Under the pieces are notes generated by a model. The model was given only the letters and a program-made list of their open reading frames with translations. It had not been told where the DNA came from and made no database searches. A stretch of 64,000 nt of DNA from Cepaea nemoralis. Its lineage: Eukaryota > Mollusca > Gastropoda > Stylommatophora > Helicidae. This document shows positions 1 through 64,000 of this stretch, piece by piece; position 1 is the first letter of the stretch, and every line of letters begins with the position of its first letter. Location: NCBI GenBank assembly GCA_014155875.1, contig JACEFZ010021689.1, forward strand, positions 62,001 through 126,000, given 5' to 3'. Position numbers and translations under genes: made by a program.

Positions 1-299
1 AGAATACGATCAGCGTTGCCGTAGTGGGTTGTGCTCATATTTATATTTCAGTGTCACAATGAACACCTTCTGTATTGATTAGGACCAGACATATCAGCAC
101 TTTTTTAAATGGTCTTGTCCTTGATTTCAATATTCATCTTCGGGGTTTGTTTGGCAATCACCATAATTTTGGTTTATTAGCATGTCTTTAAAAGAAATAC
201 TTTAGCAGTTCATTGATTTTGGTGAGTAGGTTTTGTAATCCCTTCTCTGTTCTTTCTGTGAATGTGCTTTGCGGAATATCCCCATCATCATGTCCCACA

Positions 300-720
300 T
301 TCTCTTCTTCTTCTTTCGTTCGCTTGAAATGTGTCTATAACTGCAATGTTGTCTCTTGTATGAACTTCGCTGTCTTTTTTAGTTCTCTCATGGCCCATCC
401 ACTATTGTGTCTCCAGGCAGAAGGTTTGCCTATATTTTGGGCAGTCTTGGAGTATGTGATCTGCTGTCTGTAGCGCCAGTAAACCCATGGCACACGGCTA
501 ATTCGCCAGTCTTAAATATTGAATACAGGACACTCTTGATCTGTTGCCAGTTTTATTGTCTTATAAATTTCCCATGCTCAATGTGTCTTTTATATGATGT
601 GTCCACGACCGCACTGGTCAACTCATCTCTTCTATGGAAATTTTCCCTTATGTTTCAACATTCATTTCACGTTTATTTTTCTTCCTATGTAAATGTATAA
701 TGCTCTTGATGAACGAAAGA
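300..720 (-). pseudogene. Decayed LINE C-terminus (zinc-knuckle end)
   Basis: Read on the minus strand, the stretch gives a broken peptide containing ALQTADHILQDCPKY. This resembles the C-terminal zinc-knuckle segment of RNase H-bearing non-LTR retrotransposons (a C-x-C ... H-x4-C pattern followed by CP-x-Y). Stops and frame changes interrupt it, so it is a fossil. It is not a copy of the LINE that follows at 824, whose equivalent segment reads AKHLLQDCPTYAEQR. The clade cannot be fixed from so short a piece. Confidence 0.55.
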
Positions 721-812
721 CGAGTGATTGGAAGGGCCAAATGTTAGACGGGCCTGTGTCCCCAAATTTGTGCCCCTTTTTAAAATAAAGTTGTTTTTGT
801 TTTGATTTCTAT
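700..812 (+). repeat. 3' end of a dispersed retroelement (AATAAAG tail)
   Basis: A motif around 740-800 (TTAGACGGGCCTGTGT, then AAAATAAAG) recurs at about 40150-40215 with the same order and spacing. The shared polyadenylation-like ending suggests the 3' end of an interspersed retroelement. The parent element is not visible here. LINE copy 1 starts just after it. Confidence 0.45.
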
Positions 813-824
813 CAAATCCCTCGC

Positions 825-976
825 CCCCCCTGCCGTGCGTCCCCCTTTGGGCCGAAGGTAGAGGGGCTTGTGAGTTCCAATGACCACAAGAGCTATGCCG
901 ACGGTAGCACTGCTACTGGTAGGGGCCACCCATGTCGGACAGGTCAAGGGAGAGGACCAGACGAAGATGACAGCAC
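825..976 (+). ncRNA. Degenerate HDV-like ribozyme at LINE copy 1 5' end
   Basis: This is the same position as the well-formed folds in copies 2 and 3. The 3' strand of P1 (AGAGGGG, 860-866) is intact, but the 5' strand reads CCCCCCT, giving one mismatch. P2 (GTGCGTC, 835-841) faces GACAGCAC (969-976), which holds one extra base. The P3 and L3 region is also altered. The copy is probably inactive. The call rests on hand folding and on comparison with the other copies. Confidence 0.5.
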
Positions 977-1104
977 AAACCTGCTGCCTTGTAGGTAGAC
1001 TGGGGACAGTCAAAGGCTAGGGAAAGCATCCCGAATAAAGTGCTTGTCGAAATCGGATGTACTGAGCCACAGGCTTGACAAAGCAGTGCAACGTAACTTA
1101 ATTC

Positions 1105-4100
1105 ATGATGTCACAAATCAAAATTAATCGTTATGGTGCTAATCCCGTGAAGTCCCATCAGGCGGTGATAGTGCCGGGCCCCCTGCCTCGAGGGGGTCCA
1201 CCCATGACTACTGGTGGTCACCTTCCCCTGTGCTGTGGAGTCAAGGCACAGAGGAGTAGGTTAAGAGCTATTGACCAAATACCCCGGACACTCAACATAC
1301 TACAGTGGAATGCCGAAGGAGTTTACAAGAAGAAAGACTCCCTAACACAGCGTCTTCATAAAGATAGAATAGATGTGGCATGCATTCAAGAGACACACCT
1401 CAACGCCAATCACAAATTCTCAGTCAGAGGATATCAGGCCACACGTTTCGACCGCGAAGGACACAAAGGAGGAGTTCTAATACTTACACGAAATACAATA
1501 CCTTGCAGCGAAGTATCTGTGATCTCTGACAACCAAACGGAAATTATAGGTGTTGATATAATGATAAAGGACGTGAAAATAAGAATCTACAATCTGTATA
1601 GCCCAGCAGATAAGGACCTTACACTCTCAAACATGAAAATAACTGACACAAACTGCATTATTGTCGGAGACTTTAATAGCCGTTCAGAAAGATGGGGATA
1701 CCCAGATACTGACAAAAGAGGAGATGAATTGGAGGACTGGGAAATAGACTCAAATCTCCATCTACTCAACAAAGCGGATGACACACCGAGCTTCTACTCC
1801 AGAAGATGGCTTACCACTTCTACTCCAGACTTAGCTTTCTGCACAGGAGACATCCTCCACAAAATCGATCGCCATGTGCTGGACCAATTAGCAGGTAGTG
1901 ACCACAGACCAATCAAGCTTGTAATGAATATGGAGTATGTTCCACAGGAGCAAAAGCCCTTGCCCCGCTGGAATTACAAACGAGCAGATTGGGACAGATT
2001 TGCCATACTAACAGACAAATATTGTGAAAACATAAATACACGATATGGCAACATAAAGCAAATGGTGGAAAGTCTAAATAGGGCGATAATACAGGCAGCC
2101 ACTGAGTCCATTCCTAGAGGAGCGAGGAAAAATTACAAACCATACTGGACTGAAGAACTACAAAGTTTGGAGGACAAAGTTGAAGATGCCAGGAAGACAG
2201 CAGAGAGAGAACAAACAATTGAAGCGAACATCTCTCTCAAAGCCATCTCAGCAAAATATAAAAGAACAGTAAATCAAACAACAAGAGATTGTTGGAGGGA
2301 AAAAACAGAAAACCTGAATTTTGACAGGGATGGAAACAAACTATGGAAACTAGTGAAAGCCATGAACAATGAAGGACCTAGAAACAAACAAATAACAATT
2401 AAACAAGGAAATGCCTTGCTTACAGGAAAAAAGGCTGCAAATGCACTAATGGAACACTATGCAAATGCAAACCACATTGATATTACAACCGAACAGAAGA
2501 AAGCAATCAAAGACAAACAGATACATCATAGAAATACAGAGACAGCAGCAGAATATATGATGGCAAATCTAACAATGGAAGAAATGGAACAGGCAATGAA
2601 TACCCTAAAAAAGAAGAAATCACCAGGAAAGGATGGAATCACAAATGAAATGCTAATAGGACTAGGCACCAAGGCAAAGAAGAAACTACTAGCAGTCCTA
2701 AATAACAGCTGGAAGAGAGGAATAGTCCCACAGGCATGGAAGGAAGCTATACTAATACCAGTCCCAAAGAAAGGAAAAGACCTGGAAGAACCAAATGGCT
2801 ATCGACCTATCAGTCTACTTAGCTGTGTAGGAAAATTAATGGAACGCATTATCAATGGCAGGCTAACATGGCATCTGGAAGAAAACAAACTCTTAACACC
2901 ACACCAAGCAGGATTCAGAAAGTACAGATCCACTGAAGATCAAATAGCCTATATATCTCAGGAAATAGAGGATGCCTTCCAAGAGAAAAAGCACACACTA
3001 GCAGTCTGGATAGATTTAGAAAAAGCATTTGATAAAGTATGGAAGGAAGGACTGAAAGTAAAACTGCAAAACATGCATGTTTGTGGAAAAATGTATAAAT
3101 GGATCAGCCACTACCTTGAGAACAGAACTGCCAGGACAAAAGTACAAGGACAAACAAGCAAAATGATGCTGCTGGAGCAAGGTGTCCCCCAAGGAGGAGT
3201 TCTTTCACCAACATTATTCCTAGCATATATAAATGACATCACAGAAAATTTTCCAGCCAGAGTACACACATCCTCCTTTGCAGATGACCTAGCCATATGG
3301 ACATCTGAAGAATATATTAGTACAGCTAACAGCAGAATACAGCAAGCCTTATTAGCGCTAGAGGACTGGTCAAAATCATGGCTAGTGAAGATAAGTGAGG
3401 AGAAAACAACATGCACAGTGTTCTCCCTCTCAAATAAAACTCAGCAACCTAAGCTGGTATTGAATGGAAAAATATTGCGCCATGAAGAAAATCCAAACTA
3501 TCTAGGAGTCACCTTTGATCGTCGCCTGACATGGAAGACACAGGTTGAGAAAAATCGAACAAGAGCAAGGCAGAGAATGGCAATCATGAAAAAGCTTGCT
3601 GGTACAACGTGGGGAGCAGATGAGAAAGTTCTCAAGAAGTTATATACTGGACGTGTGAGGCCAGTACTGGAATATGGCATTGCAGCTTGGGCAACAGCAG
3701 CTAAGTCAAACTTTAACAAAATAAGTAGAGTCCAAAATCAAGGAATGCGAATCATAACTGGAAGCCTGAAGACAACGCCTATTAATGAACTAGAAAAGAT
3801 CACTTGTTTACAACCAATGCAGGATAGAAGAGATAGCAGAGCCCAGCAACAAGCAGAAAAATTTAGAAGATTGACAGACCACCCTATGTACAACAGATTT
3901 AATGGTTTTGGAAAGGGAAGACTGAAGCGTAGCAACTTTGTAGAAACTGCAAAACGAAGGATTAGGGCAGATCCTATACTTAACATATCAACAGTCAAGC
4001 CCATACACAATGCACACAAGTTCCCAGCTTGGAGACAGCAGCAACTGCCTGAGATGATAGAAAACATTCCTGGTATTGAGAAAAAGAACACTCAGCATGA

Positions 4101-4955
4101 AACCGAAAGAAGAGAAATAACCCTAAACTACATAAAAGAACATTACCCAAGCAGGAATTGGACCCATGCATATACAGATGGATCAGCCAAAAATTCAATA
4201 GAGAATGGAGGAGGAGGAATTCTCCTAAATTTAAAAAATGGAGTGAAAAAAACACATTCAATGGCAACTGGAAAATTTTCAAGTAACTTCAAAGCGGAGG
4301 TAGAGGCTTGAAAACTGCAGCAGAAATGCTCCTGATGGAGGAAAATAAAGAGAAGCAAATAGCTATCTTCACAGATGCAAAGTCAGCTGTCTCAATACTG
4401 AAGAGCAATAACAGCACAGAACTAACTGACCTAAGAGCAGCACTCCATGGTCTATGCCAGAAATCCAAAAAAGTTGTAATACAGTGGATCCCATCACATT
4501 GCAGTATACCTGGAAACGAAGAGGCTGACAGACTGGCAAAAGAGGGCGGACGACTACCACAGCCTGACATAGACATAACCTATAATGAGGCAAAGAGGTT
4601 GATAAAAAGCACTTATAGAACCAAATGGGAATCAGAGCATCCAGGCCATCAGAAGGATGATGCATATTACAAACTCGACCGAAGAGAACAAGTAGCAATC
4701 TTCAGACTCCGCACAGGACATAACAGGCTGAAATACCACTTGTTCAATAAACTAAAGATAGGAGATACCGATGAATGTAATTGTAGAACTGGAAAAATGA
4801 CAGCAAAACATTTGCTGCAGGATTGCCCAACGTATGCAGAACAGAGAAAGATATTTTGGCCCACACCTGCTTCATTTGAGGACAAGCTCTATGGAGATAT
4901 CAACAAGCTCAAGTTGACCGCAGCTTACTTTAACTACATACAGGTTGACATTTAA
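1105..4955 (+). pseudogene. LINE copy 1 polyprotein, one frameshift
   Basis: Encodes the same polyprotein as the intact copy at 9280-13131. The first 1068 codons are open through endonuclease and reverse transcriptase and into RNase H, ending at a TGA at 4309-4311. There the copy reads GAGGCTTGAAAA where copy 2 has one more T. The frame then continues at 4308-4955 through the rest of RNase H and the zinc knuckle. Besides this indel only a few residues differ from copy 2 (for example V for E near residue 273, and A/S for T/A near 615-618). The break is either a very recent mutation or a base missed in a homopolymer. Confidence 0.88.
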
Positions 4956-4969
4956 AGGTGCATGAAGAC

Positions 4970-5240
4970 CCAGAGGCATGAAATGGAATATTGCTTGGAT
5001 AGCAAATCCATTATGTGGAAAGTCCAAATCGAAAGCTCGCTGTGTGGGCTTCATAAAAGGTGGAAAAGTGTCCTAGTGGCACGAAATGGAATATTGCTTG
5101 GATAGCAAATCCATTACGTGGAAAGTCCGAATCAAAAGCCCATTGTGTGGGCTTCATAAAAGGTGGAAAAGTGTCCTAGTGGCATGAAATGGAATATTGC
5201 TTGGATAGCAAATCCATTACATGGAAAGTCCGAATCGAAA
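4970..5240 (+). repeat. Three ~103-bp tandem repeats in LINE 3' UTR
   Basis: Units begin near 4979, 5083 and 5185 with (A/C)TGAAATGGAATATTGC-type starts and each includes GTGGAAAGTCC and AAAAGGTGGAAAAGTGTCC. The same array is present in copy 2 (about 13145-13415) and copy 3 (minus, about 26125-26395). Internal tandem repeats in a LINE 3' UTR are a feature of this family. Confidence 0.85.
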
Positions 5241-5939
5241 GCTCACTGTGTGGATGTCATCTGCAGACTGCATACTTCTGGTTTCCGGAAGAACAGCCTA
5301 TGGTGAACGGAAGGCCCAATATACGGAAGTGAGGCTAAGCAGCCATGTGCAGGACGTGACGATTCCTTGGGTGAGCCCAGTACCAGAGCGCTATGTATCG
5401 GCTCTGCAAGTATGGAAGCCTCCTTGGATGGCGGGGAATGCCCATGGTCTGCCCCTGCCTTCCCTTGAGGGCTGACCAGGATCTTTGGCTGTTCTATATG
5501 GACCAGCTGGGATGGGGGATAACACCACAACAGTGAGAGTCAAACGTCCTAAGAAACCCCCGGGAAGGTTAACCCGGTCAACAAATGCCCGCAGAAGTCG
5601 GATGTGTCGGCCTAACGGCGCAAGAACGCAGCTCTGCTGTAAACAGGCACAACGCAATCACATCCGAAAAAAAACTCCGGATGAACGAAGAAGAAGAAGA
5701 AGAAATCCCTCGCCTTTCATTACCGTTCTAACTAACCAATGTGACATTTAATACAGCCAAATTATTTCAGTTTCCAAGCCATGATGTTTATGAGACAGTT
5801 TTTCCCTTTCCCTGCTCAGATCTTGTAAAAATATAGGGGCTTTTCATATCCTTGAGGTATTTTTGGCTTATAGTACTACTCATATTTTATACACCAATTG
5901 GTAATGTGGTCAGTAAACATGCCAGCCGCCTTTACATTC

Positions 5940-6070
5940 CAGGGCGTTTTCTGGTACCAATTTTAACTGGGTCGACTTGGAGCCCAGGTACTTTTTTAAA
6001 AAATCCACCTCATCAGGGGTTCAAACACATGACCATAGCTTGCTAGCAACCGCCCCACCGCAGAATCCCA
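5940..6070 (-). repeat. tRNA-derived SINE-like fragment
   Basis: On the minus strand a tRNA-like head is visible: a box A-like TGCGGTGGGGCGGTTG followed about 30 bases later by a box B-like GTTTGAACCCC. No intact tRNA cloverleaf is apparent. It reads as a decayed SINE rather than a functional tRNA gene. Confidence 0.4.
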
Positions 6071-6586
6071 GATCCTGAAGAACACCTATTTTTTCTTCTG
6101 GATCCACAGTATTCTGGAAATATGTCTAAAAAATTAAAGCTCTAAAGCCGGTCTTTTTTTTTTTCCACAGCTACAGAATAGATATACCCGGAGGAGTTGC
6201 TGAGATTTTGGGACAAAATCTGGCGTATAGGAATAAAGGGGGTACAACTGCAAACCAGAAAACATCAGACTAACACTTCAAGCATTCACAGAAGCTCTCG
6301 AAAGTGTCCAAAAGAAGTCTGTAGTCTAGAACACTTGTTGGACATCAGCTTGTCAAATGTGTCAAGTATTCTCACATCAGTGCCATGTCTTCTTAATTAT
6401 TCATCCTCTATTTGAACATACACCCCCAACCAGCTCGCTCCGAGAAGTCTTATCCTTAGCTATCTCATCATGTCCTTCCATTTTTTTTCCAATTCCTTCT
6501 CTATAAGTGAATCACTACAAATATCTCATAACTTTCATAATACATGATGAAAGGGGCCTTGAATAGATTAGAACAAAATTCTCCTC

Positions 6587-6654
6587 TCATGTATTTTTAG
6601 GTCTTCCTCTGTTTGTTTTTCCCTGTGGATTCCAGACAAAGACGTTTCTAGTTA
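6587..6654 (-). pseudogene. LINE RT C-terminal fragment, left part
   Basis: The minus strand reads FVWNPQGKTNRGRPKNT, the tail motif (WNPQGKRxRGRPKNTW) of an RTE-like endonuclease/reverse transcriptase. The related text continues to the right of the mariner insertion at 7267. The same motif recurs at 61190-61260. Confidence 0.6.
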
Positions 6655-7266
6655 TACAGGGTGTTTGTAAAGTCTCACTACACTTTGTATGTAGAACAAA
6701 ATTTGAAAAATGAAATGACGTCATAAAAAAAAGTACTCCAGTACATCGTGAAGCAATATGCAGCGAATGGCTGTCGTCTGCTGAAGAAATTTTTTGAACT
6801 TCAAACAGAATGGTTTTATCAACAGAAGAGAGAATTTTTTGCAAATCGCATATCACATGGAATTTGGCCTGCTCGTTCTCCAGATCTAAATCCATTAGAT
6901 TATTATCTATGGGGTTTTTTTGAAAGGAAATTTTTTACAGGAAAAATGCCCCACACAATTGAGGACCTGAAAGAAGCAATCATAATTACCATTCAAGAAA
7001 TAACAACAGACACGTTCAGAAGAAAGTATTTGACAAAATGAAGAGAAAGTGTACAGTCATGCCCTTTAAGCCCGTCGCGGACATTTCCAACACCTGTTAT
7101 AATGAATACTTCAGTGGTACTTTCCAGCTTCCCCTAGACCATAGCAGTGACTATTGTAACTAATTTAATAAATTTATTAGCATATTATTTGATGACATCA
7201 TGTATTTTCATTTTTAAAATGTTTTTCTACATACAAAGTGTAGAGAGACTTTACAAACACCGGGTA
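6655..7266 (+). mobile_element. Internally deleted Tc1/mariner element
   Basis: Terminal inverted repeats of about 65 bp begin at each end with TACAGGGTGTTTGTAAAG / TACCCGGTGTTTGTAAAG and include ACACTTTGTATGTAGAA, bounded by TA. Between them an open stretch (6748-7041) encodes a transposase C-terminus with WPARSPDLNPLDYYLWG, the typical segment carrying the second catalytic Asp of Tc1/mariner enzymes. It is followed by a helical tail. The N-terminal two thirds of the transposase are missing, so the 612-bp element is non-autonomous. It splits an older LINE fragment, with flanking sequence resuming at 7267. Confidence 0.85.
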
Positions 7267-7450
7267 CTCACCCAAACTTGCTCTACGCCACCTTAACCTC
7301 AGCTACCCCATAAGCTTCTTTCATATCCTCCTCAAAATAATTAATTTCCGTCTCTACTTTTTTATCGCCGTTTTTTTTTAGGTTTTCTCTATTCTTTTTT
7401 TCCCTGTGGAGTCCAAAAAAGGGCTTTCTCAGGTTTCTCAATGTATGTCC
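7267..7450 (-). pseudogene. LINE fragment, right part
   Basis: Minus-strand debris around 7370-7430 repeats the RTE-like C-terminal signature (GRP.. with a WTP(Q)GK-like codon run) in heavily mutated form. It lies beyond the mariner insertion. Frames are broken throughout. Confidence 0.35.
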
Positions 7451-7599
7451 TATCCACTGCTAGTATCACATATTAACTATTAAAGCATGTAAAATGTCTG
7501 ACTTTTTGGTGATGGATTATTGTGTCATTAAAAAGGTTTCATATATAGTTGAAATAAAAGGGTCATCTTACACAATAAATCCTTGTCATTGGAAGTTGC

Positions 7600-7860
7600 T
7601 TGTTATATAAAACCAGTTCCAACATGTGGCTATGAATCAGGACAATTAGTAATTTAGTTGGGATGTGTATCTTTACAGGACATCGCAGTCAACCCCAGCA
7701 GCTTGTGATTTCTTGGCAATTTTTACTTTAAATTTAGTTTGCCCATTGTTTTTCTGGATGATCAGCAATCATACCATTGTTTTAAAACAAATACAAGGCA
7801 GTCTGCTTTCAGATGTGGGATTATGAATTTTGTCTGTATCCCCTTTGGGCCCAAAACGGA
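7600..7860 (-). repeat. Dispersed SINE-like repeat (family B)
   Basis: Contains ACAGGACATCGCAGTCAACC, then a run resembling TTTGCCATTGCTTTCTGAACG. The same order occurs near 15240-15370, 23955-24080, 32075-32210, 40260-40370, 45340-45450, 58270-58450 and 58785-58910, in both orientations. No protein is encoded. It is a middle-aged interspersed repeat of unknown origin. Confidence 0.5.
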
Positions 7861-7899
7861 GCCGTCTAAACTAGTAAACTTTTAATAAAAAAGCATCAC

Positions 7900-8400
7900 C
7901 CCCCCAAAAGGCTTTCATTATCATCCAGTCCCTTGCCGGCTGGTGTGGGTGATCATGCCTCCCCCCAAAAATTACAATCTCCGACGTCGGGACCCAATTC
8001 GTGTTGACCCCTTCCGTGCCATGACACAAGACTTGTCAAAAATTTTATCCTGCTGCCCTTCCCTCTATCTCCTGTCCGAAATTTTTTTCCCGGGCTGTCA
8101 CTGTCCAAGTTTTTTCTTCTCATAACGTGACCAAAAACGATAACACCCCTCTTTCTGTTTTTGAAAAGTTGTCTTTGCAACTCCCTTAAAACGTTCCCCT
8201 TGCTTTTTTTTGGCTGCCCAAATTTAAATTTTCAGCTTTTTTTTTTTATAAAAACCCATCTCCAAGGTTTCCCCGGGAATTTTTTGCCTGTTGACTAATT
8301 GTCCAGGATTTGCAAACGGTTTTTGTAGCATGAAAGAACTCTTTTACAAACTTTAAAGGACAGTGATTTATTGCCAAAACCATTTGATAGAATGCAGTTT
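7900..8400 (-). pseudogene. Decayed LINE RT C-terminus (RTE-like)
   Basis: Homologous along its length to 61763-62290, where the minus strand is better preserved and reads MWFYRRMLKINWTAKMSN and LEHVVTTGKIFRKRDRGR, the C-terminal part of RTE-like reverse transcriptases. Here homopolymers are lengthened and the frame is destroyed. Confidence 0.6.
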
Positions 8401-8429
8401 TTTTCATTACATAAAAAGCTATACAAACT

Positions 8430-8888
8430 AATAAAAAAAATCGGGGGAAAACTGAAGAATTACCCCTGCTGGATCATTTTTTGATCCCTATCTTTAAGAA
8501 AGGAGAAAATTCCAGTTGAAAATTATAGAGGTTTATCACTACTGACCAAAAGCTATAAGATACTATCCGCAGTTTACTAAATAGACTAAAACCTTTTCCA
8601 GAATAAAAATTGGTGACTACCAGGCGGGTTTTGAAAAAACCAGATAAATAATAATCAGATATTTTTTTACGAAAAATAGCCAAAAAAAATTGGGAATAAA
8701 AGAGATCTCCATAACATTTTGGGGGGTTTTTAAAAAAGGTTTTATGATATGTCCGGGGAAAATATTTTAGGGAAATGCAAATGGGGGAAATTTTGGAATA
8801 CCAAGGAATTTAATCAACATGACCAGATTATGCATGGATTTTTAAAATAAAAATTAAATTTAATGTGGGGAAAAAAAACCCTTTTTCC
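8430..8888 (+). pseudogene. Decayed RTE-like LINE, 5' part of the RT domain
   Basis: The plus strand carries broken RT motifs: LIPIFKKGE (block 1), a degraded NYRG-SLL-YKILS region, then IPRNLINMTRLCM. The text resumes after LINE copy 2 at 13882, so copy 2 inserted into this older element. Runs of A, G and T are inflated compared with relatives, which destroys the frame. Confidence 0.65.
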
Positions 8889-9034
8889 CCCCTCTGCTGT
8901 GTGTCCACCGTGACGAGGTAGAGGGGCTTGTGCGTCCCAATGACCCCAAGAGCTATGCCGACGGTAGCACAGCTACTGGTAGGGCCACCCATGTCGGACA
9001 GGTCAAGGGAGAGGGACCAGACGAAGAGACACAC
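8889..9034 (+). ncRNA. HDV-like self-cleaving ribozyme candidate, LINE copy 2
   Basis: Hand folding gives the nested double-pseudoknot order of HDV-like ribozymes. P1 is CCCCTCT (8889-8895) with AGAGGGG (8920-8926). P2 is GTGTGTC (8899-8905) with GACACAC (9028-9034). P3 is ACC (8907-8909) with GGT (8917-8919), closing a 7-nt L3. A P4 arm includes GTCCC with GGGAC. The J4/2 strand CGAAG starts at 9022 with the presumptive catalytic C. Predicted cleavage is 5' of 8889, the element boundary. Such ribozymes are known at the 5' ends of R2, RTE and trypanosome L1Tc/ingi elements. Activity is inferred. Confidence 0.72.
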
Positions 9035-9037
9035 AAA

Positions 9038-9270
9038 CCTGCTGCCTTGTAGGTAGACTGGGGACAGTCAAAGGCTAGGGAAAGCACCCCAAATACATGC
9101 TTGTCGAAATCGGATGTACTGAGCCACAGGCTTGACAAAGCAGTGCAACGTGAAACCTGCTGCCTTGTAGGTAGACTGGGGACAGTCAAAGGCTAGGGAA
9201 AGCATCCCGAATAAATGCTTGTCGAAATCGGATGTACTGAGCCACAGGCTTGACAAAGCAGTGCAACGTA
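9038..9270 (+). repeat. 118-bp tandem duplication in LINE copy 2 5' UTR
   Basis: CCTGCTGCCTTGTAGGTAGA starts at 9038 and again at 9156, and each unit ends with CAGTGCAACGT. Copies 1 and 3 have a single unit. The duplication lies between the ribozyme fold and the start codon. Confidence 0.9.
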
Positions 9271-9279
9271 ACTTAATTC

Positions 9280-12200
9280 ATGATGTCACAAATCAAAATT
9301 AATCGATATGGTGCTAATCCCGTGAAGTCCCATCAGGCGGTGATAGTGCCGGGCCCCCTGCCTCGAGGGGGTCCACCCATGACTACTGGTGGTCACCTTC
9401 CCCTGTGCTGTGGAGTCAAGGCACAGAGGAGTAGGTTAAGAGCTATTGACCAAATACCCCGGACACTCAACATACTACAGTGGAATGCCGAAGGAGTTTA
9501 CAAGAAGAAAGACTCCCTAACACAGCGTCTTCATAAAGATAGAATAGATGTGGCATGCATTCAAGAGACACACCTCAACGCCAATCACAAATTCTCAGTC
9601 AGAGGATATCAGGCCACACGTTTCGACCGCGAAGGACACAAAGGAGGAGTTCTAATACTTACACGAAATACAATACCTTGCAGCGAAGTATCTGTGATCT
9701 CTGACAACCAAACGGAAATTATAGGTGTTGATATAATGATAAAGGACGTGAAAATAAGAATCTACAATCTGTATAGCCCAGCAGATAAGGACCTTACACT
9801 CTCAAACATGAAAATAACTGACACAAACTGCATTATTGTCGGAGACTTTAATAGCCGTTCAGAAAGATGGGGATACCCAGATACTGACAAAAGAGGAGAT
9901 GAATTGGAGGACTGGGAAATAGACTCAAATCTCCATCTACTCAACAAAGCGGATGACACACCGAGCTTCTACTCCAGAAGATGGCTTACCACTTCTACTC
10001 CAGACTTAGCTTTCTGCACAGGAGACATCCTCCACAAAATCGATCGCCATGTGCTGGACCAATTAGCAGGTAGTGACCACAGACCAATCAAGCTTGAAAT
10101 GAATATGGAGTATGTTCCACAGGAGCAAAAGCCCTTGCCCCGCTGGAATTACAAACGAGCAGATTGGGACAGATTTGCCATACTAACAGACAAATATTGT
10201 GAAAACATAAATACACGATATGGCAACATAAAGCAAATGGTGGAAAGTCTAAACAGAGCGATAATACAGGCAGCCACTGAGTCCATTCCAAGAGGAGCGA
10301 GGAAAAATTACAAACCATACTGGACTGAAGAACTACAAAGTTTGGAGGACAAAGTTGAAGATGCCAGGAAGACAGCAGAGAGAGAACAAACAATTGAAGC
10401 AAACATCTCTCTCAAAGCCATCTCAGCAAAATATAAAAGAACAGTAAATCAAACAACAAGAGATTGTTGGAGGGAAAAAACAGAAAACCTGAATTTTGAC
10501 AGGGATGGAAACAAACTATGGAAACTAGTGAAAGCCATGAACAATGAAGGACCTAGAAACAAACAAATAACAATTAAACAAGGAAATGCCTTGCTTACAG
10601 GCAAAAAGGCTGCAAATGCACTAATGGAACACTATGCAAATGCAAACCACATTGATATTACAACCGAACAGAAGAAAGCAATCAAAGACAAACAGATACA
10701 TCATAGAAATACAGAGACAGCAGCAGAATATATGATGGCAAATCTAACAATGGAAGAAATGGAACAGGCAATGAATACCCTAAAAAAGAAGAAATCACCA
10801 GGAAAGGATGGAATCACAAATGAAATGCTAATAGGACTAGGCACCAAGGCAAAGAAGAAACTACTAGCAGTCCTAAATAACAGCTGGAAGAGAGGAATAG
10901 TCCCACAGGCATGGAAGGAAGCTATACTAATACCAGTCCCAAAGAAAGGAAAAGACCTGGAAGAACCAAATGGCTATCGACCTATCAGTCTACTTAGCTG
11001 TGTAGGAAAATTAATGGAACGCATTATCAATGGCAGGCTAACATGGCATCTGGAAGAAAACAAACTCTTAACACCACACCAAGCAGGATTCAGAAAATAC
11101 AGATCCACTGAAGATCAAATAACCTATATAGCTCAGGAAATAGAGGATGCCTTCCAAGAGAAAAAGCACACACTAGCAGTCTGGATAGATTTAGAAAAAG
11201 CATTTGATAAAGTATGGAAGGAAGGACTGAAAGTAAAACTGCAAAACATGCATGTTTGTGGAAAAATGTATAAATGGATCAGCCACTACCTTGAGAACAG
11301 AACTGCCAGGACAAAAGTACAAGGACAAACAAGCAAAATGATGCTGCTGGAGCAAGGTGTCCCCCAAGGAGGAGTTCTTTCACCAACATTATTCCTAGCA
11401 TATATAAATGACATCACAGAAAATTTTCCAGCCAGAGTACACACATCCTCCTTTGCAGATGACCTAGCCATATGGACATCTGAAGAATATATTAGTACAG
11501 CTAACAGCAGAATACAGCAAGCCTTATTAGCGCTAGAGGACTGGTCAAAATCATGGCTAGTGAAGATAAGTGAGGAGAAAACAACATGCACAGTGTTCTC
11601 CCTCTCAAATAAAACTCAGCAACCTAAGCTGGTATTGAATGGAAAAATATTGCGCCATGAAGAAAATCCAAACTATCTAGGAGTCACCTTTGATCGTCGC
11701 CTGACATGGAAGACACAGGTTGAGAAAAATCGAACAAGAGCAAGGCAGAGAATGGCAATCATGAAAAAGCTTGCTGGTACAACGTGGGGAGCAGATGAGA
11801 AAGTTCTCAAGAAGTTATATACTGGACGGGTGAGGCCAGTACTGGAATATGGCATTGCAGCTTGGGCAACAGCAGCTAAGTCAAACTTTAACAAAATAAG
11901 TAGAGTCCAAAACCAAGGAATGCGAATCATAACTGGAAGCCTGAAGACAACGCCTATTAATGAACTAGAAAAGATCACTTGTTTACAACCAATGCAGGAT
12001 AGAAGAGATAGCAGAGCCCAGCAACAAGCAGAAAAATTTAGAAGATTGACAGACCACCCTATGTACAACAGATTTAATGGTTTTGGAAAGGGAAGACTGA
12101 AGCGTAGCAACTTTGTAGAAACTGCAAAACGAAGGATTAGGGCAGATCCTATACTTAACATATCAACAGTCAAGCCCATACACAATGCACACAACTTCCC

Positions 12201-13131
12201 AGCTTGGAGACAGCAGCAACTGCCTGAGATGATAGAAAACATTCCTGGTATTGAGAAAAAGAACACTCAGCATGAAACCGAAAGAAGAGAAATAACCCTA
12301 AACTACATAAAAGAACATTACCCAAGCAGGAATTGGACCCATGCATATACAGATGGATCAGCCAAAAATTCAATAGAGAATGGAGGAGGAGGAATTCTCC
12401 TAAATTTAAAAAATGGAGTGAAAAAAACACATTCAATGGCAACTGGAAAATTTTCAAGTAACTTCAAAGCGGAGGTAGAGGCTTTGAAAACTGCAGCAGA
12501 AATGCTCCTGATGGAGGAAAATAAAGAGAAGCAAATAGCTATCTTCACAGATGCAAAGTCAGCTGTCTCAATACTCAAGAGCAATAACAGCACAGAACTA
12601 ACTGACCTAAGAGCAGCACTCCATGGTCTATGCCAGAAATCCAAAAAAGTTGTAATACAGTGGATCCCATCACATTGCAGTATACCTGGAAACGAAGAGG
12701 CTGACAGACTGGCAAAAGAGGGCGGACGACTACCACAGCCTGACATAGACATAACCTATAATGAGGCAAAGAGGTTGATAAAAAGCACTTATAGAACCAA
12801 ATGGGAATCTGAGCATCCAGGCCATCAGAAGGATGATGCATATTACAAACTCGACCGAAGAGAACAAGTAGCAATCTTCAGACTCCGCACAGGACATAAC
12901 AGGCTGAAATACCACTTGTTCAATAAACTAAAGATAGGAGATACTGATGAATGTAATTGTAGAACTGGAAAAATGACAGCAAAACATTTGCTGCAGGATT
13001 GCCCAACGTATGCAGAACAGAGAAAGATATTTTGGCCCACACCTGCTTCATTTGAGGACAAGCTCTATGGAGATATCAACAAGCTCAAGTTGACCGCAGC
13101 TTACTTTAACTACATACAGGTTGACATTTAA
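9280..13131 (+). CDS. Non-LTR retrotransposon polyprotein (EN-RT-RNase H-zinc knuckle)
   Basis: An intact 1283-residue protein. Its N-terminal ~60 residues are unassigned. An AP-endonuclease domain (about 62-275) shows LQWNAEG (N69), QETHL (E96), VGDFNSR (D189), TPDLAF (D242) and GSDHRPI (H267). The reverse transcriptase (about 500-800) shows KSPGKDGI, GYRPISLL, WIDLEKAFDK (D637), GVPQGGVLSP and FADD (D727-D728). RNase H (about 1018-1150) has TDGS (D1025), AEVE (E1065), FTDAKSA (D1091) and SHCSIPGNEEAD (H1132, D1142). The C-terminal knuckle is C1225-x-C1227...H1236-x4-C1241. The enzyme would nick target DNA and prime cDNA synthesis from it. The start is the tandem ATG at 9280. No separate gag-like ORF1 is seen, which fits Ingi/Vingi-type elements. 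Confidence 0.93.
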   Translation: MMSQIKINRYGANPVKSHQAVIVPGPLPRGGPPMTTGGHLPLCCGVKAQRSRLRAIDQIPRTLNILQWNAEGVYKKKDSLTQRLHKDRIDVACIQETHLNANHKFSVRGYQATRFDREGHKGGVLILTRNTIPCSEVSVISDNQTEIIGVDIMIKDVKIRIYNLYSPADKDLTLSNMKITDTNCIIVGDFNSRSERWGYPDTDKRGDELEDWEIDSNLHLLNKADDTPSFYSRRWLTTSTPDLAFCTGDILHKIDRHVLDQLAGSDHRPIKLEMNMEYVPQEQKPLPRWNYKRADWDRFAILTDKYCENINTRYGNIKQMVESLNRAIIQAATESIPRGARKNYKPYWTEELQSLEDKVEDARKTAEREQTIEANISLKAISAKYKRTVNQTTRDCWREKTENLNFDRDGNKLWKLVKAMNNEGPRNKQITIKQGNALLTGKKAANALMEHYANANHIDITTEQKKAIKDKQIHHRNTETAAEYMMANLTMEEMEQAMNTLKKKKSPGKDGITNEMLIGLGTKAKKKLLAVLNNSWKRGIVPQAWKEAILIPVPKKGKDLEEPNGYRPISLLSCVGKLMERIINGRLTWHLEENKLLTPHQAGFRKYRSTEDQITYIAQEIEDAFQEKKHTLAVWIDLEKAFDKVWKEGLKVKLQNMHVCGKMYKWISHYLENRTARTKVQGQTSKMMLLEQGVPQGGVLSPTLFLAYINDITENFPARVHTSSFADDLAIWTSEEYISTANSRIQQALLALEDWSKSWLVKISEEKTTCTVFSLSNKTQQPKLVLNGKILRHEENPNYLGVTFDRRLTWKTQVEKNRTRARQRMAIMKKLAGTTWGADEKVLKKLYTGRVRPVLEYGIAAWATAAKSNFNKISRVQNQGMRIITGSLKTTPINELEKITCLQPMQDRRDSRAQQQAEKFRRLTDHPMYNRFNGFGKGRLKRSNFVETAKRRIRADPILNISTVKPIHNAHNFPAWRQQQLPEMIENIPGIEKKNTQHETERREITLNYIKEHYPSRNWTHAYTDGSAKNSIENGGGGILLNLKNGVKKTHSMATGKFSSNFKAEVEALKTAAEMLLMEENKEKQIAIFTDAKSAVSILKSNNSTELTDLRAALHGLCQKSKKVVIQWIPSHCSIPGNEEADRLAKEGGRLPQPDIDITYNEAKRLIKSTYRTKWESEHPGHQKDDAYYKLDRREQVAIFRLRTGHNRLKYHLFNKLKIGDTDECNCRTGKMTAKHLLQDCPTYAEQRKIFWPTPASFEDKLYGDINKLKLTAAYFNYIQVDI

Positions 13132-13881
13132 AGGTGCATGAAGACCCAGAGGCATGAAATGGAATATTGCTTGGATAGCAAATCCATTATGTGGAAAGTC
13201 CAAATCGAAAGCTCGCTGTGTGGGCTTCATAAAAGGTGGAAAAGTGTCCTAGTGGCACGAAATGGAATATTGCTTGATAGCAAATCCATTACGTGGAAAG
13301 TCCGAATCAAAAGCCCATTGTGTGGGCTTCATAAAAGGTGGAAAAGTGTCCTAGTTGAATGAAATGGAATATTGCTTGGATAGCAAATCCATTACGTGGA
13401 AAGTCCGAATCGAAAGCTCACTGTGTGGATGTCATCTGCAGACTGCATACTTCTGGTTTCCGGAAGAACAGCCTATGGTGAACGGAAGGCCCAATATACG
13501 GAAGTGAGGCTAAGCAGCCATGTGCAGGACGTGACGATTCCTTGGGTGAGCCCAGTACCAGAGCGCTATGTATCGGCTCTGCAAGTATGGAAGCCTCCTT
13601 GGATGGCGGGGAATGCCCATGGTCTGCCCCTGCCTTCCCTTGAGGGCTGACCAGGATCTTTGGCTGTTCTATATGGACCAGCTGGGATGGGGGATAACAC
13701 CACAACAGTGAGAGTCAAACGTCCTAAGAAACCCCCGGGAAGGTTAACCCGGTCAACAAATGCCCGCAGAAGTCGGATGTGTCGGCCTAACGGCGCAAGA
13801 ACGCAGCTCTGCTGTAAACAGGCACAACGCAATCACATCCGAAAAAAAAACTCCGGATGAACGAAGAAGAAGAAGAAGAAG

Positions 13882-14850
13882 ACCCTTTCCCAAAAAACAT
13901 TGGGGTTGAAAAAAGGGGGATGGGGCCCATGGCCCCTACTCTTCAATCTGGCTCTAGAGAAAGTTTAAAAGGGTAAAGGGGAAAGGGGACTTGGAAAGGG
14001 AAAATCCAAGCTGCTTGGTTATGCAGATGATATAGATATTTGGGGAAAAAGAACAAAGACATTGGGAAAAATTTACCTTTACTTATTAAAGGGGAAAAAG
14101 CCCAAAAGATGGGGCTGGTTTTTCAACTAAAATAGACAAAAATGGTAAATTTTAAGAGAAGGAATGACTAAAAACCCCTGGCCAATACAAATAGATAAAT
14201 GACCATTAAAAGAACGGAAACATTTCAATACCTGGGTTTCAATCTTTTAAATGCTCCAACATCATAAGGGAAGAAATGCAAAATGGAAACAAATTTTGGA
14301 AATAAGAATACTATGCACTAAACATCTTTCTAAAATCAAAGGCGCTATCTTTTAATACCAAATCACAATATAAAAACACTGACCCGACCAGTTTGCTGTA
14401 TGGCTCTGAAACCTGGGGTACAAAAGAAAGGAGACCCAAGCCTTGCTACAAACCTTTGAGAACAAGTTTTTTTAAAACGCATCTTGGACCCCCCAGGGAA
14501 AAAAAAAGTGCAGGTTGGGAAAAAAAGAAGTAACCAAAAACTTTATGATCTGTTTAATTCCCCCCAATCACTGGTTTCATGAAAAGGGTAATAGACTACA
14601 ATGGCTGGGGGATTTAGAAAAAAATGGAAGATAATAGGGAAAAAAACTCGCTTTTCATCATGAAATAAATGACCGTAACCCCGAGGTAAACCCCAAAAAG
14701 ACGTGGAGAGATAATATATACACAGACCTACAAGCACTTGGAATCAAAGACTGCAAAGAAGGTCAACCAGAGAAACGAAATGGGGAAAGGATTGTATCTG
14801 CAGCAAAAAACCTCAAAAAGGGTCGGAACGCTGAAGAAGAAAAAGGTTTT
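13882..14850 (+). pseudogene. Decayed RTE-like LINE, 3' part of the RT domain
   Basis: Continues the relic interrupted at 8888. Broken peptides include a YADDIDIWG-like catalytic box near 14020-14040, ETFQYLG near 14220, a TLTRPV..YGSETW-like segment near 14380-14415, and LYDLFNSPQSL near 14540, in the order expected for an RTE-like reverse transcriptase. Frames are lost by many homopolymer expansions, as in the left part. Confidence 0.65.
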
Positions 14851-15229
14851 TTCTTGTCCTATTCTGCACTTTATCTTTAAAGGTTTATAGAATGCTGAAC
14901 ATTCATTTGGCCCGCCATGATGATAAACTAAAAATTTTGAAAAACAAAACTAACTTATCACACATATGAAAAAAGGTAGTCATCATTTTTTTTTGGGCCC
15001 TTATGAAAAACTAAAAATAGAACATATTGGGACAAATTTGAAAGAATTGTGGAAAAAGAGAAAAAGGAAGGAAGCAAAATAAAGTTCCCTTGGGCAGCTT
15101 TGTTCTATGCCAGGGAAAATCAGCATTTCTGACTGTTACATCTTTTTGAGATCCTAAAAAGTGGAGAAGCCAGTTCGTGATCCCCCTTTTTAAAAAACAG
15201 CTGTGCGTGATTTGGCAGCAGACTGCGTT

Positions 15230-15375
15230 TTCGCTGGTTTTTTTTAAAGAAATGGCATGGGTGCCGGTCGTTCAGAAAGCAATGGCAAACTACTGAGCGT
15301 AAAATTTCCAAAACTCAACAAAGGCAAAAAAAGCTGGTGTTGACTTTCAAACGCCCTTTTAAAGGGTATGCAACT
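15230..15375 (+). repeat. Dispersed SINE-like repeat (family B)
   Basis: Contains GTCGTTCAGAAAGCAATGGC and AAACTACTGAGCGTAAA, then GTTGACT...AAAGG-ATGCAACTAACTT. This matches 58785-58910 and 32075-32210 closely in order. It is non-coding. Confidence 0.55.
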
Positions 15376-15404
15376 AACTTTTAAAAAGTGGGACGCATGT
15401 CGCC

Positions 15405-15660
15405 CCATGTGTCGGGCACGGCACTTATGATGATAGTCTAAATTGAAGTTTATTGTGACGTATATCACCATGTGTCATCAGGGGACTTTATGATGATAGT
15501 AAAAAAAATTTAAAATTTATTGTGACGTATGATTGCCCATGTGTCATCACGTCACTTGATTTGATAGTCTAAAATTAAAATTTATTGTGACGTATGATCG
15601 CCCATGTGTCCTCACGGGACTTGATGATGATAGTCTAAAATTGAAATTTATTTCCAAAAT
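15405..15660 (+). repeat. Minisatellite, ~65-bp unit, about four copies
   Basis: Units share GATGATAGTCTAAAATTGAA, TTTATTGTGACGTATGAT and CCCATGTGTCATCA. Four imperfect units are visible and the last is truncated near 15650. No other feature overlaps it. Confidence 0.7.
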
Positions 15661-15954
15661 TTTTAAGTTTAACGCTTTTTTCCAAGATCTTGTTAAAAAC
15701 AACAGGGATATAAGCGGTAATGTTCACCACCTAGCACTGGATTGACAATAACTATTAATAATCTGTAGAACACTTGTTGAGAAATCAGCCTTGTCAATTG
15801 TGTTTCCCATATTTTACGCAGAATGCTGCGTTACAGCAGTAAGTAAATTCTGCAATTGCACTGCGGACGCAATCTATGTAAATTTCCGTGCTGTCAACAA
15901 AATATTATAATTTTCCCTCCAGCCACCTCAAGATGTTTGATGTTTCTGAGTAAT

Positions 15955-16250
15955 TGCATTTTTTTTAGCTCGCTTGCTTTAACTCAAGCTAGTCCATCAA
16001 GTGTTACTACTTCCTGTGCTCTGGACCGATTTTTGCGAGTGGATTACCAATGTCCCTCGCCATCAGGCGAACTCACTCTGACTTCAGAAACACTTGTAAT
16101 TTATGTCCCCAAGTCAGGACGAGCAGTCAGAATTTTTGCCTAACTGACTGGGGTGGGGTGAACCCTTTATCTTAGGATCAGCACACTGGATGTTTAAACT
16201 GTGCGCTCTTATCCATTTGGCCATGCTAACTTCAGTGCTGAGTATTGTCT
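15955..16250 (-). repeat. tRNA-derived SINE (family A)
   Basis: On the minus strand the head reads GCATGGCCAAATGGATAAG (box A-like) and, about 50 bases on, AAGGGTTCACCCC (box B-like), as in a tRNA-derived pol III promoter. The body includes a conserved segment around CGCCATCAGGCGAACTCACT and ends near GCTCGCTTGCTTTAACTCAAGC. The same family is seen at 24600-24740, 33550-33840 and 58020-58270. Confidence 0.7.
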
Positions 16251-16479
16251 TGAGAAAGACTCCTCAAAATAATGGCACTATCGAACCGTAGACAGACAAG
16301 ATAGATGAGCTACATCTACTGAAAATCATAACTGAGAGAATTCAAAACAAAAAGATTATGACAACATCAACACAATTAACATAAAATATGATTACAGAAC
16401 TCAATTCAAAAATACTTTCCGCAAAGCTGGATTGTGTGTGATAAACAATGATTACTATGGCATTAGAAAAAAAGACAAA

Positions 16480-17488
16480 AATGCAATTGGATTGTACAGA
16501 TCTTTTATTAATGTCCTCATTCTGTAAAACCAATTGTCTCTTTTTTCCCCTACACTGTAAACAATGTCTTAATGAATAACTGCAAAACACATGAAAATGT
16601 TACATATGAAGTATAACGAAAAGCAGTGTTACATTACAATTCATAACAAATATGGAACAAATCGGTACTGATACATTTTGCTCTGTATTTCCATTCTGAA
16701 GACTTATTAATTTTACAAATTACAGCTAAAATATGATGTTTCTACCTCTTAGTTCAATTCAAATTAATGAAATCGTACAGGTCTTATACTTTTGCCTTTC
16801 CACCTGATGAAATAAGAATGCTGTCAGAAAACAAGATGGGGCTAAAATGCCAAGCTCAGATAGACAACCAGGTGTTAACTGTGCTTAATTTCTTAAACAA
16901 AATGCAAACTATGTGTGCCTTGATGTAAAAAAAAGCTCATACTTGCCAACATACAAATATGTGACTGGGAAAAAAATAAAATGCAATAAAAGATATGACA
17001 ATGCAAGCAAATTATGGTCATTCCCATATGAATATTAAAGAAAATAGTTGAAAAGTTTTTGAGACGGGTATTTTTAAGCATCTTGCAAGGACAAGGCAGT
17101 TTCCTGTGCTTTTCTGAGCATGTATTGAGTTTGTGTGAATGATGGAGAGACACGAAGAAAAACCTAATGTTGATGAAGTAATACAGTATGGATGAACTCA
17201 AAATGGTTAACTAGAAAAATATGAAATTAATGCACTAAATTATCACCAAAGAACAAGTGAGGAGAAATGTTTAATCAAACACAGACATTCAACTACCAAC
17301 AACAGCAATCATTCCACTAATCTTAAAGGAGCTACGCGAACATGCTTATCCGATGATATATATAGAATCTGGTCAACTCATTGGCGAGTGTTAGACGGAG
17401 AACAACACCTTCACTGACTTGCACAATGTGCGTTATGTTCTAACGGTGTAGTTCATGCAGTACGTCTTCTTTTTACTGTCAACGTTGC
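16480..17488 (-). other. Probable PHB2 3' UTR
   Basis: AT-rich stretch immediately downstream of the PHB2 stop codon with no other gene. An AATAAA hexamer on the minus strand lies at 16504-16509, giving a possible transcript end near 16485 and a 3' UTR of about 1 kb. Other hexamers cannot be excluded. Confidence 0.4.
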
Positions 17489-17602
17489 CTACTTTTTCTT
17501 CTTACTTGCAAGTGTGTCTGCGGCGATATCAAAACTTTCCTCGCCGATGTTCATCATCAGTGAACTAGCGTTCAGGTACATTCTGTTCTGTGACTGTGCA
17601 AT
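17489..17602 (-). CDS. PHB2: PHB2 exon 7 (C-terminus)
   Basis: Encodes residues 264-300, starting IAQSQNRMYL and ending ASKKKK before TAG at 17489-17491. The acceptor is TATTACAG just upstream (17603 onward), and the phase (0) matches exon 6. The segment corresponds to the prohibitin-2 C-terminus (consensus SQNRIYL...). The lysine-rich end is typical. Confidence 0.93.
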   Translation of the reverse strand: MAQSQNRMYLNASSLMMNIGEESFDIAADTLASKKKK

Positions 17603-17639
17603 CTGTAATAAATATGATTATAATTTTTACTTTTTCCAG

Positions 17640-17770
17640 TTTCAACACAGAAGAACAATATGTTTTACGATTTATTATGTTTTGCAGCATCTCATCAGGT
17701 GCATACTGCAGTTATAATAACATATGAAGTGAATAAATGAATGACACTTTAGGCGAAACAATTGAAACAC
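17640..17770 (+). repeat. Relative of the foldback repeat at 62833-63266
   Basis: Shares ACGATTTATT, GCATCTCATCAGGTGCATAC and TGCAG...AACATA with an arm of the long inverted-repeat element in ILKAP intron 4. Only one arm is seen here, in PHB2 intron 6. Confidence 0.45.
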
Positions 17771-18112
17771 ATAATTACAGGTATTGTATGAATGTGCAGC
17801 ATCTGTTATACCCACAGTAACTTCAAATTTAACACGGACTCATCTGTTTTCCAACAATTGGATGGTACCTCCTAATAGCTAACACCTCTCTATATTTGAG
17901 CAAGTGTTTATTTGTTGGGGGAAGCCCCAAAAAGAGAACCTTAACCAATACAGTTCGTGGCGACTGCACTAGCCAAGCGGCCTTAATTCCTCAGGCTCAA
18001 GACCCCCCCCCCCCTTAAACAATTTATAGTTTGTCGAATACGGTATATGGATAGATTTTTCTTTAGTGTTCACGTTTGTTCACTTTACAATTACTAATTA
18101 AACAGTAACAAC

Positions 18113-18255
18113 CCGGGAAGGTTAACCTGGTCAACAAATGTCCGCAGAAGTCGGATGTGTCTGCCTAACGGCGCAAGAACACAGCTCTGCTGTAAAAAGG
18201 CACAAGGCAATCATATCCGGAAAAAAAAACTCCGGATGAACGCAGCAGAAGAGAA
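18113..18255 (+). mobile_element. Tail-only LINE/SINE copy
   Basis: Begins at CCCGGGAAGGTTAACC and runs to the ATCCGG...CCGGAT hairpin and a GAAG-rich tail. It equals the last ~140 bp of the Ingi-like LINE. An AAACAGT duplication is seen on both sides (before 18110 and after 18258). It lies in PHB2 intron 6. Confidence 0.75.
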
Positions 18256-18379
18256 GAAACAGTTAAAAAACAAAATGGACACACACTTTAGCAAGTCTAC
18301 TAATAACAATTTTTGCCTACCAAGACAGCCCAGCCCAGGGTCAATCCTCACAGTGGCAGGATATATTTATAAATACATG

Positions 18380-18560
18380 TCCCAACTGCAGTGGCATAGT
18401 GGTTAGTTCACTGGCCTGCCAAGGCTAGTGGTCTGGGTTCAATCCCCAGCAGAGATGAGATTATTTCTCCTGACCAACTACAACTCTGGAATCGACTCAG
18501 CCGCACAAAAAATGGTTACCAGAGCACATGTGGACTCGCTGGTATTAGGTCTAGGTTGGT
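18380..18560 (+). repeat. tRNA-derived SINE
   Basis: TGGCATAGTGGTTAGTTCAC (box A-like, from about 18393) and TCTGGGTTCAATCCCCAG (box B-like, about 18432-18449) have tRNA-like spacing, followed by an unrelated body. It is too diverged in the acceptor stem to call as a tRNA gene. Confidence 0.7.
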
Positions 18561-18599
18561 AATGTTACAACTCACATCACGGAGCATGTTTAGTAAAGT

Positions 18600-19025
18600 G
18601 GGGAAATGAATGTTTCGTGTAGAATGGCTTGCCTCACTTCAGAAGTCACAGATTGTGAGAACTGTATGGATGTTCTGCCCTGGTAATGCGGGAGAATGAA
18701 CAGGCTGATAGGTTGGCAGGGAATGCACCTCTCGGGGGTAGATTACCTATGGACAAGGAAGGTGGTCAGGTACCTGTGGAACCTGGTGGAGAAAGTGGTG
18801 GAACAGACTAAGAACCTGTATATGGAGAATGATATGGCAGGAAACCGGTAGGGGTTCAGGACAAACCTCAAAATGAGAGGAAAGACCAGGAGAATTTTCA
18901 GTCAGATGGCAGTTGGTACGATTAGCAGGATGACTCTTTGCTGGCTATTGAACGAGGGGATGGAGTGCATGTGGGAATGTCCTGAGTGCAGTGATGTCGG
19001 TTCTTAGCTCAACTCAACCGCTACA
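18600..19025 (+). pseudogene. 3' end of an RNase H-bearing LINE (second family)
   Basis: Broken coding remnants include GNAGE-NEQADRLAGNAP, the end of RNase H, then a RNA-recognition-like tail ending TGTGGGAATGTCCTGAGTGC AGTGATGTCGGTTCTTAGCT and a short (CTCAA)n run. The same 3' end is at 42340-42560, 22030-22140, 40830-40900 and 61060-61150, so it is a second LINE family of its own. Confidence 0.65.
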
Positions 19026-19589
19026 GGTTTGAGATATTTCATTGTCAACCAACTATAGTTCAATGTTCAGGAAAATGCATGGTGGTATGTGTATAGGACT
19101 CATATTCCACAAATAGTGGAGGCCTCTCGATCCGTTTCCATCATGTCTAAATGCTAAATCTGTTCTTGAGACTGTCATCTTGGAATATTGTTCCGTGGCC
19201 AAATCATCAAATTCCCAATTGTTTAATATAATCTAACACTGGTACTGCCCCTGCATGCTTTCTAATATCACTTCCAATCTTTTCTTGTTACATTAGATAT
19301 TCGTTATAAATATTTAATGTCTTGTATTTCAACTGCTCTGTCTTCATGTGTTGTTAGTGTCATGTTAGTAGAAAGGCTGTTGATCTGCACATTTTCCCAA
19401 ATACTTGTTTACTAAGCAGCATTTGTTCAATAATTCACGTGCTTTGTTGCATGTATGATCGATTTCTGCTGACTGTCTTCCAATGATTGATATCGTCTTC
19501 CTCTGAGCTTTATTCCCCAATTGGAGCATTTTCCATCAACAAACTCATGTCATGCCATCCTATCTTCCACCATCTCCTGCTGTTCCCAG

Positions 19590-19760
19590 TATGCCCCCCC
19601 CCCCCCCCCCCCCCACCATATTATTCATGTCTCTACTTCTTTCGTCTATGTGTTTTAGGTTTCCTTCCATTTTGTTTGCCCTATGTTTTCCACAACAAGG
19701 ACTTTCTAGTTACACTTTTATCAGGCGTTCTCAAAGTGTGCCTTATCCAGTGCAGTGTCT
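19590..19760 (-). pseudogene. RTE-like LINE C-terminal scrap beside a poly-C run
   Basis: A C homopolymer (about 19590-19613) is followed by minus-strand codons resembling the (R)GRPK tail of RTE-like RT, parallel to 6590-6650. It is too short and mutated for a firm family call. Confidence 0.35.
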
Positions 19761-19984
19761 TTAACTCACTTCTTCATTTCCTGGAATCTTTTTAGTTCTG
19801 TACCTAAGCTCTACAGTAGTGATCTGTTTTGCAATTTTAGTCCTATTCACTGAAGGCAGGAGTTAATAAATGTTTATTTTTTCTGGGACGATATCAAGGT
19901 CTCCAATGACAGTGTATTTCATTTGTTATTCAACTGTCGTTAAGGGGGATAGATTAAGTCAGCTGCATTGGAACAACAACTTAC

Positions 19985-20170
19985 TGTTCTAGCAATGTTC
20001 TGGGCGGCGCGAATCTTCCTCAGCTTGAGGTAGCCAGGATTGGCACTCATTGCTTCACCGATGATCCGAGCAGCTTCGGCCTCACCCTCGGCTTGGACCA
20101 CCTTCTGCTGTTTCTCCTGGATGGCCTTCTCTACGATGAACTGAGCCCTCTGTGCATCCTGCTGGGCAAC
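19985..20170 (-). CDS. PHB2: PHB2 exon 6
   Basis: 186 nt encode residues 202-263, from [16 protein letters not shown] through [17 protein letters not shown] to [14 protein letters not shown]. The acceptor is GCAATAG (20171-20177) and the donor GTAAGT (19979-19984). The charged, alanine-rich sequence is the prohibitin coiled-coil region used in ring assembly. No indels are seen. Confidence 0.96.
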
Positions 20171-21290
20171 CTATTGCAAAAGAAAATATGGTTGTTAATA
20201 CTAAAGTTGAAAAAGAAATATGAAGGCAATAAACACATGCACAAGAGTTGTTGAATGAAACCATGATGTTTCTCGTGAGAGGTCAGGGTTCGCATATCAC
20301 ACCATCACCAGTCTTGGATCAGATCTGTGTTCTCATCCCGATGTCATATGACCAATCCATTCAGGTGTTTATCTCTGTCTTTTTTCCCATTAAGTATGCC
20401 AGTTGTCACTGGGTTTTCAAAATTATTTCTTTGCTGATCCAGCAGCTTGTCTTGTTGCATTTGTGTTACCTTTCCTCTGGGGTAAACTAGGCAGGCCGAG
20501 AGAGGGATTATGCTGCATGGGCAACACCATGGTCTATACAATACAGCCCAGGTCTGTGCTATGAAGAGGGATAACTCCACCCCAGGACTGCATGAAGTGT
20601 GTGATCAGCCACAATCGCTATTGCCGTGGGTTGCAATTATACCTTTTTTTTTTTTTCAAAGCAGAATGTAACAAGATGCCAGTAATATAAGATTGAATTA
20701 AAATAACTGTCTGAGACATGGGTTAAATTAATAACCAGGTCAGGATTAATTTTTAGAACAGGAGTTAAAATACCAGATAAATGATCAGCTACCTGGTGTT
20801 CAAGGGCGAGACAACAAACTGCAAATAAGACAACCCCAAACAAAACTCTTGGACAATATCTTAATATCCCGGCTAGAAGAAGAGAGATTAATTAGCTGCA
20901 CGTGTGCCAAGACCTGAAGATATCGTCATCAAGTACATTGCCAACTGGCGTGAGTGATCAAGTTCCTCCACACCTTGTGATCTGAAACAGCATGCATCAA
21001 TTCATGTGCTGACATCTTTCTGTGCAATAATATAAGGCTGTCAAGAATCATCTTTGGTGTCTTTATCTCTCTTACCACAAATCTTTCCAGCTGTCACATT
21101 TTAGTTGTTTGTTTTTTTTTGTTCTCGTAATGAGGCCAATATAAAAGACAATTGGCTCTTTCTGATGTTTGTGCTAAGTTGCCCTTGTGTCTTCTCTCTC
21201 AGAAACATTTAAACAACTCATTTTGGCTCTCTAAGGAACTTTCAGCAATCTTCTGTAAAACCACATAAAGGACATAAACTACCATGTTAC

Positions 21291-21477
21291 CTGTTTGGCT
21301 TCAACAGCAGATGTGTACTCTTTCCCAAAGCTAAGCTCGGTAATAGAAACATCATCCAGGATGATGTGGAAATCTTGGCTCTCTGGGTCAGTTCCCTTCT
21401 AATCAGGAGAGAAAACCTGTTGACGCTGGGTGATCAGCTGGGAGGCGTTGAATTTGGCCACAACACTCTTCAAAAAC
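21291..21477 (-). CDS. PHB2: PHB2 exon 5 with three single-base indels
   Basis: Encodes [20 protein letters not shown] and, after frame changes, LLIRREL-like and [20 protein letters not shown] segments (residues 140-201). The donor is GTAAC at 21286-21290. The exon measures 187 nt instead of the 186 expected from its phases. There is one extra T in the T run at its 5' end (about 21472-21476), one extra T in CAGGTTTTCTC (about 21410-21420), and one missing G before the DF codons (about 21370-21375). Splice sites and flanking exons are intact, so homopolymer assembly errors are more likely than a dead gene. Confidence 0.88.
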
Positions 21478-21599
21478 CTGAGGATGTTGAATGCTAAATG
21501 CTATAAAGCCAGCAGAAGTTATATATTAATTCTCAGGAAAGTTATAAAGAAGTATAGATTTATTGTTTTTTTTTTTTTTTTTTCGCTCGCTCGCTTTGA

Positions 21600-21820
21600 A
21601 CTCAAGCAAAGTCCATAAACGCTACTTCCAATAGTGCTGGATGAATTCCACTCTTTAGATTCAAGAGAATTCCATATTCATTTTCTATTAAAATTTTTAC
21701 AGATTCATCTGTATATGCATGGGTCCCATTGTTACTGGAGTAATGTTCTTTGATGTAGTTTAGGGCTATTTTTAGTGCTATGTAGTTCCTGATGCCTTGA
21801 TTCACTGGTGTGCAATTCAC
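21600..21820 (-). pseudogene. Decayed relative of the Ingi-like LINE (RNase H start)
   Basis: Minus strand reads LNYIKEHYSSNNGTHAYTDE and IENEYGILLNLKSG, aligning with the first RNase H block of the full-length LINE (LNYIKEHYPSRNWTHAYTDG). The catalytic glycine context is changed and the rest is missing. It is an older, 5'- and 3'-truncated copy. A SINE-like end (GCTCGCTCGCTTTGAACTC) abuts it at 21583. Confidence 0.6.
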
Positions 21821-22009
21821 TGGTGTTTAAGTGTCTCCACAAGCTCTACATTGATGGTTCTGTCATAACATTTTAATCCATCTGTTCTGTGCTGGCAGCA
21901 ATTAATGAATGTTTGTATCTTATTAGTAATTGTTATAGTCGTCCTCCATGTCTGCCATCTATTCAGTAATACAAATTTAACATTAAATGTTTCTTTAAAG
22001 AAGTTAAAG

Positions 22010-22330
22010 AGGAAAGGCCAGACACAAAATCAGAATGCGACAATTAGTATTGGGAATCTTCGCTGACTGTTGAAGATGAGGACGGAGCATGTATGGGAAT
22101 GTCCCAAGTGCATTTATGGAAATGTCCTCATTGCTGTGATATACAAATATTCTTGTTTGGACACACCTCTCACCACGCCCTCCGCAGTAGCCTTACCTGC
22201 TAGCTTGTCAGCCCACTCATTTCCTTGTACTCCCTCATGCCCTGGCACGAAGATGAAACTAATCTTTGCCAGCCGAGACCACTCCAGAGACAGCAACTAC
22301 TCTCTCTTCGCATCCACCCCATCTCTAACC
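22010..22330. pseudogene. Two opposed pieces of the second LINE family
   Basis: At 22030-22140 the plus strand carries the TGGGAATGTCC 3'-end signature. At 22114-22296 the minus strand encodes FVPGHEGVQGNEWADKLAGK, an RNase H end. The two pieces point in opposite directions and meet near 22115-22150, so an inversion or twin insertion is likely. Confidence 0.5.
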
Positions 22331-22369
22331 TCTTGAGCATGCTCACTGAGTCGCTAAGGAAACATGCCC

Positions 22370-24240
22370 TAGTGAATTCTTGCCTTGTGCATTATCTTAA
22401 TATTTTCATCTGTTCCCTCATAAATTAAACCATTTTAATTTATGTTCCCCCATAAATTAACCCAACACCTATGAATACATCCTGGCGTGTTTTCTTAAAC
22501 ATGTTCGTAGAGTGGACACTCAGTATGCCTGTGTGTGAATAACAGTGTTCTCTGTTCAGATATGCAGTATCATCTCCCAGGTTTGAGTTGACTGCCACAT
22601 GCAGACTACAGCAACCAAGGAGCAACAACCCACATCTCTGGTTGTTTTCAGGACCCCTGCACTTTCATCATCACAGATTCTGGCCATTTTGGACATTCAC
22701 AAGTAAAATGTTGAGTATTCACGAACTGTGTGCACACATGCAAGTGTAATATGTCTGTGTGAGTGAGTGGTCCACCAATGAGCTGTGATGTTACAGTTTA
22801 GGTTATTGAACATGGGTAATCATCTAAAATGGGTTTTAGGAATTTTGTGTTAAAAGTACAGGCAGTTGGCATGGTAACGGCATTACCTATCTAATGTTGA
22901 TTGGTCTATAATAAAATGAGGCTAGCACCATATACCCGATATTCCTTAAAGGCGTGGAAAAGTCTCCTTTACTTCTACCTTCACATGGGGAGTTGCTGGA
23001 TATTTGTTAGTCACAGACATATACATCTCACTGCTGAAGTTTCCACAGTTCGATAAATAAACCAAAGATACCAAATATCTGGCTAATGGAAGATAATCGC
23101 CATTTAGCACCAGCATCTTTTCCTCATGTTTTGATTCACTGGTGTTTAATTCTCTCCATCCGGGAAGGATAACCCGGTCAAAAAATGCCCGCAGAAGTCG
23201 GATGTGTCGGCTTAACGGCGCAAGAGTGCAGCTCTGCTGTAAACAGGCACAATGCAATCACATCCGAAAAAAAAACTCCGGATGAACGAAGAAGAAGAAG
23301 AATTCTCTCCATGAGCTCCACATATGTGATTCTGTTGTACCGTTTTACTGCATTTATTTTGTCCAGGTAAAAGTAAGTTAGTTGTTCTCCAGGTTTCTGA
23401 CCTATTCACTAGTATCAACTTAACATTAAAGTTAAATATTCTTATTTGGTGTTACATGTAATTTCTTTTAACTTTTACAAATTCCTAATGCTATGAGAGC
23501 TACTCACCTTCTCTTGCCTTGTGTATTATTTAAATTTTTTCTTGTTTCCACACCAATTAACCCATTTTGATATCTTTATCTGTTCCCTCATAAATTAACC
23601 CACGGCCTACGAATATATCTGGACCGTGTTTTCTTAAGCGTGTTCAAGGAGTGGACACTCAGTATGCCTGTGTGTGTAGTGTGTGTATAACATGTTCTCT
23701 GTTCAGATATGCAGTATCAGCTCCCAGGTTTGAGTTGACTGCCACATGCAGACTACAGCAACCAAGGAGCAACAACCCACATCTCTGGTTGTTTTCAGGA
23801 CCCCTGCACTTTCATCACCACAGATTCTGGCCATTTGGACATTCACAAGTGGTGATTGTAAATATTGTGAATTGTGTGTACACATGCATGTGTAATTATG
23901 ATAGATGATAAACAGACTGTCATGTTGCAATTTACAATATGGTATATTAATTAAGTCAGTCAACCCCAGAATTCTTTGGCTATGTGTGATTTACTAGACA
24001 ACTTTAAATTCACTGCTTTGCCATTGCTTTCTGAATGACTGACGCTCATACTATTATTAACAATCAACACAAGGCGGTCCTGCCTCACAATGTAAATGGG
24101 TAGTTGTCTAAAATGGGTACCAAACAATGTCCGGGGAAGTAGACAACATCACCCACCTAGTGCTGACTGGTCTATAATATGGGACTAGAACCATATACCC
24201 ATCATGCCTAAAGGTGTGGAGAAGAATGCTCTTGTACAAT
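22370..24240 (+). repeat. Local direct duplication in PHB2 intron 4
   Basis: Segments 22370-22960 and about 23500-24220 match in order. Both contain CCCTCATAAATTAA, GAGTGGACACTCAGTATGCC, AGATATGCAGTATCA, ACTACAGCAACCAAGGAGCA and ACCATATACCC. They are offset by about 1.15 kb and moderately diverged, so the duplication is old. The second unit also holds a family B repeat near 23955-24080. Confidence 0.7.
23147..23312 (+). mobile_element. Tail-only LINE/SINE copy with clean target-site duplication
   Basis: Element from CCGGGAAGGATAACCCGG (23159) to the (GAA)n tail (about 23300), equal to the LINE 3' terminal ~140 bp. It is flanked on both sides by AATTCTCTCCAT. The clean duplication shows it was retroposed as this short unit rather than being left by truncation of a larger insert at the locus. 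Confidence 0.85.
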
Positions 24241-24405
24241 GTGTAATCATAGTTTTTGCTCTTGTCTGGGAAGTGTAGATGTCCGATGCACTACTCTAGA
24301 ATAAGGTGGGGTATACCATCTTGTTCATACTGCTGTGAAAATCACAAATACCATGAAAGACACCAGGTCTCCTTGACATAAGAGGCAGAAATTGTATCTC
24401 TTGGT

Positions 24406-24565
<160 letters not shown>

Positions 24566-24589
24566 AAACAGAGAGCACCAGATATGCAC

Positions 24590-24745
24590 TAGGAACCCAC
24601 TCTGACTTCTGAGGTACTTGTTAATTTATATCCCCAAGACAAGTACGAAAACTCAACATTTTAGTCCAACTGTCCTGTGTTGGGGATGAACCCGCTACCT
24701 CAGCACACAAGATGTTTAAGAACAAGCGCACTTATCCTGTCTCTT
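24590..24745 (-). repeat. tRNA-derived SINE (family A), partial
   Basis: Matches the body and head of the SINE at 15955-16250: ACTCTGACTTCTGAGGTACT, ATCCCCAAGACAAG, then TTGGGGATGAACCC (box B-like region, reversed) and the A-box side near 24730. The distal end is missing. Confidence 0.55.
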
Positions 24746-24806
24746 TAATGAACAACTGGCCATACAATAAATCAACCATACGTTAACCGCATGCAACATT
24801 AATTAC

Positions 24807-24931
24807 CTCATTGCAAATGGATGGCAGAACCCTTTCATCATAATCGGTGCCCAGTTGTCTGTAAATCTGAGGTAGAGCAATGGCATTGGGTCGAGACAGG
24901 ACTCTCAGAGAGATGTTCACCATCTGCAGAT
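24807..24931 (-). CDS. PHB2: PHB2 exon 4
   Basis: 125 nt encode residues 98 (split Asp) to 139: [40 protein letters not shown]. The acceptor is TTAATGCAG and the donor GTAATT (24801-24806). This is the core of the PHB/SPFH domain and is open and in phase with exon 3. Confidence 0.96.
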
Positions 24932-25139
24932 CTGCATTAAACAACAGAAGAATACAAATGTCACTACCTGCTGTCTTTTGTACAAATACAGCAAAAGACC
25001 CATTTCCATGCCTTAAGGTGTGTTGGGTATATGGTGCTGCCCCATACTTTATAGAACAATTGGCACTGTGTGGGTGATGTGGTCATTATCATGCTGGCAG
25101 TATTTATTTTCCAGAAACTTCCCTCATACCCAGAGCTGG

Positions 25140-25636
25140 CCTAGGAGCCCAATTCAAATATTTGTTTCATTCACTTGCTTTCATTAGCTTACAGCCCATT
25201 CAAATATTTGTTTAGTTCCCTTGCTTTCATTAGCATACAGCCAATTCAATTGTTTGTTTCATTCCCTTGCTTTGGGACACAGCGGTGTTTCCAAGGCACC
25301 AGGGCCAGGTTCTATACTGGGCAAGACCTACTGACACGTGCTAGTCGTGCGTCCTGGGCAACAGGTCCCTTCGAGGTCCTGGCTAACGTAGTAGGATCGC
25401 TGATTCTTCCGAAGTCGGAGAGTATCTTCCTACACGGCGAGGAACCACCAGTCTGCACACCAATAAGCCAGACATGGGACAACGGATACTCACGCAAACC
25501 TCAGTTCACACTCCAGACTTCACGCTGGAGTACACAGCCAGCTAATGCAAGCAAGCATTCCCCTGCTTTTATTAGCTCACAGCCAAATCAATTGTTTGTT
25601 TCATTCCCCTTGCTTTCATTAGCTTATAGACAATTC
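25140..25636. repeat. 46-bp minisatellite, left part, with a GC-rich insert
   Basis: Imperfect ~46-bp units (CATTAGCTTACAGCCAATTC, then AATTATTTGTTTCATTCCC and TTGCTTT) occupy 25140-25275 and 25556-25636. Between them, 25276-25555 is an unrelated, more GC-rich block that I do not recognise and that has no copy elsewhere in the window. The array resumes at 30538 beyond the LINE insertion. Confidence 0.8.
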
Positions 25637-26398
25637 AACTGTTTGTTTCTTCTTCTTCTTCTTCGTTCATCCGGAGTTTTTTTTTTCCGGATGTGATTGC
25701 GTTGTGCCTGTTTACAGCAGAGCTGCGTTCTTGCGCCGTTAGGCCGACACATCCGACTTCTGCGGGCATTTGTTGACCGGGTTAACCTTCCCGGGGGTTT
25801 CTTAGGACGTTTGACTCTCACTGTTGTGGTGTTATCCCCCATCCCAGCTGGTCCATATAGAACAGCCAAAGATCCTGGTCAGCCCTCAAGGGAAGGCAGG
25901 GGCAGACCATGGGCATTCCCCGCCATCCAAGGAGGCTTCCATACTTGCAGAGCCGATACATAGCGCTCTGGTACTGGGCTCACCCAAGGAATCGTCACGT
26001 CCTGCACATGGCTGCTTAGCCTCACTTCCGTATATTGGGCCTTCCGTTCACCATAGGCTGTTCTTCCGGAAACCAGAAGTATGCAGTCTGCAGATGACAT
26101 CCACACAGTGAGCTTTCGATTCGGACTTTCCATGTAATGGATTGCTATCCAAGCAATATTCCATTTCATGCCACTAGGACACCTTTCCACCTTTATGAAG
26201 CCCACACAATGGGCTTTTGATTCGGACTTTCCACGTAATGGATTTGCTATCCAAGCAATATTCCATTCGTGCCACTAGGACACTTTTCCACCCTTTTATG
26301 AAGCCCACACAGCGAGCTTTCGATTTGGACTTTCCACATAATGGAATTTGCTATCCAAGGCAATATTCCATTTCATGCCTCTGGGTCTTCATGCACCT

Positions 26399-29300
26399 TT
26401 AAATGTCAACCTGTATATAGTTAAAGTAAGCTGCGGTCAACTTGAGCTTGTTGATATCTCCATAGAGCTTGTCCTCAAATGAAGCAGGTGTGGGCCAAAA
26501 TATCTTTCTCTGTTCTGCATACGTTGGGCAATCCTGCAGCAAATGTTTTGCTGTCATTTTTCCAGTTCTACAATTACATTCATCGGTATCTCCTATCTTT
26601 AGTTTATTGAACAAGTGGTATTTCAGCCTGTTATGTCCTGTGCGGAGTCTGAAGATTGCTACTTGTTCTCTTCGGTCGAGTTTGTAATATGCATCATCCT
26701 TCTGATGGCCTGGATGCTCTGATTCCCATTTGGTTCTATAAGTGCTTTTATCAACCTCTTTGCCTCATTATAGGTTATGTCTATGTCAGGCTGTGGTAGT
26801 CGTCCGCCCTCTTTTGCCAGTCTGTCAGCCTCTTCGTTTCCAGGTATACTGCAATGTGATGGGATCCACTGTATTACAACTTTTTTGGATTTCTGGCATA
26901 GACCATGGAGTGCTGCTCTTAGGTCAGTTAGTTCTGTGCTGTTATTGCTCTTCAGTATTGAGACAGCTGACTTTGCATCTGTGAAGATAGCTATTTGCTT
27001 CTCTTTATTTTCCTCCATCAGGAGCATTTCTGCTGCAGTTTTCAGAGCCTCTACCTCCGCTTTGAAGTTACTTGAAAATTTTCCAGTTGCCATTGAATGT
27101 GTTTTTTTCACTCCATTTTTTAAATTTAGGAGAACTCCTCCTCCTCCATTCTCTATTGAATTTTTGGCTGATCCATCTGTATATGCATGGGTCCAATTCC
27201 TGCTTGGGTAATGTTCTTTTATGTAGTTTAGGGTTATTTCTCTTCTTTCGGTTTCATGCTGAGTGTTCTTTTTCTCAATACCAGGAATGTTTTCTATCAT
27301 CTCAGGCAGTTGCTGCTGTCGCCAAGCTGGGAACTTGTGTGCATTGTGTATGGGCTTGACTGTTGATATGTTAAGAATAGGATCTGCCCTAATCCTTCGT
27401 TTTGCAGTTTCTACAAAGTTGCTACGCTTCAGTCTTCCCTTTCCAAAACCATTAAATCTGTTGTACATAGGGTGGTCTGTCAATCTTCTAAATTTTTCTG
27501 CTTGTTGCTGGGCTCTGCTATCTCTTCTATCCTGCATTGGTTGTAAACAAGTGATCTTTTCTAGTTCATTAATAGGCGTTGTCTTCAGGCTTCCAGTTAT
27601 GATTCGCATTCCTTGGTTTTGGACTCTACTTATTTTGTTAAAGTTTGACTTAGCTGCTGTTGCCCAAGCTGCAATGCCATATTCCAGTACTGGCCTCACC
27701 CGTCCAGTATATAACTTCTTGAGAACTTTCTCATCTGCTCCCCACGTTGTACCAGCAAGCTTTTTCATGATTGCCATTCTCTGCCTTGCTCTTGTTCGAT
27801 TTTTCTCAACCTGTGTCTTCCATGTCAGGCGACGATCAAAGGTGACTCCTAGATAGTTTGGATTTTCTTCATGGCGCAATATTTTTCCATTCAATACCAG
27901 CTTAGGTTGCTGAGGTTTATTTGAGAGGGAGAACACTGTGCATGTTGTTTTCTCCTCACTTATCTTCACTAGCCATGATTTTGACCAGTCCTCTAGCGCT
28001 AATAAGGCTTGCTGTATTCTGCTGTTAGCTGTGCTAATATATTCTTCAGATGTCCATATGGCTAGGTCATCTGCAAAGGAGGATGTGTGTACTCTGGCTG
28101 GAAAATTTTCTGTGATGTCATTTATATATGCTAGGAATAATGTTGGTGAAAGAACTCCTCCTTGGGGGACACCTTGCTCCAGCAGCATCATTTTGCTTGT
28201 TTGTCCTTGTACTTTTGTCCTGGCAGTTCTGTTCTCAAGGTAGTGGCTGATCCATTTATACATTTTTCCACAAACATGCATGTTTTGCAGTTTTACTTTC
28301 AGTCCTTCCTTCCATACTTTATCAAATGCTTTTTCTAAATCTATCCAGACTGCTAGTGTGTGCTTTTTCTCTTGGAAGGCATCCTCTATTTCCTGAGCTA
28401 TATAGGTTATTTGATCTTCAGTGGATCTGTACTTTCTGAATCCTGCTTGGTGTGGTGTTAAGAGTTTGTTTTCTTCCAGATGCCATGTTAGCCTGCCATT
28501 GATAATGCGTTCCATTAATTTTCCTACACAGCTAAGTAGACTGATAGGTCGATAGCCATTTGGTTCTTCCAGGTCTTTTCCTTTCTTTGGGACTGGTATT
28601 AGTATAGCTTCCTTCCATGCCTGTGGGACTATTCCTCTCTTCCAGCTGTTATTTAGGACTGCTAGTAGTTTCTTCTTTGCCTTGGTGCCTAGTCCTATTA
28701 GCATTTCATTGTGATTCCATCCTTTCCTGGTGATTTCTTCTTTTTTAGGGTATTCATTGCCTGTTCCATTTCTTCCATTGTTAGATTTGCCATCATATAT
28801 TCTGCTGCTGTCTCTGTATTTCTATGATGTATCTGTTTGTCTTTGATTGCTTTCTTCTGTTCAGTTGTAATATCAATGTGGTTTGCATTGGCATAGTGTT
28901 CCATTAGTGCATTTGCAGCCTTTTTTCCTGTAAGCAAGGCATTTCCTTGTTTAATTGTTATTTGTTTGTTTCTAGGTCCTTCATTGTTCATGGCTTTCAC
29001 TAGTTTCCATAGTTTGTTTCCATCCCTGTCAAAATTCAGGTTTTCTGTTTTTTCCCTCCAACGATCTCTTGTTGTTTGATTTACTGTTCTTTTATATTTT
29101 GCTGAGATGGCTTTGAGAGAGGTATTCGCTTCAATTGTTTGTTCTCTCTCTGCTGTCTTCCTGGCATCTTCAACTTTGTCCTCCAAACTTTGTAGTTCTT
29201 CAGTCCAGTATGGTTTGTAATTTTTCCTCGCTCCTCTTGGAATGGACTCAGTGGCTGCCTGTATTATTGCTCTGTTTAGACTTTCCACCATTTGCTTCAT

Positions 29301-30248
29301 GTTGCCATATCGTGTATTTATGTTTTCACAATATTTGTCTGTTAGTATGGCAAATCTGTCCCAATCTGCTCGTTTGTAATTCCAGCGGGGCAAGGGCTTT
29401 TGCTCCTGTGGAACATACTCCATATTCATTACAAGCTTGATTGGTCTGTGGTCACTACCTGCTAATTGGTCCAGCACATGGCGATCGATTTTGTGGAGGA
29501 TGTCTCCTGTGCAGAAAGCTAAGTCTGGAGTAGAAGTGGTAATCCATCTTCTGGAGTAGAAGCTCGGTGTGTCATCCGCTTTGTTGAGTAGATGGAGATT
29601 TGAGTCTATTTCCCAGTCCTCCACTTCATCTCCTCTTTTGTCAGTATCTGGGTATCCCCATCTTTCTGAACGGCTATTAAAGTCTCCGACAATAATGCAA
29701 TTTGTGTCAGTTATTTTCATGTTTGAGAGTGTAAGATCCTTATCTGCTGGGCTATAAAGATTGTAAATTCTTATTTTCACGTCCTTTATCATTATATCAA
29801 CACCTATAATTTCTGTTTGGTTGTCAGAGATCACAGATACTTCGCTGCAAGGTATTGTATTTCGTGTAAGTATTAGAACTCCTCCTTTATGTCCTTCGCG
29901 GTCGAAACGTGTGGCCTGATATCCCCTGACTGAAAATTTGTGCTTGGCGTTGAGGTGTGTCTCTTGAATGCATGCCACATCTATTCTATCTTTATGAAGA
30001 CGCTGTGTCAGGGATTCTTTCTTGTTATAAACTCCTTCGGCATTCCACTGTAGTATGTTGAGTGTCCTTGGTATTTGGTCAATAGCTCTTAACCTACTCC
30101 TCTGTGCCTTGACTCCACAGCACAGGGGAAGGTGACCACCAGTAGTCATGGGTGGACCCCCTCGAGGCAGGGGGCCCGGCACTATCACCGCCTGATGGGA
30201 CTTCACGGGATTAGCACCATAACGATTAATTTTCATCTGTGGCATCAT
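26399..30248 (-). pseudogene. LINE copy 3 polyprotein, two frameshifts
   Basis: From ATG at 30248 the endonuclease and start of RT are open to 28698, where one A is missing (ATCACAATGAAATG against ATCACAAATGAAATG in copy 2). RT and RNase H then continue to near 26751, where an A5 run reads A4. The zinc-knuckle part follows to the stop at 26399. Catalytic motifs (WIDLEKAFDK, FADD, TDGS, FTDAKSA) are preserved. Both breaks lie in homopolymers and may be sequencing artefacts. Confidence 0.88.
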
Positions 30249-30378
30249 GAAATGATAAAGTTACGTTGCACTGCTTTGTCAAGCCTGTGGCTCAGTACAT
30301 CCGATTTCGACAAGCATATTTTGGGGTGCTTTCCCTAGCCTTTGACTGTCCCCAGTCTACCTACAAGGCAGCAGGTTT

Positions 30379-30524
30379 GTGCGTCACTTCGTCTGGTCCC
30401 TCTCCCTTGACCTGTCCGACATGGGTGACCCTACCAGTAGCTGTGCTACCGTCGGCATAGCTCTTGGGGTCATTGGAACGCGGAAGCCCCTCTACCTCGT
30501 CAAGGTGGACGCACGGCAGAGGGG
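30379..30524 (-). ncRNA. HDV-like ribozyme candidate, LINE copy 3
   Basis: Same fold as in copy 2. P1 is CCCCTCT (30524-30518) with AGAGGGG (30493-30487). P2 is GTGCGTC (30514-30508) with GACGCAC (30385-30379). P3 is ACC/GGT around a 7-nt loop TTGACGA. J4/2 is CGAAG. Against copy 2, the P2 pair has C-G where copy 2 has T-A on both strands, a compensated change. Predicted cleavage is at 30524/30525, the exact border of the target-site duplication. Confidence 0.74.
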
Positions 30525-30537
30525 AACTGTTTGTTTC

Positions 30538-30985
30538 ATTCCCTTACTTTCATTAGCTTACAGACAACTCAATTATTTGTTTCATTCCGTTGCTTTCATT
30601 AGCTTACAGCCAATTCAATTATTTATTACATCCCCTTGCTTTCATTAGCTTACAGACAATTCAATTGTTTCACCCCTTGCTTTCATTAGCTTACAGCCAA
30701 TTCAATTATTTGTTTCACCCCCTTGCTTTCATTAGCTTAAGCCAATTCAATTATTTATTACATCCCCTTGCTTTCATTAGCTTACAGCCAATTCAATTAT
30801 TTGTTTCACCCCCTTGCTTTCATTAGCTTACAGCCAAATTTAATTATTTGTTTCACCCCTTGCTTTCATTAGCTTACAGCCAATTCAATTATTTGTTTCA
30901 CCCCTTGCTTTCATTAGCTTACAGCCAATTCAATTATTTGTTTCATCCCTTGCTTTCATTAGCTTACATCCAATTCAATGCAAAA
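30538..30985. repeat. 46-bp minisatellite, right part
   Basis: About ten units of 42-47 bp, each with CATTAGCTTACAGCCAATTC and AATTATTTGTTTCA. It continues the array split by LINE copy 3. Unit length and content vary slightly. Confidence 0.9.
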
Positions 30986-31124
30986 CTATATCCTTCATAC
31001 TATTTTGTGATTCTGCAATCCAAAAGACAAGCTGAGTATAACCATCGGACAGAGACAGTCGAAAATGTTACCTACATTATAAGACAACAACTGGGACGTG
31101 TCTCCGCTATCAATCAATTCTTAC

Positions 31125-31204
31125 CCTTGCTGCCTGTAGGAGACGAGAGCTTCCTTGGCCGAGATCGAATATCATATATAATTGGATACTGAAACCACGG
31201 AATC
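31125..31204 (-). CDS. PHB2: PHB2 exon 3
   Basis: 80 nt encode the split Arg71 through Lys97: [26 protein letters not shown]. The acceptor is CTTTCAAG (31205-31212) and the donor GTAAGA (31119-31124). Phases 2 and 1 match exons 2 and 4. The sequence is the conserved FRIPWFQ...RPR segment of prohibitin-2. Confidence 0.96.
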
Positions 31205-31949
31205 CTTGAAAGGACAACATATTTTTGTTAATTTACTAACAAATAATTTCTGCATTAACATGAAAAAGAAACAAATCATGAATCATCTCTATAAACAGCA
31301 TGTTTAGTGTAGTAAAATTAAAGTGTAAATAAAGGACCCTTACACACACCCTGTTGGACATATGGTGATAGGCCCATATTTTCATAGACCAATCAGCTCT
31401 CATTGGGTGGTTGTGATAAGTACCATTCCGGCTGACTTTACTTTCCAAGACACATTTCCTGTCATCAATTTTGGCTATATGACACAGCTGGCAAAATTTG
31501 TTAAATATACTATACTATTCTGCCTTTTTTTTTTTTCACTTTCCTCTACTACCCTTGTTTTCCTTCTTGGCCTTGGATTGGCGTCTATTGACAATGGAAT
31601 ACCTCAATTGTGTCAAGGAAATATTAAGCTTGGCCTAATCTCTGCCAGTCTGTATGTGCTGTGCTACATCAGGGCCTAGCTACGTCCTAATATCCTCTCC
31701 ACAAATGTGAAGTTCCAGTATGGGTTTTGTACACATCATTGGTTTCTTAACATGGAGGGAAAGGAGAGTTCTGCAGCACATACCCTGTGGGGACGGCACT
31801 TCCGTGGGGAAATCTCAACTCTAACATCAGATGCAAGCCTTCTTTGGGACTTGAGTGCCAATGCGTTGACAAACCCTCGACCGGATTTGCCAACCAAGCT
31901 ACCCTAGGTAGTTTGATGCAAATGTAAACCTTTGTGCCACTCTTTGATT

Positions 31950-32215
31950 CAATGTATGCCTATTATATTGGCTCTGTGGCGAAAAGGTTACAAATGCAAT
32001 CTGTAATCCTGCATACCGCATTCGAAACAGCTGTGGAAAATTTAGAAGCAGACCATCTTGCATTGGTTTCCATACCAGAGTCAGTCGTTCAGAAAGCAAT
32101 GCAAACTACTGAACGTAAACTTGCCCTGGAATCACAAACAGCAACAAATGCTGGAGTTGACTGCGACGCCCTGTAAAGGATTTGCAACCAACTAACTACA
32201 TTGATAGATCTGTTC
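31950..32215 (+). repeat. Dispersed SINE-like repeat (family B)
   Basis: CAGTCGTTCAGAAAGCAATG, AACTACTGAACGTAAA and GGAGTTGACTGCGACGCCCT, then AAGGATTTGCAAC, in the same order as 58785-58910. It lies in PHB2 intron 2 and is non-coding. Confidence 0.6.
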
Positions 32216-32789
32216 AAGTCTGTTTTATAAATGGTGTCCGTGGTCTACTAATTTTTCTTCTCCCCCTCCCCTGTGTCCTTAGGATGTCACCAAGCCATGA
32301 TTTTATTCCTTTTATTTATTACTGTAAGAATTCTTCTATATTTCCCCACAACTTATTCATTTATCAGTTTTTCACCCCAGCTGGTTCTTGTAAATCAGTG
32401 TTCAGCATTTTAACAGGACACTGGATAGTTTATTTCATATGACAGCAGGAGCAGACAAATCCAGAGCACCAGGTCACTATGGCGCCAGGAATTTTTCACC
32501 AGGCGGCTGAATTTTCAAATATTTTATCAGCCGTTATTTGCAAAACATATGCTGGCTCCCGAATTGTTTAATTTGTTTCTACCTCTCTATGACAGTGACT
32601 TGTTTGAAACGAAGTCTTGAATGCCAAACTACGTGGATAAAATTGCACATATGGAGAGCAAAGTTAATGATCAAAGATATCAGTCAAAGCTATCACTATT
32701 CAGAAGTGCTCACTGAGATAAATGATGCGATGACCTAGGACTGCCAGATTAATTAACAACTGCCTGGAAAAGGCTACTGAAAGAAAAAC

Positions 32790-33010
32790 ATTACATACAA
32801 CCATTAGAAAGAGAGAAACAATGTTATTTGGTCACATAATGAGAAGAGAGGAACTGGATAATGTTATAACTGGAAATAGCAGATGGCAGAATGAGAGAAA
32901 ATTTTCTGGATGGCCTAAGACAAGGAGGTGGCATGCAAGAATATCGGCAGAATTTATTCAGAACACCATGGACTGGAGATATTAATGCCTGCACAATTTG
33001 GCAGGGCCAA
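32790..33010 (+). pseudogene. RTE-like LINE RT C-terminal fragment
   Basis: Plus-strand codons read TIRKRETMLFGHIMRREELD and NVITTGN, then WPKTRRWHARI, matching the GHxxRxxxLExLxTTGK...GRPR ending of RTE-like reverse transcriptases. It lies about 150 bp from PHB2 exon 2. The frame is broken after 32880. Confidence 0.6.
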
Positions 33011-33160
33011 TGAAGGTGATGACTTTGACTTGTCAGCTCACTATATGGCAAAACAATATTACCATTTTTGTAATGCTGGTTATAAGACAGCAATTAAATA
33101 CGTCTCCTTAAGAGCGGATATGGACAGACATAAACAATACAGACATCAAACCATCAGTAC

Positions 33161-33242
33161 CTGAAATGCAAACCTTCAACATAGACCTCTGGCCGTATTC
33201 CTGACAATCTGCTGAAAATAATGGCCCTGTGACCACCATCAA
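33161..33242 (-). CDS. PHB2: PHB2 exon 2
   Basis: 82 nt encode residues 44-71: VDGGHRAIIFSRLSGIRPEV, YVEGLHF plus a split Arg. The acceptor is CTCCACAG (33243-33250) and the donor GTACTG (33155-33160). It matches the GGHRAI...EGLHFR segment that opens the SPFH fold and is in phase with exons 1 and 3. Confidence 0.95.
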
Positions 33243-33549
33243 CTGTGGAGTAGTAAACAAAGCAGGTCAGAGATTTGAAGCAAACATTGACCTCCTGAGC
33301 CATGTCTGTGCCTGAATGCACACAGGAATAAGTGGCCAGTCTTTCCCCATCTTATTAGTGGATAATGGACGCAGGTGTTGAACCCTCTTCCATCCTCTCT
33401 CATAGCATTATCAGTATAGCTTCCTAGCGCGTTTACTTTTATGTAATATTACTGTTTTTAATTATACCACTTATTCTCATAAGACTCATAAATGGATGTC
33501 CATCAGATGTCACTGTGTAGCCAAAAAAGATATGCTTGATTTTTTAAAC

Positions 33550-33840
33550 ATTTTTTTCATACGCCTGCTTTGAACTCAAGCGTAGTCCATACATGTGCTA
33601 GTGGACTGATTTTTGCGTGTGGAATAGCTTTTCTTATTACCAGTGTTCCTTGCCATCAGGCAAATCCACTTAAGACTTCTGAGGTAATTGTAACTTACAT
33701 CCCCAAGTCAAGGATTAGAAGTTAACATTTTAGTCAAACTGACCGGCATAGGGGTTGAACCCTCTACCTCGACATCAGAACACCCAAAGTTTACAAGCGA
33801 GCACGCTCATCCATTTGATGATGCTGACCTACAATCATGT
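33550..33840 (-). repeat. tRNA-derived SINE (family A)
   Basis: Same elements as at 15955-16250: a TTTGAACTCAAGCGTAGTCC end near 33570, CCTTGCCATCAGGCAAATCC, ATCCCCAAGTCAAGG, then the reversed box B-like GGGGTTGAACCC and a reversed A-box region near 33800-33830. It lies in PHB2 intron 1. Confidence 0.7.
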
Positions 33841-34384
33841 ATGTAAAGGACATGTTGAAATGTCTGCTTTCTAGGAATCTACCGCGTATTAAGTTTCACT
33901 GATATTATTTACCATCCTGTCAGAATGGTTTACAGAGACTACTTTCTCACTCGAGTCCAAGTTATTCCAACTATGACCCAGAATATATCGGACTATTTCT
34001 ATTGTCCTTCAACTGTAACCCTATCAAGCATGCTATCCAATTATAACCCAAACAGGAGCCAGCTGTGAGTATGAACAAACGAACAACTATTCCCAAAGGA
34101 TCACAAATTGGGCACACAGGCCTGTCTTGCATTCGGCCCTTCCAACCACTCATCTTTCGAACATCAATTATCTTTTGTGCATGTTACATTCACATAGAAA
34201 TACATTGTCAAATGAATGCAGTGAACATAAACAATGCATATTCGTGAATTGCTAGGACCTTCACATTTTTTTAGGCTTTAGTGAACAAAGAGAGCTGGCA
34301 TCGGACTTGTCCAACTGCCCTCATGCCATTATCAGCGCACTGTCCTATAACCCTTAACTGCTCCTTTGGCTAAACATATTTTTT

Positions 34385-35074
34385 TTAACCCTTAACCGGG
34401 CAAAACACCAGAGAATGTTTTTACCCCGGAACGGGCAAACCGTCCGAAAGCGTCCATGACTATTATGCATCGTAAATAACGTAATCTCACGGCTTTCCAA
34501 AACTTCAGTTTTGTCTTTTGGTTTCGCCGATAGCTTGACAACGTGGCCACCATTTGCAAGCATGTATTTTGAATTTAAAAAAGATTTTTCAAATAGATTT
34601 TGGGGGTTTTACGCATTGTATTTCAAAATGGATTTTGACGATTCTTCAAGTGACAGTGGAGATTTCGCTGGGTTCAATTTAAGTGACAATGAAGGGCACG
34701 AAGTTGACTATATCGGAGCTAGATATCAGTGATCAGCGTTACTTTGCATTAGTAGTCCTGAGTCGGACTTTAAAGAAAGTGATTCTGATTCTGAAAATGT
34801 GTTTGTAAATTGCTGTATAAATGACTGACAATCACAAACAATATGTTGTATTTTGTAAATATTTGTGTTCATGTGTGGATTACCGGGAACATTCGCATGA
34901 GTAAAATAATCGGCATGATTTTACTTCATTTGTTTTTATTTCAGTAAAATCGGTTAACTAACACCTTTTATGTGATGATTTTACTAACATAACCCAAAAT
35001 TTTACCGAACCCCAAAATTCTTCTTGCCCGTTCAGGGCTACAAAACAGACAAACATCTGCCTGTAAAGGGTTAA
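34385..35074 (+). mobile_element. Non-autonomous piggyBac-like element
   Basis: Bounded by TTAA at 34385-34388 and 35071-35074, the piggyBac target. Imperfect terminal repeats start CCCTTAACCGGGCA and CCCTTTACAGGCAG, with subterminal ACGGGCAA/TTGCCCGT repeats. Inside, a short ORF (34628-34732) reads DFDDSSSDSGDFAGFNLSD, like the acidic N-terminus of piggyBac transposases. The catalytic region is absent. The 682-bp element is a deletion derivative in PHB2 intron 1. Confidence 0.72.
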
Positions 35075-35159
35075 ACTAGTAACAAACATAAGTATGCAAT
35101 TTCAGGAACAGATACTGGTATACATTCTGGCAACTTTTCTGGTTTACAGGGGTAGAAAA

Positions 35160-35325
35160 ATCCAGGGTACTTCTTCTTCTGCGTTCATCTGGATTTTTTT
35201 TTCGGACGTGACTGCGTTGTGCCCGTTTACTGCAGAGCTGCGTTCTTGCGCCGTTAGGCCGACACATCTGACTTCTGCGGGCATTTGTTGACCGGGTTAA
35301 CCTTCCCGGGGATCCAGGGTACCAG
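35160..35325 (-). mobile_element. Tail-only LINE/SINE copy
   Basis: Minus-strand copy of the LINE 3' terminal ~140 bp, from CCCGGGAAGGTTAACCCGG (35310 downward) to the GAAG tail (35170). It is flanked by ATCCAGGGTAC on both sides (about 35158-35169 and 35311-35322). Confidence 0.85.
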
Positions 35326-35986
35326 TTGCCATTGCATCTGAAAATTTCTGCTTGGTGCGTGACTTTTTAAACATTTTCTTAGTTTGCCCACACACAAAAT
35401 TATTTGCTGGCTAGAAAACGGGCTGGCTCCTGAATTATGTTTTGTTGTTTCTACCTCTAGCAACTATTTTAGCTACACTGGTTTTACATTCTGAATCATT
35501 GACATTGTGTATATGCTGGAGTTGACTGCTATGTCCTGTACACTGTACAAGATATGCAACTAACTTTAACTAGTTGATATCATAATCGTCTTTTAATTTT
35601 CCGCCATAATAAAATGCTTTCGGCTTGAGGTGAGAGCGCCCGATATTAATATTATTAAAAATTAAAAGACATCATTAGGGTCAGTGTGAAGGACGGTAAC
35701 GTAACTTACCACGTTTTAATTTATGTGTTTATATAATATTTTTATTTTTAATTTCAATCAGAGGTCAGTTTTGATACCATGCTCACAACTGTGTAATTTA
35801 TTACTCAGTATAAAATTACGATTTTGATCTACTTATACAACAGTTGCTAAAGTATTTTAAATTTACATTTCTAACAAAAACATATCATTTGCCGAGAACG
35901 AACGATATTTCATCAGACATTGAGTGACATGGACGAATTCAGCGAAAGGGCAAACGATGGTCGCCGACGGCTTTGGCGAATCTCAC

Positions 35987-36116
35987 CTGTGTATATAGAC
36001 TGCGTAAGCCCATAAATTCCGCCAGCTAAAGCAGCAATGCCCAAGCCTGCACCCAGACCTCTGGGCCCGGCATTTTTCAATCTTCCTGCAAAGTCTGCTG
36101 CTTTCTTAGCGTCCAT
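35987..36116 (-). CDS. PHB2: PHB2 exon 1 (start and membrane anchor)
   Basis: 130 nt encode residues 1-43 plus one base. It starts MDAKKAADFAGRLKNAGPRG and continues into a Gly/Ala-rich hydrophobic stretch (about 20-41) that would anchor the protein in the mitochondrial inner membrane. The donor is GTGAGA (35981-35986). The ATG at 36114-36116 is chosen because the protein then has normal length and composition. The phase joins exon 2 as a Val codon. Confidence 0.95.
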
Positions 36117-36250
36117 GTCTTGTCCTCTTGAGTCTGTTGTTTAACTCTATACGGCATGTGCTGCTCTCAAAGGTCGCTACAGCGGAAGTGTGCCCTTCCA
36201 GAGACCATACACACTATTTGATGACGTCATGTCTCATTATTTAAAAGGAA
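36117..36250 (-). promoter_or_regulatory. PHB2 5' UTR and proximal promoter with CRE and ETS motifs
   Basis: Upstream of the start codon are a perfect palindromic CRE (TGACGTCA, 36222-36229), an ETS/GABP-like CGGAAGTG (about 36183-36190), and an AT-rich TTTAAATAA-like element (about 36235-36245). ETS and CRE sites are common in promoters of nuclear genes for mitochondrial proteins. The transcription start is not known. Confidence 0.5.
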
Positions 36251-36779
36251 CCAGTATCGTATATGAAGACATTTTTTAATATCATTAGCATTACTCCCTA
36301 TGGACAACAATTACCTTCAAATTAATAATCTTTTGAGGGTGAAACTGTGGGCAGCTGCTATTCATGGTAGACTCAGTCACAATTTGAGTCAGTGATGGAC
36401 CCTAATATAACTTCTCTTTGAGGTTGAACGGGATAGAATCGAAAATATGAAGAACAAAGCATCAAATGTGTTTCACGAATAAGAAAAGATAATATCTGAA
36501 AAGATAACTGATGCTATGTATCTCAAGTACCGTGTACAGTGACTGAAGATTTCCGAGAGAAGTTACCAAACAAAGTGAAAAATAAAGGTTTTAAAATTTG
36601 CCTGTCTGGATAGCCAGATTATTTTAATGTTTTAAGCCCTAACAGATGTAACTAGTGAATCAACGAAAATGAGAAGTAGAATCGGTCAGATTTTCTAGTA
36701 CACAATCACTAGAAAAACTATATTTTGTGATTGTGCTCTTGTTTGTGCAGAAGGCGGTTCAGCAGCCGCAGTAAGGTCA

Positions 36780-37890
36780 GTGGGTGTCATGGGAGGGATC
36801 TCTGCAGGTCCCTCTCGTGTAACTACATATGGTGATATGGCGCTTGCCGCCGTGGAGAATAAGCTTCATTGTCAGATCACTTTACGATATCCTGTTCATC
36901 AGCTGTTAACCTGGTCATATGGGGTATATCCGACGACCCAACATTTCCCCCGTGTAGCAACAAGCAGATCAAAATGGCTCAGACCGTAGGACACGTAATG
37001 TTTGCAAGCAGGGTGGCCCTTGGGCAAGGCCGATTCACGTGCGGCCATAACAAGGTTCTCCACGAACTGACAGCCATAGTGAATGTAGCAAGACTCCAAG
37101 CAAACAATAGAACTGTTGTGAAAGCGGGGTGGATACGCTTAGTAAAGTATGGACAAAAGCCGAACAGCAGAGTCAACTGCCCCGACAGACTGCCACCCAT
37201 CCCACATTGGAAAAACAGGGTACCCAAACTGAGTGTAGCGATCACCTGGATCAAAATATCCAACGTCGAACCTCTATAGCCAAGCACCGGCAACGACCGC
37301 TTGTGGTGGAACAGTACGTCTTGTAAGGGACGTGTCCCACAGCGATTGCGAGGGTCCAGGAGGAAGCAGACACCGTAATAGAATGAGCCAAGAGGAAGAG
37401 CTGGCTTCCGCTGAAAGAGTGCTGGAGGCTGGACCCGCAAGCCGTGAACGGGACACGAAGAAGGCATAAATGACGTCTACTGACAAGCCATAGCTAGCTA
37501 TCAAGACAGAGACGAAGACTGCGGCCAATGCAGGGGGAAGAAACTGGCTTTCCCACGGCCAGTCACGGTGTTGTGCCAACTTTGGTAAATACACCGGATG
37601 CGCAATGTTCGCACCCTCTCCCCCTAGCCCCCTCCCCCCGAGGGTGGGATGGCTTCTGGGTAGTCACACTTAGCGATGTCGACAAAGGAAACGTCTCCAT
37701 AAATACGCACGACAGGAGGGTGTAAAGAAGGTAAAGGGGCCGAAATATGCGGTGAAGGGGAGTCCTTCTGATGGTCATAAGCCTCCTGTCGTGCTTGCTC
37801 CCCGCCTGAGTTTTTACCACTAACTATACTAATTCTTGGGCGAGTCATGACCGCCCACGCTTTCCGGCATAGCACATGATTGATTGATTG
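36780..37890 (+). pseudogene. 3' part of another LINE (zinc-knuckle RT end, (TGAT)n tail)
   Basis: A reading frame at 36869-37279 includes WGISDDPTFPPCSNKQ, HVMFASRVALGQGRFTCGHN and KVLHELTAIV. It resembles the post-RT region of several non-LTR elements where a CxxC...H knuckle precedes GRYxWRHDxVL. Downstream GC-rich sequence ends at GGCATAGCACATGATTGATT with a TGAT repeat, a LINE-like tail. Clade is uncertain (R2/NeSL-like is possible). The knuckle cysteines are partly lost, so it is a relic. Confidence 0.5.
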
Positions 37891-38339
37891 ATACTAATTC
37901 TCGTTTTCATTCATCCATTCATTGCATTTTTGCAGCTTTACTGCAGTTGCATCGATTTCATTTCTCATAAGTCGTCTTTACCGAGGAGTGGCGGTCGAAA
38001 GTCACAGCTTTATACATACATATTTTAAGATCTGGTGTATCCATAGAAACCAACCTACTACGCGTGGCGTAAGAGGCGACTAAGGAAGGTTGACATGAAA
38101 CTGGCTACCTTATCCCGTAGAAAACTTTAAATACAAAATTCAACCAATAGCGAACAAGCCTACGCTACAAATGTCTGGATGCGCAGTAAATGGTTCAACT
38201 TTGCCTGCAAAATGTGTCACCGTCTCTCAAGAACAACCTCGGTAATACAACAATCTCTCCAGAAGATTGCAACGTCACAATGAGACCGAAACAACAGATG
38301 TGGATATATAGGACGCGAGTTGGTTGAGATCTTATGCTC

Positions 38340-38535
38340 CATTGTGGATAAATGTTAAAAGCGAAAATATCGACTTAATTTCACCTGGTTTTACCCCATC
38401 TGGCTTGGGCTCTCTCGTAGAACGGCAAGCTGTCTGCCGAGAGCATTGCAGAATACACGAACTCCGTAGCTCCGATGAGAACTTACAGTTATCTCCGGGA
38501 ACAAAAATTACTTCTGGTCTGAACGATGAGGACCA
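38340..38535 (-). repeat. Interspersed repeat shared with the ILKAP duplication
   Basis: Minus-strand text GAGCTACGGAGTTCG ... CAGATGGGGTAAAACCAGGT matches 44195-44300 and 51175-51290 (GAGCTACGGAGTTCG ... CATATGGGACAAAACCCGGT). It is an older dispersed repeat of unknown class. Confidence 0.55.
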
Positions 38536-38539
38536 AATA

Positions 38540-38660
38540 CTAACGCACGACCAAGGCGGCTTGACCCTTGGCAATGGGAATCTCGTTTCATCTATATATA
38601 TAAAAGACAATGTATGTATGGATGTATGTCCTTTCTGCGTTCTCGAACGGTCCACCCGAC
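38540..38660 (+). mobile_element. Possible Helentron/pearl-like 5' end
   Basis: CATCTATATATATAAAAGAC followed by an ATGT-rich run and GAACGGTCCACCCGACTGAG is the kind of terminus seen in non-autonomous Helentron-like (HINE, pearl) elements. A candidate 3' end of the same type lies at 40760-40797. Whether they form one element is uncertain. Confidence 0.35.
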
Positions 38661-38737
38661 TGAGATGAAATTTTCTACATGTGTTCTTCTCATTCCCGTG
38701 CAGCCATCTGCCATATTTTGTTAGTGTACAAACAGTT

Positions 38738-39300
38738 ATTCATCATCATCATCATCATCATCATCATCTTCCACTTCTGCCGTCAAGCTTCATGGGGAGG
38801 AATAATTTGCGTTCCAGTGCCCGGTGGGCGGCACTGAATAGTGTCATTATTGTGGTTGTACAATGTCTCTGATGTCGTCAATCCATTTTCTTCTTGGACG
38901 TCCTCGTGGTCTCGTCACAGATGATCTTTGATTTAAGGCCAGTGATGGTAGTTGCTGATGTTGAATTCTAACGACATGGCCAAGCCACTTGATCTTCTGT
39001 CTTTCAATAAATGTGGCACAAGGTGTTGATCCCACAGTCTGTCTGATAATAGCATTTCTTACTCTGTCTCGGATTGGTAAGTAGTTAGCAGCTCTCCTCA
39101 TGCATCTCATTTCGCAGGTGTTGAATTTGCGAAGGTGTAATTTAGATAATGTCCAGGTTTGAGATTGGTAGCATAGGTTTGGTGTGAATATGCTGTTTAT
39201 TATCTGTCGTTTTGCGGACATGGGTATGTTTGGATGTTTTAGTCAGGGGATAGTTGATATGCAAGTGCACTAGCTTTTTGACATCTGATTTCAATTTCTC
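38738..39300 (-). pseudogene. LINE RT C-terminus with (GAT)n tail
   Basis: An open minus-strand frame (38847-39221) reads PNLCYQSQTWTLSKLHLRKF, MRCMRRAANYLPIRDRVRN, KWLGHVVRIQHQQLPSLAL and GRPRRKWIDDIRD. This is the well-known C-terminal region of a metazoan endonuclease/RT LINE. The element ends in (GAT)n at 38739-38767. The 5' part is absent, so it is a truncated insert with a fairly intact 3' end. Confidence 0.8.
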
Positions 39301-40075
39301 TGTCCAATCTGCCATCAAAAGTTATTTACGTAATAAAATTTATTTTTTTAATTTATTATAATTAATATATAGCGAGGGGACTTAACTAAAGAAAAGTTTA
39401 TATCAAGGGAAATAACTTGTAGTAGCATTGCTATATATGTAATTTAAATAATTGTTGCATTTTTCTCAAAGTTTTATAAAATTTGTACCTACAGTTATCT
39501 ACAGCATATGCATTATAATATATAATGATAGAATCTTTAAGGTATTTTTACAGTTTTTGTAAAAATAATGCATCTATTTTAAAAACGTGAAAATTTTCTA
39601 ACCCATCTTTTTATTTTTCTTCAACAGCACATGATTTACTCTTCTTTATTTCTTTTCCTCATCAAATTAAACGTTTTTTTTTCTTCTATAAAATCTCTGG
39701 TTTCTCTTCTCAACGTATAAAAGCACTTGGTTTGCTAATATCTTTCTCGGCATTATGTCATAACTGTGAAAAAATCTTTCTACTTATCATTTTCCACCAG
39801 CCAGTTTTGTTGGGTCCAAACCTACTTTTTGTTTGGAATAATAATAATAAATAAATAAATAAATAAAAGCCTCAATTCGCATCTCTGCTAGGTCCTGCCT
39901 TGTTAGTTGACTGGCCTCCTAGGGCCACTTTAAATTTTTTTTTTTTAATGTAATTTTTTTTTAAACATTCCCACATGTATGGCACGTTACACCCACGTTG
40001 GGTATTTATGATGCCCATGTTAAACATTGCCTCAACGAGTCATGTATTATTGATTATTTTTCATGCGTTTTAATG
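39301..40075. other. AT-rich stretch, no gene seen
   Basis: Strongly AT-rich sequence with short runs such as (AATA)n near 39840-39868. No conserved reading frame, RNA or recognisable repeat was identified. Confidence 0.6.
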
Positions 40076-40079
40076 CTTA

Positions 40080-40385
40080 TTGTTCTTTTGTTATCAAAGA
40101 ATTGCTTCATAAGAGATGTTGAATGAAAGAATGTATGAGAGGAAATAGAGAAGAAGGGCAGAATGTAGGACGGGCCTGCGTGCCCGATTCTTAACCCTTT
40201 GAAAATAAAGATTTTCTTTCGTTTAAAAGAAAATGTAATATTTTTTGTGAGAGAAAGTTAGTTGCATATCCTTTGCAGTACTCTGCAGTCAACCCACCGC
40301 CCACCATTTATTGGCTGTTCGTGATATCTTGGTAAGTTTACTTTCAGTACTTTCACGTTGCCCTTTTTAGTTATTGGAATGAAGA
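40080..40385 (+). repeat. Retroelement 3' end followed by family B repeat
   Basis: GACGGGCCTGCGTGCCCGAT and GAAAATAAAGATT (40165-40215) match the repeat at 700-812. Next, AGTTAGTTGCATATCCTTTG and CTGCAGTCAACC (40258-40300) open a reversed family B copy, like 58270-58450. Confidence 0.5.
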
Positions 40386-40477
40386 TAGATCTCTTCCAAT
40401 CATATTTTCTACCATCAATCTAACTATCTATTCATCTATTCTATCTATATTTTTAATGGGAACGGGAAAGGGACGAA

Positions 40478-40491
40478 CATAGATAGATAGG

Positions 40492-40588
<97 letters not shown>

Positions 40589-40712
40589 GGATGGATGGAT
40601 GGATGGATGGATGGATGGATGGGTGGGTGGGTGGGTGGGTGGGTGGGTGGGTGGGTGGGTGGATGGATGGATGGATGGATGGATGGATAGATAGATAGAT
40701 AGATAGATAGAG

Positions 40713-40758
<46 letters not shown>

Positions 40759-40797
40759 CCGCTAGGGACTGGGCGAAGCCGGGCCGGGTCAGCTAGT
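40478..40797 (+). repeat. (GATA)n, (GGAT)n, (GGGT)n microsatellite with Helentron-like 3' end
   Basis: About 280 bp of GATA repeats grade into GGAT and GGGT and back to GATA. The array is capped by CCGCTAGGGACTGGGCGAAG and CCGGGCCGGGTCAGCTAG, which contains a GGCGAAGCC hairpin. A microsatellite next to a GC-rich hairpin end is typical of pearl/HINE-type non-autonomous Helentron relatives. The sequence gives long spurious reading frames on the minus strand. Confidence 0.55.
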
Positions 40798-40829
40798 TGT
40801 GAGATAAAAGGCAGAAGAGCAACAAAGGC

Positions 40830-41000
40830 AGGACAACAACTGAGCATGTATGAGAATGTCCAATGTGCAGTGACGCCCGTCGATATAACATAACATAATA
40901 TAACATAGCATAGCATAGCATAACATAACATAACATAACATAACATAACATAACATAACATAACATAACATAACATAACATAACATAACATAAGAGAAAT
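40830..41000 (+). repeat. LINE 3' end with (CATAA)n tail
   Basis: GAGCATGTATGAGAATGTCC and GTGCAGTGACGCC match the 3' end of the second LINE family (42480-42535), here followed by about 20 units of (CATAA). Confidence 0.75.
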
Positions 41001-41184
41001 TTCGAAAAAGTATTATGGAAGTAAAGTTCTGAACAAGAACAACTACTGAATGTTTATGACAACGTAACATGCGAAATTCCGAAGCTTGAAAAGAATTACC
41101 AGAAGAATTAATTAAAGCAAAATAATAAAAATAACGCATTATGTTTGGTTATAATAATGCAATAAATGACATGCATAGTGCAGA

Positions 41185-41480
41185 ATGTGGCGTAGATATT
41201 AACATCCACAAAAGCAAAGGCTATGATAATTAGTAGTGGAAATGAAAGGTTATTAATGAACATCACAGTAAACTGATAGATACTAGATCAAGTTACAAGT
41301 TTCTTCTGTCTTGGGAATGTAATAATAGATGATGGCAGCAGTGAAACAGAAATCATAAAGAGAATAGGAATGGCCAACAATGTTTTCAACATCATAAAAT
41401 CACTATTAACATCTAGAGAGATTAACAAAGCATTAAAAATGAGAACGATTGACAACGATATAAGTGGGAATATAATATCA
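41185..41480 (+). pseudogene. RTE-like LINE RT fragment
   Basis: Broken frames read DINIHKSKAMIISSGNE, GSSETEIIKRIGMANNVFN and IIKSLLTSREINKALKMR, the post-catalytic part of an RTE-like reverse transcriptase. The 5' and 3' parts are missing. Confidence 0.7.
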
Positions 41481-41940
41481 AAAGGGTGGACGAACAGCAG
41501 TCTGACAGAATGTACAATCAAGCGAGAGACAGATTCAGATAGTGTTGGAGATCCATTGTAGACAGCCTTGATTGTGGAGACTGCACCTGACTGATTGATA
41601 GACATTTCAGATAAAGTGCGTATTCATTTATAATTTCGGCACAATTTAAACCATTTAAAATACTCTTATTGCGAGCAATTAATCGATTTTAAAAACCGAG
41701 ACAATTCTGCGTTAGGAAACAGCTGTTCGGGCCAGTGAAACAAAGCATCTATCACCGAGACTGTCCCGGTAAAACCAGAATACCTGGTCACCCTGCTCAT
41801 AAACGGTATATACCCCGCAAACTGAAATTCGCTGATCATATTAAACATCACAGCGGTTTGGGAGGGTATAGTTTCTGGAAGAGGCCAGATGTCGACTGGT
41901 AAGAAACTAGGCACAGGACACTGAAGACCAATTGAGGATG

Positions 41941-42250
41941 GACATCTATGTCTTCTTCTTCTCTTCCTCCATTTATCCCAGTGAAGTGCTGGGAGGATAT
42001 GTAAAGATTGTTTTATGCATTCTTTCTAATGCTCTTTATTAGTTGTTATCCATTTCTCTAAGGTTGTTCTTGATATCATCATTCTTCCTTTACTTGGTCT
42101 CCCCCTTGCTCTGTAACCATTTTATCTTTTCGGCTGGCCGTCATGAAGAGCACGTTCTATGAGTATGTGGAACCTTCTACGCGATTATCATGAATATCTA
42201 CACACGTCTAGTTCTCTGGATGTGTGTAATTGTAAAGATGAGCTTCAAAA
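41941..42250. other. No gene seen; probable LINE debris
   Basis: A GAAGAAG-like tract in reverse (TCTTCTTCTTCTC near 41951) starts a stretch that may be the end of a decayed LINE (GRP-like codons on the minus strand near 42090-42130). Nothing firmer can be said. Confidence 0.25.
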
Positions 42251-42339
42251 CATGTGAACATAGTGTTGAAGAAGCGTTTTTTATCAAGAGAAAACACACT
42301 CTTCTCTGTCCACACTTCATTATCTAAACATCGCGCAAG

Positions 42340-42562
42340 AAAACCCATATGTGGAAAGAATGAGATTCGGAGGATCGGCAGGGGTTCTGGAAGAATCCCA
42401 AAACTGAGAGGGAAGACCAGGAGAACTTTTAATCAGATAGCGGTGGGAACGATTAGTAGTGTGACTTTTCACTGGCTGTTGAACGAGGGGACGGAGCACG
42501 TATGGGAATGTCCTGAGTGCAGTGATGCCGGTTCTTAACTCAACTCAACTCAAATCAACTTC
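42340..42562 (+). pseudogene. 3' end of the second LINE family with (CTCAA)n tail
   Basis: Reads KLRGKTRRTFNQIAVGTISS and FHWLLNEGTEHVWECPECSD, a C-terminal CPxC-type knuckle segment, then GATGCCGGTTCTTAACTC and (CTCAA)n. It matches 18840-19025. It is an independently inserted 3' fragment. Confidence 0.7.
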
Positions 42563-43194
42563 ATTATCTAAATATTTAAATGCGTCTCCTTTTTAGACCA
42601 CGGAGCGATCTTATCCCACCCTTCTATGTTTTGAAATGTCCAGTATAGCAATTATATTTCTTACTAATTCTTTACTATTCACAATACAAATACCCCATTA
42701 CAGGCTTCGAACAGTCCCTGTCCCCACTGTCACAGAAGGCCACATATATCATCCCAGAATGTATCTCGATCTACAATGAAGATGGACAAATTAAGGATGC
42801 TTCACATATAATATGTGGCCCTTGGCAAATGTTATATGATATTATCGTGGTTGTGTTTGAGTAGAGGTGTAGTGGTGTAGACATTACCCACAATCTGTGG
42901 GTATATGGTCATCTTAGCCATTCCACGTACGTGATGAAAGATCTTAACTCACATGAGGCTTAACGCAGAAACTGATCGTCCCTGACGTTTAGGTACGTTT
43001 GTGTTAACATCACTGAACAATTGAGCTGCTGAAACAACTTTTGACGGAACGGTTGCAAAGAAAAGGGTGTCTGATTAAGTGACATGGACTTAGGACATTT
43101 CATTTCTCATGACGGAACAGATATCGGAAGTCAGGAGATATAACTACAGGCGTGTGCAACTACTGGAAAGTCCTCCTCGATTCGACAGTAGAAT

Positions 43195-43299
<105 letters not shown>

Positions 43300-43827
43300 A
43301 GTGGTAATTTTGAATGATAGACGTAAACACAAGGGCGGTGGGTGTGAATGTTTAGAGAAATATAAGATTGTATATGTGTAAATAGTAAAACCTACACATT
43401 TTTGAATGTATTTCCAAGCTCTCACCAAGGGCGCCAGGTTTTCTTGAGATCTTGTTCAGTGACAACGAGGAGAGACCAGTTGGAGCCAGGACTGGACAGT
43501 GGTTCATAATACCGGCCAAGAAGATCCTAGCTGACCTAAATGGACCCTTTTGGATCTTAGTGAAATCTATTGCAATCGAGGCAGTTCTCACCTGTATGGA
43601 AATCCTGGATTCCCGATGACTTGCAACAACTAACACCATCAGTTATGTATTGTATTTTTGTATGTTGTTGTAAACTAACTTATCCATATCACCATACCGC
43701 CCAACCTCACGTTACTTTAAGTTGTGATTTTGATAGAGAATAAATTGATTGTAGTTTGTTTTAACTCATAGTTCAAATCGTTGTACTTTTTTTTTTCTTC
43801 AAAGGAAGCAATTGCATTGCTATCTGG

Positions 43828-43902
43828 GGGGGGGGGGTGGGTGGGGGGGGGGGGGGGGGTAATTACAACCAAGGAAAGGGGTATTGTCGGGGGGGGGGGG
43901 GA
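43828..43902 (+). repeat. G homopolymer tracts
   Basis: Two G runs interrupted by T, A and ATTGTC. The counterpart at 50816-50880 differs in run length, as expected for error-prone homopolymers. G runs of this kind can form quadruplexes. Confidence 0.85.
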
Positions 43903-45207
43903 TAAATTGCCTTGTCTAATGGTCAGTAGTAAGCGTCTAACCTCCACTTTCCCAATCTTCGAGGATACCAAGACCAGCTATTATACAAAGTAACGAGCCA
44001 TAGCCAGCTGTACTCTTGGGTATTCAGGGCTTAATCTTTATTTCAGCCAAATAGATTTTGTCCCGAGTTTTTCTCTGGGATCTGGGGTGTAAAGAATCCT
44101 CACCCAACAGGAATTCCAGTTTGAGAAACAGTGACTACTGATTATTGGACGTCAAGTCTGGATCAATTTCGGAGACTCCTTGTGGGTCGTCGTTAGAGCT
44201 ACGGAGTTCGCGCTTTGTGCGACGCTTTCCGCGCTGCGGAAAGAGACCGAGCCATATGGGACAAAACCCGGTGCAATGAAATCGACCCTGTCGACTTTTA
44301 AGCGACTTTTTTTTAAAAGTCTGGAATCAAAGTAGTCGTCTAAAAAATTAGTTGCCAGTCCGGTGTCAAAAATAAATAGTCACTTGATGAGAAATTGGGT
44401 GCTCTCCCGGCAGCGTTCGGGAAAGTAATTCACCCACCTCTAATTAAATTTGGGGTTTGCTTGCCCGTGATAGTACTTAACTTGGCAGCAGCGCCCATGC
44501 ATTTCTGACACCCACCCTTATTGTGTTCTGAGCCTAATGACAGTTTTCCATCATAGTTAGTAGTTATGTCATCTCTACTACTCTTCATGCGCAGTCATCA
44601 TTCTCTTTTCCAGTTCGCGTAAATGATCTGCCTGGCCTGAGGAATTACTATTAAATACTATCTGTCCTTTGTGATCCCTTTTCGGCTACTATTGAGTGTC
44701 TTTGGATAAACAATGTGGTAGTTTTTCCGTGATTTCGACACCTTTCGACACCCAACGCGGTGGACGTTTCGACCATAATTAAATAATAATATTAATAATC
44801 TTCATAGGGAACAACACTGACAAACCGATGTACAGAAAAAAAGAAATTATTAATTTAATAAAATTAAAACAGAAACAGAAAAAAGTATAGATATGAAACA
44901 TTGATAGGCCAGTAGTATAATGGCATTATACATCCTTCGTTGCCAGGAAAAGGGGCTCAGAAGTTCAGTTGTGAAAAGTGTCAAACAGGAAAATTATAAG
45001 AAAATGATGTGATGAAAAACATATAAAAGCGAATAACCAAGAGACGAGTTGTTGCGTTCCCCACACAGCTGCCACTTCCGCTCTTCCTGAATGAAAGCGT
45101 CTGTCCAACGACAGCATCAGGCAGGCAACTAAATTATTATATAATATATAGCAAAGTATAAGAGTGCGTTAGACGTTATTCACAGTGTCTTGCAGCAAAT
45201 AGATCAG

Positions 45208-45250
45208 ATGGACCTGTTTGGTGATTTGCCGGAGCCAGACCATACAATAA
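45208..45250 (+). CDS. ILKAP: ILKAP-like phosphatase exon 1, left copy
   Basis: Starts ATG at 45208 and encodes MDLFGDLPEPDHTI plus one base before the donor GTAAG (45251). MDLFGDLPEP is the distinctive N-terminus of integrin-linked kinase-associated PP2C phosphatase. This copy keeps the conserved Leu7. The upstream 200 bp includes a CCACTTCCGCTC ETS-like motif (about 45069-45080). Phase 1 joins exon 2. Confidence 0.85.
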
Positions 45251-45766
45251 GTAAGATCTGAAATGCATATACTTTCCAGCAGCTTGGTCTGGAAAGTTTA
45301 CATTTTGTTGTTGTATGTTAAATTGATTAATTCCGTAAATTCCTGCATTGACATTGACAGGAATGCAAACTATTGAACGTAGTCGTAAGATCAAGATGCC
45401 TAGTAAATCAACCCGGGATTGGGGTTGATCGCACCGTCCTGTAACTACAAGGGTCATGCCACATTTTATTGACAGTACTGTCATCAGTTTTCAAAACTTT
45501 AACAGACAGAAGAATGATACAATGATAGCTAAGAAATCAAGGACGCAGGACACCCACAACACACTACACAGTATCTCATCCTCCGGTCCGAAGACAGTGG
45601 TTTGGTGTCTCTGAAGTCACAGCTGGAAAAGATTAGTTTCATTTTCTTCCAGGGTATGCGGATGTGCAAGAAATGAGCAGGCTGTCAGTTAAGGCTATAC
45701 CGTGGAAGGTGGTCGAGCCATGGACCAAGCTGATGTACTGAATGCTCTATGAGAAGTAAGAATTGT

Positions 45767-45918
45767 GCGCCCGGGAAGGTTAACCCGGTCAACACATGCC
45801 AGCAGAAGTCGGATGTGTCGGCCTAACGGCGCAAGAACGCAGCTCTACTGTAAACAGGCACAACGCAATCACGTCCGAAAAAAATAACTCTGGATGAACG
45901 CAGAAGAAGAAGAAGAAT
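45767..45918 (+). mobile_element. Tail-only LINE/SINE copy (left unit)
   Basis: Starts CCCGGGAAGGTTAACCCGG. The terminal hairpin is CGTCCG/TGGATG, kept by G-U pairs, and an AAGAAG tail follows. AATTGTG-like flanks are seen on both sides. It lies in ILKAP intron 1. The right-unit partner is 52753-52902. Confidence 0.8.
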
Positions 45919-46043
45919 GTGTGAGAACAAGGAATGACTTAATCTACAACCATGGTCAGACTGCGAGAACAACAAGTTAAAAGGTGTGGCCAAACAAGAA
46001 CATTATGCAGGAAGCCAAAGACACACACACATGCATGCACACA

Positions 46044-46075
<32 letters not shown>

Positions 46076-46299
46076 ATTGATAAGTGAGAATGTAATTATT
46101 TTAAACATTCAAATATAATAACAATAAATTCATCCCAAATAAAGAAACAAATACCAACAAGAAAACTTTGAAATATTTGTTTAAAGAAACATATCTATCA
46201 TTGTTAGAGATCTTCAAACACCTTATGTTCTGCCAGAAATGAGTGCCATGACAGGTAATTTATGGTATTTTAGAGCTAATTCAAATGTTTCTTTCTCAG

Positions 46300-46488
46300 T
46301 TCTAGAGCAGTCACCATCATTACAGCAGCAATCAGCCAATTGCCAGTACAGTCAACAATAGATCAGTTAGATGACGAAAAGAGAGGAGAGAAGAGACGGA
46401 TTCAAGCTGAAACTGATGCAGGCAGTAAGGGAAACTACAGGGAAACTTCAGAAGAAAGAAGTTGAGGAGAAAACACACTCTAGTATTG
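46300..46488 (+). CDS. ILKAP: ILKAP-like exon 2, left copy, two compensating indels
   Basis: 189 nt between acceptor TTTCTCAG and donor GTATGA. Encodes a charged, low-complexity linker (LEQSPSLQQQSAN... KKEVEEKTHSSI). Compared with the right copy it lacks one T (AATTGCC for AATTTGCC, about 46357) and has one extra G (AAGGGAAAC, about 46427). The segment between is out of frame and the exon length is unchanged. These are probably sequence errors. The exon begins and ends in the same phase, so it can be skipped or repeated without shifting the frame. Confidence 0.78.
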
Positions 46489-46559
46489 GTATGAAGATAT
46501 AATTTATAAACCAGTGCTGCTCATGTCATGTATATTTAATCTTTAAGTGAGATTCCCTC

Positions 46560-46700
46560 ATGTGTGCCTTCACCTCGTGGTGGTGGACAGACTTTTGTGT
46601 CTCAGTGATCCTCCAAGAGCTATGCCGACAGTAGCATCACTACATTCAGGGTCTCCGAAGAGAAACGTGTTCGTCTTATTGCATCAGCAGATGTCATCCT
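46560..46700 (+). pseudogene. Diverged LINE 5' UTR fragment (left unit)
   Basis: CCTTCACCTCGTGGTGGTGG and CAAGAGCTATGCCGACAGTA align with the 5' UTR of the Ingi-like LINE (GAGCTATGCCGACGGTAGC). The P1 pairing of the ribozyme fold is not maintained. A truncated relative; the copy is repeated at about 53545-53690. Confidence 0.6.
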
Positions 46701-46764
46701 GACTATATTATAAACTGTAAAATAACAAAAAGTAATGCAGCTATTCAGAACACAATTATGGAAA

Positions 46765-47035
46765 ACACAGGACATTGTGGCGACTGGCCTTCATCACAAC
46801 ACAACATATAATCACGGAGAAGACATTCCTGTGACTACATTAAGGCATAAGAACGGGATGAAAAAATAAGAACAATGAAGAGAAAATTTAAATTAAAACA
46901 CAGGACATTGTGGCGACTGGCCCTTCATCACAACACAACATATAATCACGGAGAAGACATTCCTGTGACTACATTAAGGCATGAGAACGGGATGAAAAAA
47001 TAAGAACAATGAAGAGAAAATTTAAATTTAAAAAA
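46765..47035 (+). repeat. ~139-bp direct repeat, two units
   Basis: ACACAGGACATTGTGGCGAC to AAGAGAAAATTTAAATT occurs twice in a row. The same array is present at about 53757-54025 in the right unit. Confidence 0.85.
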
Positions 47036-47159
47036 CATTGCTTCTTATCTCAGAATCCCAGGTTGTGATGCTGAACTATATTTAAAGACAGCAGCTGTCA
47101 ACTCCAACTCCACCCGTATGTTACTGGGGCTCATAAGGGATACAAAGAATAGTAACATT

Positions 47160-47318
47160 GTTATCCCCGGAAGGTTAACCCAGTCAACAAATGCCCGTAG
47201 AAGTCAGATGTGTCGGCCTAACGGCGCAAGAAAGCAGCTCTGCTGTAAACAGGCACAACGCAATCACATCCGAAAAAAAAAAAAACTCCGGATGAACGCA
47301 GAAGAAGAAGAAGAAGTA
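47160..47318 (+). mobile_element. Tail-only LINE/SINE copy (left unit)
   Basis: From CCCCGGAAGGTTAACCCAG to a (GAA)n tail, flanked by AGTAACATTGT on both sides. It is repeated at 54161-54314. Confidence 0.82.
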
Positions 47319-47529
47319 ACATTGTAACTAACCACGAATGTTATAAGAGGCAACTAAGGAGGGTTGGCATGAGACTGGCTAAGTCATCCAATAGTAAACT
47401 CTAGCTATAAAATCCAACCAATCATAAACAAACCTACACAGGGCTTGGCGGGAGTTGGTTGAGGGCCTGTACTCCTCTCTGAGATGAAAGGCGGCTGGAT
47501 AAGCAGAAGCGGTTGACTTGAGGATGTGA

Positions 47530-48095
47530 TAGCACCATAGAATTTGTCATCAAATGGGGTGTAGGCCAAATAGTTTTATCTCTTCTACATATGTTGTAAC
47601 AAATGTTTAGCTGTCATTTTTCCAATTCCACAGTTACATTTATTAGCATCTCCTATCTTTAGGTATCTCAGGTGGAATTTCAGCTTTCTATGTTCTGTGC
47701 AGAATTTCTTCTTCCTCTTCTGCGTTCATCCGGAGATATTGCGCCTTTAGGCAGACACATTTGACTTCTGCTGGCATTTGTTGACCAGATTAACTTTCCC
47801 GGGTGTTTCGAGGGACATTTGACTCTCGCTTTGATGTAATTGGTTTGTGCCTGTTTATAGCAGAGCTGCGATATTGCGCCTTTATGCCCGACACATCCGA
47901 CTTCTGCGGGCATTTATTGACCGGGTTACCTTCCAGGTCTCTGCAGAATTTGAAGATTACTACTGGTTCACGTCTAAGAAGTGAGCAGTATGCATCATCT
48001 ATCTGGGGATCTGATTCCTGCTAGGTTCTATAGCTTCTTATACAATTCTTGACCTTACCATAGGTTATATCTATCAGGCTGCAGTTGTTTCTTGT
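47530..48095 (-). pseudogene. Decayed Ingi-like LINE C-terminus split by a tail-SINE dimer (left unit)
   Basis: Flanking halves (47530-47706 and 47940-48095) encode fragments matching the zinc-knuckle end of the full-length LINE (a GKMTAKHLL-like run and codons for ...YGAINILKSTA). Between them lies a reversed insert made of two tail-SINE monomers, bounded by TGCAGAATTT on both sides. The right-unit partner is about 54520-55080. Confidence 0.65.
47707..47937 (-). mobile_element. Dimeric tail-SINE (left unit)
   Basis: On the minus strand two monomers start with CCAGGAAGGTAACCCGG-like and CCCGGGAAAGTTAATCTGG sequences and share one terminal tail. The 10-bp TGCAGAATTT duplication indicates insertion as a dimer. 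Confidence 0.65.
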
Positions 48096-48121
48096 TTTTC
48101 AAGAATTACTTCTCTCATAAC

Positions 48122-48272
48122 ATGATGCCGAGAAGATTAACCCGGTCAACAAACGTCCGTTTAAGAAGTATGTGTCGGCCTAACGGCGCAAGAACACAGC
48201 TCTGCTGTAAATAGACACACATGCAGTCACGTCCGAAAAACTCTCCAGATGAACGTTGAAGAAGAAGATATA
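48122..48272 (+). mobile_element. Tail-only LINE/SINE copy, older (left unit)
   Basis: CCGAGAAGATTAACCCGGTC to GAAGAAGAAG with about 15% changes. Flanks ATAACATGATGCC and ATAATGATGCC look like a decayed target-site duplication. The right-unit partner is about 55120-55265. Confidence 0.65.
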
Positions 48273-48794
48273 ATGATGCCTTTCATTCAGTTTTTTCATT
48301 AGCAGGTCAGCATCCTGATTCGGTTATCTGAAGTCTCCCATGTGAAACCATCAACCATAAGGAAACAAAGAATAGTTATACTGTAATCTACCACTCAAGC
48401 ATGTTGTGGTGAGATGATAAGGAGGAATGACGTGAAGCTGTCTACTTCATTCTGTAGGAAACGTTTGCTACAAGATCCCGCTCATCATGAGCAAGTCATA
48501 GGGCCATGTGTGAATTTATGAGGGATTATACTTCATTGGGAGATAACAGGCAGCAACAGATCAAGAAGAATAGTGTACAATGATTATGTCAACACAGACC
48601 TGTCCACCGAAGGCATTAGTTTTGGTAGAATGTTGGAAACAATTGCAAATTCGCAGCATTAAGATTGAGTGGCCAGTACAAATTGTATAAACCCTGGGTG
48701 GTTGTTTGGGAAAGATATTATTATCTAGTATACTGAGACACATATTCACATGAACTTTTTGGGAATCTCTGAGGACTCTCAGTTACGGCATATC

Positions 48795-49980
48795 TTCTTC
48801 TTCTTTGCGATCATCCGGAGTGTTTTTTTCAGATGTGATTGCGGTGTGTCTGTTATGCGCCCTTGGGCCGAAACCCGTAGGCCAACACATCGACTTTAGC
48901 GTGCTTTTTTTGACCAGGTAGCATTCCTGGAGACTCTCACTTTTGCGGTGCCGTCTGCAACCCCGCTGGCCAGGATGGAACGTCGAAGACAACGGCATCC
49001 CTCAAAGGAAGGCCGGGACAGTCCATAGCATTTTCCGCCATCCAAGGTTGCTTCCATAGTTGCAGGGCCGACACATACGCCCTGGTTCTGGGCTAGCCGA
49101 GGGAATCGTCACGTCCTGCTTATGGCTGCTTTAAATCCTCACTTCAATATATTGGGCTTTCCTTCACCCGGGCCGTTCCTGCACAAACCAGACAAGTCTG
49201 CAGATGGTATCCACATCAGCGAGTTTTCGGACATGTGCCCTTGTCCTTACGCCCTTCAGAACTGTTCCAGGCACGGCGGACATTCGGAAAACTACCTAGT
49301 CAGAGCTGTTCCGAGCAAGAGCGGCATTCGGAAACTAGGTAGTCAGAGCTGTTCCTAGCACGAGAGACAAATGGACGAGACGTTTCACTCGGACGTAAAA
49401 TGCGTAGTGCCAGTTTTTATTTTGCCACCCGTAGGCCAGCACTGCCGGCTTCTGCAGGCATTTTTTAATGAGGTTAGCCTTCCTCGGTTTTGAGGCACCT
49501 TAGACTTATTTTTGTGATGCCGCCCACATCTCAGCTGGTCAGGATAGAACGGTCCAACGACATAATGGTCCAACCCTAAAGGGAGGCAGGACAGATCATG
49601 GGCATTCTCTCGCTATCCAAGGAGGCTTCCATAATTGCAGAGCCGGCACATATTGCTCTGAGACTGGGCTCACCCGAGGAGTTGCCACGTCCTGCTCATG
49701 GCTGCTTTAGTTGCTCACTTCCATATGTTGGGCATCTCGCTTGCCACTGCCGCTCAAGCACACACCAGGAACGGTCCAGACTGTGTGCGACATCCACTCG
49801 GTAGCTTTGCTTTTGACTTTCGGACCACGCAATAGGTTCGCTCGCCGTGCGTTCCATTTCGCGTCATTGAGACGTTTCTTCCACTTTTGTCTACACTCTC
49901 TATGAGTTAGATACAGACAGTTTGCATAACCATTTCCTTCGACTGGGGCACTTTTCTGACTTTTTGTACTCGCTCCAGTA
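48795..49980 (-). pseudogene. Two truncated LINE 3' UTR copies (left unit)
   Basis: Two tandem minus-strand copies (48795-49340 and about 49400-49975) align with the 3' UTR of the full-length LINE, sharing the CATCCAAGGAGGCTTCCATA and AATCGTCACGTCCTGC segments. Both belong to a diverged subfamily. The counterpart is about 55795-56978. Confidence 0.65.
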
Positions 49981-50177
49981 CGTGAAAAGATCAATCACTG
50001 AAACAATTGAGGCTGCTGAAACAACTTTTGACGGAACGTTTGCAAAGAAAAGGGTGTCTGATTAGTGACATGACTTAGGACATTTCATTTCTCATGACGG
50101 AACAGATATCGGAAGTCAGGAGATATAACTACAGGCGTGTGCAACTACTGGAAAGTCCTCCTCGATTCGACAGTAGA

Positions 50178-50280
<103 letters not shown>

Positions 50281-52192
50281 GTACAAGTGGTAATTTTGAA
50301 TGATAGACGTAAACACAAGGGCGGTGGGTGTGAATGTTTAGAGAAATATAAGATTGTATATGTGTAAATAGTAAAACCTACACATTTTTGAATGTATTTC
50401 CAAGCTCTCACCAAGGGCGCCAGGTTTTCTTGAGATCTTGTTCAGTGACAACGAGGAGAGACCAGGTGGAGCCAGGACTGGACAGTGGTTCATAATACCG
50501 GCCAAGAAGATCCTAGCTGACCTAAATGGACCCTTTTGGATCTTAGTGGAAATCTATTGCAATCGAGGCAGTTCTCACCTGTATGGAAATCCTGGATTCC
50601 CGATGACTTGCAACAACTAACACCATCAGTTATGTATTGTATTTTTGTATGTGTGTTGAAAACTAACATTATCCAATATCACCATACCGCCCAACCTCAC
50701 GTTACTTTAAGTTGTGATTTTGATAGAGAATAAATTGATTGTAGTTTGTTTTAACTCATAGTTCAAATCGTTGTACTTTTTTTTCTTCAAAGGAAGCAAT
50801 TGCATTGCATATCTTGGGGGGGGGGGGGGGGGGGTAATTACAACCAAGGAAAGGGGTATTGTCGGGGGGGGGGGGGGGGATAATGTGCCTTGTCTAATGG
50901 TCCAGTAGTAAGCGTCTAACCTCCACTTTCCCAATCTTCGAGGATACCAAGACCAGCTAATTATACAAAGTAACGAGCCATAGCCAGCTGTACTCTTGGG
51001 TATTCAGGGCTTAATCTTTATTTCAGCCAAATAGATTTTGTCCCGAGTTTTTCTCTGGGATCTGGGGTGTAAAGAATCCTCACCCAACGGGAAAATTCCA
51101 GTTTGAGAAACAGTGACTACTGATTATTGGACGTCAAGTCTGGAATCAATTTCGGAGACTCCTTGTGGGTCGTCGTTAGAGCTACGGAGTTCGCGCTTTG
51201 TGCGACGCTTTCCGCGCTGCGGAAAGAGACCGAGCCATATGGGACAAAACCCGGTGCAATGAAATCGACCCTGTCGACTTTTAAGCGACTTTTTTTTAAA
51301 AAGTCTGGAATCAAAGTAGTCGTCTAAAAAATTAGTTGCCAGTCCGGTGTCAAAAATAAATAGTCACTTGATGAGAAATTGGGTGCTCTCCCGGCAGCGT
51401 TCGGGAAAGTAATTCACCCACCTCTAATTAAATTGGGGTTGCTTGCCCGTGATAGTACTTAACTTGGCAGCAGCGCCCATGCATTTCTGACACCCACCCT
51501 TATTGTGTTCTGAAGCCTAATGACAGTTTTCCATCATAGTTAGTAGTTATGTCATCTCTACTACTCTTCATGCGCAGTCATCATTCTCTTTTCCAGTTCG
51601 CGTAAATGATCTGCCTGGCCTGAGGAATTACTATTAAATACTATCTGTCCTTTGTGATCCCTTTTCGGCTACTAAGTTGAGTGTCTTTGGATAAACAATG
51701 TGGTAGTTTTTCCGTGATTTCGACACCTTTCGACACCCAACGCGGTGGACGTTTCGACCATAATTAAATAATAATATTAATAATCTTCATAGGGAACAAC
51801 ACTGACAAACCGATGTACAGAAAAAAATGAAATTATTAAATTTAATAAAATTAAAACAGAAACAGAAAAAAGTATAGATATGAAACATTGATAGGCCAGT
51901 AGTATAATGGCATTATACATCCTTCGTTGCCAGGAAAAGGGGCTCAGAAGTTCAGTTGTGAAAAGTGTCAAACAGGAAAATTATAAGAAAATGATGTGAT
52001 GAAAAACATTAAAAGCGAATAACCAAGAGACGAGTTGTTGCGTTCCCCACACAGCTGCCACTTCCGCTCTTCCTGAATGAAAGCGTCTGTCCAACGACAG
52101 CATCAGGCAGGCAACTAAATTATTATATAATATATAGCAAGGTATAGAGTGCGTTAGACGTTATTCACAGTGTCTTGCAGCAAATAGATCAG

Positions 52193-52235
52193 ATGGACCT
52201 GTTTGGTGATTGGCCGGAGCCAGACCATACAATAA
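52193..52235 (+). CDS. ILKAP: ILKAP-like phosphatase exon 1, right copy
   Basis: Same as the left copy, but codon 7 reads TGG (Trp) instead of TTG (Leu): MDLFGDWPEPDHTI. The donor is GTAAG at 52236. It is closest to the downstream exons, so it is the most likely start if both copies exist. Confidence 0.85.
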
Positions 52236-52752
52236 GTAAGATCTGAAATGCATATACTTTCCAGCAGCTTGGTCTGGAAAGTTTACATTTGTTGTTGTAT
52301 GTTAAATTGATTAATTCCGTAAATTCCTGCATTGACATTGACAGGAATGCGAAACTATTGACGTAGTCGTAAGATCAAGATGCCTAGTGAAATCAACCCG
52401 GGATTGGGGTTGATCGCACCGTCCTGTAACGACAAGGGTCATGCCACAGTTTTATTGACAGTACTGTCATCAGTTTTCAAAACTTTAACAGACAGAAGAA
52501 TGATACAATGATAGCTAAGAAATCAAGGACGCAGGACACCCACAACACCTACACAGTATCTCATCCTCCGGTCCGAAGACAAGTGGTTTGGTGTCTCTGA
52601 AGTCACAGCTGGAAAAGATTAGTTTCATTTCTTGCCAGGGTAATGCGGATGTGCAAGGAAATGAGCAGCTGTCAGTTAAGGCTACCGTGGAAGGTGGTCG
52701 AGCCATGGACCAAGCTGATGTACTGAATGCTCTATGAGAAGTAAGAATTGTG

Positions 52753-52902
52753 CGCCCGGGAAGGTTAACCCGGTCAACACATGCCAGCAGAAGTCGGATG
52801 TGTCGGCCTAACGGCGCAAGAACGCAGCTCTACTGTAAACAGGCACAACGCAATCACGTCCGAAAAAAATAACTCTGGATGAACGCAGAAGAAGAAGAAG
52901 AA
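52753..52902 (+). mobile_element. Tail-only LINE/SINE copy (right unit)
   Basis: Partner of 45767-45918. The flanks here read AGAATTGTG on both sides, a clearer duplication than in the left unit. Confidence 0.82.
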
Positions 52903-53031
52903 TTGTGTGAGAACCAAGGAATGACTTAATCTACAACCATGGTCAGACTGCGAGAACAACAAGTTAAAAGGTGTTGGCCAAACAAGAACATTATGCAGGA
53001 AGCCAAAGACACACACACATGCATGCACACA

Positions 53032-53064
<33 letters not shown>

Positions 53065-53290
53065 ATTGATAAGTGAGAATGTAATTATTTTAAACATTCA
53101 AATTAATAACAATAAATTCATCCCAAATAAAGAAACAAATTACCAACAAGAAAACTTTGAAATATTTGTTTAAAGAAAACATATCTATCATTGTTAGAGA
53201 TCTTCAAACACCTTATGTTCTGCCAGAAATGAGTGCCATGACAGGTAATTTATGGTAATTTTAGAGCTAATTCAAATGTTTCTTTCTCAG

Positions 53291-53479
53291 TTCTAGAGCA
53301 GTCACCATCATTACAGCAGCAATCAGCCAATTTGCCAGTACAGTCAACAATAGATCAGTTAGATGACGAAAAGAGAGGAGAGAAGAGACGGATTCAAGCT
53401 GAAACTGATGCAGGCAGTAAGGAAACTACAGGGAAACTTCAGAAGAAAGAAGTTGAGGAGAAAACACACTCTAGTATTG
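53291..53479 (+). CDS. ILKAP: ILKAP-like exon 2, right copy (intact)
   Basis: 189 nt, fully open in the expected phase: I, LEQSPSLQQQSANLPVQSTI, DQLDDEKRGEKRRIQ, AETDAGSKETTGKLQKKE, VEEKTHSSI and one base. It corresponds to the lysine/glutamate-rich linker before the PP2C domain of ILKAP (residues about 15-78). It is flanked by TTTCTCAG and GTATGA. The exon is symmetric (phase 1-1). Confidence 0.86.
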
Positions 53480-53544
53480 GTATGAAGATATAATTTATAA
53501 ACCAGTGCTGCTCATGTCATGTATATTTAATCTTTAAGTGAGAT

Positions 53545-53690
53545 TCCCCTCATGTGTGCCTTCACCTCGTGGTGGTGGACAGACTTTTGTGTCTCAGTGA
53601 TCCTCCAAGAGCTATGCCGACAGTAGCATCACTACATTCAGGGTCTCCGAAGAGAAACGTGTTCGTCTTATTGCATCAGCAGATGTCATC
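53545..53690 (+). pseudogene. Diverged LINE 5' UTR fragment (right unit)
   Basis: Right-unit partner of 46560-46700 with the same AGAGCTATGCCGACAGTAGC segment. It is non-functional by the same reasoning. Confidence 0.6.
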
Positions 53691-54160
53691 CTGACTATAT
53701 TTATAAACTGTAAAATAACAAAAAGTAATGCAGCTATTCAGAACACAATTATGGAAAACACAGGACATTGTGGCGACTGGCCTTCATCACAACACAACAT
53801 ATAATCACGGAGAAGACATTCCTGTGACTACATTAAGGCATAAGAACGGGATGAAAAAATAAGAACAATGAAGAGAAAATTTAAATTAAAACACAGGACA
53901 TTGTGGCGACTGGCCCTTCATCACAACACAACATATAATCACGGAGAAGACATTCCTGTGACTACATTAAGGCATGAGAACGGGATGAAAAAATAAGAAC
54001 AATGAAGAGAAAATTTAAATTTAAAAAAACATTGCTTCTTATCTCAGAATCCCAGGTTGTGATGCTGAACTATATTTAAAGACAGCAGCTGTCAACTCCA
54101 ACTCCACCCGTATGTTACTGGGGCTCATAAGGGATACAAAGAATAGTAACATTGTTATCC

Positions 54161-54314
54161 CCGGGAAGGTTAACCCAGTCAACAAATGCCCGTAGAAGTC
54201 AGATGTGTCGGCCTAACGGCGCAAGAAAGCAGCTCTGCTGTAAACAGGCACAACGCAATCACATCCGAAAAAAAAAAAAAACTCCGGATGAACGCAGAAG
54301 AAGAAGAAGAAGTA
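54161..54314 (+). mobile_element. Tail-only LINE/SINE copy (right unit)
   Basis: Partner of 47160-47318, flanked by AGTAACATTGT on both sides. Confidence 0.82.
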
Positions 54315-54519
54315 ACATTGTAACTAACCACGAATGTTATAAGAGGCAACTAAGGAGGGTTGGCATGAGACTGGCTAAGTCATCCAATAGTAAACTCTAG
54401 CTATAAAATCCAACCAATCATAAACAAACCTACACAGGGCTTGGCGGGAGTTGGTTGAGGGCCTGTACTCCTCTCTGAGATGAAAGGCGGCTGGATAAGC
54501 AGAAGCGGTTGACTTGAGG

Positions 54520-55080
54520 ATGTTGATAGCACCATAGAATTTGTCATCAAATGGGGTGTAGGCCAAATAGTTTTATCTCTTCTACATATGTTGTAACAAA
54601 TGTTTAGCTGTCATTTTTCCAATTCCACAGTTACATTTATTAGCATCTCCTATCTTTAGGTATCTCAGGTGGAATTTCAGCTTTCTATGTTCTGTGCAGA
54701 ATTTCTTCTTCCTCTTCTGCGTTCATCCGGAGATATTGCGCCTTTAGGCAGACACATTTGACTTCTGCTGGCATTTGTTGACCAGATTAACTTTCCCGGG
54801 TGTTTCGAGGGACATTTGACTCTCGCTTTGATGTAATTGGTTTGTGCCTGTTTATAGCAGAGCTGCGATATTGCGCCTTTAGGCCGACACATCCGACTTC
54901 TGCGGGCATTTATTGACCGGGTTACCTTCCCAGGTCTCTGCAGAATTTGAAGATTACTACTGGTTCACGTCTAAGAAGTGAGCAGTATGCATCATCTATC
55001 TGGGGATCTGATTCCTGCTAGGTTCTATAGCTTCTTATACAATTCTTGACCTTACCATAGGTTATATCTATCAGGCTGCA
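54520..55080 (-). pseudogene. Decayed Ingi-like LINE C-terminus with tail-SINE dimer (right unit)
   Basis: Partner of 47530-48095. A short minus-strand frame (54375-54566) reads YTPFDDKFYGAINILKSTA, matching the last residues of the full-length LINE protein (SFEDKLYGDINKLKLTAA). The dimeric insert occupies about 54703-54930. Confidence 0.65.
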
Positions 55081-55119
55081 GTTGTTTCTTTGTTTTCAAG
55101 AAATTACTTCTCTCATAAC

Positions 55120-55268
55120 ATGATGCCGAGAAGATTAACCCGGTCAACAAACGTCCGTTTAAGAAGTATGTGTCGGCCTAACGGCGCAAGAACACAGCTC
55201 TGCTGTAAATAGACACAATGCAGTCACGTCCGAAAAAACTCTCCAGATGAACGTTGAAGAAGAAGATA
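55120..55268 (+). mobile_element. Tail-only LINE/SINE copy, older (right unit)
   Basis: Partner of 48122-48272, with the same decayed flanks. Confidence 0.6.
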
Positions 55269-55794
55269 TAATGATGCCTTTCATTCAGTTTTTCCATTAG
55301 CAGGTCAGCATCCTGATTCGGTTATCTGAAGTCTCCCATGTGAAACCATCAACCATAAGGGAAACAAAGAATAGTTATACTGTAATCTACCACTCAAGCA
55401 TGTTGTGTGAGATGACTAAGGAGGAATGACGTGAAGCTGTCTACCTCATTCTGTAGGAAACGTTTGCTACAAGATCCCGCTCATCATGAGCAAGTCATAG
55501 GGCCATGTGTGAATTTATGAGGGATTATACTTCATTGGGAGATAACAGGCAGCAACAGATCAAGAAGAATAGTGTACAATGATTATGTCAACACAGACCT
55601 GTCCACCGAAGGCATTAGTTTTGGTAGAATGTTGGAAACAATTGCAAATTCGCAGCATTAAGATTGAGTGGCCAGTACAAATTGTATAAACCCTGGGTGG
55701 TTGTTTGGGAAAGATATTATTATCTAGTATACTGAGACACATATTCACATGAAGCTTTTTGGGAATCTCTGAGGACTCTCAGTTACGGCAATAT

Positions 55795-56978
55795 CTTCTT
55801 CTTCTTTGCGATCATCCGGAGTGTTTTTTTCAGATGTGATTGCGGTGTGTCTGTTATGTGCCCTTGGGCCGAAACCCGTAGGCCAACACATCGACTTTAG
55901 CGTGCTTTTTTGACCAGGTAGCATTCCTGGGAGACTCTCACTTTTGCGGTGCCGTCTGCAACCCAGCTGGCCAGGATGGAACGGTCGAAGACAACGGTCA
56001 TCCCTCAAAGGAAGGCCGGGACAGTCCATAGCATTTTCCGCCATCCAAGGTTGCTTCCATAGTTGCAGGGCCGACACATAGCGCCCTGGTTCTGGGCTAG
56101 CCGAGGGAATCGTCACGTCCTGCTTATGGCTGCTTTAAATCCTCACTTCAATATATTGGGCTTTCCTTCACCACGGGCCGTTCCTGCACAAACCAGACAA
56201 GTCTGCAGATGGTATCCACTCAGCGAGTTTTCGGACATGTGCTTGTCCTTGCGCCCTTCAGAGCTGTTCCAGGCACGGCGGACATTCGGAAAACTACCTA
56301 GTCAGAGCTGTTCCGAGCAAGAGCGGCATTCGGAAACTAGGTAGTCAGAGCTGTTCCTAGCACGAGAGACAAATGGACGAGACGTTTCACTCGGACGTAA
56401 AATGCGTAGTGCCAGTTTTTATTTTGCCACCCGTAGGCCAGCACTGCCGGCTTCGGCGGGCATTTTTTAATGAGGTTAGCCTTCCTCGGGTTTTGAGGCA
56501 CCGTTAGACTTATTGTTGTGATGCCGCCCACATCTCAGCTGGTCAGGATAGAACGGTCAACGACAAAATGGTCAACCCTAAAGGGAAGGCAGGGACAGAT
56601 CATGGGCATTCTCTCGCTATCCAAGGAGGCTTCCATAATTGCAGAGCCGGCACATATTGCTCTGAGACTGGGCTCACCCGAGGAGTTGCCACGTCCTGCT
56701 CATGGCTGCTTTAGTTCCTCACTTCCATATGTTGGGCATCTCGCTTGCCACTGGCCGCTCAAGCACACACCAGGAACGGTCAGACTGTGGGCGACATCCA
56801 CTCGGTAAGCTTTGCTTTTGACTTCGGACCACGCAATAGGTTCGCTCGCCGTGCGTTCCATTTCGCGTCATTGAGACGTTCTTCCACTTTTGTCTACACT
56901 CTCTATGAGTTAGATACAGACAGTTTGCATAACCATTTCCTTCGACTAGGGCACTTTTCTGACTTTTTGTACTCGCTC
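55795..56978 (-). pseudogene. Two truncated LINE 3' UTR copies (right unit)
   Basis: Partner of 48795-49980, in the same order and orientation, ending at the duplication border. Confidence 0.65.
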
Positions 56979-57019
56979 ACAAGGTAGGCTACATGTGCTG
57001 CCGGCTCAGCACCTTACCT

Positions 57020-57290
57020 TCGTGCAGCAGTGAACGAGAAACGGCCTGGCCCTCTCATCCGGGGATCTCTCATATCCCCCAGCTGAGAGCCTTCGAACTT
57101 GTATCAGACCTGAGCATGTAGCTTGCTCAGTATCACGTCTCTATTTTTCGGTAGGCGGGTATCGGCCTGGCTCTCAGATCCGAGGGTTTGTGGCTTAGAG
57201 GCGTTCAGCCACAGCCCTCGACAGGGAGCCTTATGTGTTTTGTCCGGACCAAGAACTTCTGCCTTCGTGCGCCTGATTTAAACTTCTGAC
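57020..57290 (-). rRNA. Possible 28S rRNA 3'-terminal fragment
   Basis: The minus strand contains TGAACGCCTCTAAG (about 57197-57210), a signature of the 3' end of eukaryotic 28S rRNA, within a GAGGG...CCCTC hairpin context. Sequence before and after is GC-richer than the surroundings. It lies downstream of the 18S piece in rRNA order, but nearly the whole rRNA unit between is missing. The limits are uncertain. Confidence 0.5.
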
Positions 57291-57460
57291 TGTTATCCTC
57301 ACCTCAGTCTAACCCGCAGAGCAGCAGGTTGTGTCTCTCTTAGTCTGGCCCCTATCCCATAAGCTGTCCGATATGTAGTTTTCTCCCATCGGCAAGCACA
57401 TGGGGTCAGAGGGACACACAAGCTCCCCCATCGCGGCAAGGTGGAGACACATCGGGGGAG
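57291..57460 (-). mobile_element. 5' end of a LINE inserted in 18S rDNA
   Basis: About 170 nt of 5' UTR related to the Ingi-like LINE: P1/P2 sequences, GAGCTTGTGTGTCCC, CTTGCCGATGG and CAACCTGCTGC in the same order. It joins 18S sequence at 57460/57461. The rest of the element is absent, and 28S-like sequence follows. It is a different subfamily from copies 1-3. Confidence 0.7.
57330..57460 (-). ncRNA. HDV-like ribozyme candidate at the 18S/LINE junction
   Basis: P1 is CTCCCCC (57460-57454) with GGGGGAG (57429-57423). P2 is TGTGTCTC (57451-57444) with GAGACACA (57337-57330). P4 can form from TCTGACCCC with GGGGCCAGA (one mismatch). J4/2 reads CTAAG, as in HDV. P3 (ACC with GAT) is weakened by one G-to-A change. 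The helices keep pairing although the sequences differ from copies 2 and 3. The predicted cut falls exactly at the rRNA junction. Confidence 0.68.
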
Positions 57461-57574
57461 CCTCGACTGATTTAATGATCCATTCGCGATTTCACCGTGA
57501 GACAGTGTGAACTTAGACATGCATGGCTTAATCTTTGAGACAAGCATATGACTACTGGCAGGATCAACCAGATA
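57461..57574 (-). rRNA. 18S rRNA 5'-terminal fragment (~114 nt)
   Basis: The minus strand starts TATCTGGTTGATCCTGCCAG and continues TAGTCATATGCTTGTCTCAA, GATTAAGCCATGCATGTCTA and ends AAATCAGTCGAGG. This is the universal 5' end of eukaryotic 18S rRNA. It has one change from the usual GAATGGCTCATT (GAATGGATCATT) and one in ACGGTGAAAYCGCG. The gene is cut at ~114 nt by the LINE 5' end. It lies inside ILKAP intron 2, so it is a displaced fragment. Confidence 0.92.
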
Positions 57575-58010
57575 TCTATCGGACAGACGGACTATTCACG
57601 CACACGCAAGCCAAGAGTAGCATCGCTAAAGCGCGCCCTCCCGGTACAAGGTGATACATGCAAAACCACTGGACGCCTACCGACGAGCTTTCAAGCTACG
57701 CCGGCAGGACTGACCGAAAAAAAGCTATACCAGCTTACTGACTGCAGGCCCACTACTCATCGAGAGAGAGTGGGCGCTTATCGAGACTTTGTCGAACGGT
57801 CGTACAAATTTTGCTCTTTTGCCCGCTCAAACCACGACCCTGGCTGCACGATGCGGTTACATTCTTGAAACGCCTGCCTCGCTAACTCACGTTGGCTGGG
57901 AAGATCCCATTTTGGTGCACCTCACACAGCCATCCGAGACAACGAACGCTAGACGTGGAACTGATCTAGTGAACCAGACCAGCCCCACAGTTACGGCAAT
58001 ATAATCCACA
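57575..58010 (-). other. Possible rDNA external transcribed spacer
   Basis: GC-richer, low-repeat sequence directly upstream of the 18S 5' end, with no family match inside the window. Its position suggests 5' ETS. Transcribed spacers are poorly conserved, so this rests on position and composition only. Confidence 0.4.
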
Positions 58011-58019
58011 TAATGTATT

Positions 58020-58275
58020 AAAGTAAAATGTAGAATTGCTGATACCGAGGTAAGGGGTTCAACCCCTACATCGGACAGTTGGACTAAAACGTTGACCTCT
58101 CGTTCTTGACTTGGGGATGTAAATTATAAGTACCTCTGAAGTCAGAGTGGGTTCACCTGATGGCGAGGGACACTGTTAATAGGGAAAGCTAATCCACACG
58201 CAAAATTCAGTCCAGCACTACTAGAAGTAGTGTGTATGGACTACGCTTGAGTTCAAAGCGAGCGAGCGCTTAGAA
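58020..58275 (+). repeat. tRNA-derived SINE (family A), partial
   Basis: Starts near the box B-like GGGGTTCAACCCC and runs through TGATGGCGAGGGACACTGTT to ACTACGCTTGAGTTCAAAGC GAGCGAGCG. It is in the opposite orientation to the copies at 15955 and 33550. The A-box side is missing. Confidence 0.65.
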
Positions 58276-58460
58276 AATGTAGAATTAAAGCTAGTTGCAC
58301 GTCCTTTTACAGGACGTCACATTCAAGGCCCGCAATTATTGACTGCTAGTGATTTTCTAAGTAAGTTTATGTTCAGTAGTTTGTTACTGCTTTCTGAACA
58401 ATTGACACTCTTACCATTGTTACAAATTTACACACGGCAATCTGCTTCCAAATCGCTTGC
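58276..58460 (-). repeat. Dispersed repeat (family B)
   Basis: TAGTTGCACGTCCTTTTACA, GACGTCACATTCAAGG and GTTCAGTAGTTTGTTACTGC TTTCTGAAC match the reversed family B consensus seen at 40258-40380. Confidence 0.55.
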
Positions 58461-58784
58461 AGCTGATTTTGAACGTGAATTGTGTTCGCTACTCCTTTGC
58501 TACAGATGCCAGCAAATGTAGAATAGCAGAAGCAAAGGCAGCGTTCCACAAGAAGGGATTTTCTGTGCTGTGTATCTCTACCAATCATGGTGAGAACAAG
58601 AGTTCTTAGAAGCTATATCAATCCAGTCCTGATGTGGGAAGCAAATCATGGACAATTAGCAGACTAGTGGGGAATTAGGTGGAAGCTGCGATGTAGTTTT
58701 ATAGAAGAATAATGAAAACATGAAGGACAAATAGAAAGAGTAATCAAGATAAACACAGCTGTGTTGGTATTTTATTAAATGGTA

Positions 58785-58910
58785 TGGGTGCCAATCGTTC
58801 AGAAAGCAATGGCAAACTACTGAACGTAAATTTTCCCAGGAATCACGAACGACCAAAAAATGCTGGGGGTTGACTGCTACGTCCGTAAAGGATGCAACTA
58901 ACTTTTTATT
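58785..58910 (+). repeat. Dispersed repeat (family B)
   Basis: GGTGCCAATCGTTCAGAAAG, CTACTGAACGTAAATTTTCC and GGGGTTGACTGCTACGTCCG; the best preserved copy of this family here. Confidence 0.6.
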
Positions 58911-59333
58911 TAATGAAGATTTCTTGAAAGAGGTTAACTCATAAAGGAAACTGATTACACATATCAGAATAAGACAGTTTAGTTTATATTCTTTGTACAC
59001 GTCATGAGAGTGGGAAAATGGTGTACGTCATGACAACAGGGAAGTTGGAGGACAGGAGAGACATGGGAGACCAAAAGAGATGATGCTGGACAGTTTGACA
59101 TAATGGCATGGGGGAATATCTGTAGCAGAAATTAATGGCAGTACACAAGACAGAAGGCTGTTGACTCATACAATCACCAACGCCACACGGAATGGAATGT
59201 AAGAAGATATCCACATAGGTTTGTCATGTAGACGGGATGAATAATAGCCAATGAAAAGTTAATGATACAATTTTCATTATTCATTGCACGAATTGCAAAA
59301 CTATATATATATAATATATAACTATATTTCAAG

Positions 59334-59448
59334 CCTACACATTGAAAGGCTACGTGGCAGATCGTCAGGGGGAAAGAGAAGATATGCAGGATGCCCACAT
59401 CATCATTGATGATTATCTGCCCTTTGTACCTGGCCTGCATGAGTCAAT
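59334..59448 (+). CDS. ILKAP: ILKAP-like phosphatase exon 3 (start of PP2C domain)
   Basis: 115 nt encode a split Ala78 then YTLKGYVADRQGEREDMQDA, HIIIDDYLPFVPGLHES. It matches the first PP2C block of ILKAP (KGYVAERKGEREEMQDAH), where the Arg and the acidic residue of the MQD motif bind phosphate and metal. The acceptor is ATTTCAAG and the donor GTAAGT (59449). Phases fit exon 2 and exon 4 exactly. Confidence 0.93.
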
Positions 59449-59699
59449 GTAAGTTTCAAGTTTGCAGAAATGTAACATTTTAATTGCAATTAAATGTAAT
59501 GTTTGGTTGGTTATTTGTGAATCCTCTGGAACACTAAATTTTAACTCTTTATTTCAGTGAACTGCCATTTAGGTAATCTACCTGTGAATTTCAGTACTTT
59601 TTAGGTCATCTACCTGTGAATTTCAATACGCTGCTATTTGGGTCATCTATCAGTAAATTTTAGTGCACTGCCTTTCCATTGCGAAGGTAGCCTTTTGCA

Positions 59700-60045
59700 A
59701 GATGAAAAACATACTGACCAATAAAAAGATATAAATTAAAACGAGAAAAAGAGTGTTGAAGTACTACACAGAACCTGTACTTTTGTATGGATGTGAAGCC
59801 TGGGCAATGAGCAGACAAGCTGAAAAACATCTGATGGCTGTGGAAATGTGGTTTCTGAGGAAAATGCAAAGAATACCATGGATAGGCAGAAAACCCAATG
59901 AGCAAGTCCTTCAAGAAACAGGTGAAGACCATAAACTGATTAAAGACATTAGACGTAGACAGTCACAATTTTTTGGGCATGATATGAGAAGAAATGACTT
60001 GGAGAACTTGGTGACAACTGACAAGATCGAAGAGACCAAGTGAAA
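59700..60045 (+). pseudogene. RTE-like LINE RT C-terminal fragment
   Basis: Reads EPVLLYGCEAWAMSRQAEKH, VEMWFLRKMQRIPWIGRK and GHDMRRNDLENLVTTDK. The order is that of the thumb and connection region of RTE-like reverse transcriptases. It starts and ends abruptly in ILKAP intron 3. Its ending GGCATGGCACATGATGG (about 60168) resembles a LINE tail. Confidence 0.75.
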
Positions 60046-60224
60046 GACCGAGAAGTAGATACCTGGATGGCTTGGCCACATGGCATGGTTAAGACAGAAA
60101 CACAGAGCTGATCCACGACTCTAGTGATCAGGTGAGATGGCAAAACATGACCACCTACACTTATCGGCATGGCACATGATGGATGGAAAACAATTATAAA
60201 TAAGCTACAGACCTTCATTAATTG

Positions 60225-61158
60225 GTGTGGATATACATGGGGCGCTGGACGCAGTTAAGGGTCAGCGACTGATGAGAGGGAAATCATGGATGGCTCAGGC
60301 GGAGGATACGATCAGACAGGTGTGCCCCTTGGAGAACATTAGGCGAGGAGAGGAGTGGGTCAGAGTGCCAGCGGAGCAGTCAGACTTATGCAGAGTTATA
60401 ATCACATTGGGCAGGGAGTGGCCAGTAGGGGCCACGGAAGTGGAAATCCAGCAACTAATTCAGGATAATGCTCGCCCGGGTAACGTGATTATCTACACAG
60501 ATGGTTCGGTGTTGAGAGGTAGTAGAAGTGCCTGGGGTTTCTTGGCAAAGGCTAATGGTCGACGTTTGGTGCAGGAGAGCCTGGCATATGATACCACAAC
60601 ATCTAGCTTAAGAATGGAGGTGGAGGCAGTCAGTGCAGCTTTCCGCTGGATGGAGAATACGATACACACACACATCGTGATTGTAACTGACTCAGAAAGC
60701 ATGCTGAGTAGGGTGAGGACTAGCAAGCTTCGTGCCGAGTAGCTTGCTTCGCTTCGGAAGTCACGGGTGGCAAGCATCGTCTGGATATTTTCTCCGGGGC
60801 ATGCTGGTGTGTTGGGGAATGAACAAGCAGACAGATTGGCTGGCTCTGCAAAACTTGGTGGAGTATTGATGCATGATAAGGCAGACGTGGTTGCGGCCTT
60901 GTGGGAGCACGTGTACACCTTGGAGGAACAAATGGATCACCATGGTCTGGCAAGAATGCGGCAGCGTGGAGTAAACGGGGGGATCTGGCCGATGCTCGAC
61001 GCTTAGAGGAAAGGCGAGACGCACATGTAATCAGATTGCTACTGGTACTATTGGGGTTGGAACTCTTCGCTGGCTTCTGAGGATGAGGACAGAGCGCTTA
61101 TGGGAATGCCCCGAATGCTGTGATGTCGGTTCCTAAATCAATCAATCAATCAATCAAT
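60225..61158 (+). pseudogene. RNase H region of the second LINE family, (AATC)n tail
   Basis: The first frame (60227-60742) carries VIIYTDGSV, SLRMEVEAVSAAFRWM and IVTDSESMLSRV, three RNase H catalytic blocks. After a frame change near 60735 it continues with WIFSPGHAGVLGNEQADRLAG and a C-terminal tail ending GAATGCCCCGAATGCTGTGA TGTCGGTTCC, then (AATC)n at 61136-61158. The endonuclease and RT are missing, so it is a 5'-truncated insert. It is related to the copies at 18600, 22030, 40830 and 42340. Confidence 0.8.
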
Positions 61159-61169
61159 ACACTGAGAAA

Positions 61170-61400
61170 ACTTGAGAATAGTATAGCAAGAGAGACCTTT
61201 GTCTGGAATCAACAAGACACAAGAAATAGAGGAAGACCCAAAAATACACGGAGAAGAGAAGCAGAGACAAATTCATAATATGGGGAGGGGATGGAGGAAA
61301 CTGCATGGGATAACTAAGGAATGGGACAAGTTGGATTGAGTTGGTTGAGGGAATAAGCGCCCCAATGAGGGATATCAGGCAAAAGAACATCATCAGGAAC
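61170..61400 (+). pseudogene. RTE-like LINE C-terminal tail
   Basis: Reads ETFVWNQQDTRNRGRPKNTR, RREAETN and later GLSWLREISAPMRDIRQ, the final residues of an RTE-like RT. It matches the scrap at 6587-6654 on the opposite strand. Confidence 0.6.
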
Positions 61401-61462
61401 CTACAATAGCCAAGACCTTAGCAAGAAAAAGCAGCGGCTGCAGCAGGATATAACAGTATGAA

Positions 61463-61521
61463 TTGGAAACAAATAGGTATATTTCTTCTCGCAGGAGTTT
61501 AATATACCTATTTGTTTCCAA
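61463..61521. repeat. Perfect 20-bp inverted repeat
   Basis: TTGGAAACAAATAGGTATAT at 61463-61482 is exactly complementary to 61502-61521, with a 19-nt spacer. No other function is evident. It would form a strong hairpin or cruciform. Confidence 0.95.
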
Positions 61522-61762
61522 GACCTTAGCACCTGCAAGGTGCAGCCTATCCACATACTGGGTTCCCAATCTAGCTTATTTTCCAAGGACCATGATGTCT
61601 TTAGCAAATACAAAGCTCAGTTACCGGTACTGCACACCAGGCTGGTTCCTGGGCTTTGATAGGGGAAAGTTAAACACCAGCTTCACCCTGATAGATGCAA
61701 GCCCTTTTCAGGACTCAGAGGATCTCAAAATCAACACATCCATCTCAAGTCTTTCAGATGCC

Positions 61763-62290
61763 TTCCAACCATCATCATCATCATCCAGTGACTTGCCGGC
61801 TGGCGTAGGCGATCATGTCTCTCCACAAATTGCGATCTCCGACGGCATGGATCAGTTTGTGTGTTGACTCCCTTCCGTGTTATGACACAAGACTGTCAAG
61901 AATCTTCTCCTGCTTTCTTCCTCTGTCTCTCTTTCTGAAAATCTTTCCGGTTGTCACAACATGTTCCAGTTTTTGTCTTCTCAAACGTGGCCAAAAAACA
62001 ATGCCTGCCTCTTTCTGAAGGTTTGTGAGGAGTTGTCTTTGCGGCTTAGCTTCCCTCAAAATGTCCAGATTGCTCATTTTGGCTGTCCAATTAATTTTCA
62101 GCATTCTTCTATAAAACCACATCTGGCTTCCAGGGATTTTTTCGTCTGTTTACTGATTGTCCAGGATTTGCATTCGTATGTTAAAATTGGTTCTATGTAA
62201 CATGCAAGAACTTCTTTGTAACTTTCAAGGACAATGATTTATTGCACAAAATGTTCTTCATTTGATAGAATGCAGTGTTTGCTTGTCCTA
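61763..62290 (-). pseudogene. RTE-like LINE RT C-terminus
   Basis: Minus-strand MWFYRRMLKINWTAKMSNLD, ILREAKPQRQLLTNLQK and LEHVVTTGKIFRKRDRGRKQ; the same fragment as 7900-8400 but much better preserved. (CAT)n near 61771 may be its tail. Confidence 0.75.
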
Positions 62291-62389
62291 TTCTGTTCTT
62301 TATCTCAATGATGCACCTTCCAACCAACCATCATCAATTCTGCAGCATCTCATATTTCGCTTCTCCACTTGTGTTTATACAGTTATAAC

Positions 62390-62556
62390 AACGCATTTTA
62401 TAATCAACTCTCCTAATAGACAGCTAACCGCTGTGCAATTGTTCATGTTTTTGCAGACACTGCCTAGCCTTGTAACACATTTTATAATCAACTCCCCTAA
62501 TATACAGCTAACCGCTGTGCAATTGTTCATGTTTTTGCAGACATCGGCTAGCCCTG
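62390..62556 (+). repeat. 84-bp tandem duplication over the ILKAP exon 4 acceptor
   Basis: Two units of about 84 bp share CATTTTATAATCAACTC, AACCGCTGTGCAATTGTTCA and TGTTTTTGCAG, plus the first ~20 bases of exon 4. The left acceptor (ends at 62456) is a decoy. Splicing there would read HCLAL then stop TAA. Confidence 0.9.
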
Positions 62557-62647
62557 TATGCAGTCTTTGATGGACACGGAGGGTCCCGAGCTTCCAGGTT
62601 TGCATCTCAGCATTTGCACAATAATCTTCGTGATAAATTCCCCAAGG
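62541..62647 (+). CDS. ILKAP: ILKAP-like phosphatase exon 4 (PP2C DGHGG motif)
   Basis: 107 nt encode a split Ile116 then HRLALYAVFDGHGGSRASRF, ASQHLHNNLRDKFPK. FDGHGG is the invariant PP2C metal-binding motif, and the rest matches ILKAP (AVFDGHGGIRASKFAAQ). The acceptor is TTTTTGCAG (to 62540) and the donor GTAATT (62648). Further exons are not in the window, so the gene is partial at its 3' end. Confidence 0.94.
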
Positions 62648-62832
62648 GTAATTAATGACGCCCGCTTTTGAAGTTATTTAAACTGAGCACACATTGTTAG
62701 ATAACAAAAAATAATAAGTAGGTTTTTGGTTTGGTTTTAATTTTTTGAAGCCTTGATTTCCATGGATTTGTTGTTACAGATCTACATGTTTGGACTTTGG
62801 TATTTAGAAGTGAAACTGGCACATATTAATTA

Positions 62833-63266
62833 GAATAACGAAGACACAGACAAAAGATAACACGATTTATTGCCTTGCATATTTCACTGCATCTCGTCAG
62901 ATACATACTGCAGAAATTACACAACATAAAGTAAAGTAATTAGATAAATCCTTCAAGCTGAAATATACACATATTCGCACAGTATTTTTAATTGCCTACC
63001 ACGGTAATTTTAAACTATCATGTCTTTCTGTTTGCACAAAACTGGCCTATGCAGATTAATCATGATAGCTTCCGCGACCTTTAACAAGCGACATTTAAGT
63101 AGGTAATGGTAGGCAATTGAAATTACTGTGCGAATATGTGTATGTTTCAGCTTGATTTATCTAATTACTTTATGTTGTGTGATTTCAGCTGTATGTACCT
63201 GGCGAGATGTAGTGAAATATGCCAGGCAATAAATCCTGCAATCTACTGTTTCTGTCTTTGTTATTC
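62833..63266. mobile_element. Foldback element/MITE with ~170-bp inverted repeats
   Basis: The left arm from GAATAACGAAGACACAGAC and the right arm ending GTCTTTGTTATTC are inverted copies over about 170 bp. They share TTATTGCCTTGCATATTTCA, CAACATAAAGTA, ACATATTCGCACAGTA and CAATTGCCTACCA, around a centre of about 100 bp. No ORF is present. It is non-autonomous, of unassigned superfamily, and lies in ILKAP intron 4. A one-arm relative is at 17640-17770. Confidence 0.8.
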
Positions 63267-63649
63267 AAATTCACTACGGGAAAACATCGTTTTGATATAT
63301 TAATTACTTCCTTCCTGCTTGTGTAGTAAAAGTAGTGCGTAACGGACCCTTTTTACAAGCCTTTGGCAAGTGGGTATTTGGTGCTTGCCCCATGTGTTTA
63401 TCGGCCAATCGGTGCTTGCTGGATTTTGTCAGTTTCATGCCACGGCCTTTACTTCCCAAGGCACTTCCCGGTAGCCTGGTAGCCACTTTAAGGCTGGATC
63501 GACCTGGGAATGTCAGTACAAAAAATTTTAATCTTCCCCCATACAGATGGAACCAATAACCATCAGGTCGGCAAGTGAGCGTTGGCCAATACGTTGTAGA
63601 GAGTGTATTAAAGTCTTACAAGTCAAGAAGGACTTCATTGCACTGGGCT

Positions 63650-63855
63650 TAAGCCCATATGGCTTGGTTTCTTTCTGCAGGGCGGCCTGCTGAAAGCGTC
63701 ACACAAAGCACAAACTATGTTGCTCCAGCGACAACCCCCAGGAGTCTCAGAGAAAAATGCACTTGTCAACCGAAAGGCGTAGCCAGGAATCAAACCCCCA
63801 ACCTTTGGAGCGTGAGGCAAACGGCTTGACCACTTCACCACGGAGACTCCCAGAG
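63650..63855 (-). repeat. tRNA-derived SINE
   Basis: The minus-strand head reads GTCTCCGTGGTGAAGTGGTC (box A-like, from about 63845) and TGGGGGTTTGATTCCTGG (box B-like, near 63791-63808). It resembles a tRNA-derived pol III promoter followed by a SINE body with GGTTGTCGCTGGAGC. The cloverleaf is too diverged for a tRNA gene. Confidence 0.65.
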
Positions 63856-64000
63856 AGTGTATTTATTTATGCCATTGGGTTAATTTACAAGCCACATGGC
63901 AGAATTGTTAAAGAAGCCAACAGCGCTTTCGCTACAACCACAAGCAGAGAGATAATGGAAGAATTGGGAATAACAATGGTATTTTGTTGGCTTGAGTTGT

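Follow-up and report, generated by a model that had tools for sequence, protein, structure and literature searches.

Does the LINE that begins at position 8889 carry a self-cleaving HDV-like ribozyme at its very 5' end, and what would such a ribozyme have left behind in the genome? The locus lies in a window of 64,000 nucleotides, the whole stretch that was analysed (C20111:62001-126000 of a 3.47-Gb genome labelled G000), and the searches for further copies were performed in this same genome. LINE family A is represented in the window by copy 1 (826..5702, + strand; decayed ribozyme at 825-978, 12-bp target-site duplication AAATCCCTCGCC), copy 2 (8889..13880, +; 3' end GGATGAACG(GAA)n) and copy 3 (25647..30524, -; ribozyme at 30379-30524, 3' end approximate, 12-bp duplication AAACAAACAGTT adjoining P1), while copy 4 (55795..57460, -; ribozyme at 57330-57460) is a non-coding element of a second family, B. 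Copy 2 maintains a single ORF of 1283 aa (9280..13131, +) with endonuclease, reverse transcriptase and RNase H domains as detected with Pfam, whereas the frame is broken into two in copies 1 and 3. The element had been called Ingi-like in a sequence-only reading of the window, and that name stands as far as the order of the domains within one ORF and duplications of 11-14 bp go. Duplications of about 12 bp are typical of LINEs of the Ingi/L1Tc clade, and an Ingi/L1Tc-like LINE fits the data, the assignment being made from domain order and duplications. Littorina and Batillaria make up the few animals named among the at least 120 protein relatives listed, and the host is called mollusc-like here for that reason.

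In copy 2 the predicted ribozyme runs from P1 to the 3' strand of P2 (8889..9034, +) and matches a strict descriptor. The 5' strand of P1, CCCCTCT (8889..8895, cleavage being predicted before 8889), is followed by the 5' strand of P2, GTGTGTC (8899..8905), by P3 (ACC/GGT) with the 7-nt L3 GTGACGA (8907..8919), and by the 3' strand of P1, AGAGGGG (8920..8926), the third base of L3, a G, being able to pair with the C directly after this strand as a one-pair P1.1. J1.1/4 and a large P4 domain then occupy 95 nt (8927..9021; outer stem GTCCC/GGGAC, inner stem CCGAC/GTCGG), ahead of J4/2, CGAAGA (9022..9027, predicted catalytic C at 9022), and of the 3' strand of P2, GACACAC (9028..9034), all on the + strand. 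Reading of the helices as well as the strict descriptor confirmed the earlier hand fold of copies 2 and 3 as an HDV-type nested pseudoknot, both with a 7-bp P1, 3-nt J1/2, 7-bp P2, 1-nt J2/3, 3-bp P3, 7-nt L3 and J4/2 CGAAG. The paired changes on which that fold had leaned were also recovered, namely P2 as GTGTGTC/GACACAC in copy 2 versus GTGCGTC/GACGCAC in copy 3 (30379-30524, -), and P1 as CCCCTCT/AGAGGGG in copy 2 versus CTCCCCC/GGGGGAG in copy 4 (57330-57460, -). The P2 of copy 4 reads GTGTCTC/GAGACAC, and the family B and family A ribozymes are set apart by compensated changes in both P1 and P2. The expected C of J4/2 is equally in place, with CGAAGA in copy 2 and CGAAG, CTAAG, CAAAG or CCAAG among the matches listed, for which the search pattern fixes the C. 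P3 is broken in copy 4 (ACC/GAT), and the ribozyme of copy 1 has decayed, P1 having a mismatch, L3 and the 3' strand of P2 insertions, and P3 an A to C change.

Might a conserved 5' UTR simply happen to match the pseudoknot? A loose descriptor with a 6-bp P2 found copies 2 and 3 together with two unrelated window sites, and 41 sites in 20 shuffles; at about two chance sites per window it is not significant alone, congruent with a chance origin. Rfam is likewise silent, the HDV-type models yielding no match at E<=1 in the whole window or at E<=10 in 8800-9300, and this outcome of the covariance search, which the sequence-only reading had itself listed as refuting, counts against a ribozyme. Models of the Rfam type are weak for pseudoknots. 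Copy 2 reaches 185.8 bits with our model R1, but belongs to that model's own alignment. Against chance, the strict descriptor, demanding Watson-Crick 7-bp P1 and P2, a 3-bp P3 and CNAA, matched copies 2 and 3 only, both at LINE 5' ends, with two sites in 51 shuffles, and for each of five co-changing P1/P2 pairs the alignment described below has 8 to 13 rows with the change, out of 32 distinct ones. We therefore hold a chance match to be extremely improbable.

Trained on the four copies of the window, a model recovered 8 further places at E 2.5e-7 or better within 200 kb of the contig that holds them; a ninth (E 0.72) was rejected as a simple repeat. It also detected a decayed 5' piece of a related ribozyme at 46554..46656 (+; 41.6 bits, E 7.7e-10) and the same piece in a tandem duplicate at 53546..53648 (+; 38.1 bits, E 6.5e-9). 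Genome-wide, a P4-J4/2 core pattern, in which the J4/2 C is set together with a large part of the P4 3' strands while P1, P2, P3 and the P4 5' strands are free, returned 19,769 matches with at most three mismatches (9,824 + 9,945), and 0 when reversed. The 5' half of the ribozyme is present in 29 of 30 loci cut out, all exact core matches in different flanks, L106 being the one without it. All seven pairs form in P1 at 25 and in P2 at 26 of these 29 pattern-picked loci, which display three P2 types, each matched with its own partner strand.

The alignment comprises 43 copies, 32 of them distinct, from one genome and two related families, with 29 of the 43 rows pattern-picked. The six helices contribute 28 pairs, with standard pairing in 96.9% of 892 cells, and the P1 and P2 changes are compensated, as the sequence-only reading had expected of further copies. 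Nine of the 28 pairs are changed on both sides (three in P1, two in P2, one in the outer and three in the inner P4 stem), counts behind which stand few independent events because all copies are related and changes are inherited. Slid controls pair in 29.5-52.1%, and 0 of 500 shuffles match the paired percentage or the nine both-changed pairs. By helix, 96.4% of cells are paired in the 7-bp P1 (three pairs changed on both sides), 96.4% in P2, the pseudoknot helix (two such pairs), and 97.9% in the 3-bp P3 with its short L3, without compensated change. The outer and inner P4 stems reach 95.6% and 99.4%, their 3' strands being partly pattern-fixed in 29 of 43 rows, and three of the four both-changed P4 pairs derive from a single row each. 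P1.1 hardly varies, being a single G-C in 29 and a G-U in one of the 32 distinct rows, with two rows unpaired, and the catalytic position of J4/2 holds C in 42 of 43 rows (pattern-fixed for 29) and U in L089. With P1-P3 only, 96.7% of 542 cells are paired with five both-changed pairs, a pair count that 371 of 500 shuffles reach, while the 57 both-changed cells, the score and the percentage paired are matched by none. As to further pair types, their number is reached by 500 of 500 shuffles, both with 28 pairs and with P1-P3 alone. Within the window, the four copies have 5 both-changed pairs out of 17 (reached by 4 of 500 shuffles) and 91.0% of 67 cells paired (slid controls 38-58%), the pair-type number being reached by 343 of 500 shuffles; eleven copies from the same contig only gave 93.5% and five both-changed pairs. 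Aggregated, the pairing, the compensated changes in P1, P2 and P4, the near-invariant J4/2 C and the exact 5' ends considered next strongly support the reading that the first ~146 nt of the LINE RNA would fold into an HDV-like self-cleaving ribozyme, its predicted fold having a P1 that, like that of trypanosomatid L1Tc, opens with a C-G pair, a 7-nt L3, a one-pair P1.1, a large P4 and a CNAAG J4/2.

A cut at the predicted bond would give ends at P1 nucleotide 1, such as those observed. Among 11 leaderless copies with a resolved duplication (11-14 bp), 8 begin exactly at P1 nucleotide 1, which the duplication adjoins (copy 3, the family A copy of L088, L090:104, L101, L102, L104, L114 and L121), and 3 are uncertain by one base, being one C in copy 1 and in the family B copy of L086 and one intervening A in the family B copy of L088. 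The count leaves out L103, L115 and L123, with the 3' end outside the piece, as well as L089, L092 and L090:1030. The duplication of copy 3 is less telling, since the surrounding minisatellite repeats the duplicated letters; a 46-bp minisatellite at 30530-30979 adjoins this copy. The claim that cleavage site and element border coincide in all four window copies consequently survives in part: it holds for copy 3, with its 12-bp duplication in minisatellite, and for copy 1 give or take one C, the duplication of copy 2 is imperfect, and in copy 4 the site is not an insertion border. Ends at P1 nucleotide 1 would also result if transcription started at that base.

Some 1.6-1.7 kb of copy 4 are common to L088:5805 and L086:7782 (about 90%) and to L092 (about 74%), and the 3' end of family B, GGATGAACG(GAA)n or nearly so, resembles that of family A. 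The LINE ORF found no match in the four family B stretches searched (copy 4, L088:5805, L086:7782 and L092), and the longest stop-to-stop frame of copy 4 is 129 aa (frames of 90 aa or more considered), pointing to a non-autonomous relative. A stretch within family B, CTGAACGCCTCTAAG (e.g. near 57230, -), resembles what we take to be a conserved part of 28S rRNA; it was first read as flanking 28S, a reading rejected in favour of element sequence because other family B copies carry the same or a near version.

Immediately 5' of copy 4, on the - strand, lie the first ~114 nt of 18S rRNA (57461..57574; Rfam SSU_rRNA_eukarya, 64.2 bits from 57574) and, before these, a 413-nt pre-rRNA 5'-ETS leader, so named by its position before 18S (57575..57987). 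A 15-bp target-site duplication ATATTGCCGTAACTG has its 5' copy at 57988..58002, upstream of 5'-ETS and 18S, and its 3' copy at 55780-55794 (-), so that leader and copy 4 were inserted as one. The 18S-linked relative of the earlier description was thus partly misread: it is a non-coding element bearing the ribozyme 5' and the 3' end of the LINE, and its junction with 18S is not an insertion border. The same junction, TTAAATCAGTCGAGG joined to CTCCCC, has 29 matches with at most two mismatches (4 exact, 1 with one, 24 with two). Among the five best places, C2110 and C25987 have one common flank and C14085 and C20111 (copy 4) others, while the copy at C26475 is shortened within the leader. The duplication is 10-12 bp at C14085, imperfect at C26475, and at C2110 13 bp and located in a tandem repeat. 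A second 18S junction, TATCAAATGTCGATGG joined to CTCCCCC, leads into family B at C47, C266 and C304, with a 13-bp duplication enclosing leader and element at C266, as duplications also do at C20111 and C14085.

A leader-start pattern gave 625 matches with at most two mismatches (339 + 286), starts elsewhere being outside this count. Seven were read, C47 and C266 with a core match nearby and C304, C490, C626, C674 and C981 as plus-strand matches listed early, with C931 and C951 passed over; the flanks, up to (G)TGGGGCTGG, differ among all seven. Altogether the leaders of 10 flanks open with (G)TGGGGCTGG or CGGGGCTGG, to within one or two nucleotides at a single base, which we infer to be the start of rRNA transcription. 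At C490, C626, C674 and C981 (L154-L163) the leader is followed by something other than family B at the tested distance, perhaps other chimeric or plain rRNA retrocopies.

We read the leader-bearing copies as uncleaved rRNA cotranscripts. Changes in or beside P1, L3 or P3 are present in copy 4, L136 (C14085) and L138 (C26475), and the broken P3 of copy 4 was considered as a general cause of the uncut leader; it was rejected, as P1, P2 and P3 are intact in the equally leader-bearing L113 (C47), L135 (C2110) and L137 (C25987). Since these three retain an uncut leader, cleavage would at best be incomplete. Such uncut copies with intact core helices are what one would expect if the 5' fold were kept for another role, such as protein binding or translation start, without any cutting, and the 5' ends arose from an internal promoter. 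Pr77 of L1Tc offers a precedent, being promoter and ribozyme both, with transcripts from +1 (PMC4748587). The J4/2 C is however kept in 42 rows, 29 of them pattern-fixed, and the fold is a specific pseudoknot, while the leaders place some element RNAs within, or joined to, a pre-rRNA transcript. We judge a fold without cutting to be improbable, if less so than chance.

Instead, we consider it very probable, judging from sequence, that the ribozyme cuts LINE RNA embedded in host transcripts. LINE RNA would be made as part of longer host RNAs and cut at the 5' border of P1; target-primed reverse transcription would then copy the trimmed molecule, giving new insertions that begin at P1 nucleotide 1. 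Family B, having the ribozyme and the LINE 3' end in common, would probably be mobilised in trans by the LINE machinery; its copies in 18S rDNA would be transcribed with pre-rRNA, and RNAs escaping cleavage inserted with the 5'-ETS/18S leader still attached. In this simplest model, release of the element from host transcripts by the ribozyme would be the rule, with exceptions.

The leaders alone may have another origin, if reverse transcriptase, on arriving at the 5' end of a cleaved element RNA, jumped to pre-rRNA and copied it to its 5' end. Both 18S junctions fall at P1 nucleotide 1, as such a switch would have it, and the leader starts at C490, C626, C674 and C981 continue into other than family B at the tested distance. 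Both junctions recur across flanks, however, the first in three full-leader flanks and the shortened C26475, the second in three, and the same two junctions in different flanks require a DNA source or a hotspot. Template switching appears doubtful to us, though it deserves real weight. A resident source is the counterpart, in which non-coding family B lives or lived at two 18S sites, transcribed from the rRNA promoter, with offspring either trimmed at P1 or untrimmed from the rRNA start; we hold this tentatively, at somewhat below even chances. A single pattern, designed for the border between the 3' side of family B and 18S, detected no family B inside rDNA. Site specificity of the R2 type was not observed either, the 29 usable loci having unrelated flanks with 18S only at L113. 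Should the 18S-resident source be true, the genome would record both the success and the failure of ribozyme cleavage in retrotransposition.

How does this LINE compare with known systems? Set against HDV as generally known, the LINE ribozyme has C-G as the first P1 pair and G-C as P1.1. Trypanosomatid L1Tc/ingi elements carry an HDV-like ribozyme in Pr77, of which the orientation of GC pairs in P1 and P1.1 differ from HDV (PMC4035085). L1TcRz/Pr77 and our ribozyme alike lie precisely where a LINE with endonuclease, RT and RNase H has its 5' end, and both also occur on non-autonomous relatives (PMC4035085; PMC4748587). Compared over Pr77 letters 1-24, taken from the primer and mutant list in PMC4748587, P1 opens with CCC in both Pr77 and family A, and CCACC followed by T at P3/L3 occupies letters 16-20 in Pr77 and 17-21 here. 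Pr77 is however 77 nt long and found in trypanosomatids, whereas the ribozyme here measures 131-146 nt, has a large P4 and belongs to a mollusc-like animal host. R2 ribozymes free their LINE from a 28S cotranscript, and resemble ours in being HDV-like, with a catalytic C and an rRNA cotranscript, the R2 P4 varying between species (PMC3774820); R2 is site-specific in 28S, whereas our LINE occurs in many unrelated flanks, with 18S only at some family B copies. The nested double pseudoknot with cleavage before P1, as predicted here, is common to the HDV, CPEB3, Anopheles Agam-2 and abalone ribozymes, the last being an already known example in a mollusc (PMC3774820). NARTc and SIDER (PMC4035085) and R2Dwi_SIDE (PMC3414825) are shorter relatives that keep the ribozyme, like family B, which differs from them in its 1.6-1.7 kb and in the pre-rRNA 5' leader of some copies. 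Among the open-licence papers listed, none described an HDV-like ribozyme on an Ingi-like animal LINE. HDV-like ribozymes are known to trim R2 and L1Tc RNAs, and the present case would add a trypanosome-like form borne by an animal LINE of very high abundance and by the non-coding relative of that LINE. Comparing cut with uncut copies could give the success rate of the ribozyme before insertion from the genome alone, and the leader starts mark the probable start base of pre-rRNA.

Outside this genome, no related locus was confirmed in viral contigs, whether with the protein, with a profile or with a DNA pattern. A relative is encoded at 163 places in contigs of prokaryote genomes, 80 of which were kept; L001-L010, at 25-30% identity, look like contamination from animal hosts. 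With a loose descriptor, applied up to 1500 nt upstream, L001 had no match and the other nine many chance-like ones.

A few minor features of the window complement the picture. Two tandem 117-118-nt repeats lie directly 3' of the copy 2 ribozyme (9035-9269), and are single in copies 1 and 3. The stretch 43009-56978 is a tandem duplication of ~7 kb units with 98% identity, the unit end (49975/56978) falling within the family B element. Finally, a copy of the LINE 3' end at 18112-18261 is located near a tRNA-like stretch at 18385-18457, which may head a SINE and scores 26.4 bits with the Rfam tRNA model, less than the gathering score.
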